64,000 bases of DNA from positions 2,445,501-2,509,500 of the forward strand of contig NC_014365.1 in assembly GCF_000143965.1 (NCBI RefSeq). The letters run 5' to 3'. Numbering within the stretch: position 1 is the first letter of the stretch; each line of letters opens with the position of its first letter. Both the position numbers and the translations under genes were made by a program. This document shows, one piece after another, positions 1 through 64,000 of the stretch. The stretch comes from Desulfarculus baarsii DSM 2075. GTDB lineage: Bacteria; Desulfobacterota; Desulfarculia; Desulfarculales; Desulfarculaceae. Under the pieces are notes generated by a model. It was given only the letters and a program-made list of their open reading frames with translations. It was not told where the DNA came from and did not search any database.

Positions 1-1
1 C

Positions 2-613
2 CCGGCAAGCGTGCGTCTGGTGGCCGTCTCCAAAACCAGGCCGCCCGATGATCTGCGCCAGGCCATGGCCGCCGGCCAGATGATTTTCGGCGAAAACTAC
101 GTCCAGGAGTTGCAAGCCAAGGCCGCCGCCATGGGCGCGGGGCCGCGTTGGCACTTCATCGGCGCATTGCAGAGCAACAAGGCCCGATTGGTGGCCCAAC
201 TGGCCGAGGTCGTCCACAGCGTGGACAGGCCCAAGCTGGCCGCGGCCCTGGGCCGCCAAGCCCAGGAGTTGGGCAAGGAACTGGGCGTGCTGGTCCAGGT
301 CAGCCTGGCTGGCGAGACCCAGAAAGCGGGCTGCGCCGCCGCCGAGACCCCGGCGCTGTGCCAGATGATCGCCGCCACGCCGGGCCTGCGCCTGCTGGGG
401 CTGATGACCATGCCGCCGTTTTTCGACGAGCCCGAGCGCGCCCGGCCCATCTTCGCCGAGCTGCGCCGCCTGGCCCGACGCCTGGCCGCCGACCTGCCGC
501 CCGGGGCCATGAATGAGCTTTCCATGGGCATGAGCGGCGATTTCGAAGTGGCTATCGAGGAAGGCGCGACCCTGGCGCGGGTGGGAACGGATATTTTTGG
601 TCGACGCGGATAG
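2..613 (+). CDS. YggS/PROSC-family pyridoxal-phosphate homeostasis protein (5' end missing)
   Basis: Binds PLP and buffers free PLP and 2-oxoacid/amino-acid levels in the cytosol; no enzymatic reaction is firmly established for the family. The frame is open from the first base of the window, and the conserved RLVAVSKTRP strand, whose Lys carries PLP, lies only a few residues in, so roughly 25-30 N-terminal residues are outside the window. Downstream family motifs are visible: IFGENYVQE, WHFIGALQSNK, a GLMTMPPF segment, and the C-terminal phosphate-binding run SMGMSGDFEVAIEEGAT followed by VRIG-like VGTDIFG. It ends with TAG about 300 bp before the next gene on the same strand. Family assignment is secure; partner genes upstream are not visible. 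Confidence 0.93.
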   Translation, partial: PASVRLVAVSKTRPPDDLRQAMAAGQMIFGENYVQELQAKAAAMGAGPRWHFIGALQSNKARLVAQLAEVVHSVDRPKLAAALGRQAQELGKELGVLVQVSLAGETQKAGCAAAETPALCQMIAATPGLRLLGLMTMPPFFDEPERARPIFAELRRLARRLAADLPPGAMNELSMGMSGDFEVAIEEGATLARVGTDIFGRRG

Positions 614-917
614 GCCCCGAAGGCTTGCCAGGCCAATTGGGCCGTGATAGGATGCGCGCCGAGGAACGTGAACCTGCCCCCCGTCGCGCTCCGAGGTTGA
701 TGATTGGCGCGAAACGCCGCCCCATAAACAATCAACCCAACAGGCGTGGACACCTCGCCGGCCTGCTTTGCTGAGCGCTCGAACCGTGACCGCGAACGGG
801 CCAAACGCCAAGAAGTCGCGCTTAGCCCGGTTCGTGGCGCCAAAAAAAGCGCGCCGGCAGTTTATTTCGTTTTTCCGCACCACACAGGTGACGACAACGG
901 CCAAGGAGACGCAAGCT
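614..917. other. Intergenic stretch, no gene recognised
   Basis: About 300 bp between the YggS-like gene and the methyltransferase. Open frames cross it in several directions but none shows a family motif or a good ribosome site. The only clear signal is the AAGGAGA Shine-Dalgarno at 903-909 that serves the GTG start at 918. Confidence 0.5.
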
Positions 918-1790
918 GTGCCCAACGATGATTTCACATGGGAAGACATGATTGCCATAAACTCTTTTGCCGACGATGAATTTGAAGTGCTCGCCCCGGT
1001 CGGGGAGCATCTGGAAAATCAAAATCTGGTGCGGCACGCCCGCAACAAATTCGCCGACTTCGATCTGGCCATTCAAGCCGACAACTACCCCCTGCCCTGC
1101 ACCAAGGACAGGGAAAGCTACTATGGCGACCGCCATTTGGCCTATTGGCTCAGCGGCTACGAATCATTGCTTTTTCTGGAAGATGCGGCCAAGCAATATG
1201 GCGTGGAGCTGGGCGGCGTTTATGATTTCGGCTGCGCCAGCGGCCGCGTTTTACGCCATTTCGCCGTGCAGCGGCCCGAGACCAAAATCTTCGGCTCGGA
1301 CATCAACAAAAGGCACATCGATTGGGTGAACAAATATTTGCCCAGCAACATCGTCGCCTTCTGCAACACATCCATACCAACCTTGCCCATGAAAGACGAA
1401 GCGGTCGACTTGGTCACGGCCTTTTCCGTTTTCACGCACATCGAGGCCTTCGACATGACCTGGTTGATGGAAATCCACCGCATCCTGCGGCCCGGCGGCC
1501 TGGCCTGGGTGACCGTCCACAGCGATCAGACCTGGCTGGATTTCAACGAAAACTGGCCTCTGCACAAAGGCCTGTGCAACCACCCCAAATTCCCCGGCCT
1601 GGACAAGCGCCAGCCCATGAGCACCGACAAGCTCATCTTCCGCTGGCACAACAACCGCTCATACACCAGCAACGTCTTCTATCGCACCGAATATATTCAC
1701 AATGTCTGGGGCAGGCTGTTCGACGTCCGGGAAATCCGTCGGCGTTATCCCATCTACCAAGACGCGGTGATCCTGCAAAAGCGCGCCTGA
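918..1790 (+). CDS. Class I SAM-dependent methyltransferase
   Basis: Predicted cytosolic methyltransferase of about 290 aa; the substrate is unknown. The Rossmann SAM-binding motif I is VYDFGCASGRVLRHF, followed by an acidic motif II region (IFGSDINKRHIDWVN) and the later strand AVDLVTAFSVFTHI with LRPGGLAWVTVH, the usual order for Methyltransf_11/25 domains. I chose the GTG at 918 because AAGGAGA sits nine bases upstream; the frame stays open further 5' but without a ribosome site or conserved sequence. The N-terminal 80 residues are not typical of a minimal methyltransferase and may bind substrate. It is a single gene, converging on the MetE-like operon across a shared hairpin terminator. 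Alternatives include a glycan or small-molecule O-methyltransferase. Confidence 0.85.
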   Translation: MPNDDFTWEDMIAINSFADDEFEVLAPVGEHLENQNLVRHARNKFADFDLAIQADNYPLPCTKDRESYYGDRHLAYWLSGYESLLFLEDAAKQYGVELGGVYDFGCASGRVLRHFAVQRPETKIFGSDINKRHIDWVNKYLPSNIVAFCNTSIPTLPMKDEAVDLVTAFSVFTHIEAFDMTWLMEIHRILRPGGLAWVTVHSDQTWLDFNENWPLHKGLCNHPKFPGLDKRQPMSTDKLIFRWHNNRSYTSNVFYRTEYIHNVWGRLFDVREIRRRYPIYQDAVILQKRA

Positions 1791-1813
1791 AGCCACGCGA
1801 ACCAGCAAAAAAA

Positions 1814-1852
1814 CACGGCGCGGGCCAATCCGAGAGGTTGGTCCGCGCCGTG
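1814..1852. terminator. Bidirectional rho-independent terminator between convergent genes
   Basis: An inverted repeat (left arm begins CACGGCGCGG at 1814, right arm ends CCGCGCCGTG at 1852) with a short loop. It has an A-rich run before it and a T-rich run after it, so it can stop both the methyltransferase transcript and the leftward operon that ends at 1888. Confidence 0.8.
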
Positions 1853-1887
1853 AATGTTTTGCGGGATGGCCGCCGTTGGCGGCAAAG

Positions 1888-2949
1888 CTAACGATAGTCG
1901 CGCCGGGCCAGGGCCGACACGCCGGCCGTCAGGTCGAGGATGGCCCGGGCCCTGGCCTCGTCCAGCGAGCCCAGGCCGCAAGCCGGCGTGACCATGGCTT
2001 GGGCGGCCAGTTGGGCGCGCTCAAAGCCCATGGCCTCCAGTTGGGTCAAAAGATCCCGCGTGTGGGCCCACAGGCCTTCGACGGTCTCGCGGCCGGTGTA
2101 TTCGCTGGTGGGCACGGCCCCCCAGGCCACGGCTCCGCCGCGTTGGAACAGCGCGCGCAGGGCCTCGGGGTAGAGCAGCAGATGCCGCCCGAAACCGGCC
2201 GAATCGAGGTTGAGCACGTCGGCCCCGGCCTCGACCAGCATGGCCCAATCGGTGTTGCCGCAGCAGTGAATGCCGATGACCACCCACGGCGCGCGCTGAC
2301 GGGCCTCCTCCAGGCAAGCGGCCAGCAGATCGACCACCCGCTGGCGGTTGATCGGCGTGAAGGCGCTGCCGTAGCCCGAAAGGAACGGCTCGTCCAGGAA
2401 CATCATCACCCGACGGCCCAAGGCGGCCAATTGACCGGCCTGGGCGGCCAGGGCCACGCCCAAGGCGCGGGCCACGGCCTCGGCGCACTCGTCGTCGTAG
2501 AGCATGGCCTTGCCGTCATGGCCCAGCACGGCGGCGGCCTGGGTCAGTGGGCCGGTGACGTGGCCCTTGACCCAGGGAAAGGACGCGGTCGGCGCGGCGG
2601 CGATAACCCGGCAAAACGGCGCGAAGCCGGCCGCTTGATCGGCGCGCGGGGTAAAGCCGGCCGTATCGCCGCCGAAGAGGCGCTCGTAGAGCCCGGCCAA
2701 GGCCTCCTCGCGGCCCAGGCCAGGGTGGGCCTTGGGCTCGCGGCTGGCCAAATCGGCCCCCACCAGAGGCTCCAGGGCCGCGACATATTGCAGATTCATG
2801 TCCTCGGCCGGGCCCAGGGCCGGCAGTTGGGGCCAATAGGGCATCTCGGTCAGACGCCCGGTCACGTCGGCCACGGCCGTCAGCGGATCGCGGTGGGGCA
2901 GCGAACCGATGCCGGTGGCCATGAAGTTGGGACGAAAGTCCTCAGGCAC
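1888..2949 (-). CDS. Short MetE-like methionine synthase / UROD-MetE family protein
   Basis: A 353-aa protein of the UROD/MetE-like TIM-barrel superfamily, about half the length of canonical MetE, so only the catalytic half is present. Visible family motifs: N-terminal ATGIGSLPHRDP, the zinc-ligand region GIHCCGNTDWAMLVEAG, LNLDSAGFG, and C-terminal TPACGLGSLD, which supplies the second Cys ligand in MetE. The GTG start at 2949 overlaps the efp stop by eight bases, so translation is probably coupled. The upstream in-frame ATG at 3024 lies inside efp and is rejected. Anaerobes with the Wood-Ljungdahl pathway carry short core-MetE enzymes that take methyl groups from methyl-corrinoid proteins rather than methyl-THF; this may be one, by inference. 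A different Zn-dependent methyltransfer is possible. Confidence 0.75.
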   Translation of the reverse strand: MPEDFRPNFMATGIGSLPHRDPLTAVADVTGRLTEMPYWPQLPALGPAEDMNLQYVAALEPLVGADLASREPKAHPGLGREEALAGLYERLFGGDTAGFTPRADQAAGFAPFCRVIAAAPTASFPWVKGHVTGPLTQAAAVLGHDGKAMLYDDECAEAVARALGVALAAQAGQLAALGRRVMMFLDEPFLSGYGSAFTPINRQRVVDLLAACLEEARQRAPWVVIGIHCCGNTDWAMLVEAGADVLNLDSAGFGRHLLLYPEALRALFQRGGAVAWGAVPTSEYTGRETVEGLWAHTRDLLTQLEAMGFERAQLAAQAMVTPACGLGSLDEARARAILDLTAGVSALARRDYR

Positions 2950-3502
2950 GCTCGAGATACTCCCCGGTGCGCGTATCGATCTTGAGCACGTCGCCCTCGT
3001 CGATGAACAGCGGCACCTGGACAACCAAACCGGTCTCCATGGTCGCGCCCTTGGTCGCGCCGGTGGCGGTGTCGCCCTTGACGCCGGGCTCGGTGTGGGT
3101 CACGGTCAGGTTGATGGTGATGGGCAGGTCCACGCCGATGGGCCGGCCGTTGAAAAACAGCACCGTCACGTTGATGTTGGGCAGCATGTAGTTGACGGAG
3201 TCACCCAGATAGTCGCCCTCGATGAAGACCTGGTCGTAGGTGTCGTTGTCCATGAAGACGTATTGGCTGCCCTCGAGGTACAAAAACTGCATGTTGCGCT
3301 GCTCGAGGTCGGGCTTGTCGACCTTGGCCCCGGAGCGGAAGGTCTGCTCCAAAACCTGGCCGGTCTCCAGGTTCTTGATGCGCGTGCGCACGAATGCGCC
3401 GCCCTTGCCTGGCTTGACGTGTTGCGACTCGACGATGACATAGGGTTTGCCATCGATTTCGATCTTGAGCCCCTTGCGGAACTCGGCGGTGCTGATTGGC
3501 AT
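2942..3502 (-). CDS. efp: Translation elongation factor P
   Basis: Relieves ribosome stalling at polyproline stretches by binding near the E site. It is 186 aa, the standard length, with the three-barrel KOW/OB architecture. The post-translationally modified loop reads VKPGKGGA with the Lys in place near residue 34, the type modified by lysylation in many bacteria. The C-terminal OB domain is complete (GLVVQVPLFIDEGDVLKIDTRTGEYLERA). It is the fourth gene of a leftward operon, 43 bp after the TPR gene, and its stop overlaps the MetE-like start. No epmA/epmB modification genes occur in this window. Confidence 0.97.
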   Translation of the reverse strand: MPISTAEFRKGLKIEIDGKPYVIVESQHVKPGKGGAFVRTRIKNLETGQVLEQTFRSGAKVDKPDLEQRNMQFLYLEGSQYVFMDNDTYDQVFIEGDYLGDSVNYMLPNINVTVLFFNGRPIGVDLPITINLTVTHTEPGVKGDTATGATKGATMETGLVVQVPLFIDEGDVLKIDTRTGEYLERA

Positions 3503-3545
3503 ATTGCGCTACCTGAAAGTTTGAGTTTTTTGGTGATCGCCGGGC

Positions 3546-4184
3546 CTAGGCCAACGCCGCCCGCCCCAGCGCCGCCGCGCGCAGCCGCTCCAAGCGCCCG
3601 ATGACCTTGGCCGAACCAGCGGCGGCCCTGGCGTGGCCAGCCGAGGCCTTGCGCTTGGTTTCGGCCATGCTGGCCTGGGCTTCTGCGTTGGCCGGATCGC
3701 GGGCCAAAAGCGTGCGATAGATGTCCTCGGCCTGCTTGGCGTGGCCCTGGGCGGCATAGATGGCGGCCATGGTCGCCGACTCCAACCCGCCCATGCTCGG
3801 CAACGACCCCACGCCAGCCGCCATGGCTTCGGCCAGGGCCTTGACGCGGGCCGCCTCTTGGGGACGGCCGGACGCCCGCAGCAAACGGGCCAAGTTGGCG
3901 TAGACCGCGGCGTGGCGGCCAAGCTCTTGAGCGGCCATGATCAACTGAGCCAGCGCGCCGTCGGCCTCGCCTAGCTGTTCCAGGACGTCGGCCAGCAACG
4001 CCCGGGCTTCGATGTTTTCGGGGTTGACGGCCAGGCCGCGGCCCAGCACGGCGCGCGCCTGGTCCAGGCGGCCATGGTCGCGATAGGCCTTGGCCAGGCG
4101 CAACGCCCCATGCGAGCCGGGGTTGTCGGCCACCCACGCCTCCAGAAGCACCAATTCGGCCTGGCTGGACGCTGGCTCGCTCAC
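3546..4184 (-). CDS. Tetratricopeptide-repeat protein
   Basis: A 212-aa TPR protein, probably a scaffold for protein-protein contacts; no enzymatic domain is visible. Consecutive helix pairs carry the TPR pattern (for example SHGALRLAKAYRDHGRLDQA, EARALLADVLEQLGEADGA, TMAAIYAAQGHAKQAEDIYR, DPANAEA). No signal peptide or membrane helix is seen, so it is likely cytosolic or membrane-peripheral. I chose the GTG at 4184, with AAGGAG upstream overlapping the end of the ftsB-like gene, because the upstream extension is a Ser/Arg-rich shadow of that gene. It sits between an FtsB/DivIC-like gene and efp in one operon. The C-terminal 50 residues are basic and Ala-rich. Confidence 0.8.
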   Translation of the reverse strand: MSEPASSQAELVLLEAWVADNPGSHGALRLAKAYRDHGRLDQARAVLGRGLAVNPENIEARALLADVLEQLGEADGALAQLIMAAQELGRHAAVYANLARLLRASGRPQEAARVKALAEAMAAGVGSLPSMGGLESATMAAIYAAQGHAKQAEDIYRTLLARDPANAEAQASMAETKRKASAGHARAAAGSAKVIGRLERLRAAALGRAALA

Positions 4185-4188
4185 GAGC

Positions 4189-4509
4189 TCACTCCTTGAC
4201 CGCAAGCGCCGGCTTGACCTCGGCGTCTTTGCCTTGATAGACCACCTCGTCGGGGCGCACCACGTCCATCTCGCGACGGGCGGCGCGCTCGACGGCGGCC
4301 TGGTCGACGCGCAGGCGTTGGGCCTGCCGCAAGAGGGCGCGGTTGTCGCTATCGAGCTTGTCGTTGATGGCCAGCACCTGGGCAAGCTGCCGCTCGGTGC
4401 TGATCATCAGGCCGATCCCGCGATAAAACGCCACCGCGCAGACACAAATGACCGCCACCACAACCAGCGTCCACCACAAGTTGCGGTTCTGCGCAGTCTC
4501 CACGATCAC
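4189..4509 (-). CDS. FtsB/DivIC-family septum formation initiator
   Basis: A 106-aa bitopic membrane protein. A short cytosolic N-terminus is followed by a hydrophobic helix (LWWTLVVVAVICVCAVAFY), then a periplasmic coiled coil rich in Leu/Gln/Asp (ERQLAQVLAINDKLDSDN) and the conserved tail ERAARREMDVVRPDEVVYQ, which is characteristic of FtsB/DivIC. In the divisome this family forms a complex with FtsL and FtsQ that activates septal peptidoglycan synthesis. Spacing to its neighbours is tight: 15 bp after the flavoprotein gene and overlapping the ribosome site of the TPR gene. The tail is longer and more charged than in E. coli FtsB. Confidence in the family is high; ftsB versus divIC naming is not resolved. 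Confidence 0.88.
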   Translation of the reverse strand: MIVETAQNRNLWWTLVVVAVICVCAVAFYRGIGLMISTERQLAQVLAINDKLDSDNRALLRQAQRLRVDQAAVERAARREMDVVRPDEVVYQGKDAEVKPALAVKE

Positions 4510-4524
4510 CTCCCAGTGATCTTT

Positions 4525-5691
4525 TCAGCTTGAAGCTAAACTATAATATGACGCGGCGGCATGGTCAAGGCCATGCCGCAGGCCAACCAGCCTTCGCGGC
4601 ACGACTTTCCATAAATCGCCCGGCCGCGTTTGACCACGCAGAATCCGCCAGCCAAGCTCGATCGCCCCCGGCCGGGCCGCCGCCGCGCGCAGGGCCAGGC
4701 GCGGCCAGCCATAGATCAGCCGGCTCAGGCGGCGGGCGTTGTGATGATCGCGCAGTAAAGTTTCCGCCAGCGCCCGCTGGTAACGGCCCAAATCACCCGC
4801 CACGATCGCCCGCGCAGCCATGTGGCCGCTGACCACGGCCTGGGCCACGCCCTCGCCCAGGAAAGGATCGGCCAAACCGGCCGCATCGCCCACCACCGCC
4901 GCGCGGCCCCGGTAATAGCGCCTGACGCCGCCATCCGGGCAGGGGATCACCGCCCCGCGCAAGCGGCCGGGCTCGCCCAGGCCCAGGCGTCGCAAAAAAC
5001 GGCCATAGCAACGGCGCAGGCCACCCATGCGGCCCAAAAGCTCGCGGCGGCCGGCCATGCCCAGGTTGAGCGTTTGGCCCCGGCCAAAGGCCCAGCCATA
5101 ACCGCCCGGCGCGCCGCCCAGCTCCAACAACGCCGTCCCGCCAAGCAGAGGCGCCAGACGCGGCGGCATGGGCCGCTCCTCCACCAGGCCCACGTAGAGC
5201 CAGCCGCCGCCGCCCAGGCCCAGGCCACGGGCCACCAGCGAATGCGCGCCGTCGGCGCCGATCAGCCAATCGGCCTCAAAGTCGCCGGCGCTGGTGCGGG
5301 CTCGCCAGCCATGGCCGTCGGCTTCGATGGCGCGTAGCTTGGCCGGCAGGACCGCGACCCCGCTTTGCCGCGCCTCCTGGGCCAGCCAACGGTCCAGACG
5401 CGGGCGCTCGACAAAATAAACCCCGGCCTCGGAGGTGGGGTAGCGCCCGGCGGGCAGGCCCGGCCCGCTCAGCCAGAGCGTGGCCACGGGGCAATCGCGC
5501 AGCCACGGGCAGGGCGACAGAGACTCCACGGCCAGCACGCCGCGTAGCGACAAGCAACCGCCGCAGGGCTTTTCGCGGCCGCCCGAGCCGTCCAGGGCCA
5601 GCACCCGGGCCCCGGCCCGGGCCAAGGTCATGGCCGCCGCCGCCCCGCCCGGCCCCAGGCCGGCGACGATGATGTCGTAACGCGCGCTCAT
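4525..5691 (-). CDS. FAD-dependent oxidoreductase, geranylgeranyl-reductase family
   Basis: A 388-aa flavoprotein. The N-terminal FAD-binding fold reads YDIIVAGLGPGGAAAAMTLARAG, the middle motif is ADWLIGADGAHSLVAR, and the second FAD contact is AAVVGDAAGLADPFLGEGVAQAV, the order found in geranylgeranyl reductases and related polyprenyl/quinone hydroxylases. A CGGCLSLRG segment near residue 45 fits the Cys-rich loop common in this family. Likely roles are saturation of a polyprenyl chain or quinone tail, but the substrate cannot be read. The start at 5691 is the first Met that gives the family N-terminus; the frame extends further upstream as non-conserved sequence. It leads the leftward operon containing ftsB, TPR, efp and the MetE-like gene, divergent from the radical SAM gene 108 bp away. 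Confidence 0.85.
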   Translation of the reverse strand: MSARYDIIVAGLGPGGAAAAMTLARAGARVLALDGSGGREKPCGGCLSLRGVLAVESLSPCPWLRDCPVATLWLSGPGLPAGRYPTSEAGVYFVERPRLDRWLAQEARQSGVAVLPAKLRAIEADGHGWRARTSAGDFEADWLIGADGAHSLVARGLGLGGGGWLYVGLVEERPMPPRLAPLLGGTALLELGGAPGGYGWAFGRGQTLNLGMAGRRELLGRMGGLRRCYGRFLRRLGLGEPGRLRGAVIPCPDGGVRRYYRGRAAVVGDAAGLADPFLGEGVAQAVVSGHMAARAIVAGDLGRYQRALAETLLRDHHNARRLSRLIYGWPRLALRAAAARPGAIELGWRILRGQTRPGDLWKVVPRRLVGLRHGLDHAAASYYSLASS

Positions 5692-5799
5692 GGCCCAGCA
5701 AAATAGCAGAAGCGCGCGCCGCCGACAAGCCGTGATGGCGCGGCCCAGGCGGCTGTGGTAAAACCCTCGCAGTTTTTCCCCGCACGCCAGGAGATCGCC

Positions 5800-7071
5800 A
5801 TGAGCGCCCCACGTCTGGTCTACGCCGACGCCGAAGGCAAGGTTTTCGACCACCCCGAGTTGGCCATGGCCGGCTCGGCCGCCGGTCGTTGGCAGCCGGT
5901 GGAGGCCCAGGACTGCATCCCCCTGCCCGAGGGCAGCGAGTTGTTCCTCTTGCCCGGCCGCCTGCCGGTGGGCGTGGGCGACGACGGCAAGTTCGAAATC
6001 GTCGACGAACATCCCGAAAACCCGGACGAAAAGGTCTGCGCCGTGGCCGCCTTCATGGCCCCGGCCCACACCGCCACCCTCTGGGCCGCCTACAAGACCA
6101 CGCCCGGCGCGCCCAATCTGCCACTTTTCGCCTATGCCGCCGTGGGCTTCATGGAAAACGACTTCGTGGTCACGGGTCTGCGCATCGACCCCCTGCCCCG
6201 CCAGGATCCCGGCCGCTTTCCGCCGCCCGAGCGACTGCAAAGCGCGGCCCGCCGCCTGCTGCGCCAATACAAGCAAAACCGCCTGTGGCAACACCTGGGC
6301 ACCTGCGCCATGACCTACGGTTGCCCAGCGGCCAAAAATCTGGTGCTGGGCCGTTGGGAAGCGCCCCTGCCCACCAGCCCCGTCTGCAACGCCGACTGCG
6401 TGGGCTGTCTGTCGTTCCAGCCCGATGGCGTCTTTCCGGTGACCCAGGAGCGCATCAAGTTCACGCCCAGCCCCGAGGAAGTGGCCGAGGTGGCCCTGCA
6501 CCATTTCCGCAACAAACGCGAGGCCCTGGTCAGCTTCGGCCAGGGTTGCGAGGGCGAGCCGCTCTTGCAGGCCGATCTGCTTTCCAAGGCCATCCGCTTG
6601 ATTCGCCTCGAAGAACCACTCGGCACCATCAATCTCAACACCAACGGCAGCCGGCCCGATCAGGTCGGCCGCCTGATGACCGACGGCCTCAGCTCCATCC
6701 GCGTCTCGGTCAACAGCCTCATCCCCGAGCGCCACGCGGCCTATTACCGGCCCAAGGGCTGGAGTCTGGCCCAGGCCATCGATTCGCTCAAGGCCGTCAA
6801 ACGGGCCGGCGGTCACGCCTCGCTCAACCTGCTGACCATGCCCGGCCTCACCGATCGCCCCGAGGAAATGGACGCCCTCTGCCAGGTCATCGAGCAAACC
6901 AAGCTGGACCTGATCCAGTGGCGCAACATCAACATCGACCCCGAAATATATCTGAAAGCCCTGGGCCTGGGACAGCCCAAGGAGCGCCTGGGCGTGGCCG
7001 CGATGATCGACGAGTTGCGGCGGCGCTTTCCCGGGCTCAAGCACGGCTATTTCAACCCTAAAATCGGCTGA
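5800..7071 (+). CDS. Radical SAM protein of unknown substrate
   Basis: A 423-aa protein whose radical-SAM cluster motif CNADCVGC (CX3CX2C) is unusually far from the N-terminus, near residue 196. About 190 residues precede it, with a hydrophilic domain and a TCAMTYGCP segment. After the cluster come the SAM-binding GQGCEGEP and strand motifs INLNTNGS, SIRVSVNS and ASLNLLTMPGLTD, typical of a full barrel. The start is the ATG at 5800 with CAGGAG six bases upstream. The N-terminal segment contains a possible peptide- or partner-binding domain (LVYADAEGKVFDHPEL). It stands alone, divergent from the flavoprotein operon. No peptide or accessory maturase is adjacent, so function remains open. Confidence 0.88.
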   Translation: MSAPRLVYADAEGKVFDHPELAMAGSAAGRWQPVEAQDCIPLPEGSELFLLPGRLPVGVGDDGKFEIVDEHPENPDEKVCAVAAFMAPAHTATLWAAYKTTPGAPNLPLFAYAAVGFMENDFVVTGLRIDPLPRQDPGRFPPPERLQSAARRLLRQYKQNRLWQHLGTCAMTYGCPAAKNLVLGRWEAPLPTSPVCNADCVGCLSFQPDGVFPVTQERIKFTPSPEEVAEVALHHFRNKREALVSFGQGCEGEPLLQADLLSKAIRLIRLEEPLGTINLNTNGSRPDQVGRLMTDGLSSIRVSVNSLIPERHAAYYRPKGWSLAQAIDSLKAVKRAGGHASLNLLTMPGLTDRPEEMDALCQVIEQTKLDLIQWRNINIDPEIYLKALGLGQPKERLGVAAMIDELRRRFPGLKHGYFNPKIG

Positions 7072-7195
7072 AACGCCGGGCCGCGCCAATGGCGAATCCG
7101 CTTGCGCCGATTAACCACCAATGTTAGGATAATTACATAACCTCCACGGACGGCACGAAAAAGCCTAGGGATAGGCGCTGATGGAGGAATATCGC

Positions 7196-7471
7196 ATGGC
7201 TTTCACCTTCGGAGCCATCGCCCGCGTGGGCGCGCAAAGCGCCATGGCCATTGGCCAGGCCAAGGCCGCCAGCCAAGGGCTGGACGAAGACTCGGGCAAC
7301 GCCTTGGCCGTCACCAGCATGCTCGACGACGACAACTCCAGCAATCTGGTGGGCAACCTGCTGTCGAGCAACAAAAAGAAAAACAACACCATCGGCGCGC
7401 AGAACCAGCAGCAGAATCTCTACCAGGCCAACAAGGACATCCTGGGCGGGCTGTTCAGCTTCAAGGCCTGA
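7196..7471 (+). CDS. Small protein of unknown function
   Basis: A 91-aa protein starting at the ATG preceded by GGAGG (7183-7187). The N-terminal half is Ala/Gly-rich and amphipathic (GAIARVGAQSAMAIGQAKAA), the centre is acidic (MLDDDNSSNLVG), and the C-terminus has a Lys/Asn/Gln-rich stretch (NKKKNNTIGAQNQQQN) ending in GGLFSFKA. No signal peptide or transmembrane helix is seen. Gln/Asn-rich sequence and helix-forming repeats suggest an oligomerising or structural role, but no family is recognised. The good ribosome site, and a tandem array of terminator-like repeats immediately after the stop, support it being a real, possibly well-expressed gene. Confidence 0.6.
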   Translation: MAFTFGAIARVGAQSAMAIGQAKAASQGLDEDSGNALAVTSMLDDDNSSNLVGNLLSSNKKKNNTIGAQNQQQNLYQANKDILGGLFSFKA

Positions 7472-7480
7472 AGCGCGGGC

Positions 7481-7606
7481 GGCGGGCCGGGCGACTATTC
7501 GCGCGGCCCCCTTTTAATTGACGAACGGTCGGGTGATTTTTCGTGCGGCCCTCTTTTGTCTGAAGGCGGGTCGGGCGATTTTTCGCACGGCCCTCTTTTG
7601 TTTGAC
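7481..7606 (+). repeat. Three tandem 42-bp repeats, each with a terminator-like hairpin
   Basis: Three direct copies begin at 7481, 7523 and 7565, followed by the first bases of a fourth. Each contains a GGGYCG to CGGCCC pairing around an AT-rich loop and a CYCTTTT run, which looks like a rho-independent terminator. They follow the stop of the small gene at 7471. Copies two and three are more alike than copy one. Confidence 0.75.
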
Positions 7607-7630
7607 GGCGGGCCGTGCTAGGGTTGGCCC

Positions 7631-7801
7631 ATGAAGCAAACGCGTCATTTCATCGTCTGCCCCAAGCGCTCTGGCCAACACCGCATCAGCGTCGAGTTGT
7701 GCCCGGCCTGCAAACACGCCCGCCGTTGCCCGGCCTGGGCCAGCTATCGCTGCCCGCCGTTGTTCGCCGGCCTGTTCGACAAACCCCAGCCACAAAAATA
7801 G
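7631..7801 (+). CDS. Small cysteine-rich (zinc-ribbon-like) protein
   Basis: A 56-aa reading frame below usual gene-finder limits. It begins MKQTRHFIVCPKRSGQHR and contains VELCPACKHARRCPAW followed by a further SYRCPP, giving five Cys in CP and CPxC contexts. That pattern suggests one structural zinc site. There is only a weak ribosome site (TAGGG) before the ATG. It lies directly after the tandem repeats at 7481-7606 and converges on the HAD hydrolase gene, with seven bases between stops. Coding status rests on the coherent Cys pattern and an unbroken frame to a natural stop; transcription could be limited by the terminators just upstream unless it has its own promoter. Confidence 0.5.
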   Translation: MKQTRHFIVCPKRSGQHRISVELCPACKHARRCPAWASYRCPPLFAGLFDKPQPQK

Positions 7802-7809
7802 CCGCGGCC

Positions 7810-8454
7810 TCAGCCCAAACCCAACAGCGGCGGGATCTCGGCCATGGCCTCGGCGTGGGCCCAGGCCCGCAAGGTTCTGTCGCGGAAGGCGACCATGGCC
7901 ACGCCCGCGTCCAGGCATAACGCCTCGTCCACGCTGGAGTCGCCCACGTAGACCACCTGGCCGCGCGGCAAGGCCAGGCGCTCCAGGGTGTAGTCCATGA
8001 AGCGGGCGTCGGGCTTGGCCACGCCGGCGGTGGTGGGGGTGACCACCAGCTCGAAGTAATCGCTGAGGCGCAGCTCGTCCAGGGCCAACCTGGCGCTGGA
8101 GATGCGGTTGGTGGCCACGGCCAGGCGAAAACGGCGGCCCAGGGCTTGCAACGTCTCGTGCACGCCGGGAAACAGCTTGAGCCTGGCCACGAAACTTTGA
8201 ATGTCCAGGTTGCGGCAAAATTCCAGGGCTTTTTTGAACTGGGGCCCCTCGCCGACCAGGGCCCGCAACGCGCCGTGGACGCTCTCGCGGTGGACCACGC
8301 CCTTGAGGTGCTCGGGCACCGGCGGGTGACCCAGGCTGGCCATGATGTGGTCGTAAAAGGCGACGTTGTATTCGAACGAATCGAACAACACGCCGTCCAG
8401 GTCAAAAATCACCGCGGCCAGACGCGCGAGGTCTGGCGAGGTCGCTTGAGGCAT
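7810..8454 (-). CDS. HAD-superfamily hydrolase (phosphoglycolate-phosphatase-like)
   Basis: A 214-aa cytosolic phosphatase. The four HAD motifs are in order: motif I AVIFDLDGVLFDSF with the nucleophile Asp, motif II VATNRISSAR, motif III Lys in GVAKPDARF, and motif IV VYVGDSSVDEAL. A helical C1-type cap lies between motifs I and II (residues about 25-90), as in beta-phosphoglucomutase and Gph-like enzymes. The substrate is probably a small phosphorylated sugar or glycolate, but the cap residues do not decide it. It is the last leftward gene before the qrc terminator and seems to be its own transcription unit. Confidence 0.9.
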   Translation of the reverse strand: MPQATSPDLARLAAVIFDLDGVLFDSFEYNVAFYDHIMASLGHPPVPEHLKGVVHRESVHGALRALVGEGPQFKKALEFCRNLDIQSFVARLKLFPGVHETLQALGRRFRLAVATNRISSARLALDELRLSDYFELVVTPTTAGVAKPDARFMDYTLERLALPRGQVVYVGDSSVDEALCLDAGVAMVAFRDRTLRAWAHAEAMAEIPPLLGLG

Positions 8455-8466
8455 GGGCGGTCTCTC

Positions 8467-8500
8467 AAAAAAGCGGCGGAGCCCCTGGAGGCCCCGCCGC
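8467..8500 (-). terminator. Rho-independent terminator of the qrc operon
   Basis: On the minus strand GCGGCGGGGCC pairs with GGCTCCGCCGC across a six-base loop and is followed by six T. It lies between the last small gene of the qrc operon (stop at 8532) and the HAD start (8454), so it separates the two units. Confidence 0.88.
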
Positions 8501-8531
8501 GGTTTACAGCGATTTCACACAACCTGGGGGC

Positions 8532-8723
8532 TCAGTGGGCCTCACCGTGGGCGTGGTCGTCGTCGTCGTGTTCGCCATGGACGTGACCCGAGGCCAAGTC
8601 CTTGCCGGTCTTGAAAAAGACGCCGGCCAGGGTCAGGCCGATGACGGTCAGCGCGCCATAGAACAGGCCGAAGAAGATGAAGTGCCCGATATCCCAATGC
8701 CATTCAAACGCGAAGGGGAACAT
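8532..8723 (-). CDS. Small single-helix membrane protein with His/Asp-rich tail, last gene of qrc operon
   Basis: A 63-aa protein. Residues 1-10 are aromatic (MFPFAFEWHW), a hydrophobic helix follows (FIFFGLFYGALTVIGLTLAGVFF), and the last 20 residues hold about six His and many Asp/Glu (GHVHGEHDDDDHAHGEAH). The tail looks able to bind divalent metal. It starts 12 bp after the qrcD stop, with GGAGG in the gap, and is the final gene before a strong terminator, so it is co-transcribed with Qrc. The characterised Desulfovibrio Qrc complex has four subunits; this one could be an extra small subunit, an assembly factor or a metal chaperone. That is inference from position only. Confidence 0.7.
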   Translation of the reverse strand: MFPFAFEWHWDIGHFIFFGLFYGALTVIGLTLAGVFFKTGKDLASGHVHGEHDDDDHAHGEAH

Positions 8724-8735
8724 GGTTTCTCCTCC

Positions 8736-9968
8736 CTAGCCCTTGGTTAGTTCGGCTTCCTTGGGGAAAATCGGCAGATACCGATACGCCAAGGAATAGA
8801 CCAGGAAGCCGTAGCCGATGATCAGCAGACCCACGGCCACTTCCGGCCAAGTCGGCATGTAGGCCAAGAATTTCTCGAAGGGCAGCACCGGGATGGCCAA
8901 GCTCTGGACGGTGAACACGAAGCGGTTGAGCACCGCGCCGGTGCAGTTGAGCAGCATGGCCAAAAACAGCAGGCCGTAGCTCTGGCGGACCCTGGGCATG
9001 AGCAGCATGATCGCCGGCAACACGCCGCAGACGCCGAGTTCGGCCCACAGCAGCCATTCGCCGTATGGCGCCTGGTACATCACGTCCAGGCTGCCGCCGG
9101 CCTTGGGCACCAAGACCTTGGCCCAATAGTAGGTGTCGGCCAGCTTGAGGACCATGTAGGCGCTCAGCAGCAGGCCGCTGATCTTGCCCATGAGCATTTT
9201 GGTCTTGTGGGGCACCAGCTTGCGGCCGCTGACCTTCTCGGTGATCATCACGCACAGGGTGGTGAACGACGGTCCGGCGGCGATGGCGCTGAGGATGAAC
9301 AGGAAGAACGTCCAGGGCCAGATCATGAAGCCGTCGCGGTAGTCGAAGGGCCGGGCGTAGAGCACGCCGAACATGCCGCCCAGCGAGCCCTGATGGAAGA
9401 AGCTCAGGAACGTGCCCGTGCCGGCGAAGACGATCATGATCCGGTGCAGGTTGTGGGCGAAGGTGCCGATGGCCGGAACCTTGACCATCTGGCGGTTTTC
9501 CAGCACCGAAGGCAGCAGTTCGATGATCAGCACGATGGCGTAGGTGGTGATGCAGAACATGACCTCGGTGAGCATGGAGTGCACGTTGGCGTGCCAGAAA
9601 CCGAACCAACCGCGGATGGGCTGGCCGATGTCGATGCCCAGCATCATGATCGCGCCGGTGTAGCAGATGAAGCCGATGAGCACGGCCACGTTGACGATGT
9701 TCTTCAGCTCCTTGATCTTGAGGATATAGCTCAGGAAGCTGGTGAAGAACGCGCCCGCGCCCAAGGCGATCACCGCCAGGTCTACGACGATCCACAGACC
9801 AAAGGCGTAGTAGTCGTTCATGCCCGTCTGGTTCAGACCAAAGATCAGGCACATGAACGCGCCGATGGCGAAGAACTGCAAAATCCCGAGGCAGATCAGC
9901 ACCCAGAAGACAAACAACGCGGGATGCCCACGGGTTACGCCCTTTGGCCAGAATCTGGAATCATACAT
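8736..9968 (-). CDS. qrcD: Qrc menaquinone reductase, integral membrane subunit QrcD (NrfD family)
   Basis: A 410-aa NrfD/PsrC-family membrane protein with about ten predicted helices (for example HPALFVFWVLICLGILQFFAI, DLAVIALGAGAFFTSFLSYIL, VAVLIGFICYTGAIMMLGID). The family carries the quinone site and a proton path but no haem; in Qrc this subunit reduces menaquinone with electrons delivered through QrcA, QrcB and QrcC. Charged residues inside helices (GIDIGQPIRGW, MIIELLPSVLENRQ) fit the NrfD pattern. It is the fourth gene of qrcABCD, 38 bp after qrcC, with GGTTACC before ATG. Length and order match the Qrc complex of sulfate reducers rather than polysulfide or nitrite reductases, which lack this QrcA/QrcB pairing. 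Confidence 0.92.
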   Translation of the reverse strand: MYDSRFWPKGVTRGHPALFVFWVLICLGILQFFAIGAFMCLIFGLNQTGMNDYYAFGLWIVVDLAVIALGAGAFFTSFLSYILKIKELKNIVNVAVLIGFICYTGAIMMLGIDIGQPIRGWFGFWHANVHSMLTEVMFCITTYAIVLIIELLPSVLENRQMVKVPAIGTFAHNLHRIMIVFAGTGTFLSFFHQGSLGGMFGVLYARPFDYRDGFMIWPWTFFLFILSAIAAGPSFTTLCVMITEKVSGRKLVPHKTKMLMGKISGLLLSAYMVLKLADTYYWAKVLVPKAGGSLDVMYQAPYGEWLLWAELGVCGVLPAIMLLMPRVRQSYGLLFLAMLLNCTGAVLNRFVFTVQSLAIPVLPFEKFLAYMPTWPEVAVGLLIIGYGFLVYSLAYRYLPIFPKEAELTKG

Positions 9969-10006
9969 GGGTAACCTCGCTAACTTTCAAGAAACAACCC
10001 GTGGCC

Positions 10007-10876
10007 CTAGCCCTGCTGGCCGGCCACGGCCCGTTTGAAGTCCTCGTCCGAGACAAAGTTGTCGGCCAAACGACGGACCCACTCACGTTTGGTGGCGTAG
10101 AACACCTTGGTGTTGGTGCCCAGCCGCTCCAGCAGCCGGAAAACCATGTGACCGTCTTGCTGATACCTGGCGATGGCCTGCGCGACCTTGTGGTCGGGGT
10201 TGAGCAGGTCGCCGAAGATGATGGCCCCCGACGGGCAGGCCTCGGTGCAGGCGGTCTGGTAGTCGGCCTCGGCCATGTCCTCGCCGGTCATGAACGACTT
10301 GTTGCGGGCCTGTTGGTAACGATGGAAGCAGAAGGTGCATTTTTCGACGACGCCGCGCATGCGCGGAGACACGAACGGACTGAGGGCGCGTTCGGAGCCC
10401 TTGGGCCACGGCACGTCGAACCAGTTGAAGTAACGGGCGTGGTACGGGCAAGCCGCCACGCAGTACCGGCAACCGATGCAGCGGGTGATGATCTGGCTGA
10501 CGATGCCGGTCTTTTCGTCGTAGTCGGTGGCCGTGGCCGGGCAGACCGAGACGCAGGGCGTGTGGCTTTCGTGGGCGTCGGGGTCTTCGAAGAAGAAGCC
10601 GTCCTTGTAGCTGCCGGGCTTGCCGCCCTGGCAGTGCTGACACGGCCGGGGGAAGAAGGCCACCTCGGTGCCCGGGAAGCTCTGGCCGTTGTCGATCTGG
10701 TAGACCCGCAGCCAGGTTATGGAACGGACCTTGTCGGTCTCGTCGGCCAGCACGCCGCTGTTGTTTTCGGACATGCAGGCCACCGAGCAGGCCCCGCAGC
10801 CGGTGCACTTGTCCACGTCGATGAGCATGCCGAAGCGTTGCTCATCGGTATTGTAGAGCTTTTTCAGATCATACAT
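10007..10876 (-). CDS. qrcC: Qrc menaquinone reductase, iron-sulfur subunit QrcC
   Basis: A 289-aa periplasm-facing ferredoxin-type protein that relays electrons from QrcB/QrcA to QrcD. Cys motifs are abundant: DKCTGCGACSVACMSENN, PCQHCQGG, CVSVCPATATDY, RCIGCRYCVAACPYHARYFNW, CTFCFHRY and CTEACPSGAI, which fit three to four iron-sulfur clusters as in PsrB/NrfC-type subunits. No Tat signal is present, so it presumably travels with Tat-exported QrcB. Its ATG overlaps the qrcB stop by eight bases (translational coupling) and qrcD follows 38 bp later. Confidence 0.93.
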   Translation of the reverse strand: MYDLKKLYNTDEQRFGMLIDVDKCTGCGACSVACMSENNSGVLADETDKVRSITWLRVYQIDNGQSFPGTEVAFFPRPCQHCQGGKPGSYKDGFFFEDPDAHESHTPCVSVCPATATDYDEKTGIVSQIITRCIGCRYCVAACPYHARYFNWFDVPWPKGSERALSPFVSPRMRGVVEKCTFCFHRYQQARNKSFMTGEDMAEADYQTACTEACPSGAIIFGDLLNPDHKVAQAIARYQQDGHMVFRLLERLGTNTKVFYATKREWVRRLADNFVSDEDFKRAVAGQQG

Positions 10877-13010
10877 GGCTCACCCCCCCGATATTTCTCA
10901 GAGAGACCCGGGTCAGGCTCCAGTTGGGCAATCCGCTGAGGGGATCGCTCTCGACATTGACCGCGCGGTTGAAGTTGTCGCCCTTGCCGCCGATGAACTC
11001 GCCCAAGGCGGTGTGGCCCAGGCCCACCGGCACGAAGACCATGCCCGGTTGCGCGCCGGCGAACAAATGCACCGTGGCGTTGACGCCGCCGTGAGCGCCC
11101 ATCAGCTCCACGCGGCTACCCTCGGCCAGATGCATCTCCTTGGCAGTCTCGGGGTTGATCTCCACCACCAACTGGTCTTTGTGGGCCAGGGTGGCGTCGG
11201 TCAGGATTTTGATCATGTAGGGCGTGATCGGATCGCGGCCCCAGGTGGTGCGCAGCGAGGGGATGGCCTGCATGATCAGGCCGTGGCCATGACCGTGGGC
11301 CAGGGCCGCGGGCTCACGCCAATCCAGCCCGGCCAGATTGACGTTGGCCGCGCCGCCGTAGCTGGGTTTGTCCTCGGCCCAGAAGCCTTTGTTCTGGGCC
11401 AGTTCCTCGAAGCTGCCCAGGCCCGCCGCGCGGGTCTTGAGGGCCTCGAAGACGCTCTGCTGAGGCAGGGCCTGGGCCATCTGCCCGCCCATGGCCTTGG
11501 CCAGGGTCAGGAAGATGTCGCCGGTGGCCTTGGCCAGGGGCTCGCCGTTGATCAGCGGACGATGCAGGCCATAGAAGCCGGTGGCGCAGCCAAACGGCGT
11601 GGGGACGTCGCCCCAGCACTCCAGGAAGTGGGCGGCCGGCAAGACCAGGTCGGCCACGGCGGCGCTTTCGTCCAGATAAGGCGTGAGCGCCACCACGAAG
11701 GGCGTTTTGCGGGCCAGGCGCTCGACCAAAACGGCCTGGGGGCCGTTGAAGACCGGGTTGCCGCCGGCCAGGATCAAAGCGGCCAGGCTGTAAGGCTTGG
11801 CGCGCAGGGCGTTGACGGTGAGTGTATAGGGATCGTGGTCGCCAGCGGCCAGGGCCGGTTGGGTCGGGGTGGGCACGGCCGCGCCCAGGGGGGCCAACGG
11901 CAGAGCCTTGCGGGCGACGAGGCCGCCGGGTTTGCCCAGCTTGCCGGCCACGGCGTTGAGGGCCAGGACGGCCAGGAAGTCCTGCATGGCGCCAGGGCCG
12001 CCTTCGGGGCCAGGGCCACAGATGGCCACGCCGCTGTTGCTGGCGGCCAAGGCCAGGGCCACTTCCTTGATAGTGGCCGCGTCCACGCCGGTGTGCTCGG
12101 CCACGGCCTCGGGGGCGAATTTGGCGTCGGCCAGGCCGCCCGCGCTGACGGCGCTCTTACCGGCGGCGACGATGGCGTGGGCCATGGCCAGGGCCAGCAG
12201 GCCCTCGGTTCCGGGCTTGCAGGCCAGCCATTTGTCGGCCTGGCTGGCGGTGACCGAAGCGCGGGTGTCGACCTGGACCAGGGTGGTCTTGCCTTCCTCA
12301 CGCCACTTGGCGAAGGCCGCGCGCACGGCCACCGGCGAGCCCCAGCCCTCCAGCAACGGCGTGCCGAAGCTGACGACGTAGTCGGAGTTGGCCAGGTCGA
12401 AGCCCAGGTTTTCCTCGCCAAAAAGCCGCTTGCCGGCCAGGGCCAGGGTCTGTTGGGCCGTGGGCAGGAAAGCCAGGTTGGGCGAACCATAGGCGGTCAT
12501 GAAGCGACCGAGGATCTCGGAGGTCACGTCGCCGGAGGCCCCGGCCAGACAGGCCACGCGGTGGGCCTGGCCGCCCTCGGCCAGCTTGCCCAGGCGCTCG
12601 GCCAGAAGCTTCAGGGCGTCTTCCCAGCTCAAGCGGGTGAACACGCCGGTCTGGCGATTGCGCAGCATCGGCTGCTGCACGCGGGTCTCGTGATTGTAGA
12701 GCAACTGCAAGGCCGAGGCGTCGGCCGGAATCAGGCCTTCGCCCAGCGGGCTGGCCGTGGCGCCTTCCAGGCGGATCAGGCGCTCGCCCTGCATGCGGCC
12801 CTGTATGACGCGGGCCTGCAAGACCGTCCCCGTGGAGGGATTGACCGTGCTGGCAAAGGCCAACGCGCCGTCTTCCGGCACCGGAACCCAGTTCCAGTTC
12901 TGGGTCCAGATGGCCGTGTCGTCCATCAGTTTCCAAACGAGCGGGCTGAAGTGTATGCCGATCACTCCGCCCACCACGAACTTGACAAAGGATCGTCTAT
13001 CCAAGGTCAT
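10869..13010 (-). CDS. qrcB: Qrc menaquinone reductase, molybdopterin-oxidoreductase-like subunit QrcB
   Basis: A 713-aa protein of the molybdopterin oxidoreductase superfamily. It begins MTLDRRSFVKFVVGGVIG, a clear twin-arginine signal with no signal-peptidase site. The large-subunit fold is visible (LSWEDALKLLAERLGKLAEG, CLAGASGDVTSEILGRFM, a C-terminal MoCoBD region VEINPETAKEMHLAEGSRVEL). However, the N-terminal Cys motif that holds a [4Fe-4S] cluster in true molybdoenzymes is absent, in line with reports that QrcB lacks cofactors and is structural. I chose the ATG at 13010; upstream in-frame residues are Arg-rich and unconserved. It lies 26 bp after qrcA. Confidence 0.94.
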   Translation of the reverse strand: MTLDRRSFVKFVVGGVIGIHFSPLVWKLMDDTAIWTQNWNWVPVPEDGALAFASTVNPSTGTVLQARVIQGRMQGERLIRLEGATASPLGEGLIPADASALQLLYNHETRVQQPMLRNRQTGVFTRLSWEDALKLLAERLGKLAEGGQAHRVACLAGASGDVTSEILGRFMTAYGSPNLAFLPTAQQTLALAGKRLFGEENLGFDLANSDYVVSFGTPLLEGWGSPVAVRAAFAKWREEGKTTLVQVDTRASVTASQADKWLACKPGTEGLLALAMAHAIVAAGKSAVSAGGLADAKFAPEAVAEHTGVDAATIKEVALALAASNSGVAICGPGPEGGPGAMQDFLAVLALNAVAGKLGKPGGLVARKALPLAPLGAAVPTPTQPALAAGDHDPYTLTVNALRAKPYSLAALILAGGNPVFNGPQAVLVERLARKTPFVVALTPYLDESAAVADLVLPAAHFLECWGDVPTPFGCATGFYGLHRPLINGEPLAKATGDIFLTLAKAMGGQMAQALPQQSVFEALKTRAAGLGSFEELAQNKGFWAEDKPSYGGAANVNLAGLDWREPAALAHGHGHGLIMQAIPSLRTTWGRDPITPYMIKILTDATLAHKDQLVVEINPETAKEMHLAEGSRVELMGAHGGVNATVHLFAGAQPGMVFVPVGLGHTALGEFIGGKGDNFNRAVNVESDPLSGLPNWSLTRVSLRNIGGVSHV

Positions 13011-13036
13011 CGGGCTTTCTCCCAGATCCGAACCGC

Positions 13037-13669
13037 CTACTTGTGGCAGACGAAGCAGGCGTCGCGCACGCCGTTTTCGCGGTGACACGCGGCGCAATCG
13101 TCCATCTTCATGCGCTCCGGCGGCCCGCCCAGCCCAAGCAGGCTGCGGCCCCAGATGTCACGGCTGTAGCCGGTGAGGCGGTTGTATTCATAGGGACGGA
13201 GGTTGTCGGTTTCGCCGTGCGTGCCGTGGCAGGTGGCGCACTCCAACTCGGCGTTCTTCACGTGGGCCACGTGGGAGAAGAACACGCAGTCGGGCTGACC
13301 GGAATAGACATCCCAGGCAATCGGTTTGCCTTTGGCGATGTATTCCTCGGCCAGAATCCTTTCCGCCTCACGGTGCTTGGGGTTTTCGATGTTGTCGCCC
13401 ATGGCTTCCTCGGAGTGGCACTCTTGGCAGTTGGCCACCGCGGGGATGCCCGTGAACGAACCGTCCTCCCGGAAGGTGTGACAGCTCGCACAGCCGTCGC
13501 TCACCTGCTCCATGTGCACTTTGTGCGAAAAGTCCATCGGCTGCGTCTTTTCGGCGTAGAGAATCGTGGGCGTCAGCCAAAAACCGAAGGCCGACGCCAA
13601 GACGATCCCCAGGACGAAAAACAGCCAATCCGGGGGGGACTTCTTCTGTCCTTGCTCCTGCTTAGACAT
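13037..13669 (-). CDS. qrcA: Qrc menaquinone reductase, multihaem cytochrome c subunit QrcA
   Basis: A 210-aa cytochrome anchored by an uncleaved N-terminal helix (DWLFFVLGIVLASAFGFWLTP), with the rest in the periplasm. Five CXXCH haem sites are visible: CASCH, CQECH, CATCH, CAACH and CFVCH, with FSHKVH and FSHVAH segments supplying distal His ligands. The family accepts electrons from the periplasmic type I cytochrome c3 and passes them to QrcC/QrcD. Desulfovibrio QrcA is, from memory, described as hexahaem, so this copy may have one fewer canonical site. It is the first gene of the leftward qrc operon; the promoter must lie in 13670-13905, where no strong consensus could be picked. Confidence 0.93.
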   Translation of the reverse strand: MSKQEQGQKKSPPDWLFFVLGIVLASAFGFWLTPTILYAEKTQPMDFSHKVHMEQVSDGCASCHTFREDGSFTGIPAVANCQECHSEEAMGDNIENPKHREAERILAEEYIAKGKPIAWDVYSGQPDCVFFSHVAHVKNAELECATCHGTHGETDNLRPYEYNRLTGYSRDIWGRSLLGLGGPPERMKMDDCAACHRENGVRDACFVCHK

Positions 13670-13905
13670 AGAAACTTTGCCTCTGTTTGCTTGTTAGGTG
13701 ACGCTTCAGCCGGAAGCAGTTACACCGCAGCCGTGCCGCTGCATGCGACAGCCACGGTCACCCAAGATGTGCTTAAAAGCCCTCGCGCGGCGCGGCCCGG
13801 AGTGACGCGAACCTACCACGTCTCCCAAAACCCGTACCTCGTGAAAGCTGGCGCAGCTTAGCAGCAGTTACGGTGGCGTGTCAACCAGCAAGCACGCATG
13901 GCGCT

Positions 13906-14355
13906 TCAATTTTGCCACCTTTGACGGAGATTGATGGCCCAGGCCTTTTCGATGACGGCCAAGGTGTCCGGGGTCAGGGCCAGCGCGGCCATTTCGTCCA
14001 TGGTCGCCCAGCGGGCCTCGGCGGCGTCATCGCCGGCGACGGGCTCTTGCCGCGCGGCCTGGCAGAGGTAATCCAGCAGCACGTAATGATACTCCACCCG
14101 GCCCTGGCCATCGCGCGAGAGTCGCTCGAAGACCTCCACCAACGGGCCCACCCTCACCCGCACGCCCGTCTCCTCCAGCACCTCGCGGGCGCAGGCCGCC
14201 GCCAGGCCCTCGCCCAGCTCCACCGCCCCGCCCGGCAACGACCACAGGCCCTTGGAAGGCTCGCGGCCCCGTTTGACCAAAAGCACCTCCTCGCCGCAAA
14301 ACACGATGCCCGAGACGCCCACCACCGGTCTGTCGGGATATCTTCTGCCCACGCG
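13906..14355 (-). CDS. NUDIX hydrolase
   Basis: A 149-aa pyrophosphohydrolase. The NUDIX box is complete: GGAVELGEGLAAACAREVLEETGV fits GX5EX7REUXEEXGU. The upstream strand VVGVSGIVFCGEEVLLVKRG and the tail aromatic segment are standard for the MutT/ADP-ribose-pyrophosphatase-like clan. The substrate is not decidable. I preferred the GTG at 14355 because GGGAGGGG lies five bases upstream; the further N-terminal extension to 14412 is Lys/Arg-rich. It is divergent from the small zinc protein at 14504. Confidence 0.88.
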   Translation of the reverse strand, partial: RVGRRYPDRPVVGVSGIVFCGEEVLLVKRGREPSKGLWSLPGGAVELGEGLAAACAREVLEETGVRVRVGPLVEVFERLSRDGQGRVEYHYVLLDYLCQAARQEPVAGDDAAEARWATMDEMAALALTPDTLAVIEKAWAINLRQRWQN

Positions 14356-14503
14356 CGCCCCTCCCGCCGGCCTTTTTCGTGGCCGGCGTTTGCGTTTTTG
14401 TGAAGGCAGCATTATTGAAAAGAGAGGACAATAGGTCAAGCAAAGCTTGCCGCCTTTGACGGCCCGTGACAAAATGCGCCCAGCAAGCCAAGGATTTTCG
14501 CCG

Positions 14504-14710
14504 ATGAACATGCAGGATTTTTGCCGCAACCACCCGGATCGGCCGGCCACGGCCCACTGCCAGAAGTATGGCTATGGCTATTGCGATGAATGTCTGGAAA
14601 CCGACCCCCACTGCTCGGAGCCCGAGATTTATTGCAAGTTCCGGCCCCAATGCGTGATCAACTTCCAGGCCAAGGAAAACCGACGGGCCGCCAGACAAGC
14701 GGGAGCATGA
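14504..14710 (+). CDS. Small zinc-binding (B-box-like) protein
   Basis: A 68-aa protein. Cys/His spacing in CRNHPDRPATAHCQKYG followed by CDECLET, PHCSEPE and CKFRPQC resembles a B-box or DksA-like zinc finger, with eight Cys and two His available for one or two zinc ions. The N-terminal ATG at 14504 or the one six bases later could be the start; neither has a strong ribosome site. It is four bases before the cupin gene and is likely co-transcribed with it and the methyltransferase. No DNA-binding helix is obvious; a protein-interaction role is possible. Function is unknown. Confidence 0.7.
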   Translation: MNMQDFCRNHPDRPATAHCQKYGYGYCDECLETDPHCSEPEIYCKFRPQCVINFQAKENRRAARQAGA

Positions 14711-14714
14711 ACAC

Positions 14715-15053
14715 ATGAGCGCCAACGACGTCTATTCCGAGTTCATCCGCCAACTGCCCCAGGCCGACGCGCCCCTGGCCGGGGTCGATGTCCGCCTGAT
14801 CAGCGGGCCCACGGCCCAGGCGGCCTTTTTCTTTTTGCCGGCCGGCACGCGCGTGCCGCCGCACAGCCACTGCGCCCAGTGGGGCATCGTCGTCGAGGGC
14901 GAGATCGAGCTGACCATTGGCATGGCCACGCACATCTTCCACCGCGGCGACCGCTATCACATCGCCGACGGCGAGACCCACGCCGCGCTGATCACCAAGG
15001 ATAGCTGGGTCATCGACGTCTTCGCCGACCCCAAGCGCTATGCCGAAAAATGA
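14715..15053 (+). CDS. Cupin-domain protein
   Basis: A 112-aa single-domain cupin. The first cupin motif is visible as PPHSHCAQWGIVVEGEIEL (metal-ligand His residues and Gly), and the second as HRGDRYHIADGETHAAL, so a metal-bound small beta-barrel is expected. Such proteins act in sugar or small-molecule sensing or isomerisation, but nothing decides the ligand. It overlaps the following methyltransferase start by 14 bases, implying translational coupling. Confidence 0.85.
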   Translation: MSANDVYSEFIRQLPQADAPLAGVDVRLISGPTAQAAFFFLPAGTRVPPHSHCAQWGIVVEGEIELTIGMATHIFHRGDRYHIADGETHAALITKDSWVIDVFADPKRYAEK

Positions 15054-15597
15054 TTGGCCGCCCCTTTTGGGCGACCAACGGGCCCTGGCCATGGCCACGC
15101 CACCCGAGGCCGCCCGGCGGCTGATCGCCCGCCTGCCGCCGGGCCGCGCGCTGGAGTTGTGCTGCGGCGTGGGCGGCCTGACCCGCTTCCTGGCCCGGGA
15201 TCGCCAGGTGCTGGCCGTCGATGGCGACCCGGAGCGCTTGGCCCTGGCTCGGGCCAACGTGGCGGCCATGGGCGGCGCGACGGGGGTGGATTTCCTGTGC
15301 TGCGACCTGGAGCGCCCCGCCATCACGCCCCGGCCGGGCCTGTTTCGCCTGGCCATCCTCGATCCGGACTGGGCCCCGGCCGGCCAGCCGCCAAACGCCT
15401 GGACCGACGATCTGGCCCAGATGCGACCGCCGGCCGACGCCTTGCTGCGCTGGGCCCAAGGCTTTCGCTGCACGATCATCCTGCGGCTGCCGCCCTGGCC
15501 GAGCCAGGGCCGGTTCATCAACTTCGGCTACTTTCACACATTGACTTTTCGGCAAAACGGCCGCGAAAAATTCGCCTGGATCATCTGGGGCAATTGA
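15040..15597 (+). CDS. SAM-dependent methyltransferase, RNA cap guanine-N2 (Tgs1-like) family
   Basis: A 185-aa class I methyltransferase. Motif I ALELCCGVGGLTRFLA with following VLAVDGDPERLALARANV is the Tgs1-like pattern, and the catalytic NPPY/DPPW-type motif appears as LAILDPDWAPAG. In eukaryotes this family makes trimethylguanosine caps, but bacterial members are typically of unknown RNA or nucleotide substrate. Its start at 15040 lies inside the cupin gene, so expression is coupled. The next gene lies 92 bp downstream. Confidence 0.75.
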   Translation: MPKNDWPPLLGDQRALAMATPPEAARRLIARLPPGRALELCCGVGGLTRFLARDRQVLAVDGDPERLALARANVAAMGGATGVDFLCCDLERPAITPRPGLFRLAILDPDWAPAGQPPNAWTDDLAQMRPPADALLRWAQGFRCTIILRLPPWPSQGRFINFGYFHTLTFRQNGREKFAWIIWGN

Positions 15598-15689
15598 TAA
15601 ACCGTTGCGCGAAGGCCGCCAAAACAGTTAGCATCTACGCGAACATCGTTCGACCGGCAACACAACCCTTGGCGCAACGGAGAGACAGC

Positions 15690-16187
15690 ATGAAAAAAAT
15701 AGTCGCGACTGCCCTCATTGGTTTGTTGACCCTGGCCAGCGGGGCCATGGCCCAGGAAAAAGCCACGCCCCAGGAAGTCTACGAGATGGTGACCAAGGCC
15801 GCCTCCATGCTCGAACAACTGGGCCCCGAGGGCCTGGCCGCCTTCAACGACCCCAAGGGCGAGTTCTCGTGGAAAGACTCCTACGTCTTCATCCTCAACT
15901 GCCAGGAAGGCAAGATCGCCGCCCATCCCTCGCCCAAAATCGTCGGGGCCGACGCCTCGGTGATCAAGGACGCCAAGAGCGGCGCGCCCATCCTGACCGA
16001 GGCCTGCCAGGCCCTGACGGCCAAGGGCATCTGGAAGATCTACTACTGGCACAAAAAAGACAGCGCCGAACTGGGCCGCAAGGTCAGCTTCCTGATCCCC
16101 GTGCAGGGCCAGCCCTATCAGGTCGGCGCGGGCGTCTACGACGACACCTTGACCATCGAAGACCTGAACAAGATCAGCGGTCAGTAG
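15690..16187 (+). CDS. Secreted single-Cache-domain protein
   Basis: A 165-aa protein with a classic signal peptide (MKKIVATALIGLLTLASGAMA, cleavage after GAMA). The mature part is one Cache fold (EVYEMVTKAASMLEQLGPE, DSYVFILNCQEGKIAAHPSP, IWKIYYWHKKD, FLIPVQGQPYQVGAGVYDD), the extracellular ligand-binding module of chemoreceptors, yet no transmembrane or signalling domain follows. It is therefore probably a periplasmic binding protein that feeds a membrane receptor, or a stand-alone sensor. It is a single gene with AACGGAGAGA before the ATG and a strong terminator after it. A similar orphan protein is encoded at 55315-55854. Confidence 0.82.
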   Translation: MKKIVATALIGLLTLASGAMAQEKATPQEVYEMVTKAASMLEQLGPEGLAAFNDPKGEFSWKDSYVFILNCQEGKIAAHPSPKIVGADASVIKDAKSGAPILTEACQALTAKGIWKIYYWHKKDSAELGRKVSFLIPVQGQPYQVGAGVYDDTLTIEDLNKISGQ

Positions 16188-16210
16188 CAGCCGCTCGCCG
16201 AACAAAACGA

Positions 16211-16239
16211 CCCCGGCCCAAACTCTGGGCCGGGGTTTT
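16211..16239. terminator. Rho-independent terminator
   Basis: CCCCGGCCCA pairs with TGGGCCGGGG across a five-base loop and is followed by TTTTG. It ends the Cache-protein transcript and, since the minus strand reads TCGTTTTG after the hairpin, also the metF operon. Confidence 0.9.
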
Positions 16240-16253
16240 GCGTTTGCGCGGGT

Positions 16254-17177
16254 CTAGAGCTGCGGCCGGGGCAGGAGCCCGGCGCCGTCAATGATCTCGC
16301 GGGCGCGGTGCTCCCACTCGATGGCCATGACGTGCACGCCGGCCACGCCGGGCATTTCGCGCAGTTGGCCGATGGCCTCGATGCAGATGCGAATGCCCTC
16401 GGCGGCCTGGTCTTTTTTGTCCACGCCCTGCATGCGCTTGATCAGGGCCTCGGGCACGTCCATGCCCGGCACGAACTTGGCCATGTACTTGGCCATGCCC
16501 ACTGATTTAAGCGGCGTGACCCCGCCCAGGATGAAGCATTTTTCGTGCAGGCCCCGGTCCACGGCCCGCTTCATGTATTCGCGGAATTTATCCATATTAT
16601 AGATGCACTGGGTCTGGACGAAATCCGCGCCGGCCTTGATCTTGTTGGCCAGGCGTGAGACGCGGAAAGCGAAGGGATCGCCAAAGGGGTTGACCGCCGC
16701 GCCGATGAAAATCTCGGGCGCGCCTTCCAACTCCTTGTCGTTCAAGAATTTTTTCTCGTCGCGCATCTTCTTGAACGTGGCCAGCAGTTGCACGGAGTCC
16801 AGGTCGTGGACGTTTTTGGCCTCGGGGTGATCGCCAAAGCGCTGGTGGTCGCCCGACAGGCACAGCACGTTTTTGATGCCCAGGGCCGTGGCCCCCAGGA
16901 TGTTGGCCATCAGGCCCAGGCGGTTGGCGTCACGGCAGACCATTTGCAGGTTGGGCTCCAGTCCCTGGTCCAGGATCAGCTTGCAGGCGGCCCACGAGGC
17001 CATGCGCACCACGGCGGTCTGGTTGTCGGTGATGTTGACCGAATCCACCGCGCCCAGCAGATGGGCGGCTTTTTTGCGCACTTCATCGGCGTGGTTGCCC
17101 CGGGGCGGCCCCAGCTCTCCGGTCACCGCGAAATGGCCGGCCCTGAGCACTTTTTCCAGATTGCTGCCCGCTTTCAT
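16254..17177 (-). CDS. metF: Methylenetetrahydrofolate reductase (MetF)
   Basis: A 307-aa TIM-barrel flavoprotein that reduces 5,10-methylene-THF to 5-methyl-THF. Family segments are clear: VTGELGPPRGN near the N-terminus (catalytic Glu), VDSVNITDNQTAVVRMASWAA, NVLCLSGDHQRFGDHP, GAAVNPFGDPFAFRVSRLANKIKAGADFVQTQCIYNMD and FILGGVTPLKSVGMAKYM. It overlaps metV by four bases (ATGA), the standard metVF pairing of acetogens and other Wood-Ljungdahl organisms, where MetF and MetV form a complex that takes reductant from HdrA- or Rnf-type partners. The hdrA-like gene is immediately upstream in the same operon. Confidence 0.96.
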   Translation of the reverse strand: MKAGSNLEKVLRAGHFAVTGELGPPRGNHADEVRKKAAHLLGAVDSVNITDNQTAVVRMASWAACKLILDQGLEPNLQMVCRDANRLGLMANILGATALGIKNVLCLSGDHQRFGDHPEAKNVHDLDSVQLLATFKKMRDEKKFLNDKELEGAPEIFIGAAVNPFGDPFAFRVSRLANKIKAGADFVQTQCIYNMDKFREYMKRAVDRGLHEKCFILGGVTPLKSVGMAKYMAKFVPGMDVPEALIKRMQGVDKKDQAAEGIRICIEAIGQLREMPGVAGVHVMAIEWEHRAREIIDGAGLLPRPQL

Positions 17178-17848
17178 AGCTTGAGGTCCTCCCTGATCCG
17201 CCGACGCGGCCCACCGTCACGGGCGGTGATCCAGTTTTTCACCGGCCAGACCCGCTCCAACTCCTCGGCCCGGCCCATGCGTTCCATTTTTTCGACGATC
17301 AGATGCCAAACGCAGTCCACCTCCGGGCCGATCTCGCACTTGCCGCCGGCCGAACCACCGCAGGGGCCGTTCATGAGGCTTTTGCTGCAACGGGCGATGG
17401 GGCAGAGCCCACCGAAGTGATGCACCAGGCAGTCGCCGCACGATTGACAGCGCTCCGACCACATGCCGTGGGCCAGCGCGCCGCCGATGAATGTGGTGTT
17501 TATGCCCGGAAACACCGGCGCTTTGGGGTAGCGTTCGCTGACGAACTGGGGCCCCACCCCGCAGGCGATGGAAATGATGGCGTCGTAGCCCTCGGCCACG
17601 TCGGCCAGTTCCTCGATGTATTCAGGATCGCACTGGCGCTCCAGGGTTCTTTCGTCCACCGTCGGGGCCAGGCCGCGCTTTTTGCGGGCGATGCGCAGGG
17701 CCGTGGCCAAGACGCCCACCTCCTTTTCGCCGCCGACGTTGCACACCGTCACGCAGCCCCTACAGCCCAGCACCAAGACCTTGGGCCGCCCCTCGATCAT
17801 TCGCAGAATCTCTTCCAGCGGTTTCGCGTCGCCTACGATCATATCCAA
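17174..17848 (-). CDS. metV: MetV, methylenetetrahydrofolate reductase zinc/iron-sulfur subunit
   Basis: A 224-aa member of the MTHFR C-terminal (MetV) family. It has an N-terminal CRGCVTVC, a central AIISIACGVGPQFVSERYP, and a Cys cluster CQSCGDCLVHHFGGLCPIARCSKSLMNGPCGG, which carry iron-sulfur and zinc. In acetogens MetV receives electrons and passes them to MetF's FMN. The gene overlaps metF by four bases and follows the HdrA fusion by 45 bases. Confidence 0.93.
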   Translation of the reverse strand: MDMIVGDAKPLEEILRMIEGRPKVLVLGCRGCVTVCNVGGEKEVGVLATALRIARKKRGLAPTVDERTLERQCDPEYIEELADVAEGYDAIISIACGVGPQFVSERYPKAPVFPGINTTFIGGALAHGMWSERCQSCGDCLVHHFGGLCPIARCSKSLMNGPCGGSAGGKCEIGPEVDCVWHLIVEKMERMGRAEELERVWPVKNWITARDGGPRRRIREDLKL

Positions 17849-17893
17849 ACCACCTTCCCGGCTCTGGTCGAACCCGTGACGCGGCGGGCGGGG

Positions 17894-20800
17894 TCAGCCC
17901 ATGGCCGCCATTTCCTTGGCCAAAATCTGCGCGTCGGTATAGTGTTGCAAGGTGATGGCCTTGCCCGGACACTCGGCCGCGCAGGCCCCGCAACCATAAC
18001 AAGAAGCCACCTCGATATAGGCCGCGCCGTCCTTGATCTTGGGCACGCCGTAGGGGCAGGTGCGCACGCAGGTCAGGCAGACGGCGCACTTGGCCGGATC
18101 GACGGTCGCCACCACGCCGCCGACGCGGATGGCCTTGCGGGCCAGGACGGTCAGGGCCCGGCCCACGGCGGCCTCGGCCTGGGCGATGGCCTCGTCGATG
18201 GGCTTGGGATAGTGGGCCAGGCCGGCGATGTAGAGCCCCTCGCTGGCCAGGTCCACCGGGCGCAGCTTCATGTGGGCCTCGAGGAAAAAGCCCTCGCCTT
18301 GCAGCGGGGCCTTGAACACCTCGGCCAAGGGGCCCACGGCGTTGGGCGCGATGGCCGAGGCCAGCACCAGGCGGTCCACCTCCAGCTCCACCGGCCGGCC
18401 CAGGACGTGATCGCGGGCGCTGATGGCCAGCTTGTCGCCGCGCTGTTCGACCAGGGGCTTGTGCTCCAGATCGTAGCGGATGAACAGCACGCCAAGTTCC
18501 CTGGCCCGGCGATAGAGATCCTCGCGCACGCCGTAGGTGCGGATATCGCGGTAGAACACATAGACCTGGGCCGTGGGGTTTTGCTCCTTGATGGCCACGG
18601 CGCTTTCCATGGAGTGCGTGCAGCACAGCCGGCTGCAATAGGGCCGCGCCGGCTCGCGCGAGCCCACGCACTGGATAAAGGCCACCGCCGCGAGCTTGCT
18701 CGCCAGTTTGGGCTCGCCCTTGAGGCTGGCGTCCCACTCCAGGGAGGTCAGCACCTGGTCGCTTTGGCCATAAAGATATTCCTCGGGCCTGGTCTCGCGG
18801 CCGCCGGTGGCCATGATGGCCACGCCGAAGTCGATGGGCGTCTGGCGGCCGGCCGAATCGCCGATGGCCCCCTTGAAGTTGCCCACGAAGCCCTTGCAGG
18901 CGCTGACCTGGCTTTCCAGGTGCAGGGTGATGTTGGGGCTGTTGTGGACCTTGGCGATGAGGTCTTCCAGATAGGGCTTGATGGGCTCGCCCTTCCAGGT
19001 GACCAGCAAATGATGGGCGTTGCCGCCAAGTTGCGATGTTTTTTCGACAAGATGCACCGGATAGCCCGCCTCGGCCAGGCTGAGGGCGGCCGTCATCCCG
19101 GTCACGCCGCCGCCGACCACCAGCGCCGCCTTGGTCAGGGGCAGCTCCACCTGATGCAGCGGCCGGGTCAGGGCGGCCTTGGCCACGGCCATGCGCACCA
19201 GATCCTTGGCCTTGTCGGTGGCCTTTTGAGGCTCTTGCTGGTGCACCCACGAGTCTTGATCGCGGATGTTGGCCATTTCGAAGAGATATTTGTTCAGGCC
19301 CACCTCGCGGATGGTTTCCTGGAACAGGGCCTCGTGGGTGCGCGGCGAGCAGGAAGCCACCACCACCCGGTTGAGGTTGTGCTCCTTGATGATCTGCTTG
19401 ATCTTGTTCTGGGTGTCTTGCGAGCAGGTGAAGAGATTGTCGTCGACAAAGGCCACGTGGGGCAGCGTGGCGGCGTATTGGCGCACGCCGGGCACATCGA
19501 CCACGCCGCCGATGTTGATGCCGCAGTTGCAGACAAACACGCCGATGCGCGGCTCCTGGTCGTCGATATCCAGCTCGGCCGGATATTGCAGCTCCTTGGT
19601 CAGCGTGCCACGGGCCTCGGCCAGGCCCTTGACCGAGGCTCGCGCCGCCGCCGAGGCCTCCATAACCGCCTGGGGGATGTCCTTGGGCCCGGCGAAACAG
19701 CCGCAGGCGTAGACGCCCGGCTGGCTGGTGCCCACCGGCAGGAAGGAGCTGGTGTCGCTGAAGTTGTAATGGGTCAGCTCCACGCCCAGGCGCTGGGCCA
19801 GCTCCACGGCCTCGGCGCCGGTTTGCAGGCCCACGCTCAGCACCACGATGTCGAAAAGCTCGCGCTTGGGGTTGCCGTCCTCGTCGACGTATTCGATGGA
19901 GAGCATGCCCTCCTCGGCCGGATCGACGCTGTGGGCCCGGCAGCGGATGAAGCGCACGCCGTGCTCCTGGCGGGCGCGGTCGTAGTATTTCTCGAAATCC
20001 TTGCCGTGGGTGCGCATGTCCATGTAAAAAATGGCCGTGTCCAGCTCGCCAGGGGAGTGCTCCTTGGCGATGACCGCCTCCTTGATGGCGTACATGCAGC
20101 ACACCGCCGAGCAATAGCCGTTGTCGCAGTGGTTGATATCGCGGGAGCCCACGCACTGCAACCAGGCGATTTTCTTGGGCTCAACGCCGTCGCTGGGCCG
20201 CTGGAGATGGCCCTGGTAGGGCCCCGAGGCGCTCAGCACCCGCTCGAACTCCATGGCCGTGACCACGTTGGGGTGGCGGCTGTAGGAATATATGTCGAAC
20301 TGGCGGGGGTCGTAGGCGTCGAAGCCCGGGGCCAGGATGACGCTGCCCACATTGAGGTTCAGCTCATGGGGCAGTTGATCGTGGGCCGGGGCCTTGGCCT
20401 GGCAGGCCTCCACGCACTGGTAGCAATCGCAGCAAACGGCGCAGTTGAGACAGCGCTCGCCCTCGGCCTGGCCTTGCTCGGGGCTCAGGCCCAGCTCGAA
20501 CTCGACGAAATCGCCCTTGCGCTCGGCGGCCGGCCGCAGGGGCATCACCGGGCGGGCGGCCTTGGCCAGGTCGTCCGGGATGGGGTTGTGGCGTGGCTTG
20601 TCGCCCAGCTCCAGCTTGCTCCGGCCGTGGGCCAGGTCTTGGCCATCGAGCAGACGCGTGATGCTGATGGCCGCCTCCCTGCCGGCGGCCACCGCGCCGA
20701 TGGCGATCCACGGCCCGCTGACCGCGTCGCCGCCGGCGAAAACGCCGGGCCGGCTGGTGGCCATGGTGATGGGATCGGCCTTGATTGTGCCGCGCGGCGT

Positions 20801-22327
20801 CAGCTCCACGCCCGAGTTCTGGCCCAGAAACTCCAGGTTGGGCCGCTGGCCGATGGCCGTGACGACCAGGTCGGCGTCGATGTCGCTGGTCTGGCTTTCG
20901 TCGTATTGCGGCGCAAAACGGCGGTTTTCGTCGAAAACCCGCGTGACTTTTCTGAGCGTCAGGCCCAGCAGCTCGCCTTGCGGGCCGCGCCGCACGGCGG
21001 CCACGCCCTGGCGGTGGATGAACTCCACGCCCTCTTCCAGGGCCTCGTGGCGCTCCCAGGGGCTGGCCGGCTGTTCCTCGGCCGACTCCAGCATGATCAT
21101 GCGCACCCGCTTGGCCCCGCGCCGCAGGGCCGTGCGCGCGCAGTCCACGGCCACGTCGCCGCCGCCGATGACCACCACGTCCGCACCGTCTGGCGGGTTT
21201 TGCCCCAGGGCCGCAAGCCGCAGATAGTCCAGCGCCGAAATGACTTGCGGGCCATCCTCGCCCGGCGCGCGCAGGGCAAAGCTGGCCGTGGCCCCCACGC
21301 CCAGAAACACCGCCCGAAAACCTTCGCGGCCCAGCAGGTCGTCGATGCCAAGCTCCGGGCCCAGGGGCGCGTTGAGCCTGATCTCCACGCCCATGTCGGC
21401 GATATTGTCGATTTCGCGCTGCAAAACGGCTTGGGGCAGGCGATACTCCGGCACGCCCACGGCCAGCGCGCCGCCGGCCACGGGCAGGGCCTCGAAGATC
21501 ACCGAGCGCACCCCGGCCCGCGCCAGGTGATAGGCGCAGGCCAGGCCAGCCGGCCCGGCCCCCACGATGGCCACCTTTTCCTCGCGCCAGGCCGCCTCGG
21601 GCTGGGCCACGTTCTCCACGCCGACCACGTCGGCCGCCAAGCGCTTGAGGTCGCGGATGGCGATGGCCTCATCCACCTCCAGCCGGCGACAGACGCTCTC
21701 GCACGGGTGCGGACAGACCCGGCCGATGGCCCCCGGCAAGGGCAGATCCTTCATGATGATGGCCAGGGCCTCGGCGAACTTGCCCTGCTTGGCCATCTGC
21801 ACGTAGCCCTGCACGTTGAGGTTGGCCGGACAGCTGACCTTGCAGGGCGCGGCGTCGAGCTTGGTGATGGAGTAGGCGTTGGGATAAGCCTGGGCATAGC
21901 GCTTGTAGATGGCCTTGCGTTGGCCCAACTCCTGATCGAACTCGTTGGGCACGCTGACCGGACAGACCTTGACGCAATCGCCGCAGGCCGTGCAGCTCTC
22001 CGAGGCGACAAAACGCGGGTTTTGCTCCACCCGCGCCACGAAATCGCCCGGCTTGCCGCTCAGCCCCAGAACCTGGGCGCAGGTGATTATCTCGATGTTA
22101 AGGTGCCGGCCGCACTCGACCAGCTTTGGCGAGACAATGCACATGGCGCAATCGTTGGTTGGAAACGTCTTGTCCAACTGGGCCATGCGCCCGCCGATGG
22201 CCGGCGACTTCTCGACCAAATAGACGTAATACCCGCTGTTGGCCAGGTCCAGCGACGCCTGAACGCCGGCGATGCCCGCGCCGACGACCATCACCGCCCC
22301 GACCTTTTTGTTTTCTCCGCTGGCCAT
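17894..22327 (-). CDS. Giant HdrA-type flavoprotein fused to a GltD-like NAD(P)H module
   Basis: A 1477-aa soluble electron-transfer protein. Residues 1-80 are an HdrA-type FAD start (VVGAGIAGVQASLDLANSG) with Cys in CAMCIVSPKLVECGRH. Residues 110-125 bind [4Fe-4S] (CTACGDCVKVCPVS). From about residue 155 it is GltD-like: PCKVSCPANLNVQGYVQ, then GRVCPHPCESVCRR and an FAD/NAD(P) domain KVAIVGAGPAGLACAYHLA. A second HdrA half follows (CDNGYCSAVCCMYAIKEA, GVFVCNCGINIGGVV, VVASCSPRTHEAL, VVGGGVTGMTAALSLAEAG), and the C-terminus has two more clusters (CAVCLTCVRTCPYG, CYGCGACAAECPGKA). It precedes metVF by 45 bp. Together they could bifurcate electrons from NAD(P)H to methylene-THF and ferredoxin; this is inference. 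GGGGAGG precedes the ATG. Confidence 0.9.
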   Translation of the reverse strand: MASGENKKVGAVMVVGAGIAGVQASLDLANSGYYVYLVEKSPAIGGRMAQLDKTFPTNDCAMCIVSPKLVECGRHLNIEIITCAQVLGLSGKPGDFVARVEQNPRFVASESCTACGDCVKVCPVSVPNEFDQELGQRKAIYKRYAQAYPNAYSITKLDAAPCKVSCPANLNVQGYVQMAKQGKFAEALAIIMKDLPLPGAIGRVCPHPCESVCRRLEVDEAIAIRDLKRLAADVVGVENVAQPEAAWREEKVAIVGAGPAGLACAYHLARAGVRSVIFEALPVAGGALAVGVPEYRLPQAVLQREIDNIADMGVEIRLNAPLGPELGIDDLLGREGFRAVFLGVGATASFALRAPGEDGPQVISALDYLRLAALGQNPPDGADVVVIGGGDVAVDCARTALRRGAKRVRMIMLESAEEQPASPWERHEALEEGVEFIHRQGVAAVRRGPQGELLGLTLRKVTRVFDENRRFAPQYDESQTSDIDADLVVTAIGQRPNLEFLGQNSGVELTPRGTIKADPITMATSRPGVFAGGDAVSGPWIAIGAVAAGREAAISITRLLDGQDLAHGRSKLELGDKPRHNPIPDDLAKAARPVMPLRPAAERKGDFVEFELGLSPEQGQAEGERCLNCAVCCDCYQCVEACQAKAPAHDQLPHELNLNVGSVILAPGFDAYDPRQFDIYSYSRHPNVVTAMEFERVLSASGPYQGHLQRPSDGVEPKKIAWLQCVGSRDINHCDNGYCSAVCCMYAIKEAVIAKEHSPGELDTAIFYMDMRTHGKDFEKYYDRARQEHGVRFIRCRAHSVDPAEEGMLSIEYVDEDGNPKRELFDIVVLSVGLQTGAEAVELAQRLGVELTHYNFSDTSSFLPVGTSQPGVYACGCFAGPKDIPQAVMEASAAARASVKGLAEARGTLTKELQYPAELDIDDQEPRIGVFVCNCGINIGGVVDVPGVRQYAATLPHVAFVDDNLFTCSQDTQNKIKQIIKEHNLNRVVVASCSPRTHEALFQETIREVGLNKYLFEMANIRDQDSWVHQQEPQKATDKAKDLVRMAVAKAALTRPLHQVELPLTKAALVVGGGVTGMTAALSLAEAGYPVHLVEKTSQLGGNAHHLLVTWKGEPIKPYLEDLIAKVHNSPNITLHLESQVSACKGFVGNFKGAIGDSAGRQTPIDFGVAIMATGGRETRPEEYLYGQSDQVLTSLEWDASLKGEPKLASKLAAVAFIQCVGSREPARPYCSRLCCTHSMESAVAIKEQNPTAQVYVFYRDIRTYGVREDLYRRARELGVLFIRYDLEHKPLVEQRGDKLAISARDHVLGRPVELEVDRLVLASAIAPNAVGPLAEVFKAPLQGEGFFLEAHMKLRPVDLASEGLYIAGLAHYPKPIDEAIAQAEAAVGRALTVLARKAIRVGGVVATVDPAKCAVCLTCVRTCPYGVPKIKDGAAYIEVASCYGCGACAAECPGKAITLQHYTDAQILAKEMAAMG

Positions 22328-22719
22328 AAACCGCCTCCCCGTGGCAAAGGCCGACGCGCGCCTGGCGCGGCGCGGCGTCGGGGTTTGGACCCAAGCGCCG
22401 TAGCGGCTTTCGCGTGGGCAGGCCCACGGGAAGTGGAGTAAAACTACGATTGATTACTATATCCGTGGGCATTTATATGATTCACCATACAACAAAACGC
22501 CGCGTCTTTGAAAGTTTTCCCATCAATATACTGTTATTAATTTATGATTCCAGGCGCTTACAAGAGAACAAGCGGTGGAGCAAGCGGAAATGATTATAAA
22601 TTCCGGCCGTAAAGGGCCAACGAAAAAGGCCGGCCGCCATTGCTGGCGACCGGCCTGGCGCGCTTGTCGCGCGCCGTCGCAAGCCCAAGCAGCCTCGGGC
22701 TCGCGACGGCGGATGGTCT
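22328..22719. other. Intergenic region with AT-rich promoter zone for the hdrA-metVF operon
   Basis: About 390 bp between the formate-THF ligase stop and the HdrA start. Positions 22440-22600 are distinctly AT-rich and are the likely promoter for the leftward hdrA-metV-metF operon, although no convincing -35/-10 pair stands out. 22623-22657 is a terminator for the upstream gene. 22340-22435 is GC-rich with self-complementary segments in the hdrA leader; no known riboswitch was recognised. Confidence 0.5.
22623..22657 (-). terminator. Rho-independent terminator of formate-THF ligase gene
   Basis: On the minus strand AGGCCGGTCGCCA pairs with TGGCGGCCGGCCT across a GCAA loop and is followed by TTTTTCG. 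It lies 63 bases after the fhs stop. Confidence 0.9.
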
Positions 22720-24492
22720 TTAGAAGATGCCCTTGACCTTGCCGCTGTCGGTGTCGACGTCGATGCGGCGGAAGGCCGGGTTGGAGCCGGAGCCGGGCAT
22801 CAGGCTGATGGTGCCGGCCACGGGCACGACGAAGCCGGCGCCGCCGTAGGTCAGGATATCGCGGATGTACAGGCGCCAATTCTTGGGCACGCCCTTGAGG
22901 TTGGGGTTGTCGGACAGCGACAGGTGGGTCTTGACCATGCAAGTGCCCAGCTTGGACAGCTCGGGGTCGGCCTCGATCTTCTTGGCCTTGGCCTCGGCCT
23001 CGGGGCTGTAGTCCACGCCGTCGGCGCCGTAGACCTGCTTGGCGATCAGGTCGAGACGCTGACGCAGCGGGGTCTCCAGCTCGTAGAGCAGCTTGAACTG
23101 GTTCTCTTCTTCGCAAGCGTCCTTGACGGCCTCGGCGAACTCGATGGCGCCCTCGCCACCCTTTTCCCAGTGACGGCTGACGGCGACGCGGGCGCCGGCG
23201 GCCTCGCACAGCCGCTTGACGGCCGCGATCTCATTGGGGGTGTCGGTGTAGAAGCTGTTGACGCACACCACGGGGTTGATGCCGGCGCTCTTGACGGTGG
23301 CGATGTGGTGCAGCAGGTTGGCGCAACCCTTCTCGACCCACTCGACGTTCTCGCCCTGGTACTCTTTGGGCATGGGCTTGCCGGGCACCGGAATCGGCGC
23401 GCCGCCGTGGCACTTCAGGGCGCGGATGGTGGCGACCACGACCGCGCAATGGGGCTTGAGGCCCGAGTAGCGGCACTTCAGGTTCCAGAACTTCTCGAAG
23501 CCGATGTCGGCGCCGAAGCCGGACTCGGTGACGTGGTAGTCGCTGAGCTTGAGGGCGCAACGGTCGGCCAGGATCGAGCTCTGGCCGATGGCGATGTTGG
23601 CGAAGGGGCCGGCGTGCACGAAGACCGGCTGGCCCTCGATGGTCTGCAGCAGGTTGGGGTTGAGGGCCTCGTTCATCCAGGCGGTCATGGCGCCGGCGAC
23701 TTCGAGATCCTCGGTGGTGATGGGTTTGCCGGCGCGGTCATAGGCCACGACGATCTTGCCCATGCGCTCGCGCATGTCCTTGAGATCCTTGGCCACGGCC
23801 AGAATGGCCATGACTTCCGACGACACGGCGATGCCAAAACGCGACTGCATCAGGAAACCATCGCGGCGGCCGCCCAGGCCCATGACGATGTTGCGCAGGC
23901 CCTGGCAGCAGAAGTCGATGATCCAGCCCATCTCGATGTTGGTGGGATCGATGTTGAGGCGCTTCATGCCAGACAGGCGCTCGAGCTGCTCGTCGTTGTA
24001 GTTGCGCTCGTGCTGCAGGCGGGTGTTCAGGGCCACCATGGCCAGGTTGTGGGCGTTCATGATGGCGTTGATGTCGCCGGTCAGGCCCAACGAGAACGGG
24101 GTCAGCGGCACGCACTGGGCCAAACCGCCACCGGCGGCCGAGCCCTTGATGTTCATGGTCGGGCCGCCGGAAGGCTGACGGATGGCGGCGGTGACCTTCA
24201 GGCCCAGCTTGCCCATGCCCTCGACCAAACCCATGGTCGAGGTGGACTTGCCCTCGCCCAGCGGCGTGGGGGTGATGGCGGTCACGTCGATGTACTTGCC
24301 GTCGGGGCGATCCTTGAGGCGCTCAAGAACCTTCTTGTAGTCGACCTTGGCCACGTAATGGCCGTGGGGCAGCAGCTCTTCCTCGGTCAGGCCCAGATCG
24401 TCGGCGATCTTTTTGATGGGCTGCATGAACTCTTCGGCGGCCTCGGCAATCACGTAATCGGGATTTTTAGTGGGATCGGGCAGCTTAGGCAT
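22720..24492 (-). CDS. fhs: Formate-tetrahydrofolate ligase
   Basis: A 590-aa ATP-dependent enzyme that makes 10-formyl-THF from formate, the first step of the Wood-Ljungdahl methyl branch after formate dehydrogenase. The P-loop is [17 protein letters not shown], followed by the family segments [38 protein letters not shown] and [18 protein letters not shown]. The start at 24492 has GGGAGG eight bases upstream; a longer in-frame start at 24519 gives an unconserved N-terminus. The gene is flanked by terminators on both sides, so it is monocistronic. Its full-length size and intact motifs leave little doubt. The location next to metVF and HdrA makes a C1 cluster. Confidence 0.98.
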
Positions 24493-24577
24493 TAGAACAA
24501 CCTCCCTACAGCTACACAAGAAAGCAGGCCGCCTTGGGCGAGATTCCAGCGGAGCGCCGCCGACGGCCAGAACTAAT

Positions 24578-24621
24578 GGAAGCCTGCGACGCCGCCAGCC
24601 CTTTGCCGGCGGGGGGCTTCC
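24578..24621 (-). promoter_or_regulatory. Structured 5' leader of formate-THF ligase gene
   Basis: On the minus strand GGAAGCC pairs with GGCTTCC over an inner hairpin CCGCCGGC/GGCTGGCGG, about 90 bases before the fhs start. A GC-rich self-complementary stretch continues to 24525. It could be a cis-regulatory leader, but it does not match the THF or ZTP riboswitch consensus that I know. Confidence 0.35.
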
Positions 24622-24777
24622 TATTTTGCCTAATTTTTACGTCCGGGCAATATCATGGAAATTGCAAACTCGTCAAGAGAATACGCTCACAATCTGGCCT
24701 ATTTTTTCGCCGGCCAGGCCCCACTGACCGTGCGCATATCTGTAACACATCCAAACAACGGCATTATTATTAAAAAC

Positions 24778-24823
24778 AACCGCCGTCGGCGACCGGCCAA
24801 GGCCAATCCCGCCGACGGCGGTT
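24778..24823 (-). terminator. Rho-independent terminator of RnfB-GltD-like gene
   Basis: On the minus strand a 14-base arm beginning AACCGCCGTCGGCG pairs with its complement across an 18-base loop, followed by TGTTTTTAAT. It lies 24 bases after the stop at 24847. Confidence 0.85.
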
Positions 24824-24846
24824 ATAGCGTTATCGCCGCGCGCGGC

Positions 24847-26889
24847 TCAAGCGGCGGCGGGCAGCTTGCCTTCGCGCTTGTAGCAGATCAAGCCGCAGTT
24901 GAGGCAACGCGAAGCCTCGGTCTTGGCCGCCCGCTCATCCAGGCCCAGCTCGATCTCCAGGCCGGCGTACACGCGGCGCTCGGGGGCCAACTCGGGCATG
25001 GGCTGGCGTTGAGGCGCGGCCAGCAGGTCGTCGAGCGCCTCGACATCCAGGGCGCAATCGGCCGAGCACAGCATCTGGGCCGGCGCGGCCACCGGACGCC
25101 CGCTCAGGGCCATGTGCGCCGAGGCCGCCGCCCGCCGGCCGGAGCCGATGGCCTCGACCACCGCCCGGTGGTCGGCCACCGTGGGCAGATCGTCGAACAG
25201 ATCGACCACCGGCCGCTCGGGCGGGCCATAGGGCCGCAGCGACCGCCAGTGCAGGGCCTCGTCATTGGCGTAGGGGTCGGCCTCCTGGCGGACAAAGATC
25301 AGTTTTGGCAGGCGGCCGCTGGCGATGATGATGGACGAAACGCCCTCGACGGCCTGGGGCTGATCGTCATCGCCGGCGATGACGTATTCCAGCCGCTCGG
25401 CGCGGTCTCCGCCGCCAAACAGGCCGGTCACCGAGGCCTCGAAAACGCAGTCGACGCCCTCGTTGGCCAGGGCCAGAAGCCCTTGAGCGTCCAGGCCCAA
25501 GGCCTCGCGGGTCTGGCGCAACAGCGCCAGCGCCCGGCCCGCGCCGCGTTGGCGGGCCTGGCGGGCCACGTTCAGAGCCTCCGCCCCGCCGCCGACGATA
25601 ACCACGTTGCGCCCCAGGTCAATGTCCTGGCCCTTGGCCCAGGCCATCTTCAGGGGCAGCATCAGGTGCAGGCCGGGCATGGTGCGCGGGGCCTTGCCGC
25701 CGCTGAGCATGGCGTCCCAGCCGCCCGAGGCCATTATCACCGCCTCGAAGCCCTCCTTGAACAGCTCGGGCAGATTGCAATCGCGGCCAAAGGTCTGGTT
25801 GAGCCGGGCCTCCACGCCCATTTCGAGGATGCCCTCGATCTCCCAGTCGAGCACCTCGCGGGGCAAGCGTTCGGCCGGCAAGGCCGTGCGCAGCATGCCG
25901 CCCAGCTTTTCGCCGGCCTCGAACACCGTGGGCGCGTAGCCCAGGCGGGCCAGGAAATAGGCCGCGGTCAGGCCCTCGGCCCCGCCGCCGATCACGGCGA
26001 CTTTGCGGTTTTTGGCCGGGGCCTTGTAGGGCTGGACGCGCTTGCCGCTTTGCATCTCGTGGTCGGCCAGAAAGCGCTTGATGTTGTCGATGGCCACCGG
26101 CTCGTCGACCTTGGCGCGCCGGCAGGCCGCCTCGCAGGGGCGCGGGCAGATGCGCCCGCAGATCAACGGCAGGGGGTTGCGCTCCTTGACCACGGCCAGG
26201 GCGTCGTCGTAGCGGCCCTTGGCGGTCAGATCGATGTAGCGGGCCACGTCGATGCCGGCCGGACAGGAGCGCTGGCAGGGCGCGGTGCACTGGTTGGGCG
26301 TGAATTCGCGCAAGATGCGGTTGGACACCGAGGTCAACCCGGCCGCGCCCATGGGGCAGACCCTCTCGCAGGTTCCGCAGCCGGTGCACAGGGCGGCGTC
26401 GACCTGGGGCAGGCCGTTGGCCCCGATCTGGATGGCCCCGAAGGGACAGTTGACCACGCAGGTGCCCAGGCCCAGGCAGCCCACCGGGCACTCCTTGGGC
26501 CCGCCAAAAAGCAACACCGCCGCCCGGCAATCGCGGATGCCGTCGTATTGATATTTCACGTCGGCGCTGGCCGTGGCGTAGCGGCAGTTGACGTGGGCCA
26601 CCACCGGTTCGCTCGCGCTCAGCGCCAGGCCGAGAATCTTGGCCACCTCGGCCTGCACCGCCGCGCCGCCACCCACGCAGGCGCTGGGCGGGATGCGCCC
26701 GGCGGCCATGGCCGCCGCCGCCGCCGAACAACCGGCCATGCCGCAACCGCCGCAATTGGCGCCGGGCAGAGCCTCCTCCACCGCCGTCACCAGCGGATCG
26801 ACCTCCACGGCGAATATCTTCGCGGCCACACCAAGGCCCACGGCGGCGGCCAGACCCAGGCCGCCAATCGCCAACGCCTCAACGATCAT
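24847..26889 (-). CDS. RnfB-like ferredoxin fused to a GltD-like flavoprotein
   Basis: A 680-aa fusion. Residues 1-30 are a hydrophobic anchor (EALAIGGLGLAAAVGLGVAA). Next is an RnfB four-Cys motif GANCGGCGMAGC ending at C71, then ferredoxin clusters CPVGCLGLGTCVVNCPFGAI and CTGCGTCERVCPMGAAG. From about residue 235 it is GltD-like (CTAPCQRSCPAGIDVARYIDL, GRICPRPCEAACRR, KVAVIGGGAEGLTAAYFLARLG, NVVIVGGGAEALNVARQ). The C-terminus CLNCGLICYKREG adds a last Cys pair. RnfB proteins normally sit in an rnfCDGEAB operon; none is visible here, so this is a stand-alone NAD(P)H/ferredoxin module. I preferred the ATG at 26889 over the frame's longer start because the anchor begins there. Other anaerobe genomes have similar proteins annotated as Fe-S-binding oxidoreductases. 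Confidence 0.85.
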   Translation of the reverse strand: MIVEALAIGGLGLAAAVGLGVAAKIFAVEVDPLVTAVEEALPGANCGGCGMAGCSAAAAAMAAGRIPPSACVGGGAAVQAEVAKILGLALSASEPVVAHVNCRYATASADVKYQYDGIRDCRAAVLLFGGPKECPVGCLGLGTCVVNCPFGAIQIGANGLPQVDAALCTGCGTCERVCPMGAAGLTSVSNRILREFTPNQCTAPCQRSCPAGIDVARYIDLTAKGRYDDALAVVKERNPLPLICGRICPRPCEAACRRAKVDEPVAIDNIKRFLADHEMQSGKRVQPYKAPAKNRKVAVIGGGAEGLTAAYFLARLGYAPTVFEAGEKLGGMLRTALPAERLPREVLDWEIEGILEMGVEARLNQTFGRDCNLPELFKEGFEAVIMASGGWDAMLSGGKAPRTMPGLHLMLPLKMAWAKGQDIDLGRNVVIVGGGAEALNVARQARQRGAGRALALLRQTREALGLDAQGLLALANEGVDCVFEASVTGLFGGGDRAERLEYVIAGDDDQPQAVEGVSSIIIASGRLPKLIFVRQEADPYANDEALHWRSLRPYGPPERPVVDLFDDLPTVADHRAVVEAIGSGRRAAASAHMALSGRPVAAPAQMLCSADCALDVEALDDLLAAPQRQPMPELAPERRVYAGLEIELGLDERAAKTEASRCLNCGLICYKREGKLPAAA

Positions 26890-27390
26890 CGTGACATACC
26901 CCTTGTATTGGTTTTCCTTCGGCGATATCGAAAAACCGCGAAAAAGCGAAAGTAGCCCGGCGTCGGGCCGCCACCCGGCGCCAAGCGGCAAGTAATTAAC
27001 TGATCAATGTTAACTCTTCACCATCGCCGTTTCAAACTCTTTTGTAACATTTTGCACAAAAACAGGTCCGAGGCCGGCCCCGCCAACAAATCAACGCGGG
27101 GCCATCAAGATAATACATGGATTTATCAAGCAAAAATTTGCGGCAATCTCCGTGACGCCCCTGCTGGACAGCGCCACGGCGCGCCGCCGCCCGGCGATGA
27201 ACAATGCCTCATTATTCAGCGAAAATTTGTTACCAACCATGCCGATAGCAAATATCGATCCGCGCCGCCCGGCGCACCGGCGGTCCGATCGGGCGCGCCG
27301 CGCGGGCTTTTCGTCGTGGCTAAAATTAATCGGCGCATCGCTTGACTGGAGGGGACATACCTCTATAATCCGATAGCCAAGAGGATGCCC
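26890..27390. other. Intergenic region between divergent genes, AT-rich
   Basis: About 500 bp between the RnfB-like gene and folE2. It is AT-rich compared with its surroundings and must hold promoters for both genes. No convincing consensus promoter, riboswitch or gene was recognised. AGAGG at 27380-27384 is the ribosome site for folE2. Confidence 0.5.
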
Positions 27391-28179
27391 ATGAAAGACG
27401 TGCAAAACCAACAAGACCACCGCAACATCGTTATCGACAAAGTCGGCGTCAAGAACGTGCGCTACCCGATCACGGTGCTCGATCAGGTCAACGTGACCCA
27501 AAACACCGTGGCCACCATCAACATGTACGTCAAGCTGCCCCACCAATACAAGGGCACGCACATGAGCCGCTTTGTCGAGATTCTGGCCGAGCACAACAAC
27601 AACATAAACATCAACAACATCCCCGGCATCCTCGAGGAAATGAAGCGCCGCCTGGACGCGCCCAGCGCCCACATTGAGGTCGATTTCCCCTATTTCATCG
27701 AAAAGGCCGCGCCGGTCAGCGGGGCCATGGGCCTGATGGAGTACAACATCGCCTTCCGGGGCAGTTTGGGCCGGCGCGGCATGGACCTTATCGTCGAGGT
27801 GGCCGTGCCCATCACCACGCTCTGCCCCTGCTCGCGCGAGATCAGCCGCCACGGGGCCCACAACCAACGGGGCATGGTGCGCTTGGCCGTGCGTTTCCGC
27901 AGTTTCATCTGGATCGAAAAACTCATCCGCGTGGTGGAGGATTCGGCCAGTTGCGAGGTCTTTTCGCTGCTAAAGCGCGAGGACGAAAAGCACGTCACCG
28001 AAAAAGCCTATGAAAACCCGATGTTTGTTGAGGACATCGTGCGCGACGTGGCCGAAAAGATGGACGCCGACCCCAATATTTTCTGGTATTCGGTGGAAAG
28101 CGAAAACTTCGAGTCGATCCACAATCATTCGGCCTACGCCTACATCGAACGCGACAAACGGCCCCAGCCTGGGGCCTAG
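27391..28179 (+). CDS. folE2: GTP cyclohydrolase FolE2 (type IB)
   Basis: A 262-aa enzyme that opens GTP to 7,8-dihydroneopterin triphosphate, feeding folate (and thus the C1 pathway in this window). Type IB hallmarks are present: TVATINMYVKLPHQYKGTHMSRFVEIL, and the metal-ligand CPCSREISRHGAHNQRG. The ATG at 27391 is preferred because AGAGG is six bases upstream; the earlier ATG at 27385 has no room for a ribosome site. FolE2 replaces zinc-dependent FolE, often under zinc limitation. The next gene is 18 bp downstream. Confidence 0.95.
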   Translation: MKDVQNQQDHRNIVIDKVGVKNVRYPITVLDQVNVTQNTVATINMYVKLPHQYKGTHMSRFVEILAEHNNNININNIPGILEEMKRRLDAPSAHIEVDFPYFIEKAAPVSGAMGLMEYNIAFRGSLGRRGMDLIVEVAVPITTLCPCSREISRHGAHNQRGMVRLAVRFRSFIWIEKLIRVVEDSASCEVFSLLKREDEKHVTEKAYENPMFVEDIVRDVAEKMDADPNIFWYSVESENFESIHNHSAYAYIERDKRPQPGA

Positions 28180-28197
28180 CCAGCCGGCGTCCAAACC

Positions 28198-28539
28198 ATG
28201 AGCAAACCCAGCCCGCCACCCGAACACGAGCTTTCCTGGGAATATTTTCGCGCCTCCGGCCCCGGCGGCCAACACCGCAACAAGGTCGAGACCGGCGTGC
28301 GTCTGACCCACCTGCCCAGCGGCCTGGTCGTCAGCGCCACCGAACGCCGCAGCCGCGAGCAAAACCGTCAGGCCGCCCTCGAACGCCTGGCCCGCCGTCT
28401 GGCCGACCAGGCCAAGCCGGTCAAGCCGCGCCGGCCAACCAAACCCAGCCGCTCGGCCAAGGCCAAGCGCCTGTCCGAAAAACGCCTGCGCGGGGCGGCC
28501 AAGGCCCTACGCGGCCGGGTTGGCGACGACGAATCCTAG
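28198..28539 (+). CDS. Release-factor-like GGQ-domain protein
   Basis: A 113-aa protein containing the peptidyl-tRNA hydrolysis motif in ASGPGGQHRNKVETGVRLTH, followed by a basic tail (RRPTKPSRSAKAKRLSEKRLRG). That is the size and architecture of ArfB/C12orf65-type rescue factors that free stalled ribosomes, but it also fits small peptide-chain-release-factor-like proteins of unknown role. It lacks codon-recognition domains. It is co-oriented with folE2, and its TAG stop lies on a CTAG shared with the stop of the chemoreceptor gene on the other strand. Confidence 0.85.
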   Translation: MSKPSPPPEHELSWEYFRASGPGGQHRNKVETGVRLTHLPSGLVVSATERRSREQNRQAALERLARRLADQAKPVKPRRPTKPSRSAKAKRLSEKRLRGAAKALRGRVGDDES

Positions 28540-29912
28540 GCCTTTTCGCCCTTGATCAACGTTTCGATGCGCCAGACCACGCCCATCATCTGCCTGGCCT
28601 GGGTGTTGAGTTCCTCGGCCGCCGCCGCCGACTGCTCGGCGCTGGAGGCCACATCCTGGGTCAGGTGGTTCATGTCCGAGATGGCCCTGGTCATCTGCTC
28701 GATGCCAAGCGCCTGCTCGCCCGAGGCCTCGGCGATCTCGGCGACCATGCGGCCCACGGCCTGATTGTGGAAAATCACGCGCTTGAACGACTCCTCGGCC
28801 TGGCCCACCAGCCGCACGCCGGAGACGATGTTTTCCACCGAGCCCTGGATCAGGTTCTGGGTGCTGCGCGCCGCCTCGGCCGCGCGCAGGGCCAGCGAGC
28901 GCACCTCGTCGGCGACCACGGCGAAACCGGCCCCGGCCTCACCGGCCCGAGCGGCCTCCACGGCGGCGTTAAGGGCCAACAGGTTGGTTTGGAAGGCTAT
29001 CTCGTCGATAGCCCGCACGATCTGGGCCGTCTGCTCGCCGGCGGTCTGCACCGCGTCCATGGCCACGGCGGCCTGGCTCATCAGCCTGGACGCCTCGTCG
29101 AGCACCTTGGCCGCCTCCTGGCGCGAGCTGGCGGCCTGGCTGGCGTGTTCGGCGGTGCGCTTGATCATCGCCGACATCTGCTCCAGCGTCGAGGAAGTCT
29201 GCTCCAGGTTGGCCGCCTGGCTGGAAGCGCCTTCGGCCAGGCCCTGGCTGGAGCTGGCCACCTGATCCGAGGCCGAGGCCACCTCTTGCGAGCCGTAATG
29301 CAGCTTGTCGATGACCTGCTTGAGCGGCCGAGCCACGGCCACCGTCACCAGCCAGGCCAGGCCCAGGCCCAGGGCCAGGCCGATGGCGATGAACAGACCC
29401 GTTTGCCACTTGGCCGCGCCGATGCGCGAGTGCATGTCGTTTTTCATTTCGGCGCGCACCTGCTCGCACAGGCCGATGGCCGAGCGGGCGGCGGCGACCA
29501 TCTTGCTGCCTTCCTCGTTCTGGGCCAGCCTGCCGTCGGCGGCGTATTGGGCGGCGAAGGCGTCGAATTCGGCCTTGTAAACGCCCACCTCGGCGGCGAT
29601 GCGCCCCATCTTTTGCCGGCCGGCCTCGTCGTCAAACAGGGCCTTGGCCGCGGCCGCCTCCTTCAGCACGCCGGCCACGGCCTTGTCAACCTTGGCCAGA
29701 TAGGCCTTGTCGCCGCGGATGATGAAGTTCTTTTCGTGGCGGCGGGCCTCCAGCACGCCTTTGATGATCTCGCCACAGGCGTCGGCCTTGGCCACGCGGT
29801 CGGCCACCTGGCTCAGCGCGCCATAGCCCAGCAGCGAGACCAGGCATAGCAGAGCCAGCAAAACGGCGAATCCACCAAAAACCTTCGCGCTCAATTTCAT
29901 CTTTCCAAACAT
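28536..29912 (-). CDS. Methyl-accepting chemotaxis protein
   Basis: A 458-aa receptor. TM1 is VFGGFAVLLALLCLVSLLG. A short periplasmic four-helix-bundle sensor follows (about residues 40-190; NFIIRGDKAYLAKVDKAVAG). TM2 is LFIAIGLALGLGLAWLVTV, and the C-terminal signalling coiled coil contains the hairpin DEIAFQTNLLALNAAVEAARAGEAG. No clear HAMP motif is seen. GGAGAGG precedes the ATG at 29912. It is convergent with the release-factor-like gene, sharing CTAG at the stops. Confidence 0.9.
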   Translation of the reverse strand: MFGKMKLSAKVFGGFAVLLALLCLVSLLGYGALSQVADRVAKADACGEIIKGVLEARRHEKNFIIRGDKAYLAKVDKAVAGVLKEAAAAKALFDDEAGRQKMGRIAAEVGVYKAEFDAFAAQYAADGRLAQNEEGSKMVAAARSAIGLCEQVRAEMKNDMHSRIGAAKWQTGLFIAIGLALGLGLAWLVTVAVARPLKQVIDKLHYGSQEVASASDQVASSSQGLAEGASSQAANLEQTSSTLEQMSAMIKRTAEHASQAASSRQEAAKVLDEASRLMSQAAVAMDAVQTAGEQTAQIVRAIDEIAFQTNLLALNAAVEAARAGEAGAGFAVVADEVRSLALRAAEAARSTQNLIQGSVENIVSGVRLVGQAEESFKRVIFHNQAVGRMVAEIAEASGEQALGIEQMTRAISDMNHLTQDVASSAEQSAAAAEELNTQARQMMGVVWRIETLIKGEKA

Positions 29913-30070
29913 GGTCGCCTCTCCCCGATGCTGTTCGCCGGAAAAAATTCCCCCCAATCGTAACCTGACCGCGACAAAAAACACATAGGGCCTTTCATTC
30001 AATCACACGTTTTTTTTCACCCAACCTCACGCACGGCCCATCGCCCGCCGGGGCGCGGCCTTTCATTGTT

Positions 30071-30086
30071 GACAGGTCGTCCTGTC
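30071..30086. promoter_or_regulatory. Operator-like inverted repeat upstream of the ferredoxin gene
   Basis: GACAGG-TCGT-CCTGTC is a perfect 6+6 inverted repeat preceded by TT, making TTGACA, with TATAAT immediately after. The spacing of TTGACA to TATAAT is only 12 bp, so the palindrome itself, resembling TetR-family operators, is the likelier functional element. Confidence 0.5.
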
Positions 30087-30149
30087 TATAATTTATGATG
30101 CCCCATTACAGCACACGCATGATTTAGCGCCCATTTCCGAGAGGTCGTT

Positions 30150-31148
30150 ATGAAAACGCCGTATGAACAATTGGCCGAGAAGATCCATCTGGGCCATTCC
30201 CAACGGGTCGCCAAGTTATTTCAACTCATCGCCGAGCCGCTGGAGGCCCAGATCATGCTGGCCATGCCCGGCCAACCCCAGGCCATCGCCGACAAACTGG
30301 GCCTGGAGGCCCAAGCCGTGCAAACGGCCATCGACGCGCTGTTCATCAAGGGCCTGGTCTTTCCTTCGGCCAAGACCAGCCCGCCCACCTATCGCATGAC
30401 CCGCGACATCATCCAATTCCATGACGCCTCCATCCTGTGGCCCCAGGCCAGCCAGGAGTTCCTCGACGCCTGGCGCGACTACATGGACACCGAGTGGCTG
30501 GAGTTGGCCAGGGACAACGCCCACCTGTTGCCCAAACCCTTCAGCCGGGTCATCCCGGTGGGCGTGAGCATCCCGGCCAGGCAACAGGTGCTGGATTTCG
30601 AAAGCATCAACCAGATCATCATCAACGCCACGACACTGGCCGTGACCAAGTGCACCTGCCGCCTGACCATGCACAACTGCGACCGGCCCCTGGACAATTG
30701 CCTGCAAGTCAACCGCGCCGCCGAATACAACCTGGCCCGGGGCACCGGCCGCCAGGTCAGCAAGGAAGAAGCCCTGGCCATCTGCCGCCAGGCCGAGGAG
30801 CAGGGCCTGATCCACGTGACCATCAACTCCAGCGAGGTCAGCCACTTCATCTGCAACTGCTGTCCGTGCTGTTGCCAGACCATGCCCGTGTTGATCAAAC
30901 ACGGGACCAAGGTCATCGACCCCAGCCGCTTCCGGGCCGAGATCGACCCCGAGGCCTGCACCGGCTGCGGCCTGTGCCACGAGCGCTGTTATTTCGGGGC
31001 CATCTCCTGGAGCGAAGGCGAAGGCTCGGCCAGCCAGGTCGACGCCGAAAAATGCCTGGGCTGCGGCTTGTGCATGGTCACCTGCCCGGCCGAGGCCATC
31101 GATCTGGCCGAGGTCCGCGCCAGGGATTTCGTGCCCGGCGCGGCCTGA
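30150..31148 (+). CDS. Winged-helix iron-sulfur protein
   Basis: A 332-aa protein. Residues 15-85 look like a winged helix (SQRVAKLFQLIAEPLEAQIM, QAIADKLGLEAQAVQTAIDALFIKGLV). The centre has CTCRLTMHNCDRPLDNCL and HFICNCCPCCC, dense Cys that may bind metal or clusters. The C-terminus holds two ferredoxin motifs, CTGCGLCHERCYFGAI and CLGCGLCMVTCPAEAI. Known homologues in sulfate reducers are annotated only as 4Fe-4S proteins; a redox-sensing regulator is plausible from the winged helix. It is preceded by an operator-like palindrome and follows no operon partner. Confidence 0.8.
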   Translation: MKTPYEQLAEKIHLGHSQRVAKLFQLIAEPLEAQIMLAMPGQPQAIADKLGLEAQAVQTAIDALFIKGLVFPSAKTSPPTYRMTRDIIQFHDASILWPQASQEFLDAWRDYMDTEWLELARDNAHLLPKPFSRVIPVGVSIPARQQVLDFESINQIIINATTLAVTKCTCRLTMHNCDRPLDNCLQVNRAAEYNLARGTGRQVSKEEALAICRQAEEQGLIHVTINSSEVSHFICNCCPCCCQTMPVLIKHGTKVIDPSRFRAEIDPEACTGCGLCHERCYFGAISWSEGEGSASQVDAEKCLGCGLCMVTCPAEAIDLAEVRARDFVPGAA

Positions 31149-31276
31149 CGATCGAGGGCCACGAACCGTGAAAGTCGCGTTGCGTCCAGCCGGCCAAGCT
31201 GCCACAATAAAAAAAGCCGCAGCGCGCACCGCGCGCGGGCCGGCGTTGGCGTCCACCAAAAGTGGGAGATCGTAGT

Positions 31277-31591
31277 TTGAGCGTCATAGTTGATATAAAT
31301 GGCGACACGGCCAGGGTCGTCCCGGTGGGCACCATCGACGAGGCCGGCGCGGAGCGACTCAAGGCCAGCCTGGACAAGATAGACCTGAACAAGGTCAAAA
31401 ATATCGAGCTGGATTTCCGGGGCGTGCCGTTCATCGGCAGCGCCGGCATAGGCAAGCTTCTGTCGCTCTATCGGCTCGTCGCGCCCAAGGGCGGCGCGGT
31501 GACCATCATTAACGTAACCCAAGATATCTACAACATCTTTCGTGGCACAAAGCTCACCGAGGTCTTTTCGGTGCGGGTGGCCCGTTCCTAG
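31277..31591 (+). CDS. STAS-domain anti-sigma-factor antagonist
   Basis: A 104-aa STAS protein (SpoIIAA-like). The fold is evident in DTARVVPVGTIDEAGAERLKA, and IELDFRGVPFIGSAGIGKLL contains the phosphorylated Ser of the SAG motif. Such proteins bind an anti-sigma factor/kinase, releasing a sigma factor or a partner switch. Start choice is uncertain: GGGAG sits eight bases before the TTG at 31277, while the in-frame GTG at 31262 lacks room for a ribosome site. It has no partner kinase nearby. Confidence 0.8.
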   Translation: MSVIVDINGDTARVVPVGTIDEAGAERLKASLDKIDLNKVKNIELDFRGVPFIGSAGIGKLLSLYRLVAPKGGAVTIINVTQDIYNIFRGTKLTEVFSVRVARS

Positions 31592-31614
31592 GCCTCTGGA
31601 TTGCCCAGCGTGAA

Positions 31615-31655
31615 ACGGCGCGCCCCGACAAACTCGGAGCGCGCCGTTGTTTTTC
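31615..31655 (+). terminator. Rho-independent terminator between convergent genes
   Basis: ACGGCGCGC pairs with GCGCGCCGT across a 15-base loop, followed by TGTTTTT. It ends the STAS transcript and probably helps end the aldolase transcript from the other side. Confidence 0.85.
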
Positions 31656-31671
31656 GCGAAAACGATCCAGA

Positions 31672-32958
31672 TCAGTCGTCGAAGTTGCCCGCCGGGCCCT
31701 TGTTTCCCACCACGCTCTTGGCCTTTTGCTCGATCGCCGCCGGCGTCCACTGAGCCGGCTCCTCGATGCGCGTGGCCTTGGGCCCCAGGTCGTACGTGCC
31801 GGCCCGCAGCAGGGCCTCCACGGCCAGGGGCGCGGTGTCGGTGGCGTTGAAGACGTTGGCCAGCAGATTGTAGACGAAGTCCTCCACCGCCTGAGCCATG
31901 CGTTGGCGCACCGCCAGCGGCTGCGAGAGGATCTTGTTCTCGAAGGGCAGGTTGAGGCTCTTGAAGTTGCCGCCCTTCCAGCCCTTGTCGGCGGCGTAGG
32001 CCAACATCTCGGCCCAGAGTTCGTCGCTCACGCCGGCCCCGGCGAGCTTTTTGAAGTTGCCGTCGGCGTCGAGGGCGGCGTTGCCGTAGTCGTCTACCTC
32101 CACGCCCCACGAGATCATTTGCAGGGCCGTGGCCACGTTGGCCTTGGTGGTGTTGGTGAGGCTGGCGATCTCGCGCAGGCGGTCGGAGTTGTTGCCGCTG
32201 GTGCCGTGCTGGGCCCCGGAAACGTTGTAGGGCGCCAGGGCGTCGTGGATCGATTTGGTCAGATCGACCTGGATGCCCTGCTCGGAAGTCTGAATGCCGT
32301 GGGCGGTGCCGTTGTTGAGGGCGATCCAGTCGGGGAAGATGCCGTTGGCGTTGAGGCCGCGGATCAGAAACAAGGCTTCGTCGGGGGTGGACATGCCCTC
32401 TTTGCCTTTTATTTCACCGACTTCTGTCTCCAGCCCGGCCCACTTGGGCACCAGCGGGTTGAGGGCGATGCTGGCCAGGAGATTCTTGTCGTCGGGCAGG
32501 TGGGAGGCGTCGATGGCGATGGAGGTCAGCCCCGCCTCGAACATGGTGGGGATCTCCACCTGGGCCTTGGTGACGTCCTTGTCGCCCTTGATGCCGTAGT
32601 GGTCGGCGTGGACGGCCACGGGCACGGTTATGCCCAGTTCGTTCATGAGTTGGTCGACCAGCAGCGCGATGTTCCAATAATTGACCGCGCAGTAGGCCGA
32701 GGCTCCGCCCTCGGATTTGGCGATCTCGATGATGATGGCGGCGTTGGCCTTTTGGGCCGCCAGCAGCGCGCCGCGGATGACCAGGCGGCTGCGGCCGTTG
32801 GCGGCGATGGTCATGGCCTTGCCCTTGGCGAGCATGGCCCGATCGACGGCCTTGCCACTGACGATCAGCGCGCGGGAGTTGGGAAAGAGCTTGACCACGT
32901 TGGGCGGGCGGCCCACCGACAGCGCTTTTTCAAAATCGGCCTTGGAGACGGAAGACAT
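31672..32958 (-). CDS. Class II fructose-bisphosphate aldolase
   Basis: A 428-aa zinc-dependent aldolase of the glycolysis/gluconeogenesis pathway. Zinc and substrate residues are visible in VPVAVHADHYG, ETEVGEIKGKEG, ALNNGTAHG and the GAQHGTSGNNSDRL loop. The protein is long compared with 350-aa class IIA enzymes and matches the longer class IIB/IIA-like type seen in deltaproteobacteria. The ATG at 32958 gives the family N-terminus MSSVSKADFEKALSVGRPPN; TCCTCC in the + strand (GGAGG on this strand) precedes it. Confidence 0.93.
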   Translation of the reverse strand: MSSVSKADFEKALSVGRPPNVVKLFPNSRALIVSGKAVDRAMLAKGKAMTIAANGRSRLVIRGALLAAQKANAAIIIEIAKSEGGASAYCAVNYWNIALLVDQLMNELGITVPVAVHADHYGIKGDKDVTKAQVEIPTMFEAGLTSIAIDASHLPDDKNLLASIALNPLVPKWAGLETEVGEIKGKEGMSTPDEALFLIRGLNANGIFPDWIALNNGTAHGIQTSEQGIQVDLTKSIHDALAPYNVSGAQHGTSGNNSDRLREIASLTNTTKANVATALQMISWGVEVDDYGNAALDADGNFKKLAGAGVSDELWAEMLAYAADKGWKGGNFKSLNLPFENKILSQPLAVRQRMAQAVEDFVYNLLANVFNATDTAPLAVEALLRAGTYDLGPKATRIEEPAQWTPAAIEQKAKSVVGNKGPAGNFDD

Positions 32959-33252
32959 GATTTTATCCTCCACAAAAGGATTGAGTTGGCCCAATATGCA
33001 AATGGTCGCCCGGGCCTTGGATCGACACGGCCGGCAACCGGATCGTCCGCGCGGGCGATCACACGATTGTGCAATCATTGCTTCATTCGATCATACAACA
33101 ATTTTGGCCAAAGGGCACCGCGGATCGTCCTTTCGGCCCGGCTGGCGAAAATGGCGGGCAACCGCCCTGGATTGAGTCATAAATCCGTTGCTGCTGATCA
33201 GCCAAGTGTCCGTCAACGCCTGGTTCGGGCCAGGTGAAGCGGTGAGCTTCCC

Positions 33253-34998
33253 ATGCCGTGCAAACACTGGCTAACCATTTCGTTGTTTCTGGCGCTGGCG
33301 GCGCACTGCCCCGCCGTTGCGGCCGCCGAGGCCTCGGCGGAATTCTTTGGTGGGCAAAACGTTTCGGCGATGGTGGAGTTGCTGGAAGACCCCGGGGGCC
33401 GCATGGGCCTGGCGCAGGCCCTCGCGCCAGCCAGTCAGGCCGCCTTTCGGCCGATCGAAGGCGACCGCATCGAGATCGGCTTTTCCGACTCGGCCTGGTG
33501 GGGCCGGCTGAAAATCCCGCCCGCCGCCCCAGGGCGAGCCTTCGACCTGCTGGAGTTCACCAAGCCGGCCCTCAGCCACATCGACGTCTACTTCCCGATC
33601 ACCCAAAGGCCCAACGCCCCGCCGCGCTGGCGCAAGGTCGCCGGCGGCGAGTTCGTGCCCGTCGACCAGCGGCCCATCGCCTTCCGCTGCCCGATCTTTG
33701 CCATCACGCCGGACACGCCGCCAGAGACTCGCATCTACTTTCGCATCAAATCATTGGTGTCGATCAACACGAAGCTGGTCTGCTGGCGCACCGCCGATTT
33801 CCTCAGCGCCACCTTTTACGACAACATGGCCTTCGGCGCCATTTACGGCGCGCTGCTGGCCATGGGCCTCTACAACCTGATCCTGTTCCTCTCCCTGCGC
33901 GACAAAGTCTATCTTTTCTACGTCGCCTATGATTTTTCCATCATCTGCTACCTGGCCTCGGTCTACGGGCACATCGCCTTTTTACCCCACGCCGCGACGA
34001 TCATGGGTCCATCCACCTACCTGATCCTGTCGGCCTTTGGCCTGATCGCCGGCATACTGTTCGTGCGCGCCTTCCTCAGCATCCGCGCCACATCGCCGGC
34101 CTGGGACATCCTCACCAAGCTGGCCGTGCTCATCATCTGCCTGTCGCTGTCACCGGCGCTGTGGGACGACCACAACGCCAGCAACCGCGTCCTCAACCTC
34201 GTCGCCCTGATCATCGGGCTGCTGTTCCTATGCTTGGCCAGCGACTATCTGCGCCGCGGTTATCGGCCGGCGCTTTACCTGGTCATCGCCTGGGGCGGCT
34301 TCATGCTGGGCGTGTGCCTGTTCAGCCTGGGTGGCGTCGTCATACCGCGAACCCCGCTGACGGTCTACATGCTGCCGTTGGGCGCGGTGCTGGATGCAGT
34401 GCTTTTGTCCTTCGCCTTGGCCGACCGCATCCGCAGCCTGCAGAGCGAACGCGCCGATTTGGCCAAGTCGCGCAGCCATTTCATGGAGTTGGCCAGGCGA
34501 GACGGCCTAACCGGACTCTACAACCGGCGGCACGCCTTCGAACATCTGCGGCGCATACTGGCCGAACATCAAGAACAGGCGCGGCCGCTTTCGCTCTTGA
34601 TGCTCGACGTCGATGACTTCAAGGCCTTCAATGACACCTTCGGTCATCCCGAGGGCGACAAGGTGCTGGTGGGCTTGGCCGCGGCCATCTGCCAGGGCGT
34701 CCGCGCCCGCGACACGGCCTGCCGTTATGGCGGCGAGGAGTTCATGGTCGTGCTGCCAGACAGCTCCAACGCCGACGCCCTCAAGGTGGCCGAACGCATT
34801 CGTGACGCCTTCGAACAGACGCGCTTCAATCCCGGCGGCTTCCGGCCGCTGAGCGTCACCGTCAGCATCGGCGCGGCCAGCCTGGCCGGGGCCGGCGACA
34901 ACCTTGAAGCGTTGGTCGGCCGGGCCGATCAAGCCCTCTACGCGGCCAAGGCCAGCGGCAAAAACCGCACCGTCTCCTTTGACGACCTGCCGCAATGA
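33253..34998 (+). CDS. 7TM-DISM diguanylate cyclase
   Basis: A 581-aa membrane-bound sensor. A signal peptide (LTISLFLALAAHCPAVAAAEA) is followed by a 7TMR-DISM extracellular region (about residues 40-185), seven hydrophobic helices (about 190-390), a short coiled coil, and a GGDEF domain. The active site is complete (RYGGEEFMVVLP near residue 493), and an RxxD feedback I-site is exactly five residues before it (RARDTACRYGGEEF), so c-di-GMP synthesis is probably active and product-inhibited. It is a single gene upstream of tRNA-Arg. Confidence 0.93.
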   Translation: MPCKHWLTISLFLALAAHCPAVAAAEASAEFFGGQNVSAMVELLEDPGGRMGLAQALAPASQAAFRPIEGDRIEIGFSDSAWWGRLKIPPAAPGRAFDLLEFTKPALSHIDVYFPITQRPNAPPRWRKVAGGEFVPVDQRPIAFRCPIFAITPDTPPETRIYFRIKSLVSINTKLVCWRTADFLSATFYDNMAFGAIYGALLAMGLYNLILFLSLRDKVYLFYVAYDFSIICYLASVYGHIAFLPHAATIMGPSTYLILSAFGLIAGILFVRAFLSIRATSPAWDILTKLAVLIICLSLSPALWDDHNASNRVLNLVALIIGLLFLCLASDYLRRGYRPALYLVIAWGGFMLGVCLFSLGGVVIPRTPLTVYMLPLGAVLDAVLLSFALADRIRSLQSERADLAKSRSHFMELARRDGLTGLYNRRHAFEHLRRILAEHQEQARPLSLLMLDVDDFKAFNDTFGHPEGDKVLVGLAAAICQGVRARDTACRYGGEEFMVVLPDSSNADALKVAERIRDAFEQTRFNPGGFRPLSVTVSIGAASLAGAGDNLEALVGRADQALYAAKASGKNRTVSFDDLPQ

Positions 34999-35106
34999 GC
35001 GGCCGGCCCACGCGCCGCGTCGGCCCGGGGATAATGGCCGCCCGCGCAATTTGCCCCGGCCAAGGCCTTGGCACGGCGCGCCGATTGTGCTAGGTTTGCC
35101 GCCAAC

Positions 35107-35183
35107 GTCCTCGTAGCTCAGTAGGATAGAGCGACGGCCTCCTAAGCCGTAGGCCGCCCGTTCGATTCGGGCCGGGGACACCA
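35107..35183 (+). tRNA. tRNA-Arg (CCT)
   Basis: The cloverleaf folds: acceptor GTCCTCG with CGGGGAC, D arm TAGCTCAGTAGGATAGAGC, anticodon stem ACGGC/GCCGT around CTCCTAA giving anticodon CCT, TpsiC arm CCGTTCGATTCGGG, and an encoded CCA end at 35181-35183. The 3' half is the insertion site of the mobile element that follows, and it stays intact. Confidence 0.95.
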
Positions 35184-35186
35184 ACG
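35139..35186. repeat. attL, 48-bp core repeat
   Basis: The sequence starting CTCCTAAGCC and ending CACCAACG lies within the tRNA 3' half and three bases beyond its CCA. An identical copy is at 44967-45014, and the flanks differ beyond both ends. Confidence 0.93.
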
Positions 35187-35187
35187 A

Positions 35188-36381
35188 TTACAAGGGGTTA
35201 GCTTCGGCTGGCCCCTTTTGCATTGGGTCAGGGTGCGTATAGGGTGCGGCGGGGTGCGTGAAAAGGCTGGGCGTAAGGCTGTGATTATCCAGTTTATCCA
35301 CAGCGTTACGGTTGCCGTCCGGGGCCAAGTGACCGTAGGTGTCAACCGTTAAACTGATGCTGCAATGCCCAAGTTGGTCCCTGACGTAGGCCAGACTTTC
35401 GCCGTTTTGAATCAACAAACTGGCGAAGGTATGGCGCAGGTCGTGAATGCGGACACGGCGCAAGCCGGCATACTCAAGGGCCTTGTACCAAATCCGATTG
35501 CGAAAGTGGTAATCGTGGACGGGCTTGCCTTCAGCGCTGAGAAAAACCCTGTCCGGCACCTTTCCCCAGCCTTTGGCCAGGGCCTCGCGTTTGCGCCGCG
35601 CTCGTAGGTCAAGCAGCACGGCGGCAAGCTGGCGACTCATGTCAACCCGCCGCCCCTTGCCCGACTTCGGCGTTTCCATTCGTTCGCGGCTCACGCCGCG
35701 CCGGATCATGATGAAGCCGCCCCGGAAGTCAATATCTCCCCATTCCAGGCCCCGCGCCTCGCCAAGACGCATGCCCGTTCTGGCCAGCGTCAAAATCATG
35801 GGGAACGCATTAGGGAACCTGTCCCTGACCACCTCAAGCAGATGGTCAAGCTCTTGCGTGGTTAGCGGCTCTATGTCGGCTTTGCGGTCCTTGATCCTGA
35901 TAACGCCCCGCCCCATTCGCTGGCCGGGGTTGTGGGCGATGTAGCCGGCTTCAACGGCGCGGGTCATCACGCCCGAGATCACGTTCAGCATGTGCCGCAC
36001 CGTCGAACCAGCCAGGCCAGATTTCCCTTTCTGCAACAGAAAATCCTTGATCATCAAGCGCGTGATTTGGTCCACGGGCTTTGAGCCAAAACGGCGCAAG
36101 ATATGGTTCGCCAACAATCGTTGGTAGTCCTTCAACGTGCTGGCCTTGCAGGTGGCCGGCACGGTCAAGGCAATCCATTCCTTGGCGAGTTCGCCGAACG
36201 TCGGCATGGCCTCATCTTCGACGATGAACTTACCAGACGCCAACGCGGCCTCGATCTTGCGCGCCGCTTCCTTGGCGGCCTTTTTGTCGCCCACCAACTT
36301 TGACTTGCGCTTGCCGTCGTGGTTGACGAAAACCCACCACGCGCCGCTTCCTTTGACCTTTTCTCTGACTGTCACTCCCAT
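35188..36381 (-). CDS. int: Tyrosine recombinase (integrase)
   Basis: A 397-aa phage-type integrase. It begins with an AP2-like/arm-binding segment (GVTVREKVKGSGAWWVFVN), then a core-binding helix domain (FGELAKEWIALTV), then a catalytic domain with R205 (TGMRLGEA), K near 242, H313xxR316 (HDLRHTFASLLIQ), H339 (LGHCSISLT) and the nucleophile Y349 (DTYGHL). All catalytic residues are present. AAGGAGG lies a few bases before the ATG at 36381. Its stop codon falls immediately after attL. It is the last gene of the element's leftward array, separated from the phage-like genes by a repeat-rich stretch. Confidence 0.95.
   Translation of the reverse strand: MGVTVREKVKGSGAWWVFVNHDGKRKSKLVGDKKAAKEAARKIEAALASGKFIVEDEAMPTFGELAKEWIALTVPATCKASTLKDYQRLLANHILRRFGSKPVDQITRLMIKDFLLQKGKSGLAGSTVRHMLNVISGVMTRAVEAGYIAHNPGQRMGRGVIRIKDRKADIEPLTTQELDHLLEVVRDRFPNAFPMILTLARTGMRLGEARGLEWGDIDFRGGFIMIRRGVSRERMETPKSGKGRRVDMSRQLAAVLLDLRARRKREALAKGWGKVPDRVFLSAEGKPVHDYHFRNRIWYKALEYAGLRRVRIHDLRHTFASLLIQNGESLAYVRDQLGHCSISLTVDTYGHLAPDGNRNAVDKLDNHSLTPSLFTHPAAPYTHPDPMQKGPAEANPL
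35192..35219 (+). terminator. Element-borne terminator behind tRNA-Arg
   Basis: AAGGGGTTAGC pairs with GCTGGCCCCTT over a TTCG tetraloop, followed by TTGC. It lies just inside attL and can end the tRNA transcript in place of the chromosomal terminator displaced beyond attR (45017-45054). It also overlaps the integrase 3' end, read on the other strand. Confidence 0.7.
35231..35257 (+). promoter_or_regulatory. Triplet of GGGTGC repeats near attL (candidate integrase arm sites)
   Basis: GGGTGC occurs at 35231, 35242 and 35252 (steps of 11 and 10 bp), 45 bp inside attL and within the 3' end of the integrase gene. The same triplet with the same steps is present near attR (44874-44900). Confidence 0.65.
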
Positions 36382-36474
36382 AGGCCCTCCTTGTTTTGCG
36401 AATCGCCGCCGATATGTCGGCAATTTATTTTACCACGTTTCGGCCGCAAGTTCGTCGCGGGATTGACGGCCAAC

Positions 36475-36500
36475 ACCTTCAGGCAAATTTGCCTGAAGGT
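36475..36500. repeat. Perfect 26-bp palindrome, core GCAAATTTGC
   Basis: Begins ACCTTCAG and is fully self-complementary around AAATTT. It is the first of four palindromes in the element that share the core but have different arms. Confidence 0.9.
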
Positions 36501-36529
36501 CTGTTCGCGTGCCTTGCCTTTCCTTGGCC

Positions 36530-36561
36530 AATAGGTTCCGGCAAATTTGCCGGAACCTATT
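36530..36561. repeat. Perfect 32-bp palindrome, core GCAAATTTGC
   Basis: Arms AATAGGTTCCG and CGGAACCTATT flank the common core; no mismatch over 32 bp. The arms differ completely from those of the two neighbouring palindromes. Confidence 0.9.
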
Positions 36562-36601
36562 CTCGCCCTGGGCCGCAAGTTCGTCGCGGGATTGACGGCC
36601 G

Positions 36602-36631
36602 ACCGCTTCAGGCAAATTTGCCTGAAGCGGT
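36602..36631. repeat. Perfect 30-bp palindrome, core GCAAATTTGC
   Basis: Arms ACCGCTTCAG and CTGAAGCGGT around the core. It shares TTCAG with the first palindrome but differs further out, where each side changes together with the other. Confidence 0.9.
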
Positions 36632-37004
36632 TTTGCGCCAAGCGCGCCCGGCCCGCTGGTCGCTTGCCTTTCCTTCGCCCTGGCCCTCACCACGTCTTCG
36701 AGTTGCAACGCCAGTTGCGCCCGTTGCATGTCGTTCAGGTTGCGCCGGCCAAGCTGGCCTGGGCCGACTTCCAAATAGCCACCACAAGCCACGATCTTTC
36801 CTCGGCAATGGTTTGACAGCGGCCAAACGCCGATCGTCGCTCTACGTGTCAATTTGGAAGCCTCACAGCATATACTCATGATTAACGTCACCAGTTTTGT
36901 TTAAATGCGGCGGTTGTGGCCCTTGTTTGCCCCATGGAAGCACCAGCCGGGAAAGGGAGGACCACTTGAACGACGCCGCCGCCCGCCGTTGGGAGAATCC
37001 CGGC

Positions 37005-38147
37005 TTACAAAACGTTCAGCGAGTCGCCCTCTGGATGCCGGGGCAAATTCTCGCGTTGGCGAATCTCGTTGGCGGTCATGACGCCCGCCTGGCGGGCAAT
37101 CTGGTAGCTTTGGAAGCGCTCAAGCGTTCCGGCCCGCAAAAGGTTGGCCGCGTTGTGCTCAAAGTAAAGGCCGGCCGCCCGCTCGCCTTCGGTGAGCAAC
37201 TGCAAGTTGAACCGGGCCTCAAGGCGGGTCAGCCAAGGCGTCAAGCTCAGAGTCAAAAATTCGTGGGCAAGCTGTTCAACATTATTGAAGCTCATGCGGT
37301 CCAAATGGCCCAGCAGGTGGACGGGCACGCGGAAGCATCGGGCAATTTCCTCAAGCGACCATTTCCACGTGGCCAGGGTTTCCGCGTCCTCGGAGCTTAG
37401 GCCGATCTGCTCGTAGGAAAGCCCGCCGTCCAGAATAACGGTCCGCCCCGCGCCGGCCGGGCCGCTGAAGCGCCGTTCCCAATCATCGCGCAGGCGCGCC
37501 GCCGCCTCTGGCGTAACGTCGCGGTCAGTCTTGAGCACGCCAGACGGCCGCGCCTGTTGCCGGAACAAAGCCGTGGTGTAGGCCCCCAGCACGTGAGGCA
37601 ACTCCATTGCCCGGCGCAAGGTGGCAATTGGCGAGACGCCGACAACGCCGTCGGTGGATAAGCCGCGAATGTGCAACACCTCGTCCTGGCCGTAGACCAC
37701 GGCCCGCTTTTCGTCGGCGTAGCGGTAGAGGATGCTGTTGTCCGGCTGGGGTTCGACCGCCACACAATCGGGCCGCAAAGGCCACAGGGCCACCACCTGG
37801 CCGGCCTGGCGCTCGACAAACACAAAGGCGTTGCCGCGCAGACACAAGCAGACCATCAAGAACTCGCGGAATTCGCCGCCGGTCTGGTAGGTATTTGGCC
37901 GGTGGCGCATCAGGTCTTGCAAAACATGATCGTCGGCCCGCTCGCGCCCGCCGTCGGCCCGCTTGCGGTACAGGTCCAAAGGCATGGCCGCGATGGTTTC
38001 CGACAGCACGCGAACGCATGCATATACCGTCGGAATGCCCAGGGCCATGTTTTCCGAGTAGCCCTCGAAGCTCTCACCGCGTAGCCACGTGGACGTGGGC
38101 GACTCAGCCTTGTAGCGCCGCATGCCCAGCTTCTGCAACAAACCCAT
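37005..38147 (-). CDS. Phage portal protein (HK97 type)
   Basis: A 380-aa portal that forms the dodecameric DNA-entry ring of the capsid. It has family segments VYACVRVLSETIAAMPLDLYRK, YADEKRAVVYGQDEVLHIRG, GVSPIATLRRAMELPHVLGAY and the C-terminal LLTEGERAAGLYFEHNAANLLRAGTLERFQSYQIA. Its size is near the minimum for HK97-type portals, so the wing and stem are compact. It follows the capsid gene by 50 bp, which holds a strong hairpin at 38165-38188. No connector or tail genes follow. Confidence 0.93.
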   Translation of the reverse strand: MGLLQKLGMRRYKAESPTSTWLRGESFEGYSENMALGIPTVYACVRVLSETIAAMPLDLYRKRADGGRERADDHVLQDLMRHRPNTYQTGGEFREFLMVCLCLRGNAFVFVERQAGQVVALWPLRPDCVAVEPQPDNSILYRYADEKRAVVYGQDEVLHIRGLSTDGVVGVSPIATLRRAMELPHVLGAYTTALFRQQARPSGVLKTDRDVTPEAAARLRDDWERRFSGPAGAGRTVILDGGLSYEQIGLSSEDAETLATWKWSLEEIARCFRVPVHLLGHLDRMSFNNVEQLAHEFLTLSLTPWLTRLEARFNLQLLTEGERAAGLYFEHNAANLLRAGTLERFQSYQIARQAGVMTANEIRQRENLPRHPEGDSLNVL

Positions 38148-38164
38148 GGTTCATCCTCCAGGGC

Positions 38165-38188
38165 GGGGCCGCCCCGAAAGGCGGCCCC
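38165..38188. terminator. Hairpin between capsid and portal genes
   Basis: GGGGCCGCC pairs with GGCGGCCCC across CCGAAA. It lacks a clear T run on the minus strand, so it may reduce read-through or be processed rather than terminate fully. A nearly identical hairpin lies near the element's right end (44910-44931). Confidence 0.5.
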
Positions 38189-38197
38189 TTCCACGAT

Positions 38198-39913
38198 TTA
38201 GCGGGCGGCCAAGGTCACGAAGTCGGCAACCTCGGTCACGCCGTCGGCCAGGGTCAGCAGGCCGTTTTTGATGGGCATGCCGTCAAGGCGCACGGTGGCC
38301 CGGAAGGCCACGTGGTCGCTGGTGAAGTAAATGTCGCGGCTGGCCTCGAGGCGCAATTCCGAGCGGATGCACAAGGCGTAGGCGCTGGGGTTGACCAGCA
38401 TCACGTCGCCCTTGTCGCCCAGCACGCTGGTGTGCTCGCTCCAGATGATGGGATGGCCAAGCAGGTTCTGGCCCTTGCCACCGGTGGACACGTCGGACCA
38501 GACGTTGCTTCCGCCGGTCCCCACGGTCTGGGCCATGGTGTAGACCTGGCCCTTGAGCGAAGGCGACATAAGCCAGACGGCCTTGCCTTCGGCGGCCGGG
38601 GCCAGCTTGGCGGCCATGTTGACGGCGTTTTCCCAAAGGAAGGTGTCGTTGCTCTGGGCCGACTCCTTGGCCACGGTGGCCAGGGCGTCAGAGTTGAAAA
38701 TGGCCAACGGCTTGCCAACGCCATTGCCGGCCAGGATGCAATTGTGGTCGATGGCCCACCGGATTTCGGCGGCCAACGTCTCGCGGATGAAGGCCTCGGC
38801 GTTGGGCGCATCCTCCATAAATTCGCGCGTGGCCTTCAAAAGCAGAGTCAGCTTGTGGGGATTGAAGGTCATGGCCCGAACCTGAATGTCGTCCGGGGTC
38901 ATTTCGGCCCCCTCGGCGGTCCAGGTGGCCACCAGCCCGCCACGATCGGCCGAATGGTCAGAGTCGGAGATGGCCGGCACGGTCAGGCTGGCCGCGTTGG
39001 TCCGGTACACCTTGCACCGGCTGGCCAGGATGCTTTGCTCCAGGGCCATGTCCAGGATGGGCGCGCCATAGGCCTGGGGAATCAGGAAGCCGCCGTCCAC
39101 GCCCGAGACGCTGTTCATGGCGCGAGTCTGGAGCCGCTCGTCACGGCCGCCCATGACGGCGCGGACGAATTCGCCAAGCCCCCGGAATCCGTGGCTCTCG
39201 CTGGCGGCCGCCCGATCTTCCACCACGATACGCGGCCGGGGTTTGTCGGCGGCCGGGCGCAGCTTGGCGGCCGCGTCCAGCATCTCCATGCGGCGGGTAA
39301 GTGTGTCGGCCTCTTCGCGCAGGCGAGCAAAAACCACGCCCTCATCAGGCGTCAGCGAGTCGCGGGCGGCCAGGGTTTCGATTTCGTCGGCCAACTGGGC
39401 CTGTCGTTGCAGCATGTCGTTCTTGTCCATTTTCTTCATTCCTTCCAAATAGTTGTAACCACGGCCAATACCAACGGTCCCATCCGCCGGCACGGCAACC
39501 AAACTGACTTCCAGCGGCCGCCACCGCACCACGCGATACCCTCCAGGCTGATTCCGGGTTTCGAGCACCTCGTAACCGATGGAGATTCCGCGCACGATGC
39601 CGGCCTTCACGTCCTCCCAAAGCTCTTTGGCCCGCCCCGTTGCGCCGAAGCGCAGCACGCCGCGAAGCTTCCCGCCGGCCAGGCGCAAGTCCTCAACCAC
39701 GCCGATGTTGACGCGGCTGGCGTCATGGCCTTCCAGCAGGGGCAGGGGAGCGCGGCTCAGGTCCACCGCCTCGGGCGTGTGCTCCAGAATCTCGTCACCA
39801 CCGCGCCGGGCCACGGGCGCTTCGCTGGAAAGGCTCGCGCCGATGCACCGCGCTTCCTCATCCGCCTTCCGGCCCAATTCCAGGCTCATTGTTCGGCTTT
39901 CCGTTGTCGCCAT
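38198..39913 (-). CDS. Fused prohead protease-major capsid protein (HK97 type)
   Basis: A 571-aa polyprotein. The N-terminal 170 residues are an HK97-type prohead protease with catalytic H63 (LLEGHDASR) and S111 (VRGISIGYEV). A linker coiled coil follows (LQRQAQLADEIETLAARDSL, the scaffold/delta domain) and then the HK97-fold capsid domain from about residue 230 (SVSGVDGGFLIPQAYGAPI, LLLKATREFMEDAPN, AIDHNCILAGNGVGKPLAIF). Separate proteases are usual; the fusion would be self-processed. AAGGAGA sits five bases before the ATG at 39913. Confidence 0.93.
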   Translation of the reverse strand: MATTESRTMSLELGRKADEEARCIGASLSSEAPVARRGGDEILEHTPEAVDLSRAPLPLLEGHDASRVNIGVVEDLRLAGGKLRGVLRFGATGRAKELWEDVKAGIVRGISIGYEVLETRNQPGGYRVVRWRPLEVSLVAVPADGTVGIGRGYNYLEGMKKMDKNDMLQRQAQLADEIETLAARDSLTPDEGVVFARLREEADTLTRRMEMLDAAAKLRPAADKPRPRIVVEDRAAASESHGFRGLGEFVRAVMGGRDERLQTRAMNSVSGVDGGFLIPQAYGAPILDMALEQSILASRCKVYRTNAASLTVPAISDSDHSADRGGLVATWTAEGAEMTPDDIQVRAMTFNPHKLTLLLKATREFMEDAPNAEAFIRETLAAEIRWAIDHNCILAGNGVGKPLAIFNSDALATVAKESAQSNDTFLWENAVNMAAKLAPAAEGKAVWLMSPSLKGQVYTMAQTVGTGGSNVWSDVSTGGKGQNLLGHPIIWSEHTSVLGDKGDVMLVNPSAYALCIRSELRLEASRDIYFTSDHVAFRATVRLDGMPIKNGLLTLADGVTEVADFVTLAAR

Positions 39914-40004
39914 CTCATCTCCTTGTTCTGAAAACAAAAGCCGGCCAGGCTTGCGCCCGCCGGCCGTCTTGCGGCTCTGTCGTTTTGGGGTTATAATTTA
40001 AGAT

Positions 40005-41627
40005 TTACACGGCAAGCAGGCCTCGTTCCAGCCATGCAGGGGGGGCCGCCGGAACCTCGGCCCGCGCGTGCAAGCCCATGGCCATGGTCAGCGCCACGGT
40101 GCCGTCAACTTTTTCCCGTGACCGCGACTTGCTTATCTTGCGCCCGCCCGCCGGGTCCGTTTCGATCACAACGTTCGAGGCGCACCACGTCAAAACAGGA
40201 TGCCCGCCATGGGCTATTTGGCGTTGCAGGATGCCAGCTTCCAGCAAGTCAACCGCCGGGGCCATGTCCTTGAAGCCCTGGCCCCACGGGGTCAACGGCA
40301 ACTCGATGCCCTCATCCGCCAGGATCACCTTCAGGTCTTCGATTCGCCACCTGTCGTAGGCCACGCCTTTCAGGTCGAACCTGGAAGCCACCTCGGCAAG
40401 GCGCATGGCGATGGCCCGTCGGTCGATGGCCCGGCCAGGCGTGGTTTCGATCAAGCCTTGGCTGGCCCAGGTCCGATATGGCACGCGGTCGTCGTCCTCG
40501 CGCTCATCCAGGTTTTCGGCCGGAACCCAAAAGAAGGGCAACACCGCGCCGCCGTCCTCGGGGAAGTAGAGCACCAGCGCCGTCAGGTCCGTGGTGGAAC
40601 CCAGGTCCAGCCCGGCCCAGCATGGCCGGCCGCGCAAAGCCTCGGGGTCAACTTCGCCCCGGCAAGCTTCCCAGTCGGCTTGGGCGATGAACCGGCCGTC
40701 CACCTCCACCGGCTGGTTAAGATAAAGGGCGCGGAACACGGTCTCTTTGGCTGGAATGCGCTTGGCTTGCGCCGCGAACTGGCGCATTTCCTCGAGCGAC
40801 CGGAAGTCGCCAAGCGCCGGGTTGCAGGCCCGCCAAACTTCCTCGCTCCAGGGGTCCGCGTCCGGCGGCGCGGCGTAGATGATCGGCAAAAACGTTTCGT
40901 CCTCGATCACGCCGTCCAGCACCTTGCGGCCGTATTCGACAAGTTCGCTCATAACGTGGTGGTGGTCGCTGGATTGCGTGGAAATGACCACCATGAGCGG
41001 CTCGCGCCTAGCGCCCGCGCCCGTGTCCAGGTTGTCAAACAAATGCCGGGTCCGCGCTTGGGCCAATTCGTCGTAGACCACGAACGATGGGGATAAGCCA
41101 TGGGCCTTGCGGTCGTCGGACGACAGCGCATGGTAGACGGAACCGGTTACGTCGTCCTCGATGGCCTTTCGGAACCGCTGGACGTTGCACCGCGCCGCGA
41201 ACTCGGGAACAGCGCCGATCACCGCTTCCATTTCCGCGAAGATGATTGACGCTTGGCCTCTGTCGGCCGCCGCGCTGTAGACCTGGCCGCGCTGTTCCGC
41301 TTCTGGCCCGATCAGGTGCGCCAGGGCCAGGGCCGCCGCCAGGGCCGTCTTGCCGTTTTTGCGGGGCAGGGTAAGCAAGGCCTTGCGCACCACGCGCCGG
41401 CCGCCCCGCGTCCGGTAGAGCGCCTTGACTATCTTCTTTTGCCAGGGCCGCAGCCGGAAGCGCCGGCCAGCGTGCATGCCGCTGGTGATGGGCAAGCTTT
41501 CCACGAAAATAATGACGCGGGCCGCCCGGCTCAGCCCCGGCCGCTCCCAAAGAAAGCAATGCGCGCCAATTTCGCGGGGCGTGTCGGCCGTTTTCAGCGG
41601 CCCGGCTTTTGGTCCACGTCGGCCCAT
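40005..41627 (-). CDS. Phage terminase large subunit
   Basis: A 540-aa packaging motor. ATPase motifs: a Walker A variant PRKNGKTALAAAL (residues 89-94) and Walker B FVVYDELAQ (D186, E187). The RNase-H-like nuclease has AGLDLGSTTDLTALVL and the C-terminal DGTVALTMAMG. The N-terminus MGRRGPKAGPLK looks like the start of P27-type small terminase proteins, and there is no separate small-terminase gene. An HNH nuclease precedes it by five bases, as in cos-type HK97 packaging systems. Confidence 0.94.
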   Translation of the reverse strand: MGRRGPKAGPLKTADTPREIGAHCFLWERPGLSRAARVIIFVESLPITSGMHAGRRFRLRPWQKKIVKALYRTRGGRRVVRKALLTLPRKNGKTALAAALALAHLIGPEAEQRGQVYSAAADRGQASIIFAEMEAVIGAVPEFAARCNVQRFRKAIEDDVTGSVYHALSSDDRKAHGLSPSFVVYDELAQARTRHLFDNLDTGAGARREPLMVVISTQSSDHHHVMSELVEYGRKVLDGVIEDETFLPIIYAAPPDADPWSEEVWRACNPALGDFRSLEEMRQFAAQAKRIPAKETVFRALYLNQPVEVDGRFIAQADWEACRGEVDPEALRGRPCWAGLDLGSTTDLTALVLYFPEDGGAVLPFFWVPAENLDEREDDDRVPYRTWASQGLIETTPGRAIDRRAIAMRLAEVASRFDLKGVAYDRWRIEDLKVILADEGIELPLTPWGQGFKDMAPAVDLLEAGILQRQIAHGGHPVLTWCASNVVIETDPAGGRKISKSRSREKVDGTVALTMAMGLHARAEVPAAPPAWLERGLLAV

Positions 41628-41632
41628 GCTAA

Positions 41633-42004
41633 CTAACTCTCTTCTGCGATGGGGCACACCGGTCCGTGGTTCTCAGCTCCTGAAGATTTTTCCCCACCGT
41701 TCGCCCACCAGTGCTTGGGGTCCATCGGCCAGCCGGTGGCAGGGTCAACGGCCCGATCATGCTTGCGTCGCCAGCCGCCGCCGTCCTCGCGGTTGGTCTT
41801 TTTGCTGTGGCACGAGTGACAGAGCGGTTGCAAGTTATTGCAATCCCAGGGCATTCCCCCATCGGCAACAGGCTTGATGTGATCGACGTCGGTTGCGGCG
41901 ACGACCTTCCCGGCCCGCCGACACTCCCGGCACAATGGTTCGCTTCGGAGCACCTGAAGCCGCAAGCGCCGCCAGCGAGATGTTGAGTATGGCCAGTCAG
42001 ACAT
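41633..42004 (-). CDS. HNH endonuclease
   Basis: A 123-aa HNH nuclease. The motif is complete: CRECRRAGKVVAATDVDHIKPVADGG then NLQPLCHSCHSKKTNREDGG. Two CxxC pairs bind zinc. HNH proteins next to large terminases in HK97-type phages and satellites are needed for cos cleavage. The ATG at 42004 overlaps the PrimPol stop by one base (TAATG), a coupling typical of compact phage operons. Confidence 0.93.
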   Translation of the reverse strand: MSDWPYSTSRWRRLRLQVLRSEPLCRECRRAGKVVAATDVDHIKPVADGGMPWDCNNLQPLCHSCHSKKTNREDGGGWRRKHDRAVDPATGWPMDPKHWWANGGEKSSGAENHGPVCPIAEES

Positions 42005-43884
42005 TACGCGGCCCTCCCGAGTGTCGCCTCGTACTTCGTGGCGTAGGCGGCCCGCTCGCGGTCGTCCAGTCGCACCCAATCAGATACGGGCTCCAAGCGC
42101 CAGCCGTGGTGTATCACAAAGTGCCGCTCCAGACCGTTTGGGTTGCGGCCGGGGTAGGCTTTGGCTTTGACAATTTTCAGGGCGCACACTGTGCGGCCTC
42201 GGGCGTGAGTTAGCACGTCCAGTGCCATGTAAAGGCGGCTTTTCTCAGCCGTCGCCTCGCCGCCGCGCCCAAAGGTTGCGCCGGTTTTTTTTTGCAGGCA
42301 GACGAATGCAACGCCGTTGCCCAGCGCGTCATAGACGCCCCTAATATCGGAAGCAATCTTGAAGTATTCGCCGTCCCGCTCCTCAAGGTAGTCGACGACG
42401 GTCAACCCGTCGCGGTTGTGGGCGGCGATGGCGTCGTCAAAGCCGCTGGCGAGAGACGCGGCGCGGACGGCTCGCCAATGGTCAAGGGGGTCGCCGAAAG
42501 CCCCAACGCGCTGGCGATACTCTTGTGGCCCCATCTCCGACATGCAATAAAGCAACTCCTGGCGGCCGATGTTGTCGCGCAGGATGTTGAGCGCCAGGGC
42601 CGTTTTTCCTGCATTGGTCTGGCCGGCCAGCACAACGATCGACTTGGGGGGGAGGCTCACCATCTGGTCAAGGCCCAGGGGCAATGCCAGCCCAAATGGC
42701 TGGCCGTCTGTGCTGGCCAGGTCAACGAACTCCAAATGGCTAGCCAAAATATGGAACCGCCCCGCCTGGCGGGGATCTCTCTTAATCTTCTTTTCTTCTA
42801 TAAGGCGTGTCAGGACCATCGACCGGTTTTTTCGGTCGCGCCGATCGACTAGTCCGAACTCCCGGTCAACGTCGGCCGTCGTGAACGAACCTGTTGAATT
42901 TGCTACCCATTCGCGGATTTCAGCCGCAAGGTTTCCGCCGAATCTAACGGAATCACCCCGTCCACGCTGGGCCGTATCCTGTCCACACGTGTCCCCAGGT
43001 GTCCACACGTGTCCACGGGTGTCCACACCTGTCCACACCTGTCCACAGGTGTGGACATTGTCCACATTTCGGGGGTCCCTGATCCCGGCGGCCAGCCCCG
43101 ACGCCACCGTGGCCGCCACTTCGCGCTGGCCGAGTCCCAGGGCCAGGCCGGCCCCGATCAAAGCGGCCCTGACTCCATCCTCGGCCAGCAGGCCGGCCCC
43201 GATCAGCTGGCCGAGGGCGAAGGAAGAATCGTTGATTTGCCGGTTTCTCGCCCCCTGGCCAGCCAGTGCGATTTTTGTCAGTTCATCGGCCAGGGCGTGT
43301 CGCCCGTAGCGGGAACGGGAGTCGCGGCCCTTTTCCCGTTCGCGCAAATTTGCGCGAACGGGGTCTGGCGCAACATCGCCCTGCTTCAGGCTGGCAATCT
43401 GCCTTTCCTTCGCCCTGGCCCTCACCACGTCTTCGAGTTGCGCCGGTAATTCCGGTGGTGCGCAATCCCAGGGGGCGACCAGCCATTCACGGCCTGGCCC
43501 CGGCGGGGCCACGACGTATCCGCCCTCGGCGCGCACGTCCACGGCGGGCATGACGCCCACGGCGTTTTTCATACCCTCGCGGTGGGCAAAGTAGTAATGT
43601 CGCCCCCGTGGCGTGGTGGCAATGGGCATCTCCAGCCCATCGGGCAAAAGGGCCTCAACACGACTAATCGCCTCGGAATTGTCGGCGTCAATGACCAGTA
43701 GGTTGCTAACCTTTCCCGTCACAATACCTACCATCGCGCCGGGTTTGCCAAACCAGTCGGCGAGCGCGCCGGCCTCGGGCCGGCGGGTCTGGTATTCGGC
43801 CCACGGGCGAAGGGGGCGCTTGTCCGCGCCCACGGGGATCGCCGCCCAGCCCAGGCTGGCGTATCTTTGCGCGGCCTCAATCAT
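42004..43884 (-). CDS. PrimPol-helicase replication protein
   Basis: A 626-aa replication initiator. The N-terminal domain is an archaeo-eukaryotic-type PrimPol (YASLGWAAIPVGADKRPLRPW, NLLVIDADNSEAI with catalytic Asp, IATTPRGRHYYF, VDVRAEGGYVVAPPG). The C-terminal domain is a RepA/DnaB-like ATPase with Walker A VVLAGQTNAGKTALAL (near residue 415). The linker region (about 275-310) is encoded by the iteron array at 42979-43066 and by a palindrome near residue 178. Its start overlaps the preceding 47-aa gene by four bases. It probably recognises its own iterons and loads replication at them. Confidence 0.88.
   Translation of the reverse strand: MIEAAQRYASLGWAAIPVGADKRPLRPWAEYQTRRPEAGALADWFGKPGAMVGIVTGKVSNLLVIDADNSEAISRVEALLPDGLEMPIATTPRGRHYYFAHREGMKNAVGVMPAVDVRAEGGYVVAPPGPGREWLVAPWDCAPPELPAQLEDVVRARAKERQIASLKQGDVAPDPVRANLREREKGRDSRSRYGRHALADELTKIALAGQGARNRQINDSSFALGQLIGAGLLAEDGVRAALIGAGLALGLGQREVAATVASGLAAGIRDPRNVDNVHTCGQVWTGVDTRGHVWTPGDTCGQDTAQRGRGDSVRFGGNLAAEIREWVANSTGSFTTADVDREFGLVDRRDRKNRSMVLTRLIEEKKIKRDPRQAGRFHILASHLEFVDLASTDGQPFGLALPLGLDQMVSLPPKSIVVLAGQTNAGKTALALNILRDNIGRQELLYCMSEMGPQEYRQRVGAFGDPLDHWRAVRAASLASGFDDAIAAHNRDGLTVVDYLEERDGEYFKIASDIRGVYDALGNGVAFVCLQKKTGATFGRGGEATAEKSRLYMALDVLTHARGRTVCALKIVKAKAYPGRNPNGLERHFVIHHGWRLEPVSDWVRLDDRERAAYATKYEATLGRAA
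42979..43066. promoter_or_regulatory. 10-bp iteron array with DnaA-box-like sites: candidate replication origin
   Basis: GTCCAC (one copy GTCCCC) repeats at 42981, 42991, 43001, 43011, 43021, 43031 and 43041, exactly 10 bp apart. It is followed by an inverted GTGGAC at 43051 and TTGTCCACA at 43058-43066, which is the DnaA box of high-GC bacteria. Ten is not a multiple of three, so protein coding does not explain the periodicity. It sits in the linker of the PrimPol-helicase gene. Confidence 0.7.
43335..43362. repeat. Perfect 28-bp palindrome, core GCAAATTTGC
   Basis: Arms CCCGTTCGC and GCGAACGGG around the core, inside the PrimPol gene and 6.7 kb from the other three copies. Arms again differ from the others. 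Confidence 0.9.
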
Positions 43885-44024
43885 CGCTCGCCCTCCTTGA
43901 CCAGCAGCCGATCCAAGGCCAGGCTGGCCTGGCGGTCAAAGGGCCGATCGACGGCCCGCTCCAGCCACCGGCGGCGCAGGCGGCCAAAAAAACGCTTGAC
44001 TTTTGCCCAGCGTTCGGCTATCAT
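43881..44024 (-). CDS. Small basic protein of the satellite
   Basis: A 47-aa, strongly basic protein (IAERWAKVKRFFGRLRRRWLERAV). AAGGA lies eight bases before the ATG, and its stop overlaps the PrimPol start by four bases, so it is likely translated and coupled. An amphipathic helix with Arg clusters suggests nucleic-acid binding. No family is recognised. Confidence 0.6.
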   Translation of the reverse strand: MIAERWAKVKRFFGRLRRRWLERAVDRPFDRQASLALDRLLVKEGER

Positions 44025-44084
44025 ATTGTTATCCTTTCTTTTTGATCTGTGGGGCCGCTGGTGTTGGCGCACCAAAGGCCCCGT

Positions 44085-44318
44085 TCATTTTCGGCCCAGC
44101 CCGGCCAGGACTTCGTTGACAATTTTGTCCGTCCGCTGGTGGTCAACCGCGTGGCCGGCCAGCCAAGCATCCAGGGCCTCCCGCTTGATCAACACCGCGC
44201 CGCCAGCCACGCGGCTATGCGGAAGCCCAGCCGCCAGCCAGCTCCGCATGGTGCGCAAGCTAACGTCGGCCAGTTCAGCGGCCGACCTGGCCCGCAGCCA
44301 AGCCCGTTCAGATGCAAG
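44085..44318 (-). CDS. Helix-turn-helix DNA-binding protein (AlpA/excisionase type)
   Basis: A 77-aa protein with one winged helix-turn-helix: SAAELADVSLRTMRSWLAAGLPHSRVAGGAVLIKREALDAWL, the pattern of AlpA/Xis-like proteins that bind att or promoter DNA. GGAGG lies eight bases before the ATG at 44318. It is the second of two such regulators and lies behind an attenuator-like hairpin (44343-44373). Confidence 0.82.
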   Translation of the reverse strand, partial: LASERAWLRARSAAELADVSLRTMRSWLAAGLPHSRVAGGAVLIKREALDAWLAGHAVDHQRTDKIVNEVLAGLGRK

Positions 44319-44342
44319 CATCCTTCGCGCCTCCAAAACAGA

Positions 44343-44373
44343 AAACGCCGCCCGGTTGCCCGAGACGGCGTTT
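44343..44373 (-). terminator. Hairpin/attenuator between the two regulator genes
   Basis: AAACGCCG pairs with CGGCGTTT across a 15-base loop. On the minus strand it is followed by TTTTCTGTTTT. Nineteen bases of its left half (CGCCGCCCGGTTGCCCGAG) are also present at 44793-44811. Confidence 0.65.
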
Positions 44374-44398
44374 CGCAAAAGGTTGTGGTGTCAGGCGG

Positions 44399-44623
44399 TC
44401 AGCGGCCGGTGATGGCCTCGAACTCGCGCATGGCCGCGCCCTTCGTCATGGCCCGCCGGTTGCGCTGGACGAACTCGACCAGCGCGGCGCGCTCGTAGAC
44501 GACGCGCCCGCCCAGGCCGACAAAAGCCGGGCCGCCGCCCCGGCTTCGCCAAGTCGCCAAGGTGGCCGGGCTAAGCCTCAAAACCTCGGCGGCCTCGCCT
44601 TCGGTGAGCAACTCTAGGTCCAC
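44399..44623 (-). CDS. Helix-turn-helix DNA-binding protein (MerR/AlpA-like)
   Basis: A 74-aa protein with one HTH (LTEGEAAEVLRLSPATLATWRSRGGGPAFVGLGGRVVYERAALVEF), the AlpA/phage-excisionase-like class that activates satellite or prophage genes or directs excision. The GTG at 44623 has a perfect AAGGAGG six bases upstream. It is the first gene of the element's leftward array, behind a good promoter. In PICIs the AlpA homologue is the master switch; here that role is inference. Confidence 0.8.
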   Translation of the reverse strand: MDLELLTEGEAAEVLRLSPATLATWRSRGGGPAFVGLGGRVVYERAALVEFVQRNRRAMTKGAAMREFEAITGR

Positions 44624-44716
44624 GGAAAACCTCCTTTTTTGGGCAAAACGCAAAAAGGCCGCAGCATCCGCCACGGCCTCGATCAGTCTCTCGCACACGT
44701 TTTCCAATTGTAGCAA

Positions 44717-44745
44717 AATGTACACTACATATTGTTTGTTGTCAA
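44717..44745 (-). promoter_or_regulatory. Sigma70-type promoter of the element
   Basis: On the minus strand TTGACA (44740-44745), exactly 17 bp, then TACATT (44717-44722), about 95 bases before the first HTH gene. Tandem GAGCGATTGC copies and a GCGAG/CTCGC inverted repeat lie just upstream (44747-44775), suggesting regulator binding. This is the best promoter match in the window. Confidence 0.78.
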
Positions 44746-44873
44746 CGAGCGATTGCGAGCGATTGCGAGTCTCGCAAAAAAGCAAGCGAAAGCGCCGCCC
44801 GGTTGCCCGAGGTGTGAAACGTCACAGCAACATGTTTTGACCATCTGGTGTCGCTATGCAAAGTGTGACATTT

Positions 44874-44900
44874 GGGTGCGCCTGGGGTGCAAACGGGTGC
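44874..44900 (+). promoter_or_regulatory. Triplet of GGGTGC repeats near attR (candidate integrase arm sites)
   Basis: GGGTGC occurs at 44874, 44885 and 44895 (steps of 11 and 10 bp), the same count, orientation and spacing as the triplet near attL. Confidence 0.65.
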
Positions 44901-44909
44901 AAAAAAGAT

Positions 44910-44931
44910 GGGCCGCCCCGGAAGGCGGCCC
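44910..44931 (-). terminator. Terminator at the right end of the element
   Basis: GGGCCGCC pairs with GGCGGCCC across CCGGAA; on the minus strand it is followed by ATCTTTTTTGC. It would block chromosomal transcription from entering the element. Confidence 0.75.
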
Positions 44932-44966
44932 TAATGATTTCAACTACTTAGCTTCTATCATGCCCA

Positions 44967-45014
44967 CTCCTAAGCCGTAGGCCGCCCGTTCGATTCGGGC
45001 CGGGGACACCAACG
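44967..45014. repeat. attR, 48-bp core repeat
   Basis: Identical to 35139-35186. It lies 9,828 bp from attL and contains the tRNA-Arg 3' half but not the 5' half. Confidence 0.93.
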
Positions 45015-45016
45015 CA

Positions 45017-45054
45017 AAAAAGGGGTCGGGCCCCGAGGCCCAGCCCCTTTTGTC
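45017..45054. terminator. Original chromosomal terminator for tRNA-Arg
   Basis: AAAAAGGGGTCGGGCC pairs with GGCCCAGCCCCTTTT across a short loop and is followed by GTC. It lies just beyond attR, so before insertion it would have followed tRNA-Arg directly. Confidence 0.7.
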
Positions 45055-45070
45055 TTGTCGCCGCGCCCGA

Positions 45071-45218
45071 CTACTTGGTCAACTCGGCGTGCTCGAACAG
45101 TTCGTCGGCCAGGCCCAGGTCGTACTGAATTTCGGAAAAAAGCAGGATCGTGCGTGACTGGCCATGCGTCGGCGTGACCAACATCTTGGTCCTGGTCCAA
45201 TAACCCTGAATGTTCTGG
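45071..45218 (-). pseudogene. Outer-membrane lipoprotein-sorting protein, C-terminal fragment (IS-disrupted)
   Basis: Encodes GYWTRTKMLVTPTHGQSRT, LLFSEIQYDLGLADELFEHA and ELTK to a TAG at 45071. This is the end of the LolA-like/PF17131-type protein whose N-terminal part is at 46431-47081. It follows directly after the IS481-type element, and joining the parts without the IS and one 13-bp repeat restores a 261-aa reading frame. Confidence 0.85.
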
Positions 45219-46430
45219 ATGTGCTGATCTAGTAATGACCTGACAGTCGACCACGTAGAGGAAGTGGTCATGCCGCCCTTGGTTGGGGTAGGTTTGTAGT
45301 TGCGAAACTCGAACAAACCTCAACACAGGAGGGCAACATGACCACGGAGAAGAAGGTAGCACGAAGGAAGCTGAGTCTGCTAGAGCTTGCTGGGGAATTG
45401 AGCAACGTCAGCCGGGCCTGCAAACTGATGGGCTACTCGCGGCAGCAGTTTTACGAGATTCGGCGCAATTTCCAGACCTACGGCGCACAGGGCCTTGTGG
45501 ACCGTTTGCCCGGCCCCAAGGGGCCGCATCCCAATCGTGTGGAAGCGGAGGTTGAGGCGGCGATCATGGCTTACAGCCTGGAGTATCCGACCCACGGAGC
45601 GCTTCGCGTGTCGCAGCAATTGGCCCTTCGCGGCGTGCAAGTGAGTTCCGGCGGCGTGCGAGGCGTGTGGAGTCGCCACGAGATGCTCACGCGGCACGAG
45701 CGTCTTTTGCGTCTCGAGCAATCGGTTCGCGCCCAGGACATTCAACTCAGCGACGAGCAGATTCGGGCTTTGGAGCGCTTCAGCCCGGAGTTTCGCGACC
45801 GCCACATCGAGGCCCGGCACACCGGGGCCCTGGTGGCGGTGGACACGTTTTTCGTTGGCGCGCTCAAGGGCGTGGGCAAGGTGTATCTACAATCGGTCAT
45901 CGACTGCCACAGCCGCCACGCCTGGGGTCGCCTGTACACCAGCAAGCTTCCGGTCACGGCGGTGCATGTGCTCAACGAGGAAGTGCTGCCGTGCTTTGAG
46001 GCCCACGACGCGGTGATTGAGACGGTGCTTTCGGACAATGGGCGAGAGTTTTGCGGCCGGCCAGACCAGCATCCGTATGAGCTGTTTCTGCAGCTTGAGG
46101 GGATCGAACACCGCACCACCAGGGTGCGTCGGCCTCAGAGCAATGGCTTCGTGGAACGGCTTCACCGGACGCTCTTGGACGAGCATTTCCGGATCAAGGG
46201 CCGTCAGAAATGGTATGAAACCTTGGATGAGATGCAGGCCGACTTGGATGAGTATCTGCGCCATTACAACCATGAGCGGGCGCACCAGGGCCGGAACATG
46301 AACGGCAGGACGCCGAGTCAGGCTTTCCTGGAGGGCCTGCCCGGGCGTAAGAAGCCCAAGGAAAAGGCGTCCCAAAAGGCCGCCTAAAAATCACCCCGCC
46401 AGGGGCGGCAGTGTCAGGTAAATACTATAT
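45219..46430 (+). mobile_element. IS481-type insertion sequence
   Basis: About 1.2 kb. It is flanked by imperfect 13-bp direct repeats (CTGAATGTTCTGG at 45206-45218, CTGTACATTCTGG at 46431-46443). Imperfect terminal inverted repeats contain ACCTGACA (near 45238 and 46411-46429, 15 of 19 bases alike). It lies within the lipoprotein-sorting gene. End positions are approximate because the outermost bases do not match. Confidence 0.8.
45338..46387 (+). CDS. IS481-family DDE transposase
   Basis: A 349-aa transposase with an N-terminal HTH (GELSNVSRACKLMGYSRQQFYEIRRNF) and a retroviral-integrase-type catalytic core. DDE residues are in LVAVDTFFVG, ETVLSDNGREF and NGFVERLHRTLLDE. AGGAGGG precedes the ATG. 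The frame is intact, so the element could still be mobile. Confidence 0.94.
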   Translation: MTTEKKVARRKLSLLELAGELSNVSRACKLMGYSRQQFYEIRRNFQTYGAQGLVDRLPGPKGPHPNRVEAEVEAAIMAYSLEYPTHGALRVSQQLALRGVQVSSGGVRGVWSRHEMLTRHERLLRLEQSVRAQDIQLSDEQIRALERFSPEFRDRHIEARHTGALVAVDTFFVGALKGVGKVYLQSVIDCHSRHAWGRLYTSKLPVTAVHVLNEEVLPCFEAHDAVIETVLSDNGREFCGRPDQHPYELFLQLEGIEHRTTRVRRPQSNGFVERLHRTLLDEHFRIKGRQKWYETLDEMQADLDEYLRHYNHERAHQGRNMNGRTPSQAFLEGLPGRKKPKEKASQKAA

Positions 46431-47081
46431 CTGTACATTCTGGAATCCGCCCATGTGCGCCGTCTTGACCAAACGGTTTTTCTTGTCGAAATACTCCACC
46501 TTCACCGGCTGCCAGATGTCTTCGCGCACCCAGACCACGCGGCGGGCGTAATTGGTGTCAGACTGATCTTTTTTGACGCGTTGCACCACGTGGCAGGTGG
46601 CCTCGCCGCATTTTTCGTTGCGCAACAGCTCGTAATCGTCGTCGTCGAGGTTAACGGTTTTCATATCCTCGTTGTAGAGATCACTGCGCATGAACACCGA
46701 TTTCATGCCCCCGCCGCTGATGCGCCGCACCAGCTTCTCGCTGGGCATGTAGACCCACATGTCGTCACGCTGGGCCGGATCGGTGTAATTCCAGGTCAGG
46801 TATTTGATGTTCTTGACGTCCTCTGGCAGTTCGAAAGTCATCAAGTCCTTTTCGCCCCAGGGCGTCTTCTTGTTCAAGCCGCGCACCCGGCGGCTGAGTT
46901 TCTGATCGCCCCGCTCCACCACGATGCTGATGATCTGCGAAGTGTCGCTGGCCTTGGTGGCCTTGTCGACGTTTTCCATGATTTGCCGGCCGGTCAGTTC
47001 CCCGGCCGCCGCGCCGACCGCCATGCCCGTCAAGAGGCCGGCGCAGCATAACATCATCGCCCACAACCGTTTCGCGTTCAT
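46425..47081 (-). pseudogene. Outer-membrane lipoprotein-sorting protein, N-terminal fragment (IS-disrupted)
   Basis: A signal peptide (KRLWAMMLCCAGLLTGMAVGAAA) is followed by the LolA-like fold (GRQIMENVDKATKASDTSQI, DQKLSRRVRGLNKKTPWGEK, MWVYMPSEKLVRRISGGGM, EYFDKKNRLVKTAHMGGFQN). It reads into the IS and stops at 46425. The C-terminal 44 residues are at 45071-45205. In related bacteria this PF17131-type protein pairs with the RND/MMPL transporter and barrel encoded nearby. It is divergent from the TonB receptor gene. Confidence 0.88.
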
Positions 47082-47370
47082 TCCCCATGCGCCTTTCAGG
47101 CTCCGCCTGGGCCGCGGGCCGCCGGGCCGCGCGGCTGAATTTGATTTGTGTGGCCAAATTTTATTTAATTCGTTTGACATGATAATAAAAATCAAATTAT
47201 GTTTCAAGCGCATTTGGCGTCGTTGAGCCCTTTTGCCGCGTTGCCCAGCGCCTTCGGGCCGGCGGGCAGCGCGCCGCAATATCAGCGCGCGGGTCGTGGG
47301 CGGGCCGTGGCGCGGCATGGCCAATATGACGCAACCACAAATTTTCCATCAATCAGGGGAGAGCAAACTA

Positions 47371-49494
47371 ATGAAACAGCTGGTCAAAAGGCTGGCTCAC
47401 GCGGCCTTGGGCTTGGTTCTGGCCTTGGGCGGGCCGGCGCTGGCCCTGGCCGACGAAACGGCCACGACGGACAAGCAAGGCGTCGCCACCTTGGATTCGA
47501 TCGTCGTCACCGCCGGCAAGCGGCAAGAGAGCTTGCAGGAGGTCGACGCCAGCGTGTCGTTGATCACCGACGAGGACGTGGAGGTCGAGCGCATCGAGTC
47601 GGTCCACGATCTGGAGGGCCGCCTGGCCAACTTCCACGTGCAGAGCGCCGGCGGCCACACCAACAGCTTCATCTCCGTGCGTGGCGTGGTGGGCCAGACC
47701 GTGCCGATGACGCCATCGGGCGTGGGCGTCTACCTCGATGACGTGACGCTGATCGACCCACTCTCCAGCCTGCTGTCGTCGGCCTATTTCTTTGACCTGG
47801 ACCGCATCGAGTTGCTGCGCGGGCCCCAGGGCACGCTTTACGGCCGCAACGCCGAGGCCGGCGTGCTGGTGATCAAGACCAAAGACCCCGAGCACAAGCT
47901 CTCGGGAAAGGTCTTGGGCGAAGTTGGCAACTATGACAAATACATGGGCAACGCCGTGATCAACGCCCCGCTGATCCAGGACAAGCTCGCCGTGCGCCTG
48001 GCGGCGTCATACCTCAAGCAGGACGGCTATCACGACAACGTCTACCTGGGCAACACCGCCGCCGACGCCGACGAAATGAATGTGCGCGGCAAGCTGCTCT
48101 GGGACATCGGCCCGGCCACCTCGGCCCTTCTGACCATCGAGAATTATCATGTCCGCGACGGCGCGCAAGACATGATCCCCCTGGCCATCGCCGGGCCCAA
48201 CTGGGACTCCAGCAAGGTCAACACCGACGTCGACGGCCACGAAAACCGCGACATGACCGCCTACAGCCTGCGGCTCAACCACCAGCTCGACTTTGCCGAG
48301 ATCGTTTCCATCACCGCCTTCCGCGACGGCAAGGAAACAACCCTGGGCGACCCGGATTTTTGGAGCAATCGCACCGGCTACGCCGACTTCGAGCTGAAAC
48401 AGAAGCAGTTCACCCAAGAGCTGCGCCTGGTCTCCAACGATGACTCCTCGCCCTGGAAGTGGCTGACCGGCGCTTACTATTTTCACAACGACCTGAACTT
48501 TGACTCGTTTTATCACATCGGGCCCGGCGGCGTGGAAATGGAAATGGACATGATCACCACCGGAGGCGGCGTCAACCAGGGCGCGGCGTTGTTTGGCGAC
48601 GTGGAATACGCCTTTGATTCGGGCTGGCGCTTGGGCGGCGGCGTGCGCGGCCAATACTACAAAGACGAGATGGACTCCACGCGCTACTACGAGTTGATGG
48701 GCTTCAAGCTCGACGAGCAATCCGGTGATGTTTCCAGCGACTACACCCATCTCATGGGCAAGCTCAAGCTGGCCTATGATTTCGCCTGCAACCTCACCGT
48801 CTACGGCCTGGTCTCCCAGGGCAGCCGGGCCGGCGGCATCACCAGCCTGGCCCAGACCGACAAGATGCACGACTACGACCCGGAAACGGCCACCAACTAT
48901 GAACTGGGCCTCAAATACCAACTGCCCGGCGGCTGGGGCTACGTGGATTTATCCATGTTCTACATGGACATCCAAGACCTCCAGGTCAGCACCACCGGCC
49001 TGGGCGGCTTTCAATACGTCTCCAACGCCGGCAAGGCCCGCAACATCGGCGGCGAGCTGGGCCTGCGCCTGAACCTGCTGCCCGGCCTGAGCGCCGACGC
49101 CTCCATCGGCTACGTCGACGCGGTGATGACCGATTACAAAGACGGCGACCTGGACTACGCCGACAACACCGTGCCCAAGGTGCCCGACATCACCGGCATG
49201 ATCGGCCTGCAATACCGCCGGGAGGTGCTGCGCGAAAAATTCCTGGTGGCCCGCGCCAACTATTCCTATATCGGCAAAACCTATTGGGACTTGGCCAACA
49301 AGCACGAGGAAGACCCCTACTCCCTGGTCAACGCCACCCTGGGCCTGGAGGCCGATTGGTGGAAGGTCTACCTCTGGGGCAAAAATATCTTTGATCAGGA
49401 ATACATCCGCAACGGCCTGATGTGGGGCGACACGGTGGTGGGGGCCTACGGCGACCCGCTGACCTTCGGCGTCACCCTGCAACTGGAGTTCTGA
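47371..49494 (+). CDS. TonB-dependent outer-membrane receptor
   Basis: A 707-aa barrel. Signal peptide HAALGLVLALGGPALALADE, then a TonB box-like LDSIVVTAGK, plug domain (GVVGQTVPMTPSGVGVYLDDV, LLRGPQGTLYGRNAEAGVL) and a C-terminal 22-stranded barrel ending in LTFGVTLQLEF. The plug is of the siderophore/vitamin or polysaccharide type; the ligand is not readable. It leads an operon with an RND/MMPL transporter and another barrel protein. Start at 47371 by the signal peptide; GGGGAG is 11 bases upstream. Confidence 0.92.
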   Translation: MKQLVKRLAHAALGLVLALGGPALALADETATTDKQGVATLDSIVVTAGKRQESLQEVDASVSLITDEDVEVERIESVHDLEGRLANFHVQSAGGHTNSFISVRGVVGQTVPMTPSGVGVYLDDVTLIDPLSSLLSSAYFFDLDRIELLRGPQGTLYGRNAEAGVLVIKTKDPEHKLSGKVLGEVGNYDKYMGNAVINAPLIQDKLAVRLAASYLKQDGYHDNVYLGNTAADADEMNVRGKLLWDIGPATSALLTIENYHVRDGAQDMIPLAIAGPNWDSSKVNTDVDGHENRDMTAYSLRLNHQLDFAEIVSITAFRDGKETTLGDPDFWSNRTGYADFELKQKQFTQELRLVSNDDSSPWKWLTGAYYFHNDLNFDSFYHIGPGGVEMEMDMITTGGGVNQGAALFGDVEYAFDSGWRLGGGVRGQYYKDEMDSTRYYELMGFKLDEQSGDVSSDYTHLMGKLKLAYDFACNLTVYGLVSQGSRAGGITSLAQTDKMHDYDPETATNYELGLKYQLPGGWGYVDLSMFYMDIQDLQVSTTGLGGFQYVSNAGKARNIGGELGLRLNLLPGLSADASIGYVDAVMTDYKDGDLDYADNTVPKVPDITGMIGLQYRREVLREKFLVARANYSYIGKTYWDLANKHEEDPYSLVNATLGLEADWWKVYLWGKNIFDQEYIRNGLMWGDTVVGAYGDPLTFGVTLQLEF

Positions 49495-49609
49495 CAAGGC
49501 AACATCGCTGGCCGCGCCTGGCCGGGGCGGAGATTTTTCGTCACGGCCGGGCCTGGCCGATCGCCGGCGGCGCGGCTCGCCACGGCCAAACGGCGCGAAA
49601 GGATCGATC

Positions 49610-51892
49610 ATGTTCAACCCGACCAGTCCATGGGTGCGCTGGGGTTCGGTTTTGATCTGCCTGGCCCTGAGCGCCTTGTTCTTTTCGTTCTTGCCCAAGC
49701 TGACCATGGACAACTCCAACAAGAGCTTCTTCAAGGAAGACGACCCGGCGCGGGCGCTGTTGGAACGTTTCCAGGCCACCTTTGGCAACGAAGAGTTCGT
49801 CTACCTGTTGATCGATGGCGACAAGCCCCTGAGCCTGGCCACCTACCAGCGGCTGGCCAGTTTGGCGGGGCAGGTGGAAAAACGCGCGCCTCACCTCAAA
49901 CGCGTGCTCTGGCTGGGCAACGTGGAGGTGATGCGCAACCTGCCCGACGGCGTGCTCATCGAGCCGCTTTTCGCCAAGCCGCCCCGCGATCAGGCCCAAC
50001 TGGACGCCGGCGTGCGAAAAGCCCTGGCCAACCCGGCCATCGTCGGCGACCTGCTCAGTCGCGACGCCAAGGCCACGGCCCTGCTGGTGGAGTTGGAGCC
50101 TTTTCCCGAAAACGACCATTCGGCCCGCACCAGCGTCTGGCCGGCCTTGCGGGAAATCCTGGCCGAGTTCGACGACCTGGACGTGCTGGCCGTGGGCGGG
50201 CCGGTGATCGCCGCCGAGTTCGACCGCATCGGGGCGGAAGAATCGAGTCTGTTCGGCCTGCTGTCGCTGGCCGTGGCGGCCGTGTTGCTGGCCCTGCTCA
50301 GCCGCTCCGTGATCGGGGTGATCTTTCCGGTGCTAGTGATGCTCATCAGTCTGATCTGGGCCCTGGGCTCGGTGGCCATGCTGGGCTGGCCGCTGACGCT
50401 GGCGGTGATCCTGCTGCCGACGCTTTTGATCTGCGTCTCGGTGGGCGATTCGCTGCACATCATCAGCGACTACCAAAGCTGGCCCGCCGCGTGCGACAAA
50501 ACCAGCGCCATGAAAAAAACCTTGAAGCGCATCGCCACCCCGGTGATCTTCACCTCGATCACCACCGTGGCCGGCCTGCTGTCGTTTTGGGTCACGCCGA
50601 TCAAGCCACTGTCGCAGATGGGCGTTTACGCCTCGTTGGGCGTGCTCTACGCCATGGCCCTGTCGCTGGCCATGGCCCCGGCCCTGCTGATGATCGGCAA
50701 GCGCCGCGTCAACGACCCGCGCGTCAAGCCCAACGCTGTCCTGACAAAGCTCGCCGATCTGGCCCTTGGCCGACCCAAGGCGGTTATCGCCGTGTTCTTG
50801 CTGGTCACCCTGGCCGTGGCCCCATTCATCGTTCTGGTGACGCCCAACACCGGCACCATCCAGAGCCTCAAGCAGGGCGAGCCCCTGCGCCGGGCCTACG
50901 AGGCCGTGGATGGCCGCATGGGCGGCACGATGTCGCTGGAGGTGATGCTGCAAGGGCCGGAGCCCGACTCAATCAAAAGCCTGGAGGCCCTCAAGGCCTT
51001 GGAAGGCCTGCAAAATCATCTGAACGAAAACCCCCTGGCCATGAAAACCCGCTCGGTGTTGGACGTGATCAAACAGCTGCGTCAGGCCCTACACGGCGAC
51101 GATCCGGCCCATTACGCCTTGCCCGAGAGCGACCGCGCCGTGTCGGAGTATCTGTTTTTGTATGAAACCGGCGGCGGGGCCCAACTAGACAGCCTGGTCT
51201 CGTTCGATTCCTCCGCCGCCCGGCTGACGCTGCGCACCAAAAGCCTCGACACCCAGGCCATCCGCGCCATCATGGCCGATACCGAAAAATGGGCCAAGGA
51301 GCACCTGCCCGCCGGCTATGCGGTCAACCTGGTGGGCTCCATCGCCCTGTCGGCGGCCATGTGCGACTACGTCTCGTTGAGCGTGGCCATGAGCCTGTCG
51401 CTGGCCTTTGTCGCGGTGACGCTGATGTTGATGCTCTTGCTGCGTTCGGTTTGGCTGGGGCTGTTGTCGATGGTCCCAAACGTCCTGCCGGCGGTGTTCG
51501 CCTTTGGCCTGATGGGGGTGCTGGGCATCGACCTGCACTTGTCGCTGGCCGTGCTGGCCCCGGTGATCCTGGGCGTGTCGGTGGACGACACGGTGCATTT
51601 CTTCCACCGCTTCTTGCACGGCCTGCGCCAGGGCGCGACGGTGGAGGATTCCCTGCGCCAGACCATCATCCGGGCCGGAAGGGCGATGCTCTTCACCAGC
51701 CTGGTGCTGGTGCTCGGCTTTTCGGTGTTTGTCTTTTCCAGCAGCGGCGATTACGTCGATTTCGCCATCGTGGCCGCGGCCGCCTTTACCTACGCCCTGT
51801 TGGCCGACCTGCTTTTGGCCCCGGCCATGCTGCGTCTGCTGCAAGGCGTGTTGTTCGCCAAGGCCCGGCGGCCGGAGGCCAAGGAGTCCTAG
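49610..51892 (+). CDS. RND/MMPL-family transporter
   Basis: A 760-aa membrane transporter with an N-terminal helix, two large periplasmic domains and two clusters of helices: VGDSLHIISDYQSWP and a matching VSVDDTVHFFHRFLHG in the second half, which are the MMPL/RND signature repeats. It has about 12 helices. Such RND proteins, paired with LolA-like and DUF1302-like partners, probably move lipids or hydrophobic compounds to the outer membrane. It lies 115 bp after the TonB receptor and nine bp before the barrel gene. Confidence 0.9.
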   Translation: MFNPTSPWVRWGSVLICLALSALFFSFLPKLTMDNSNKSFFKEDDPARALLERFQATFGNEEFVYLLIDGDKPLSLATYQRLASLAGQVEKRAPHLKRVLWLGNVEVMRNLPDGVLIEPLFAKPPRDQAQLDAGVRKALANPAIVGDLLSRDAKATALLVELEPFPENDHSARTSVWPALREILAEFDDLDVLAVGGPVIAAEFDRIGAEESSLFGLLSLAVAAVLLALLSRSVIGVIFPVLVMLISLIWALGSVAMLGWPLTLAVILLPTLLICVSVGDSLHIISDYQSWPAACDKTSAMKKTLKRIATPVIFTSITTVAGLLSFWVTPIKPLSQMGVYASLGVLYAMALSLAMAPALLMIGKRRVNDPRVKPNAVLTKLADLALGRPKAVIAVFLLVTLAVAPFIVLVTPNTGTIQSLKQGEPLRRAYEAVDGRMGGTMSLEVMLQGPEPDSIKSLEALKALEGLQNHLNENPLAMKTRSVLDVIKQLRQALHGDDPAHYALPESDRAVSEYLFLYETGGGAQLDSLVSFDSSAARLTLRTKSLDTQAIRAIMADTEKWAKEHLPAGYAVNLVGSIALSAAMCDYVSLSVAMSLSLAFVAVTLMLMLLLRSVWLGLLSMVPNVLPAVFAFGLMGVLGIDLHLSLAVLAPVILGVSVDDTVHFFHRFLHGLRQGATVEDSLRQTIIRAGRAMLFTSLVLVLGFSVFVFSSSGDYVDFAIVAAAAFTYALLADLLLAPAMLRLLQGVLFAKARRPEAKES

Positions 51893-51901
51893 GTCGCGCT
51901 G

Positions 51902-53215
51902 ATGAACGGACGCAAATCTTTAGGGCCGTTGGTTCTGGCCATGGCCCTGTTGACGGCCTTGTGCGCCATGACCGGCGTGGCCCTGGCCGATGGGCGCGGC
52001 GGCGGGGTGGAGTTGGCCCTGCCACCGGCCCAGGACGACCCCCTGGCCCAACTGGACGCCACGGAAGTGCTCGCCGACATGCAGGACAACAAACCCTGGC
52101 GGGCCTGCCTGCTGGGTCGCTGGCAGCAGACCCGCGACCGAGCCATCTCGTTGCAGCCGCGCTTGGAGGGCTCTTACGAAAAGCGCGCGGAAAACTGGCA
52201 ATTTTGGGCCAGCGCCTACCTGCAATACGAGGCGGCCGATGTCTCGGAGGACGGCTGGCGCGCCGATATCGACCAGCTCTATTGGCAGGCCCAGCATCGT
52301 CAACTGGCCATGACCCTGGGCAAGCGGGTGGTCACCTGGGGCAGCGCCGACGGCCTGCGCGCCCTGGACCTGCTCAACCCCGTGGACCTTTCCAACCCCC
52401 TCAAGGAAGGCAGCCGCAGCTCCAACAAAAAAGCCGTCTGGATGGCCCAGGCGGCCTGGCAACCCGAGCACTGGATGTTCGAAGTTTCGTTTCTGCCCGA
52501 GCCGGCCGTGACATCCCTGCCCGGTGACACCAGCCCGTGGTTCACTTTTTTTCAAGAGCAATTGGCGCAGGGCGGCCTGCCCGCGCGGATCGAAGACCCG
52601 GCCCACGACCCGGAGCTGGGCCTGCGCGTGTGTCACTTCAGCCACTGGCTGGATCTGGAACTGATCTACTTCCATGGCTATCAGGACAGCCCACTGATGT
52701 TGGGCGCCGATCAAAGCGAGATCCGCATAGGTTATCGCAAAAGCGACGTGTTGGGCCTGGCCGTGCAGAGCGCCATGCATCAATCAACCTGGCGTTGGGA
52801 GCTGAACTACGGCCCCAATTACGTTATCGGCGACGCCAGCGGCGTCGAGCGCACGGCGCGAGTGCTGAGCCTGCTGGGTTGGGACTATCGCTTCAACAAC
52901 GGCGTCAGCCTCAACCTCCAAGGCTATGGCCAATACTTGGACCAAGGGGCCCGGGCCGACGACTTCGGCGACTATGGCCTTAGCGCGGCCCTGGCCAAGG
53001 ACGACCTGTGGGGTGGCGATCTGGCGTTGACCTATGGCGTCGTCTGGCAGATCAGCGACGCCAGCTCCTTTCATCAACTGACCGCCACCTGGTTTTACAG
53101 TGACCAGTTGCAGTTGAAGGCCTCGATCAACGTTTTCACCGGCCCCCACGACAGCACCTATGGCCAGTACGCCGATGACAGCCTTTTGATGTTTTCATTC
53201 AAGCACGAGCTTTGA
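51902..53215 (+). CDS. DUF1302-like outer-membrane beta-barrel protein
   Basis: A 437-aa protein. Signal peptide LVLAMALLTALCAMTGVALA, then a barrel-like series of alternating strands (WQFWASAYLQYEAADVSEDGW, LAMTLGKRVVTWGSADGLRALDLLNP, LTYGVVWQISDASSFHQLTATWFYSD) ending LLMFSFKHEL. The DUF1302 family couples with RND/MMPL transporters and LolA-like proteins in Gram-negatives. It starts nine bp after the transporter stop. Its exact channel function is unknown. Confidence 0.78.
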   Translation: MNGRKSLGPLVLAMALLTALCAMTGVALADGRGGGVELALPPAQDDPLAQLDATEVLADMQDNKPWRACLLGRWQQTRDRAISLQPRLEGSYEKRAENWQFWASAYLQYEAADVSEDGWRADIDQLYWQAQHRQLAMTLGKRVVTWGSADGLRALDLLNPVDLSNPLKEGSRSSNKKAVWMAQAAWQPEHWMFEVSFLPEPAVTSLPGDTSPWFTFFQEQLAQGGLPARIEDPAHDPELGLRVCHFSHWLDLELIYFHGYQDSPLMLGADQSEIRIGYRKSDVLGLAVQSAMHQSTWRWELNYGPNYVIGDASGVERTARVLSLLGWDYRFNNGVSLNLQGYGQYLDQGARADDFGDYGLSAALAKDDLWGGDLALTYGVVWQISDASSFHQLTATWFYSDQLQLKASINVFTGPHDSTYGQYADDSLLMFSFKHEL

Positions 53216-53363
53216 CACGGCCCCGCACGAGAAATATCGCTTTTGCTCCCGGCTGGTGTTTGGTAGAATCCTATCGCCTACGAAACTTTTGCGTATTTCG
53301 ATCCTGACGACGGCGCAAGTGGATGTTTCTACCGCCGCCCAAGTCGATCGCGGGGGGCCGATC

Positions 53364-54167
53364 ATGGGAATCGCCATCTTGGGCCGCATCAAGGCCCGCT
53401 TGAAAAACAACTCCGCCGCCGTCCAAGAGGCCGGCCGCCAAACACAGCCATGCGCTATTTCGTGCAAGTTGGAAACCGAAATCCGCTATGGCAAGCTGCG
53501 CGGATGGGCCTATAACGTCCACAACCCCGGCGAACGGTTGACCGTGCAGCTATGCCGAGACGGCGAAGTGCTGCAGGAAGTTTTAAGCTGCCGGCCCAGG
53601 CCCGATCTTGCCCACGTCATTCCCACCCCGTTCGACTATGGCTTCGCTATCTCCTTGCCGGTCGTCGATTGTCGCAAGTCGCCGGCCATTTTTTCGCTAC
53701 GGGTCGCCGAATATCCCGACGCCCCGGTCAAAAACGGCGTTGTGACCCTGGCGATGTGCGACAAGGATTCGGTCGTGCGTGGCGCCTGCGACAAGCAACT
53801 GAACGGCCGTTTCATCAATGGCTGGGCGGTGGACGCGGCCACGGGTCAAGGTGGCCGCAGGCTCGTCATCATGATCGACGGCAACTTTCTGACGGAAGTC
53901 ATCGCCGACGCGCCGCGCCATGATATCGCCAAGGCCGGCCTGGGCGAGGTCAACTGTGGTTTTCGGGTCAGGCTGCCCAAATATTTTTTTAACGGCAACA
54001 GCCACGTCGTCATGGTGATTGATTCCGTGACGAAAACCGTGCTGGACAATACCGGCGTGAAATTTTCGCTCGCTGACATCAAAAACGGCCTTGAAAGAGA
54101 ACGAAGCCGCCTGGCCGGCGAGATGTACAAAAGCTATCTGCGCCACTTCAAGGGGAAAATGGCGTGA
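53364..54167 (+). CDS. Two-repeat protein of unknown function
   Basis: A 267-aa cytosolic-looking protein with two copies of one domain: GWAYNVHNPGERLTVQLCRDG ending in DYGFAISLP, and GWAVDAATGQGGRRLVIMIDG ending in NCGFRVRLP. Each has the pattern G-W-x, a hydrophobic beta strand, an Arg-x-Asp turn and GF. Similar repeats occur in proteins beside sugar- or sulfate-transferases, where they are only conjecturally carbohydrate-related. A sulfotransferase gene follows. The ATG at 53364 has a GGGGGG run upstream. Confidence 0.6.
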   Translation: MGIAILGRIKARLKNNSAAVQEAGRQTQPCAISCKLETEIRYGKLRGWAYNVHNPGERLTVQLCRDGEVLQEVLSCRPRPDLAHVIPTPFDYGFAISLPVVDCRKSPAIFSLRVAEYPDAPVKNGVVTLAMCDKDSVVRGACDKQLNGRFINGWAVDAATGQGGRRLVIMIDGNFLTEVIADAPRHDIAKAGLGEVNCGFRVRLPKYFFNGNSHVVMVIDSVTKTVLDNTGVKFSLADIKNGLERERSRLAGEMYKSYLRHFKGKMA

Positions 54168-54354
54168 CCTCGGCCCAGCCCCGCGATGTCTGACATGAGC
54201 TTTTTTTCCTTCCGTCACGCTCACGCTGGTCGCATCGAAGGTGCGGAGTCAATTACATCCAGTCGCGCTTGCGTGGCCGGCAACCTTGGCCGCGCGCCAC
54301 GGGCCATATTGTTGCCGGTTCAAGCGGGTGCGCCAGATCATCACCTGGAGAATC

Positions 54355-55233
54355 ATGGACGCGTTTAATGTCATTTTGATTGCCGGAATGCACAGGTCTG
54401 GCACATCAATGCTCACAAGATTGCTGGCTGAATTTGGCGGCGTTTTGCCAACCAAACTTATACCGCCACGCGAAAACGATAATCGCCTAGGTTTTTGGGA
54501 GCCGGTGGCGGCGGTCGGCATCAACAAAGAAATCATGAAAATGATTGGTTCGCACTGGATCGACTGCCGTCGGCCGCGCACCGAGCGCATCGGCGGAGAA
54601 CCACTGCTGAATCTCCAAAACCAGATCGTTCAATTCTTGAAAAACGAATACCCAAGCGGCGACGCGCCCAGGTTGGTCAAAGACCCGCGATTGTCGCGCA
54701 CTTTTCCCATTTGGCGTTCGGCCCTGGCCCAGGCCGGCGCGAACGTGTCGGTGGTTATCAGCGTGCGCAGCCCTCAGGCTTGCGCGCAATCATTGGTCAG
54801 CAGGAACAAAATCATCGACGCCTACGCCGTGATGAGCTGGCTGCGTTCATACCTGGAAATCGAATTTTCCACGCGCGGTCAAAAGCGGTTGTTCGTCAAC
54901 TACGACAGCTTCTTCGATGACAACAGGCCTGCGCAGATCAAACGGATATTGCAATTCATGGGCTTGCCGGCCGATGAAGAAATCACCATCCCCGAAACCC
55001 TGGTCTCCGCCGAAGACCGACACCACACGGCCACCAATGACGCTCCACTGCAAAAAGACGTAACGTTTGTCTATACCACCCTGGCGGCGTTATCCCGCGC
55101 CGAACCTCAGGCCAACTACACCACCGAATTCGACGTCATCCGCGGCAGGCTCAACGCGGCGGAGTACTACTTCGGTGAAATCCTGAGCGACTCCCTCGCA
55201 TTCGCGCCCCTGGGCAATCAACGTTTCTTTTGA
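54355..55233 (+). CDS. Sulfotransferase-family protein
   Basis: A 292-aa protein with a 5'-phosphosulfate loop-like MHRSGTSMLTRLLAEFGG, VKDPRLSRTFPIW and the 3'-phosphate-binding VVISVRSPQACAQSLVSRN, as in PAPS-dependent sulfotransferases. The acceptor is probably a glycan or lipid. A bacterial cluster with a two-repeat protein upstream suggests surface-carbohydrate modification. GGAG lies four bases before the ATG at 54355; a longer in-frame N-terminus to 54241 is unlikely. Confidence 0.85.
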   Translation: MDAFNVILIAGMHRSGTSMLTRLLAEFGGVLPTKLIPPRENDNRLGFWEPVAAVGINKEIMKMIGSHWIDCRRPRTERIGGEPLLNLQNQIVQFLKNEYPSGDAPRLVKDPRLSRTFPIWRSALAQAGANVSVVISVRSPQACAQSLVSRNKIIDAYAVMSWLRSYLEIEFSTRGQKRLFVNYDSFFDDNRPAQIKRILQFMGLPADEEITIPETLVSAEDRHHTATNDAPLQKDVTFVYTTLAALSRAEPQANYTTEFDVIRGRLNAAEYYFGEILSDSLAFAPLGNQRFF

Positions 55234-55270
55234 ATGAGGCGGCCAGCCGACGATTTACGGTAAAAAAACA

Positions 55271-55298
55271 GCGCCCGATGGATGATTCCGTCGGGCGC
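55271..55298 (-). terminator. Terminator between convergent genes
   Basis: GCGCCCGA pairs with TCGGGCGC across 12 bases. An A run precedes it on the plus strand (T run for the minus strand), so it stops the Cache-protein transcript and probably the sulfotransferase one. Confidence 0.8.
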
Positions 55299-55314
55299 CG
55301 CCGCTTTGGTCAAA

Positions 55315-55854
55315 TCACTTGCCCGGGTACACGCCCGAGCCGATAAAGTAGTTGGTGCCGGGGATGGGCTCGACATAACCGATTTTCTTGTGCTCGCCCT
55401 TATCGCCAGGCTTCACCCAATAGAAATCGACAAATCCACCGCCCTTTTTGGCCGCCTCGGCCAAGGCGCGGATGACGTACTTGCCCTTGGTGTCCTGGTG
55501 GTCGTAAAGATTCTTGCCCTGCAAATCGGGCTGGGTGGCGTGGGCTATATTAACGCAATTGGTGTCATAAACATAAAAGTAGCCTGAATTGTCAGGATAA
55601 AAACGAATAGGCGCGACGAATTTGCGGATCAACTCCACGCCGGCCTGGGCGTCGCTTTGGCCCTGCAGCAGCGCCCCCAGACCCACGGCCGTGGCGTGCA
55701 CCACGCTTTGGGCCTCCCTTTCAGCGCAGCCCAGCGCGGGCATGGCCAGGGCTTCGGCCGGGACCAAGGCCGCCCAGCACATGATCAGCCCCAACACGAC
55801 CGATCCCGCCAAACGCCCCAATGAACGCTCTCCTCTTACAAATACCGCTTTCAT
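55315..55854 (-). CDS. Secreted single-Cache-domain protein
   Basis: A 179-aa protein with an N-terminal hydrophobic export signal (GSVVLGLIMCWAALVPAEALA) and one Cache domain (EREAQSVVHATAVGLGALLQ, GYFYVYDTNCVNIAHATQPD, KIGYVEPIPGTNYFIGSGVYPG). It ends in the same GxGVY pattern as the Cache protein at 15690. No receptor domain follows, so it probably binds ligand in the periplasm. It is upstream of and divergent from a hybrid histidine kinase, which it might serve (inference). Confidence 0.85.
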   Translation of the reverse strand: MKAVFVRGERSLGRLAGSVVLGLIMCWAALVPAEALAMPALGCAEREAQSVVHATAVGLGALLQGQSDAQAGVELIRKFVAPIRFYPDNSGYFYVYDTNCVNIAHATQPDLQGKNLYDHQDTKGKYVIRALAEAAKKGGGFVDFYWVKPGDKGEHKKIGYVEPIPGTNYFIGSGVYPGK

Positions 55855-56157
55855 ATATACCCTCCTTGACTTTCCGCGCCCGGCGTATGGGCCAGTGCGT
55901 CATTGCGTTACATGGCCGCGCCCGCGACAGCGCGGGCCATGTTGACTGGTCAGCTACTACTTTGCAACCTTATCACCCACATCCGCAAGGTTTTTTCAGG
56001 GCCGGCGCAATCGGGCGAAAAAACCAGATTTAGCGGCTTGACCCGCGCCCTTTGCTCCAGGCCTAATATTTCTAGCGGCAAACCGTCGCGATTTGTCCGG
56101 CAAGCCGATCGAGTTCCGAGCCGGGTGGGCGCGCCAAGCCCAATGAAGGATGTGATC

Positions 56158-58962
56158 ATGGTCGTCGATCGTCGATCTTCGATGCAAACCACGGTGTTGG
56201 CGTGCGGAGCGGCGGCCGTGGTCCTGGGCCTGTTGGGCCTGGCTGCGTGGCTGATCGGCAAGCCCACCCTGGCCAGCCTGGGGCCCGATTACGTGCCCAT
56301 GGCCCCGCTGACCGGCGCGTTGTTCGTCGGCCAAGGCCTGACGTTGCTGTCGCGCGGCTTTTCGTCGCCAAGCGAGCTTTTTCGCGGCGTGGCCCTTGTC
56401 GTTTTGTCCATCTCGATCCTGCTGGGCGCGTTGGGGCTGGCGGCCTACCTCACGGGCCTGGACATCAGCCCGGACAGTGGCATCGCCGCGCCGGGGCAAA
56501 GGCTGGGCGCCATCCCCCTTTTTCAGATGTCGCCGCTGACCGGCGGGTTGTTCGCCCTGGCCGGCTGCGGCCAGTTGGTCGCGCTGACCTGGCCGCGCGC
56601 GCGCCAGGCGTTGGACGCCGGGGCGATCATGGGCCTGGTCACGGTCACGGCCGGCTTCGTGGCCACGGTTGGCTATCTGTTCGATTCACCGCTGCTTTAT
56701 GGCGGCAGTTTCATCCCCTTGGCCGCCACGACGTCCCTTGGCTTCATCGCCCTGGGCGCGGGTTGCGCGGCGGCCTGCGGGCCAGAGAGCGCCGCGTTGC
56801 GGCCGCTGGTCGGTCATTCGCCACGGGCGGTGATGTTGCGGGCCTTTCTGCCGCTGACCACCACGATCATCTTGCTGCACGGCCTGGCGGCCAAATCCTT
56901 GCACGGCGCCGGCGTCAGCCGGGCGTTGGTCTCGGCGGTGCTGGCCGTGGTCTTCACCGCCGTCACAGCCGTGGTGGTGCTGCGCCTGGCCAGGCGGATC
57001 GGCCACACCATCGAGGCCACCCAGGAATCGCTACGCGAAAGCGAGGAGAAGTTCGCCAGGGCCTTTGCCGCCAGCCCCGCGCTGATGGTGCTGAGCAGCT
57101 TCCCGGAAGGGATCATGATCGACGCCAACGCGGCTTTTTTGGATTTCGTCGGCTGTCGAGCCGGGGAAGTGCTCGGCCGCCGCAGCACGGAGTTGGGCTT
57201 TTGGGCGGAGCCCGGACAGCGGCGCGCCGTGGTGGAGGCGTTGCGGGAGGGAGGGCGAGTCAGTGGCGTGGACGTGGCCATTCGCGCCAAGTCGGGCGAG
57301 GTCAAGACGATCTTGTTTTCGGCCGAACGCCTGCGCATCAACGGCCGCGACTGCATGCTGACGGTGGCCGTCGACGTCAACGCCCAGCGTCAGGCCGAGG
57401 CGGCCATCCGCGCCTCCGAGGCCAAATACCGCACCCTGTTCGAGAGCATGACCGACGGCGTGGCCGTGACCGACATGACCGGCCGGCTGATCGACTTCAA
57501 CGAATCGTTCCGGGCCATGGTCGGCTACCCGGCCGAGGAGTTGCTCCGCCTGCGCTACCACGACCTGACGCCAGAGCGATGGCGCGAGATGGACCGACAA
57601 ATCCTCGAGGGGCACATCTTGCCTCGAGGCCATTCTGATGTTTACGAAAAACAATACCGGCGCAAGGACGGTTCGCTCTTTCCGGTGGAGCTGCGCGTGT
57701 TCATGATCAAGGACGCCGCCGGCGCGCCAACGGCCATGTGGGCCTTGGTGCGCGACGTCACCGAGCGCAAAAAGGCCGATGATCAGAAAAAAGCGCTGGA
57801 GGAGCAACTGCGCCAGGCCCAGAAAATGGAGGCCATCGGCGTGCTGGCCGGCGGCATTGCCCACGATTTCAACAATATTCTGGGCGCCATCCTGGGCTCG
57901 GTGGAGTTGGCCATGGACCAGGCTCATGATCATGGCCTGGACGCTGCCGATCTGCGACAGATCATCGCATCGGTGGATCGGGCCAAGGAGCTGGTGCGCC
58001 AGATCCTCACCTTCAGCCGTAAGGTGGCCCCTCAGTTTAAAGCCATGGACCTGAGCGAGGAAGTCGAGCGCACCATCGCCGTGCTCAAACGCACCCTGCC
58101 CAAGATGATCGAGATCGAAACCAGCCTGGCCCGCGGCCTGCCGCCGATCTTGGCCGACGCCAATCAGATCGGCCAGGTGCTCTTGAACCTGGCCAGCAAC
58201 GCCGCCCACGCCATGCCCGACGGCGGCAAGATCAACATCGTCACGGAACTGGCCGTCGTGTCCGATGGCTTCTGCACCGGCTGCGGCCAGCCCTTTTCCG
58301 GCGAGTACGTCCTGCTGCGCTTCACGGACCAAGGCCAGGGCATGGACCGCGAAACCATCGCCAAAATGTTCGACCCCTTTTTCACCACCAAGGAAGTCGG
58401 CAAGGGCACCGGCCTGGGCCTGTCCACGGTCTTCGGCACGATCAAAAGCCACGGCGGTCACGTGACCTGCCACAGCGAGCTCGGCCGAGGAAGCAGCTTC
58501 ACCATCTATCTGCCGCCCCATCAAGGGCCCTTGCCGGCCGAGCAGGTCGCGCCGGACGACGAATCACCGCCGGGCGGCCACGAAACGATCATGGTGGTCG
58601 ACGACGAACCGCTCCTGCGGCGTTTCGCCCGCCAGCATCTGGAGGCGGTCGGTTATGGGGTGCTTGAGGCCGCCAGTGGCGAGGACGCCTTGGATGCGCT
58701 GAAAAGGCGGGCTTATCCGCCGCATTTGGTGATTCTGGATCTGGGCATGCCCGGCATGGGCGGGCTGCGTTGCGCCAAGGAGTTGCTGGCCCGCTGGCCG
58801 GGCCTGCGCATCCTCATCGCCAGCGGTTACGCTGACGACAGCCAAGTGCGTCAATCATTGGACCACGGCGCGATCGATTTTCTGGCCAAACCCTTCCGGC
58901 GGGTGGACATGCTGGGCGCGGTGCGCCGGATGCTCGACCGCCCCCTGAGCCAAAACGGCTGA
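56158..58962 (+). CDS. Membrane hybrid histidine kinase with PAS and receiver domains
   Basis: A 934-aa kinase. Nine or so N-terminal helices form a membrane sensor of MASE-like type. Two PAS domains follow ([39 protein letters not shown]), then HisKA with the phospho-His in [16 protein letters not shown] (near residue 567), HATPase_c ([25 protein letters not shown]), and a C-terminal receiver with Asp in [12 protein letters not shown]. The preferred ATG at 56158 has AAGGA seven bases upstream; an ATG at 56143 lacks one. Convergent with another hybrid kinase 13 bp away. Confidence 0.92.
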
Positions 58963-58975
58963 ACGCCGCCGGCTC

Positions 58976-61669
58976 TCAGGCGTCGAGCACCTGACGCACC
59001 TTGGCGGCCAGGGCGTGGAGGGCGGCCGGTTTTTGCAGGAAAGCCACGCCGGCGTCGAGCACGCCGTGGTGGGCGATGACATTGTCGGTGTAGCCCGAGA
59101 TGTAGAGCACCTTAATCTCCGGGCGCTGGGCGCTCAGGCGCCGGGCCAGTTCCTTGCCGCTCATCCTGGGCATGATCACGTCGGTGAGCAGCAGGTCCAC
59201 CCGCTCGGTGGCGGCGGCCAGTCGCAAGGCGTCATCGCCGTCGGCGGCGGCCAGGACGACGTAGCCCAGGCGCTCGAGCATGCGGCCGGAGAAATCGCGG
59301 ACCACGTCGTCGTCCTCGACCAGCAAGATGGTCTCGTGGCCGCCCACGGGCTGGGCCAGGAGCGCGGGTTCGGCCAAATCGCCGGAAGGGGCGGTGACCC
59401 GGGGCAGATATATCTTGAACGTGCTGCCCTGGCCCGGTTCGCTATAGACATAGATGCTGCCGCCGTGCTGTTTGACGATGCCATAGACCATGGCCAGGCC
59501 CAGGCCGGTGCCCTTGCCCGCGCCCTTGGTGGTGAAAAACGGGTCGAAGATGCGCTCTTGGGTCTGGCTGTCCATGCCCGGCCCGTTGTCGCTGACGGCC
59601 AGCATCACGTGGGGCCCCACCGTGGCCTCGGCGTGACGGGCGGCGTAGTTTTCGTCCAGATGGACGTTGTCGGTCTCCAGGGTGATCTTTCCGCCGGTGG
59701 GCATGGCGTCGCGGGCGTTGGCCACCAGGTTCAGAAGCACTTGCTCCAGTTGGCTGACGTCGGCGCGCACCACGCCCGTGAAGGGGCTGAGGTTCACCTC
59801 CAGGTCGATGTCCTCGCCGACGATGCGCCGCAACATGGCCTCGTTGCGGCCGACCACTTCATCCAGGCCGAAGGTGGACATGCTGAGCAACTGCTTGCGG
59901 CTGTAGGCCAGCAGTTGGGCCACCAGGTCGCGGGCGCGCCAACTGCTTTTGAGCACCTGCTCCAGATTGCCCCGTAGCGCTTCATCTCCGGCCGAATCCA
60001 GCAGCGCGAGCTCCACGTAGCCGATGATGGCCGAAAGGATATTGTTGAAATCATGGGCCACGCCGCCGGCCAAGGTGCCGATGGCCTCCATCTTTTGCGA
60101 TTGGCGCAGTTGGGCCTCCAAGAGCTTGCGCTCCTCGCCGGCCCGCTTTTGCTCGGTGATGTCTTGAAAAGCCCCGAAAATCCGCGTGCAGCGCCCGCCC
60201 TCCCGCTCGGCCCGCCCCTGGACGCGCGCCCATTTCAGGTTGCCCTTGGCCGTGACGAACTGGGCCTCGAAAAGCAGCGGCTGGTCAAGCTCCATCAGGT
60301 TTTTTATCTTGCTGGCGATGCCAGCGCGATATTCCGGCAGATAGGACTCGACGAACTCGTCGACGGGCGGCGACGGTTGGCCCGGATCGTATTCACAGAT
60401 ATCGTAGGTAGCCGCGGTCCACTTGCCCTGGCCGCTGACCGTGTCGACCTCCCAGCCGCCGATCCTGGCCAAGGCGCCCACGTCGTTGAGCAGGGCCTCG
60501 CGCTGGCGCAGGGCCACCTCGGCCTGACGGCGGGCGGTTATGTCGACGCCCACGCCCATCACGCCGATGACCAAGCCGTTTTGGTCCAACAGCCGCGAGG
60601 TGGTCAGGTGGAGGATGGTCCGCGCGCCAGCGTGGTTGAAGGACACCTCGGCCTGCTGTTTTTGCCCGCTGGCCAGGCAGTCGGCGGCCAGGACGGCCAC
60701 CATGCCCGCTTCGTCAGCCAGGGCCTCGCTGACGGTCAGGCGGCCGACGATGCGTTCGGGCCCCAGGCCGGTGATGTCGGAGGCGATGGCCGCGGCGGCC
60801 TGGTTCATGAACGTCAGCGCCAGGTTTTTGTCGGCCGTCCAGAACGGCACGGTGAAGCCGTTTTTGATCGACTGGCCCTCACCGATGACCCCGGCCAGCA
60901 TGCGCCGCAGGCTTTCGGCCATCTGGCCGATCTCGTCGTCGCCGTGGTAGCCGATGCGCCGTGAAAGATCGCCGCCGGCCACGGCCTCGGCGGCCGCGGC
61001 GATCTCCTTGGCCGGCAGGACGATCGAGCGCGCGAAAAGCATCGTCAGAGCCAGGCCCGTCAGCAAGGCCACGGCCATGGCCAGCCAAACCGCCACCATG
61101 GCCTGGGCGCTGGCCCGCTCGCTGGCCGCGAAAAACTCGGCGGCCTTGCCCTCGGCAAAGGCGCGCACTCGGCCCATCGCCGCCACGGCCTCCATCGTGG
61201 CGGCCACGCCTTCGCCCTTGGCCTTGGCCTGGGCGGCCTCCAGGTCGCCGGCTCCGGCCAAGGCGGCCACTTCCCTGGCCACGGCCATCAAGCGGGTAAA
61301 GCGCTCCTCCGCCCGCAGGCGCAACGACGGATGGCCCAGGAATCTTTCGTGGATTATGCGAAAATGCTCTTTGACCTGGCGTTGCAGGTCAGCCGCCTTG
61401 GCCAACTCGGCGGAGATCGCGTTGGCGTCGCCACTGTCGGACATCACATTGATATGATTGTTTATTTTGACGATGCTGGCGTCTACGGCCAGGGCCGCGC
61501 CCTTGACGGCGAAGGGGTGTTCATAGAGGTCGGCGTTGAGCCTGGACAGGGCGTCCATCTGGCTCAGGGCGAACAGGCCAAGGCCCACCAGCAGGGCCAA
61601 CATCACGCCGAAGGCCAAGCCCAGCCGCGGAGCGAGTTTCATTTTTTTCAGCAAGCCAAAGCGCTCCAC
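58976..61669 (-). CDS. Membrane hybrid histidine kinase with HAMP, PAS and receiver domains
   Basis: An 897-aa kinase. An N-terminal helix ([21 protein letters not shown]) and a periplasmic four-helix bundle lead to TM2 ([21 protein letters not shown]) and HAMP ([21 protein letters not shown]). Two PAS domains follow, then HisKA ([16 protein letters not shown]) and HATPase_c ([26 protein letters not shown]). The receiver Asp is in [13 protein letters not shown]. Architecture closely parallels the convergent kinase, so the two may feed one response. Confidence 0.93.
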
Positions 61670-61961
61670 GAAAAGCGGCCCCCCGGTCGAGTCGAATGGC
61701 TATTGGACGAAGGAGTCCTCGGCAACTATTTTCACTCTTATACCATAATAGCATACTGCTCGAATCATTGGGCAACGCCGCCAACCCACGTCGTTAATCA
61801 GGCAATTTGCATTGATTATCAAAACGATGGACGATCTTTTCCCGAAAAGCCAATCCACCGTCACCAGATCGACACATTGCCCCGGCAATATCAAATCTGC
61901 CGCGCCGAGGCGATGCGCTCGCCGCGGCCTGCCCCGGCCAAGTCAAAAAAGAAGGTTTCGC

Positions 61962-63806
61962 ATGCGTTTCAGAGGGATCAAAGGCAAGTTGCTGCTGGCG
62001 GCGGTGGTGTTGATCGCCGCGCCGCTGGTGATCGTCGGCTGGTTCGCCTTTCAGAAGGCCGGCGACGACATGTGGGAGATGGCCCTGGATGGCGCCAGGG
62101 CGTCCAGCAAACACTTGGCGGAGCTGATCGCCCTGTCGCTGGAGTCCAACCTGGTCTCGGTCAACGAGATGGCCAGCCAACAGGCCCTGTCGCGGGCGGC
62201 GGGCATCGTGGCCGAGGACGGCGTGGACGTGCCGCGCGCCGAAGTGCATGGATTTTCCAACGAATTCACCACCATCGTCAAGGAGCGCCGCCGCGACCTG
62301 GAGCAACTGGTGGCCGTCAACGCCCAGGGCCAGATCTTCGCCGACAGCCGCGAAGGCCAGATCAAGGGCCAGGTTCTGGATAACGCCGCCTTTTTGGAGC
62401 GCGTGGCCAAGGGCCCGGCCGTCAGCCAGGTCTTTGCCGACAAAAAAGACGGCCGGCCGCGCATCCTCATCGGCGCGCCAATTTTCGACTGGAAAAAGAA
62501 CTACCTGGGCGCGGTGGTCTTCACCATGGCCGTCGAGCGCCTGGCCCGCCACCTGGCCGATGTACACCCGGGCCAGACCGGCTACGCCTTTTTGCTCGAC
62601 TCCACCGGCCGCTTGATCACCCACCCCGACAAAGGCCTGGTGCTCAAACTAAACATCGCCGACGAAGCCGGCATGGCCGCCATGGCCGAAGAGATCCTCG
62701 CCGGCCGCGCGGGCGTGACGGAGTATCGTTTCCACGGCGAAAACAAGGTGGCCGCCTTCGCGCCGATCAAGGCCGCCGGCTGGAGCGTGGCCGTCACCCA
62801 GGACGTGGCCGAGTTGATGGCCACATCGCGCTCGATCCGCAACGGCGTCTTGATCATCGGCCTGTGCGCCATGGCCATGGCCGCCTTGCTGGGCCTGCCC
62901 CTGATTCACCGCATCGTCGAACCCGTGCGCCGCGCGGCCGACCGCCTGGGCCAGGCCGCCGGCGAGTTGAAAAACACCTCCCTGCAGGTGGCCAACTCAT
63001 CCCAGGCCCTGGCCGGCAACTCGTGCCAACAGGCGGCCAGCCTGGAGCAGACCTCGGCGGCGGCTCAACAACTGGCCGCCCTGATCAACAGCACCGCCCA
63101 GCACACCTCCGCCGCCGACGAGTTGATGAACACCGTCAGCCAGGCCTCGGACACGGCCAAGCGACAGGTGGCCGAGCTTTTGCAAGCCATGCGCCAGATC
63201 GCCGATGACAGCCGTAAGATCACCGGCGTCGTCACCAGCATCGAGAGCCTGGCCTTCCAGACCAACATGCTATCGTTGAACGCCGCCGTGGAGGCCGCCC
63301 GGGCCGGCGAGAAGGGCAACGGCTTCGCCGTGGTGGCCGACGAGGTGCGCGGCCTGGCCCGGCGCTCGTCCGAGGAGGCGAAAAAGACCCAGGCCCTCAT
63401 CGACGGCGTGCTGGCCGGCATCAACGAAGGCCTCAGGCGCGTCGAGCAGACCAGGGGCAGCTTCGCCGTGGTCGAGCGGACCGTCGGCCAGACCAGCGCC
63501 CTGCTCAACCAGATCAGCGCCGCCGCCGCCGAACAGGCCCAAGGCATGGGCCATATCGACCAAGCCGTGCGCCACATCGACCAGGCCGTGTCGGCCAACA
63601 GCGCCGCCGCCCAGGAAAGCAGCGCCCACTGCGTCCACCTGGAGGAACAATCCCTGGCCCTGGACCAGATCGCCGCCGACCTGGCTCGCATCGTGCTGGG
63701 CCAACGCGGCAATGGCGACGGCCCTGGTCAGCCCGATCGCCCTGCCGAACCCATGCCGCCGGCCCAGATCGCAACGCCGCCCAGGTTGTCGCTGCCCCGC
63801 GAATGA
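61962..63806 (+). CDS. Methyl-accepting chemotaxis protein with Cache sensor
   Basis: A 614-aa receptor. TM1 is LLLAAVVLIAAPLVIVGWFAF, the periplasmic region is a double Cache (RDLEQLVAVNAQGQIFADSREG, AGYAFLLDSTGRLITHPDKGL), TM2 is VLIIGLCAMAMAALLGLPLI, and the cytoplasmic part ends in the signalling hairpin ESLAFQTNMLSLNAAVEAARAGEKG. No consensus HAMP is obvious. Start at 61962 behind GAAGG. It is divergent from the hybrid kinase at 58976. Confidence 0.92.
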   Translation: MRFRGIKGKLLLAAVVLIAAPLVIVGWFAFQKAGDDMWEMALDGARASSKHLAELIALSLESNLVSVNEMASQQALSRAAGIVAEDGVDVPRAEVHGFSNEFTTIVKERRRDLEQLVAVNAQGQIFADSREGQIKGQVLDNAAFLERVAKGPAVSQVFADKKDGRPRILIGAPIFDWKKNYLGAVVFTMAVERLARHLADVHPGQTGYAFLLDSTGRLITHPDKGLVLKLNIADEAGMAAMAEEILAGRAGVTEYRFHGENKVAAFAPIKAAGWSVAVTQDVAELMATSRSIRNGVLIIGLCAMAMAALLGLPLIHRIVEPVRRAADRLGQAAGELKNTSLQVANSSQALAGNSCQQAASLEQTSAAAQQLAALINSTAQHTSAADELMNTVSQASDTAKRQVAELLQAMRQIADDSRKITGVVTSIESLAFQTNMLSLNAAVEAARAGEKGNGFAVVADEVRGLARRSSEEAKKTQALIDGVLAGINEGLRRVEQTRGSFAVVERTVGQTSALLNQISAAAAEQAQGMGHIDQAVRHIDQAVSANSAAAQESSAHCVHLEEQSLALDQIAADLARIVLGQRGNGDGPGQPDRPAEPMPPAQIATPPRLSLPRE

Positions 63807-63807
63807 A

Positions 63808-63848
63808 AAAAGCCCTCGCCGCGTCTAGCCGGGCGCGGCGGGGGACTT
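63808..63848 (-). terminator. Rho-independent terminator
   Basis: On the minus strand CCCCGCCGCG pairs with CGCGGCGAGGG across CCCGGCTAGA, followed by CTTTTTTC. It ends the partial outer-membrane gene to its right. Confidence 0.85.
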
Positions 63849-63870
63849 TGGGCGAAAGCGCGGCGGGCGA

Positions 63871-64000
63871 TCAGATGTCGAAGCCCACTTCCATGAAAAA
63901 GCCGCCCTGCTTGATGTCCATGTTCAGTTCGTCGTCGTGGCGCGGGCCGTCGGCATTTTGCAGGGTCATGTAGCGATAGCCAGCGCCCATGAACAGGTAG
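63871..64000 (-). CDS. Outer-membrane beta-barrel protein, C-terminal end only
   Basis: The frame runs off the window's right edge. It encodes YLFMGAGYRYMTLQNADG and ends GGFFMEVGFDI, with alternating hydrophobic residues and a barrel-type terminal strand. A small outer-membrane barrel is likely; the family cannot be fixed from 43 residues. Confidence 0.6.
   Translation of the reverse strand, partial: YLFMGAGYRYMTLQNADGPRHDDELNMDIKQGGFFMEVGFDI

Follow-up and report, generated by a model that had tools for sequence, protein, structure and literature searches.

Three genes on the minus strand of Desulfarculus baarsii DSM 2075 encode an HdrA-GltD-HdrA fusion flavoprotein, MetV and MetF, and on balance we favour the reading that this operon specifies a reduced type IV (Hdr-linked) methylene-THF reductase. 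The fusion would be the NAD(H) partner of MetVF, with one bifurcating flavin, a mainly methyl-THF-oxidising role and a second carrier. The type IV enzyme of Moorella thermoacetica was reportedly described by Mock et al. in 2014 as a MetFV-HdrABC-MvhD methylene-THF reductase. In the window, the 64,000-nucleotide stretch analysed here, the gene order is fusion, metV, metF. The fusion gene (17894-22327, minus strand; 1477 aa, 159 kDa), identified from its ORF and family matches, is separated by 45 nt (17849-17893) from metV (17174-17848; PF12225, 2.9e-35), which overlaps metF (16254-17177; PF02219, 1.5e-38) by 4 nt (ATGA). Upstream on the same strand lies fhs, encoding formate-THF ligase (22720-24519; PF01268), a conserved upstream neighbour of the fusion in Desulfarculaceae. 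Consensus scans predicted minus-strand terminator-like hairpins 3' of fhs (22656-22627) and 3' of metF (16210-16236), as well as a promoter-like site upstream of the fusion gene (22620-22593); these signals are consistent with a three-gene operon. The initial annotation had likewise placed the fusion in one operon with metV-metF, and the gap, the overlap and the flanking hairpins are in keeping with this. The range it gave, 17174-22327, takes in the fusion and metV and leaves metF just outside.

Two type IV traits are present: MetV and MetF are both encoded, and HdrA is encoded in the cluster, as the fusion directly upstream of metV with its HdrA family match. No gene for an RnfC-like subunit, the RnfC2 trait of type III, occurs in the fusion-metV-metF unit, and the Rnf-like protein closest to it is a fusion of RnfB and GltD (24847-26991). 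Neither hdrB nor hdrC adjoins the operon, and both are also missing from the clusters of the same fusion clade. The operon holds no mvhD; the 45-nt gap stands where relatives carry a gene of ~400 nt. MetV had no similar solved structure by sequence.

The 1477-aa reading frame, already proposed in the initial annotation, is a real gene. Its composition is that of coding DNA (GC3 0.88 versus GC2 0.45), and a 1712-aa ORF on the opposite strand was rejected as its shadow. A chance ORF is excluded because dozens of genomes encode homologues with 53-74% identity along the whole protein. HdrA-family models (Pfam/NCBIfam) match the fusion in four pieces that flank a GltD/PRK12771 match at residues 152-651. 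Together with the alignment, these matches uphold the earlier description of a GltD-like NAD(P)H module and iron-sulfur clusters within one polypeptide.

The domain anatomy is that of an HdrA split by GltD and followed by a second HdrA unit. Residues 1-155 (21863-22327, minus strand, as for all parts of the fusion) comprise the first half of the HdrA FAD (TrxR-like) domain and the first CxxCxxCxxxC motif of the inserted ferredoxin, as indicated by phmmer and a structural match. The GltD-like FAD and NAD(P)H module, with LES, K228 and R296, occupies residues 156-560 (20648-21862), and residues 561-920 (19568-20647) supply the second ferredoxin motif and the remainder of FAD domain 1, including E695 (20243-20245) and K749 (20081-20083). 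In phmmer comparisons, fusion residues 13-156 match HdrA 5odc_A 147-290 and 8rvu 155-297, and residues 632-852 match 5odc_A 293-513. Since the two stretches of 5odc_A adjoin, GltD sits between the two cluster motifs of the inserted ferredoxin. An AlphaFold2 prediction for residues 1-920 (pLDDT 88.9, pTM 0.82) agrees with the sequence in placing GltD within this domain: HdrA is matched by model residues 5-906 (Z about 48, ~425 residues, 1.6-2.1 Å), and the insert 157-642 matches NfnABC/StnC (Z about 48.7-50, 473 residues, ~2 Å). Sequence comparison and alignment assign residues 924-1477 (17897-19558) to the second HdrA unit, which consists of an N-terminal domain (C933, C935, C968, C993), FAD domain 2 and a C-terminal two-cluster ferredoxin. 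The earlier picture of two HdrA halves thus holds insofar as HdrA lies on both sides of GltD, but the parts are unequal: the first is an FAD domain with the inserted ferredoxin and without the HdrA N- and C-terminal domains, and the second is an HdrA without the inserted ferredoxin. The cysteine motifs of the clusters are conserved in nearly all of the 76 full-length fusions aligned. Judged against the published description, the order Fd/FAD-GltD-FAD, then N-terminal domain-FAD-C-terminal Fd, is Moorella-type (PMC9430772).

In the HdrA of M. thermolithotrophicus, bifurcating flavins are marked by E356 and K409 (PMC9430772). The fusion carries E695 and K749 at these positions in FAD domain 1, and D1199 and E1241 in FAD domain 2, where the E/K pair is lost. 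FAD 1, with its E695/K749 pair, is likely to be the bifurcating centre, and the flavin of GltD and FAD 2 probably act as simple relays. In the GltD module, K228 is invariant (76/76 fusions); the equivalent lysine of StnC ligates the cluster beside a non-bifurcating FAD (PMC10482914). The second Rossmann strand of this module ends in LES where NADPH enzymes carry YRR, which suggests a preference for NADH.

A simpler possibility is that the fusion is a non-bifurcating NADH:MetVF oxidoreductase that only relays electrons, like RnfC2 of type III, and that its E/K signature is silent. Electrons passing from NADH (-320 mV) to methylene-THF (-200 mV) run downhill and need no bifurcation, and type III enzymes carry out this transfer. 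The absence of bifurcation features from two of the three flavins and of HdrBC and MvhD from the operon also fits such a relay. However, E695/K749 is invariant in all 76 fusions, simple transfer would not call for such a large number of centres, and Moorella HdrA-MetVF alone does not couple NADH to methylene-THF. We therefore regard a pure relay as unlikely.

The distribution of the fusion places these features in context. Of 60 related genomes, most encode a full-length fusion. In a scan of 84,980 species, each represented by a single genome, the best 80 loci came from Desulfobacterota, Latescibacterota, Chloroflexota, Planctomycetota, SAR324, Calditrichota and one Bacillota genome. The partners vary, from mvhD-metVF to hdrC-hdrB with mvhD-metV, mvhD-Flx and others. 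The fusion is thus not dedicated to MetVF, as it pairs with Flx and other partners too. In the tree, the D. baarsii protein lies beside those of other Desulfarculaceae, within a strongly supported clade whose fusions are linked to MetVF and lack hdrBC. Among named genomes, Desulfarculus MAGs are the closest to D. baarsii. The synteny (often fhs -) fusion - mvhD - metV - metF was seen at every locus with a downstream metV match (39/39, representing about 37 distinct loci, as some genomes were drawn twice).

Across the alignment, the second flavin covaries with hdrBC. A second E/K pair is present in nine fusions, which all belong to one clade and are each directly preceded by a match to hdrC or hdrB-hdrC. 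The clade of the D. baarsii fusion, without hdrBC, has D with E or Q in the second pair, except for one D/D row. The association of hdrBC with the second E/K pair (6/8 against 3/68) gave a Fisher p of 1e-5, which overstates the significance, as the rows are related. This pattern bears on the proposal that MvhD, and possibly HdrBC, is borrowed from other loci and that a full Moorella-type complex is assembled in trans. The genome does offer candidates, with HdrB/HdrC homologues elsewhere and three stand-alone mvhD genes whose products are 42-64% identical to the cluster MvhD of relatives. Against it, hdrBC is missing from the clusters of the clade, FAD 2 lacks the signature that accompanies hdrBC, and the best stand-alone MvhD is a paralogue rather than a moved gene. 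Assembly in trans accordingly seems quite improbable.

The missing mvhD sets D. baarsii apart. The gene adjoins the fusion in all MetVF-linked relatives examined whose flanking sequence was long enough, and, to judge from these sequences, it has been lost in D. baarsii only. In the close relatives read (12/12), the cluster mvhD contains an in-frame TGA at a position that encodes Cys in more distant ones, and its product is probably a selenoprotein. Loss of selenocysteine decoding was rejected as the cause of the mvhD loss, given the presence of SelB and tRNA-Sec in the genome. Relocation was also rejected: the closest stand-alone copy (mostly 55-64% identical to the cluster MvhD) has a 71-75% identical counterpart in relatives, and it is a paralogue because the relatives with this counterpart keep their cluster mvhD as well. 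Without the cluster MvhD, electron transfer could be impaired or could depend on MvhD from elsewhere, which counts against our preferred reading.

The operon might instead be decaying, the loss of mvhD having made fusion-metVF redundant with a second metVF cluster. Such a cluster, metF-like - hdrA (1011 aa) - mvhD - metV - metF, lies ~75 kb away; it is complete and could be the main methylene-THF enzyme of the genome, a point that also weighs against the reading of a reduced type IV enzyme. The restriction of the mvhD loss to D. baarsii agrees with decay. Yet all three proteins of the operon are intact, their cofactor and cluster residues are conserved, and their coding composition is normal, so decay appears very unlikely.

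The genome contains aprBA-qmoAB (APS reductase/Qmo), recognised from sequence, and also fhs and the CODH/ACS subunit CdhC/ACS. The host is most likely a sulfate reducer that uses the Wood-Ljungdahl pathway and not an acetogen. As aprBA-qmoAB point to a sulfate reducer, the methyl branch probably operates for the most part in the oxidative direction. The initial annotation had proposed an NAD(P)H-driven, possibly bifurcating reductase; the NAD(P)H module that it described stands and a conserved bifurcation signature is present, whereas the main direction is probably oxidative and the fusion is not reserved for MetVF.

Starting from the observed gene association and anatomy, we infer a complex that would work as follows. 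MetVF would interconvert methylene-THF and methyl-THF, mainly in the direction of methyl-THF oxidation. The fusion would connect MetVF to NAD(H) through the GltD module in the inserted ferredoxin, the expected low-potential exit of HdrA; electrons have been described as leaving HdrA through this ferredoxin (PMC12350162). FAD 1 would bifurcate, and the GltD flavin and FAD 2 would relay. The step from methyl-THF (-200 mV) to NAD+ (-320 mV) is uphill and would therefore have to be paid for by the second carrier, menaquinone or reduced ferredoxin. Payment could take the form of confurcation with reduced ferredoxin (PMC6295475) or of coupling to menaquinone (-74 mV), as proposed for Moorella in 2026 (PMC13391211). 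With an NAD(H) module at the low-potential exit of HdrA, menaquinone may fit slightly better, because NAD+ would be the low-potential acceptor. The most pared-down form of the enzyme would be MetVF plus one flavoprotein, without HdrBC and MvhD, its NAD(H) site wired to the low-potential port of the single bifurcating flavin and the methyl-THF electrons split between NAD+ and menaquinone; we regard this version as quite improbable.

The coupling of type IV methylene-THF reductases and their second carrier were still being worked out in 2026 (PMC13391211, PMC13040438), and no test object would be simpler than a three-gene system in which a single flavin is predicted to bifurcate. The co-occurrence of the second E/K pair with hdrBC also yields a concrete prediction of which flavin does what. 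Our search of the open-licence literature found no account of a clade that lacks hdrBC and keeps a single signature pair, of its MvhD with a probable selenocysteine, or of the mvhD loss in D. baarsii.

For Moorella, both the fused architecture and its association with MetVF have already been published, contrary to the earlier assumption that known complexes have only separate HdrABC/MvhD or Rnf partners. HdrA of Moorella thermoacetica (162.8 kDa, 1487 aa), encoded in a metVF cluster, consists of Fd, an FAD domain interrupted by GltD and an HdrA-like C-terminal part, with 8 FeS, 3 FAD and 1 NAD(P)H site (PMC9430772). Compared by published description only, it resembles the D. baarsii fusion in domain order and content, near-identical length and metVF linkage, and the first signature pair is in register (E696/K750 versus E695/K749). 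The two systems differ in that hdrB, hdrC and mvhD are in the Moorella cluster and absent from the D. baarsii operon, and in FAD domain 2 (E1204/K1246 versus D1199/E1241). HdrA oxidises NADH in both Moorella and Sporomusa, and pull-downs tie it to MetF/MetV in Sporomusa (PMC9430772, PMC8760232). In vitro, the Moorella complex showed neither NADH-methylene-THF coupling nor use of ferredoxin, which also counts against our preferred reading. The Sporomusa ovata HdrA-MvhD-MetVF system shares the tie of HdrA to MetVF and keeps E/K only in the first of two FAD domains; unlike the fusion, its HdrA has no GltD, and the system has HdrBC and MvhD and is membrane-associated. By description, HdrL of the sulfate reducer Desulfobacterium autotrophicum is a similar HdrA-GltD type (HdrA/glutamate synthase) fusion with mvhD adjoining, but HdrL1 sits with dsrABC (PMC2702500). 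The large subunit of StnC/NfnABC has a comparable GltD-like module with a C-terminal cluster and, in StnC, the Lys cluster ligand, but it differs in its YRR motif and belongs to other large multi-cluster subunits (StnC is fused to NuoG/FdhF-like domains). Sulfate reducers are known to carry HdrA genes next to genes of the Wood-Ljungdahl pathway (PMC10553843), and Poudel et al. described MetFV-MvhD sets that are not co-localised with HdrABC (PMC6085437).

All 12 close relatives (loci L068-L079) carry an in-frame TGA in the mvhD gene of the fusion-mvhD-metVF cluster (for example, L070:11480-12070), within the context CCxY[TGA]AYSAADLAG, whereas mvhD in loci L080-L083 has Cys at this position. 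Because of this difference, the cluster MvhD of L068-L079 is a probable selenoprotein. Second HdrA-GltD-HdrA fusion copies of Desulfarculaceae (for example, G014:C21:25214-29605 in a related genome) also contain one in-frame TGA, so that these copies are probably selenocysteine-containing HdrA fusions; a metV match adjoins one of them. Across fusion clades, the GltD module's NAD(P)H motif alternates between LES/LEN, found in most Desulfarculaceae fusions, and YRR, found in many others (L077 and L108 among them), suggesting that NADH/NADPH preference changed repeatedly.

A second cluster in the window genome (L065 7294-13330; G000:C1 about 2383300-2389300) comprises metF-like, hdrA, mvhD, metV and metF genes, its 1011-aa HdrA lacking GltD. 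Directly upstream of fhs, the window encodes a 714-aa protein (24847-26991, minus strand) with an RnfB-like N-terminus and a GltD-like module; close relatives carry instead, near fhs, a divergent GltD-like and FlxA-like pair. In window 37005-46387, near a tRNA (35107-35180), a transposase-like gene accompanies prophage-like genes (portal, major head/protease and terminase large subunit).

A Qrc-like operon (window 8736-13669, minus strand) encodes an NrfD-like membrane protein, an Fe-S protein, a molybdopterin-type protein and a small cytochrome-like protein with CxxCH. Elsewhere in the genome (L066 1038-8836; G000:C1 about 1094000-1101800), aprBA-qmoAB-like genes are followed by hdrC-hdrB-like genes in the expected place of qmoC, an arrangement found in Gram-positive sulfate reducers.

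Follow-up and report, generated by a model that had tools for sequence, protein, structure and literature searches.

A 9.8-kb unit of about ten genes in the window, the 64,000-nucleotide stretch of the Desulfarculus baarsii DSM 2075 chromosome that was analysed (NC_014365.1, positions 2,445,501 to 2,509,500), is probably an integrative capsid-forming satellite. Such a satellite would replicate from iterons inside its PrimPol gene, package about 10 kb of DNA with its own large terminase (TerL) and need the tail, connectors and lysis functions of a helper phage.

Attachment site and gene content

The unit is integrated in the 3' half of a tRNA-Arg(CCT) gene (35107-35183, plus strand; attB), which was the sole tRNA found in the window by ARAGORN, and a tyrosine recombinase gene adjoins this site. 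Direct repeats at 35139-35198 and 44967-45026 matched at 93% along a length of 60 nt, of which the initial 48 nt were exact and formed the left and right attachment repeats (35139-35186 and 44967-45014; direct repeat D5), the spacing of which equals the unit size of 9,828 bp. A whole-chromosome search located an exact second half-copy of the tRNA-Arg solely at the far end of the unit. Thus, the 48-bp att repeats proposed in a preliminary description of this DNA were confirmed together with their tRNA site. The comparison with relatives that it had recommended revealed both empty tRNA-Arg(CCT) sites and sites that were otherwise occupied.

All genes of the unit lie on the minus strand in tight order, as previously described, and every recognised gene is intact. 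The replication, capsid and packaging genes that had been read from the sequence were all recovered as Pfam, PHROG or TIGR family matches, and the content comprises an integrase, a portal, a protease-capsid fusion, TerL, an HNH endonuclease, a PrimPol-helicase and two AlpA-like HTH genes. The tyrosine integrase (35188-36423; PF00589 6.9e-25, phrog_1 3.5e-77) likely starts at the ATG of MGVTVREKVK, at about 36381. The HK97-type portal gene is located at 37005-38147 (PF04860 2e-109, TIGR01537 1.3e-78). The gap between portal and integrase was not featureless, as a 153-aa open frame and three long palindromes were present at 36430-36891. The frame matched no family in Pfam, PHROG and TIGR searches, and part of it resembled the PrimPol segment behind the primase domain (51% over 76 aa). 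The palindromes are perfect, measure 26, 32 and 30 bp (36475-36500, 36530-36561 and 36602-36631) and have the core GCAAATTTGC, which is also that of a perfect 28-bp palindrome within the PrimPol gene (43335-43362).

The fusion gene (38198-39937, likely ATG start about 39913) encodes an S78 protease followed by an HK97-fold capsid. Peptidase_S78 (PF04586, 6e-6) and the capsid family (PF05065, 1.5e-40) were matched in one frame, as was the PHROG 'major head and protease protein' (phrog_4523, 4e-36), which substantiated the fusion noted earlier. TerL, with ATPase and nuclease domains, was assigned at 40005-41657 (PF03354, PF20441 and alignment); its likely ATG start is at about 41627, and it bears an N-terminal extension, MGRRGPKAGP. 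By eye, the MGRRGPK part looked like the start of P27-type small terminases (TerS).

The HNH endonuclease gene (41633-42079; PF01844 4.8e-12) likely starts at MSDWPYS, at about 42004. The adjacent replication protein (42004-43884; PF09250 3.4e-22, phrog_243 DnaB-like) consists of a Prim-Pol domain and a RecA/DnaB-like helicase half. Within its gene, TRF detected a tandem array of a 10-bp iteron, 7.3 copies long (42980-43052), which is proposed as the replication origin; each of the five full-length PrimPol homologs that were examined also had iterons in this linker, with differing sequences. Beyond PrimPol lie a 64-aa open frame with no Pfam, PHROG or TIGR family (43881-44075), an HTH_17/excisionase-like protein (44085-44378; PF12728 2.6e-7, TIGR01764 5.9e-7) and an AlpA-like HTH_17 regulator (44399-44785, likely start about 44623; PF12728 1.3e-11).

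Related elements and the 10-kb family

A second element on the same chromosome, at 1.93 Mb (element 2), shares PrimPol-HNH-TerL with the window unit at 90-97% DNA identity. The dN/dS values between the two copies were 0.39, 0.34 and 0.27, respectively, and these three genes are therefore under purifying selection. Element 2 carries a different capsid-protease-portal module and a different integrase, and is located at tRNA-Leu. Because its portal gene is split and an IS is inserted, at least this copy looks dead. In the UBA5758 relative, the cassette of HNH, TerL, fused capsid and portal was found at 38%, 54%, 34% and 39% amino acid identity. This element measures 10,350 bp, has 48-bp att repeats and lies in tRNA-Arg, with the integrase at the opposite end relative to the window unit.

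Among 114 loci collected by TerL alignment searches, 38 had the order TerL-capsid-protease-portal, the usual order being TerL-portal-protease-capsid. Salinisphaera, Brevundimonas and a large number of IMG/VR contigs showed the same gene set and order. The view of a cf-PICI-like element with its own layout fits the evidence, but this layout also occurs outside Desulfobacterota. Similarly, the distal integrase described for the window unit is real, but its position varies in the family, and the capsid-protease fusion is shared with UBA5758, while the protease is a separate gene in most members. Twelve att-bounded units of the family measured 9.3-10.7 kb, a norm that the window unit fits, and their att repeats lie in many different tRNA genes; the distribution of the elements is patchy. 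Two IMG/VR contigs closed as circles of 10,516 and 10,657 bp, which could derive from excised DNA instead of particles.

In an alignment, the window TerL fell within a clade with an N-terminal G-x-R-G motif, and in the TerL tree the unit belonged to a clade of six (99% SH-aLRT). A family TerL at 50% identity or more was rare in Desulfobacterota, being present in 3 of 395 sampled genomes, and relatives in isolated phages reached only about 41%. A G061 element (L036; PrimPol 37%) was considered as a member and rejected, as it holds a tape-measure-like gene. A full-length parent prophage, which would have spoken for a deletion derivative, was not found, the closest relatives being tail-less and about 10 kb. 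Since element 2, the UBA5758 cassette and the recurring relatives of about 10 kb all exist, the window unit is not a one-off deletion.

Missing tail, lysis, connector and terminase genes

The three minus-strand frames of the unit, with stops read as X, were scanned against PHROG, and no tail, lysis or connector family was found. Thus, the absence of these genes claimed previously was upheld, no tail or lysis gene that could contradict it being present inside the element, and the unit lacks what would mark a complete prophage. The scan returned no TerS family either; the sole PHROG names for a small terminase were cross-matches of the HTH (E 0.048) and HNH proteins, in agreement with the reported lack of a separate small terminase. 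Purpose-built HMMs for the gp6 and gp7 connectors likewise gave no match in the unit, 30-aa frames included. In family relatives, these HMMs detected gp6 in many, with a length of about 90 aa in some, and gp7 in some, and a connector was present in most alphaproteobacterial relatives. A statement that most relatives are without connectors was rejected, because an ORF cut-off of at least 45 aa had missed small gp6 proteins that were found by HMMs on stop-to-stop frames. In the residual ORFs of 12 compact relatives and element 2, no tail, lysis or TerS family was found by Pfam. The lack of a recognisable TerS or connector counts against the satellite reading, which gives no account of how packaging would start and tails would dock.

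Comparison with known satellites and phages

The published cf-PICI part list, as given in PMC10690885, includes a small terminase and head-tail connectors. Like cf-PICIs such as EcCIEDL933, the unit is integrated site-specifically with att repeats, has its own major capsid, maturation protease (fused), portal, TerL and HNH endonuclease, carries AlpA-like regulators and is tail-less. Unlike them, it has no recognised TerS or head-tail connectors and measures 9.8 kb against a mean of 14 kb stated in PMC10803314. It also differs in its protease-capsid fusion, one-strand genes, TerL-capsid-protease-portal order and PrimPol-internal iterons. The other parts of the published list match, but because TerS and connectors are missing, the unit is better said to work like a cf-PICI than to be one.

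The Streptomyces phage satellites MulchRoom and MiniFlayer also have a full head and packaging set, and MulchRoom particles bear a tail seemingly from the helper (PMC10690885). As described there, however, these satellites have TerS, a scaffold, an adaptor, terminal repeats and no obvious replicase, whereas the window unit encodes a primase-helicase of its own and an integrase, and is inserted at a tRNA gene. The mycobacterial phiRv1/phiRv2-type and other candidate PICIs in PMC10654092, compared here by description only, are small integrated elements with capsid genes as well. Those with tyrosine integrases also sit in tRNA genes, and their hosts are different. HK97-like tailed phages (HK544 etc.) have a TerL of about 40% identity and the same kinds of portal (HK97-type), protease (S78) and capsid. 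Unlike the window unit, they have genomes of close to 40 kb that encode TerS, tail and lysis proteins, with the portal gene after that of TerL.

Proposed mechanism and alternative explanations

Since no tail, connector or lysis gene was recognised, a helper phage is proposed as the source of tail and lysis functions, and we infer dependence on a helper tail from gene content. The AlpA-like HTH proteins would be the likely switch and excision factor at induction, and the unit would leave the chromosome as an excised circle. PrimPol-helicase would then initiate replication at the iterons inside its own gene, while the protease-capsid fusion would form a small shell of HK97 type on the portal and mature it. 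Approximately one 10-kb genome would be cut and pumped into this shell by HNH and TerL, and a co-resident or infecting tailed phage would lend the tail, lysis and probably head-tail adaptors. The 10-kb family as a whole probably borrows tails from true phages.

A dying HK97-type prophage, decayed by the loss of late genes, would explain why all head genes have phage homologs and why a split portal gene and an IS occur in element 2 of this genome. This is improbable, as the genes recognised in the window unit are intact in a tight one-strand order, dN/dS is below 0.4, and the head-gene order is unlike that of HK97 phages. Moreover, many genera have this reduced set in units of equal size, whose att repeats fit the small length, and two circular forms were obtained. 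A self-sufficient minimal virus releasing tail-less capsids slowly, with no helper, is in keeping with a gene set encoding everything for a filled head, and apparently tail-less virions are reported as common in bradyrhizobial cultures (PMC11599138). However, a tail is what a portal and HK97-type packaging normally serve, and the unit has no recognised gene for lysis or entry. The gp6 and gp7 adaptors are known to join the tail, and their presence in relatives makes this reading very improbable. A tail-poor capsid operon under purifying selection might also suggest a domesticated gene-transfer agent or another host-used capsid, but a mobile lifestyle is indicated by the integrase, by att repeats spread over many different tRNA genes, by replication genes of the element's own, by its patchy occurrence and by two different copies in one genome, and this explanation is hardly credible.

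A narrower form of the satellite reading, not exclusive of it, is a true cf-PICI with TerS and connectors too divergent to be seen. The rest of the cf-PICI part list, the gp6 of relatives and a weak TerS PHROG match (4e-4) of the HTH protein at 44085-44378 are in its favour. It is nevertheless considered unlikely, because that protein matches excisionases better, the genes lie on one strand, and gp6/gp7 HMMs had no match in the window unit, element 2 or loci L116, L117 and L119. Tentatively, and with somewhat more weight, the unit may belong to a separate, size-locked satellite family of about 10 kb (Desulfobacterota, Alpha- and Gammaproteobacteria) that arose apart from cf-PICIs, is TerS-free, builds an HK97 capsid of T=3 size and, within the clade of the window unit, takes even the connectors of the helper. 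In such a family, TerL may have acquired the DNA-recognition tail of TerS in the form of the MGxRGP extension.

A T=3-sized HK97 capsid is described in PMC7762592 as an architecture not yet seen, and the elements of about 10 kb are concrete candidates for testing it. If the capsid-forming satellite reading is true, such satellites extend beyond the hosts usually named, which are mostly Enterobacteriaceae, several Firmicutes groups and Pasteurella according to PMC10803314, and about ten genes would represent their minimal needs. As the family has members with and without connectors, the needs of a head that accepts a foreign tail are directly testable.

Other phage regions in the host genome

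A literature search for phages or prophages of the Desulfarculus baarsii host gave no paper. Tape-measure genes of tailed phages were found elsewhere in the genome in two regions, one of which looks Mu-like by eye. Neither region held a close relative of the portal or TerL of the window unit, and no helper candidate was identified from them. The genome's two remaining TerL loci were considered as tailed prophages, which was rejected, as they are tail-less cf-PICI-like units in the stretches read. Elements 3 and 4 (2.84 and 2.88 Mb) have HK97-type heads, TerS, gp6, gp7 and the canonical portal-protease-capsid order, and are tail-less in the regions read. From their gene content, they look more like classical cf-PICIs than the window unit does.

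Boundaries and gene content of the unit

The chromosome of D. baarsii DSM 2075 is a single contig of 3,655,731 bp, of which the window covers 2,445,501-2,509,500. Exact 48-bp att repeats were located at 35139-35186 and 44967-45014, with a spacing of 9,828 bp, which confirmed the unit of approximately 9.8 kb proposed in the preliminary description. The left repeat is the 3' half of tRNA-Arg(CCT), the only tRNA in the window, and the exact half-copy of this tRNA at the far end of the unit had no other occurrence in a whole-chromosome search. The layout was also as first described: every gene between the repeats was on one strand (minus), the capsid was fused to the protease, and the integrase occupied the promoter-distal end. 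As transcribed, the order was an AlpA-like HTH, an excisionase-like HTH, a 64-aa frame, PrimPol-helicase, HNH, large terminase (TerL), the fused protease-capsid gene, portal, a gap that contained a 153-aa frame, and integrase.

The tRNA-Arg(CCT) segment was single-copy, i.e., the site was apparently empty, in the compared genomes G045, G046, G048, G049, and others. A partial second copy was present in G044 and G050, and therefore other elements use this site as well. On the G044 chromosome, an 8.2-kb unit in tRNA-Arg(CCT) (L038:8966-17194) carried a helicase, AlpA, TerL, capsid, and gp10-like gene, and no portal was seen among the ORFs read. A transposase gene (45338-46387) was located immediately beyond the right att, and the same gene was found within element 2 (L005:11498-12547), a second, related unit of this chromosome.

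Missing functions and classification

Lest small genes be overlooked, the three minus-strand frames of the unit were scanned with stops written as X. None of the three matched a tail, lysis, or connector family, and no separate small terminase (TerS) was recognised, such names arising solely through HTH (E 0.048) and HNH domains; both absences had been anticipated. HMMs built from relatives gave zero matches to the gp6 and gp7 head-tail connectors in frames of the unit down to 30 aa, and neither connector was found by HMM elsewhere in its clade (element 2 and loci L116, L117, and L119). A gp6-like adaptor was present in most members of the alphaproteobacterial type, and gp7 in some. If the connector absence is real, a helper must supply adaptors besides the tail.

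Judged from its genes, the unit is a putative mobile unit predicted to copy itself and to build and fill its own head. As no tail, lysis, or connector family was recognised in it, such functions would have to come from elsewhere. Its predicted anatomy is that of the capsid-forming PICI (cf-PICI) way of life, and to this extent the cf-PICI-like assignment of the preliminary description was retained. The cf-PICI part list in PMC10690885 includes TerS and connectors; as both were searched for and not found, the unit was filed as a variant capsid-forming satellite rather than a cf-PICI. The predicted genome range of T=3 capsids takes in a size of 10 kb (PMC7762592).

A recurring family of 10-kb units

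A cassette of the same order was found in a UBA5758 relative (L057; identities of 38% for HNH, 54% for TerL, 34% for the protease-capsid fusion, and 39% for the portal), within a unit of 10,350 bp that had 48-bp repeats at its ends and lay in tRNA-Arg(CCG). Compared with the window unit, its integrase was at the opposite end and its replication gene was different; no TerS, connector, or tail was recognised in it. The TerL alignment search yielded 34 genomic loci, including those of Salinisphaera (61%) and Brevundimonas (53%), and 80 IMG/VR loci (44-76%), many on contigs of 9-11 kb. The order TerL-capsid-protease-portal was present in 38 of 114 loci, unlike the HK97-like phage HK544, in which the portal comes next after TerS and TerL.

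The att-bounded units measured 9,828 bp (window), 10,350 bp (UBA5758), 10,341 bp (Salinisphaera), and 10,517 bp (Brevundimonas), and eight att-bounded IMG/VR contigs of this kind measured 9,345-10,717 bp. Two further contigs, whose ends repeated each other exactly over 98 and 127 bp, closed as circles of 10,516 and 10,657 bp. The 14 units (12 att-bounded and 2 circular) averaged 10,184 bp (SD 398), the att matches in three of them being short (15-19 bp) and thus weaker evidence. The 102 leftover ORFs of 12 such loci and element 2 were assigned by Pfam chiefly to replication, HTH, and integrase families, with two gp6 connectors and zero tail, lysis, or TerS families; PHROG agreed among the 25 of 57 families listed.

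A tree of 113 TerLs grouped the window unit and element 2 with four IMG/VR contigs in one clade (99% SH-aLRT). Loci with the capsid directly after TerL were strongly clustered (10 changes vs 38 in shuffles) and did not form one clade; nested among them was a group in which contigs reach 72 kb and the portal lies far from TerL. The deep order of this tree is unsure because of the quick model and long branches. Among 50,697 phage records, TerL identity reached a ceiling of approximately 41%, and most matches began only at residue ~42-45. The first 40 residues, with MGxRGP, are thus typical of the satellite clade. The family N-termini (window ~41590-41627) share a conserved MGxRGPxAxP start that is absent from most phage TerLs and, judged by eye, resembles the start of P27-type small terminases.

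Iterons and palindromes

Seven 10-bp iterons of the unit TGTCCACACG were located at 42980-43052, within the PrimPol gene between its primase and helicase halves. Element 2 carried 11 copies in its PrimPol-helicase linker (L005 ~7738-7843), and arrays of quite different units occupied the same PrimPol position at L117:833-930, L123:3064-3179, and L036:13688-13769, L036 being the more distant relative among these five elements. The iterons are a candidate origin inside the element's own initiator gene, an arrangement known from lambda O. The L036 element (genome G061), a unit of 14 kb in tRNA-Lys, carried a long tape-measure-like gene besides its related PrimPol and an S78 protease-like gene.

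Five perfect palindromes of 26-32 bp shared the core GCAAATTTGC; they were located at 36475-36631, at 43335-43362 (a further copy, in the PrimPol gene), and at L005:7456. Their arms varied between copies with complementarity kept, and the differences between the PrimPol-gene palindromes of elements 1 (the window unit) and 2 were compensatory changes. The four occurrences of GGCAAATTTGCC in the 3.66-Mb genome were divided between the window unit (three) and element 2 (one); the control pattern occurred 0 times.

Unlike head modules and possible helpers

Element 2 is located at 1.93 Mb, inside tRNA-Leu. Its DNA identity to the window unit was 97% in PrimPol, 90% in HNH, and 90% in TerL, with dN/dS values of 0.39, 0.34, and 0.27, respectively. 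Its integrase differed, and its head module (capsid, separate protease, and portal), located in front of PrimPol, was unlike that of the window unit. Shared PrimPol-HNH-TerL but unlike capsid-protease-portal genes indicate that one packaging-replication module was joined to two dissimilar head modules. A frameshift split the portal gene of element 2, and an IS lay within the element. The element-2 head module recurred on a contig of G057, from the same bacterial family, with identities of 44% (capsid), 75% (protease), and 56% (portal).

The host genome contains tailed-phage regions, as shown by its tape-measure genes (1.757 and 2.008 Mb). In E. coli, the 17 prophages resident alongside the cf-PICI EcCIEDL933 do not mobilise it (PMC11389934); therefore, a host without a suitable resident helper would not disprove the satellite reading.

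Other units were also observed. A 9.3-kb unit of G305 (L063:10292-19628), with att in tRNA-Arg(TCT), carried AlpA and a capsid besides a primase-like gene and a small TerS-like frame, with TerL and portal not recognised by BLAST. Two loci of the D. baarsii genome, L068 (2.836-2.856 Mb) and L069 (2.877-2.897 Mb), carried TerS, TerL, portal, protease, capsid, gp6, and gp7, and tail genes were not found in the stretches read. Downstream of the head genes, both had an AlpA-like gene and defence genes. One unit encoded a type I R-M methylase; the other encoded a C5 methylase that matched a DISARM- or Druantia-type profile and had large genes next to it.

Follow-up and report, generated by a model that had tools for sequence, protein, structure and literature searches.

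Replication origins that lie inside the genes of their own initiators are already known from lambda O and from pSK41. In lambdoid phages, oriLambda sits in the middle of gene O, where the iterons bound by the initiator lie beside an AT-rich tract, and additional iterons in gene O lengthen the protein (PMC7466680). The pSK41/RepA_N origin is likewise central in rep, where the DNA encodes a linker that the protein can function without (PMC5703833). PICI origins are found 3′ of rep (PMC6092414), in PLE the DNA-binding domain of RepA and the origin covary (PMC8263062), and the minimal replicon of pRN1 is described as requiring sequence both upstream and downstream of the replication operon (PMC4234260).

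The window considered here, a stretch of 64,000 bp from the chromosome of Desulfarculus baarsii DSM 2075, contains an element of about 9.8 kb bounded by identical 48-bp direct repeats from tRNA-Arg, and the replication gene of this element carries an array of short phased repeats within its coding sequence. We consider, with a probability of roughly three in four, that this array, which occupies the code for a disordered linker in the PrimPol-helicase of the element itself, acts in cis as a binding site for the initiator, most likely as a replication origin. The features needed for the argument are the following.

35139 to 35186, forward strand: left att core, the 3′ part of tRNA-Arg, one 48-bp direct repeat
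35188 to 36423, reverse strand: tyrosine integrase of the element (Pfam Phage_integrase, 6.8e-25)
42004 to 43884, reverse strand: gene of 626 aa encoding, in order, PrimPol, a helical domain, linker 2 (with the array), a wHTH and a RecA/DnaB-like helicase (ORF, Pfam, VIA-align)
42748 to 42930, reverse strand: winged-helix domain, aa 319-379, proposed iteron reader (AlphaFold2 secondary structure, residue-352 covariation)
42774 to 42813, no strand: AT-richest 40 bp of the gene, a weak DNA-unwinding candidate (composition)
42937 to 43062, reverse strand: disordered linker 2, aa 275-316, coinciding with the array (AlphaFold2 pLDDT <50)
42959 to 42966, no strand: degenerate outlying unit CGTCCACG (sequence)
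42979 to 43066, no strand: iteron array (sequence, TRF, repeat search, synonymous-shuffle test)
44085 to 44785, reverse strand: two small HTH_17/AlpA-like genes, regulator or excisionase (Pfam HTH_17, phrog_66 excisionase)
44967 to 45014, forward strand: right att core, the identical 48-bp repeat

Between the att repeats, Pfam and PHROG matches identify integrase, HTH, PrimPol, HNH, TerL, capsid-protease and portal genes. A cfPICI-like element is defined by an integrase, a regulator, a replication gene and head or packaging genes, without tail or lysis genes, and from its gene content the present element would be either satellite-like or a reduced or degraded prophage. A fragment resembling the linker-1 region of the PrimPol gene (36577-36792; 51% over aa 118-193) sits between the portal and integrase genes, amid repeated sequence.

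The 626-aa product has an N-terminal Prim-Pol domain (Pfam, E 3.4e-22) and weak AAA_25 and DnaB_C matches; VIA-align, queried mainly with aa 387-612, relates its C-terminal ATPase (aa 382-606) to RadA, T7 gp4 and G40P at Z about 20. With an N-terminal PrimPol and a C-terminal RecA/DnaB-like ATPase, the protein is thus a PrimPol-helicase. In an AlphaFold2 model that draws on 31 family sequences, confidence is low in two stretches, linker 1 (aa 168-188) and linker 2 (aa 275-316), and the codons covered by the array correspond to about aa 273-302, so that the array does lie, as the first-pass annotation had it, in a linker of the element's own replication gene, and one that is disordered in the model. 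There follows the wHTH, modelled as a helix (319-328), a strand (333-335), a second helix (336-343), the recognition helix (348-363, encoded at 42796-42843) and wing strands (367-379). The linker-1 region of the gene also contains a perfect 28-bp palindrome, CCCGTTCGCGCAAATTTGCGCGAACGGG, at 43335-43362, a stretch which differs in a second copy of the gene by substitutions and gaps.

The array itself was described correctly at first sight: the sequence and TRF both give seven TGTCC[A/C]C units at exact 10-bp steps, at 42980, 42990 (the variant TGTCCCC), 43000, 43010, 43020, 43030 and 43040, a run spanning 42980-43046, followed by an inverted unit, TGTGGACA, at 43050-43057 and by TTGTCCACA at 43058-43066. 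The degenerate unit CGTCCACG lies 21 bp, or two turns, from the array, and the second gene copy has such a unit too. TRF ranks this as the top short-period array of the element (score 97 at period 10, 108 at period 30) and detects no comparable second array in the 9.8 kb. A scan of the whole genome, a single contig of 3,655,731 bp, found at least three successive units at two places only, namely the window PrimPol gene and its 95%-identical second copy.

Three 10-bp steps make 30 bp, and a weak 10-residue repeat, VDT.G.VWT, therefore arises in the protein. This recurrence, visible as the TRF period of 30, is what would be expected if a functional 10-residue linker peptide were the reason for the array, a reading that is nevertheless hardly credible, because the DNA periodicity is greater than the protein needs: the observed value was reached in 0/100 codon shuffles and in 0/1000 synonymous-codon shuffles in which the protein was held fixed. 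In relatives, moreover, the periods are mostly 10 but also 9, 11 and 12 bp, and the encoded peptides are unrelated. The initial statement that this is no protein repeat thus holds for what shapes the DNA, and needs amending in that a weak peptide repeat does result. Taken with the relatives, the shuffle tests identify phased repeats under DNA-level constraint inside a replication gene.

The second PrimPol-helicase copy lies in the same chromosome (G000:C1:1931942-1933813) and has 11 units in one chain, joined by three 9-bp and seven 10-bp steps, with TTGTCCACA occurring three times as 9-bp units. As the two copies are nearly identical outside linker 1 and the array, the array is among the fastest-changing parts of the gene. 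The surrounding locus (L009, about 7673-14998) keeps the regulator, PrimPol, HNH, TerL and an integrase-like stretch, with no DNA match to the portal and capsid genes of the window. An IS-like rve transposase gene is found just beyond the right att site (45338-46387) and also in L009 (12498-13547), and over 1219 bp the sequence here matches that next to the second PrimPol copy with 100% identity.

The first-pass annotation had also called TTGTCCACA a DnaA-type box, and the array could on that basis be a cluster of host DnaA boxes, with the element relying on host DnaA and the near-matches serving as further boxes. A single base does indeed separate TTGTCCACA from the classical TTATCCACA box, and most units in turn differ from TTGTCCACA by one base. 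The boxes near the two dnaA-like genes of the host are, however, TTTTCCACA/TTTTACACA, with no TTGTCCACA in those regions, and relatives use GTTGAA, TCGGACA or TGTAAGCA at the same place, units that do not resemble DnaA boxes and that vary with the gene's own recognition helix. Host DnaA is consequently a very unlikely reader of the array, and the label finds no support; the TTGTCCACA at 43058-43066 is one more unit with T in front, and the second copy repeats TTGTCCACA as 9-bp units.

A single-protein query against genome contigs returned zero relatives; an alignment query recovered them, with 62 loci in viral contigs and 17 in genomes, to which vir555 and MetMV are added. Conservation in related elements had been set as a test of the origin proposal, and the array passes it in that its position is kept, its unit sequence and period being variable. 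Many family genes bear arrays phased at 9-12 bp with gene-specific units, TGTCTACA, TGACCACA and GTTGAA among them, located in linker 2, in linker 1, in the wHTH-coding sequence or in DNA beside the gene; in a sizeable minority of members no array was detected by the methods applied. Linker-2 arrays, with periods of 9-12 bp, occur in a grade around the window gene, comprising the second copy, L077 (unit TCGGACA), L086 (TCAAGCA), G020/L140 (TGTAAGCA, 12 bp) and the archaeal virus vir555 (GTTGAA, 9 bp). The MetMV array was dropped from this set, as the alignment places it in linker 1.

In a sister clade the arrays lie in linker 1 and also in the part of the gene that encodes the wHTH, over a stretch equivalent to aa 328-348 of the window gene product, often spaced 10-11-10-10-10. 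Three in-frame units of the wHTH stretch encode matched residues (LST..MST..LST in L148, LSS..LSS..LSS in L091, MTT..MTT..LTT in L085), the intervening units being read in other frames. In the L148 model, whose sole disordered segment is linker 1, the array-coding stretch is well folded (pLDDT about 88-91) and forms the end of helix 1, the strand, helix 2 and the turn, stopping just before the recognition helix. Some members in which no internal linker array is clear carry one directly beside the gene: in L110 it is immediately downstream, with the same unit as the gene's own wHTH stretch, and in L122 it is immediately upstream, with the gene's own unit inverted. In L106 (2850-3659) the array, of 11-bp phased GACCAGCAAAC units, is in the preceding gene, before a helicase without a fused PrimPol domain. 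A 10-bp phased GTGCGCGGTG-type array was also seen in a Desulfarculus-related genome (L146/L070, about 990-1040), some 2.8 kb from a PrimPol-less family helicase.

The motif as such is a poor guide to these sites. TGTCCAC arrays were found at 31 loci across viral contigs, against 7 for a reversed control pattern that is itself partly contained in TGTCCAC-type arrays, and many of the 31 are intergenic or in unrelated genes (one runs antisense to an integrase gene, for example, and another is in a RuvC-like gene), so that the search by itself tells little. At six loci (L036, L040, L046, L057, L062 and L063) three phased TGTCCAC units stand beside tRNA-end-like and terminator-like sequence, and these may be integrase arm or regulatory sites rather than origins.

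Arrays with a period that is not a multiple of three are present in 14/67 family genes, a set including a few near-duplicates, compared to 1/298 other ORFs drawn from the same contigs (Fisher p 1.9e-10). The raw control count at that threshold was 2/299, each in a gene that directly precedes a family helicase (L106 and L107), and counting both leaves the contrast largely unchanged. Linker 1 and the wHTH stretch have on average 9.74 6-mers in common within a gene versus 2.62 between genes, a mean matched in 0/10,000 permutations, while control regions of the same gene have 2.6-3.7. Synonymous shuffling with both protein sequences fixed lowers the mean to 4.3, and 16/43 genes are individually significant at 0.01; the unit common to the two arrays of one gene therefore exceeds what the protein sequences would impose. 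In 21/43 genes the linker-1 zone, 9% of the gene length, is where the AT-richest 40 bp are found.

These observations bear on whether the repeats could be a neutral minisatellite, the product of functionless slippage where the encoded linker is disordered. The two copies in one genome do differ in unit sequence and copy number, and this linker tolerates change. Slippage of this kind is nonetheless highly improbable as the explanation, since two separated arrays in one gene carry the same gene-specific unit, arrays with 10-11-10-10-10 spacing lie inside the folded wHTH in many genes, and such arrays are rare in other ORFs of the same contigs.

Which protein might read the units was approached through covariation in 36-37 partly related genes, with units picked by eye. 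Among the variable columns outside the array-coding stretch, the strongest covariation with unit sequence is that of recognition-helix residue 352 (moderate partial r, 0.37-0.42, after correction for overall identity; 0/500 permutations; both unit orientations), and residue 355 follows more weakly (3/500). Taken as groups, the columns of the recognition helix and of the wing score above the remainder, and a few columns outside the helix (520 and 387) also rank high. A blind orientation rule reshuffles the helix columns below 352, and the claim is for this reason limited to residue 352 and the group-level excess. The TG-N4-CA frame of many units is self-reverse-complementary at its ends, which fits a free orientation of the arrays. 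Together these data are suggestive of the protein's own wHTH as the reader of the units.

We therefore return to the array as a candidate origin, for which the following mechanism is proposed. The wHTH that follows the linker would bind the TGTCCACA/TGTGGACA units, which their 10-bp phasing sets on one side of the double helix, and would load several PrimPol-helicase molecules; these would open the DNA nearby, and the single polypeptide could then unwind and prime, so that replication would start at the array. Several lines of evidence argue for such an origin: the phasing, mostly at 10 bp and above synonymous shuffles, the similar placement of divergent units in the linker-2 relatives, the gene's own unit shared by both arrays in sister-clade genes, the arrays directly beside L110 and L122, the AT-rich linker-1 zone in half of the family, the covariation of residue 352 and of the helix and wing groups, and the rarity of such arrays in other ORFs. 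In the window gene no AT-rich stretch adjoins the array; the AT-richest 40 bp lie about 165 bp away and reach only 62.5% AT (36% for the gene), and a melting region is accordingly not clear there.

Against the origin stands the point that an autoregulation or copy-control site for the same protein would leave an identical sequence signature. The wHTH might repress transcription of its own gene, or limit copy number by handcuffing, with replication starting elsewhere, and all the sequence evidence for a bound site fits this equally. Plasmid iteron arrays often serve control besides initiation, and some family members have two arrays in the gene or one beside it. We regard a purely regulatory array as unlikely, given that the arrays lie hundreds of bp into coding sequence, far from the gene start, that in half of the family the linker-1 arrays have beside them an AT-rich stretch suited to strand opening, and that the element has no comparable second array. 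An origin-type reading is supported at the family level, and the core of the original proposal, initiator-binding iterons or an origin placed within the replication gene much as in lambda O, probably stands, without the part given to DnaA.

The chances appear evenly balanced that the pattern is general, i.e. that a large phage and satellite PrimPol-helicase family carries its own binding sites in its own gene, in the sister clade inside the code for the reader domain, and that unit and recognition helix diversify together. If so, a change of origin specificity must rewrite the site and the amino acids of its reader in one stretch, and co-diversification of unit and helix perhaps allows escape from incompatibility or from origin-directed attack. 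For a satellite-like element, and for a replicase family of phages and archaeal viruses, the locus offers a candidate origin defined by its sequence, and since the varied units come with matching recognition helices, swaps would give a direct handle on origin specificity and on replicon incompatibility.

In the literature searched, with most subscription papers outside it, no description was found of iterons inside PrimPol-helicase genes, nor of this family, its moving array or the overlap of an array with a folded DNA-binding domain. The sister-clade form in particular would be unusual, the same stretch of DNA being both binding site and code for a DNA-binding fold.

Considering how this locus compares with the systems described at the outset, pRN1 ORF904 also has a PrimPol-type replication protein (PMC4234260; PDB 1ro0, 3m1m) and ranks with the best Foldseek matches when the N-terminal part of the L148 model is the query, but its description mentions no internal array (PMC4234260). 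The iterons of PLE differ in being three semi-palindromes of about 30 bp in intergenic DNA (PMC8263062). PICIs are likewise small integrated elements with an integrase, a regulator, a primase-type replication gene and an iteron-type origin linked to that gene (PMC6092414); their origin, however, is immediately 3′ of rep, with two iteron sets flanking an AT-rich region, whereas the window array is internal, TRF finds no array 3′ of the PrimPol gene, and the element has genes of its own for portal, capsid and large terminase. With pSK41 the locus shares the placement of an origin, here a candidate one, in linker-coding DNA of the initiator gene, although the RepA_N initiator works with host primase. 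With lambda O it shares iterons that lie centrally in the gene for the initiator itself. No replication-protein-O match (Pfam, PHROG) was found for the element's genes and no RepA_N domain match in Pfam, so the locus belongs to neither family, though it would work like both. O is, moreover, neither a PrimPol nor a helicase, whereas here priming, unwinding and probably DNA binding are combined in one polypeptide, with units about one helical turn apart that change from element to element and that relatives of the window gene place inside wHTH-coding sequence.
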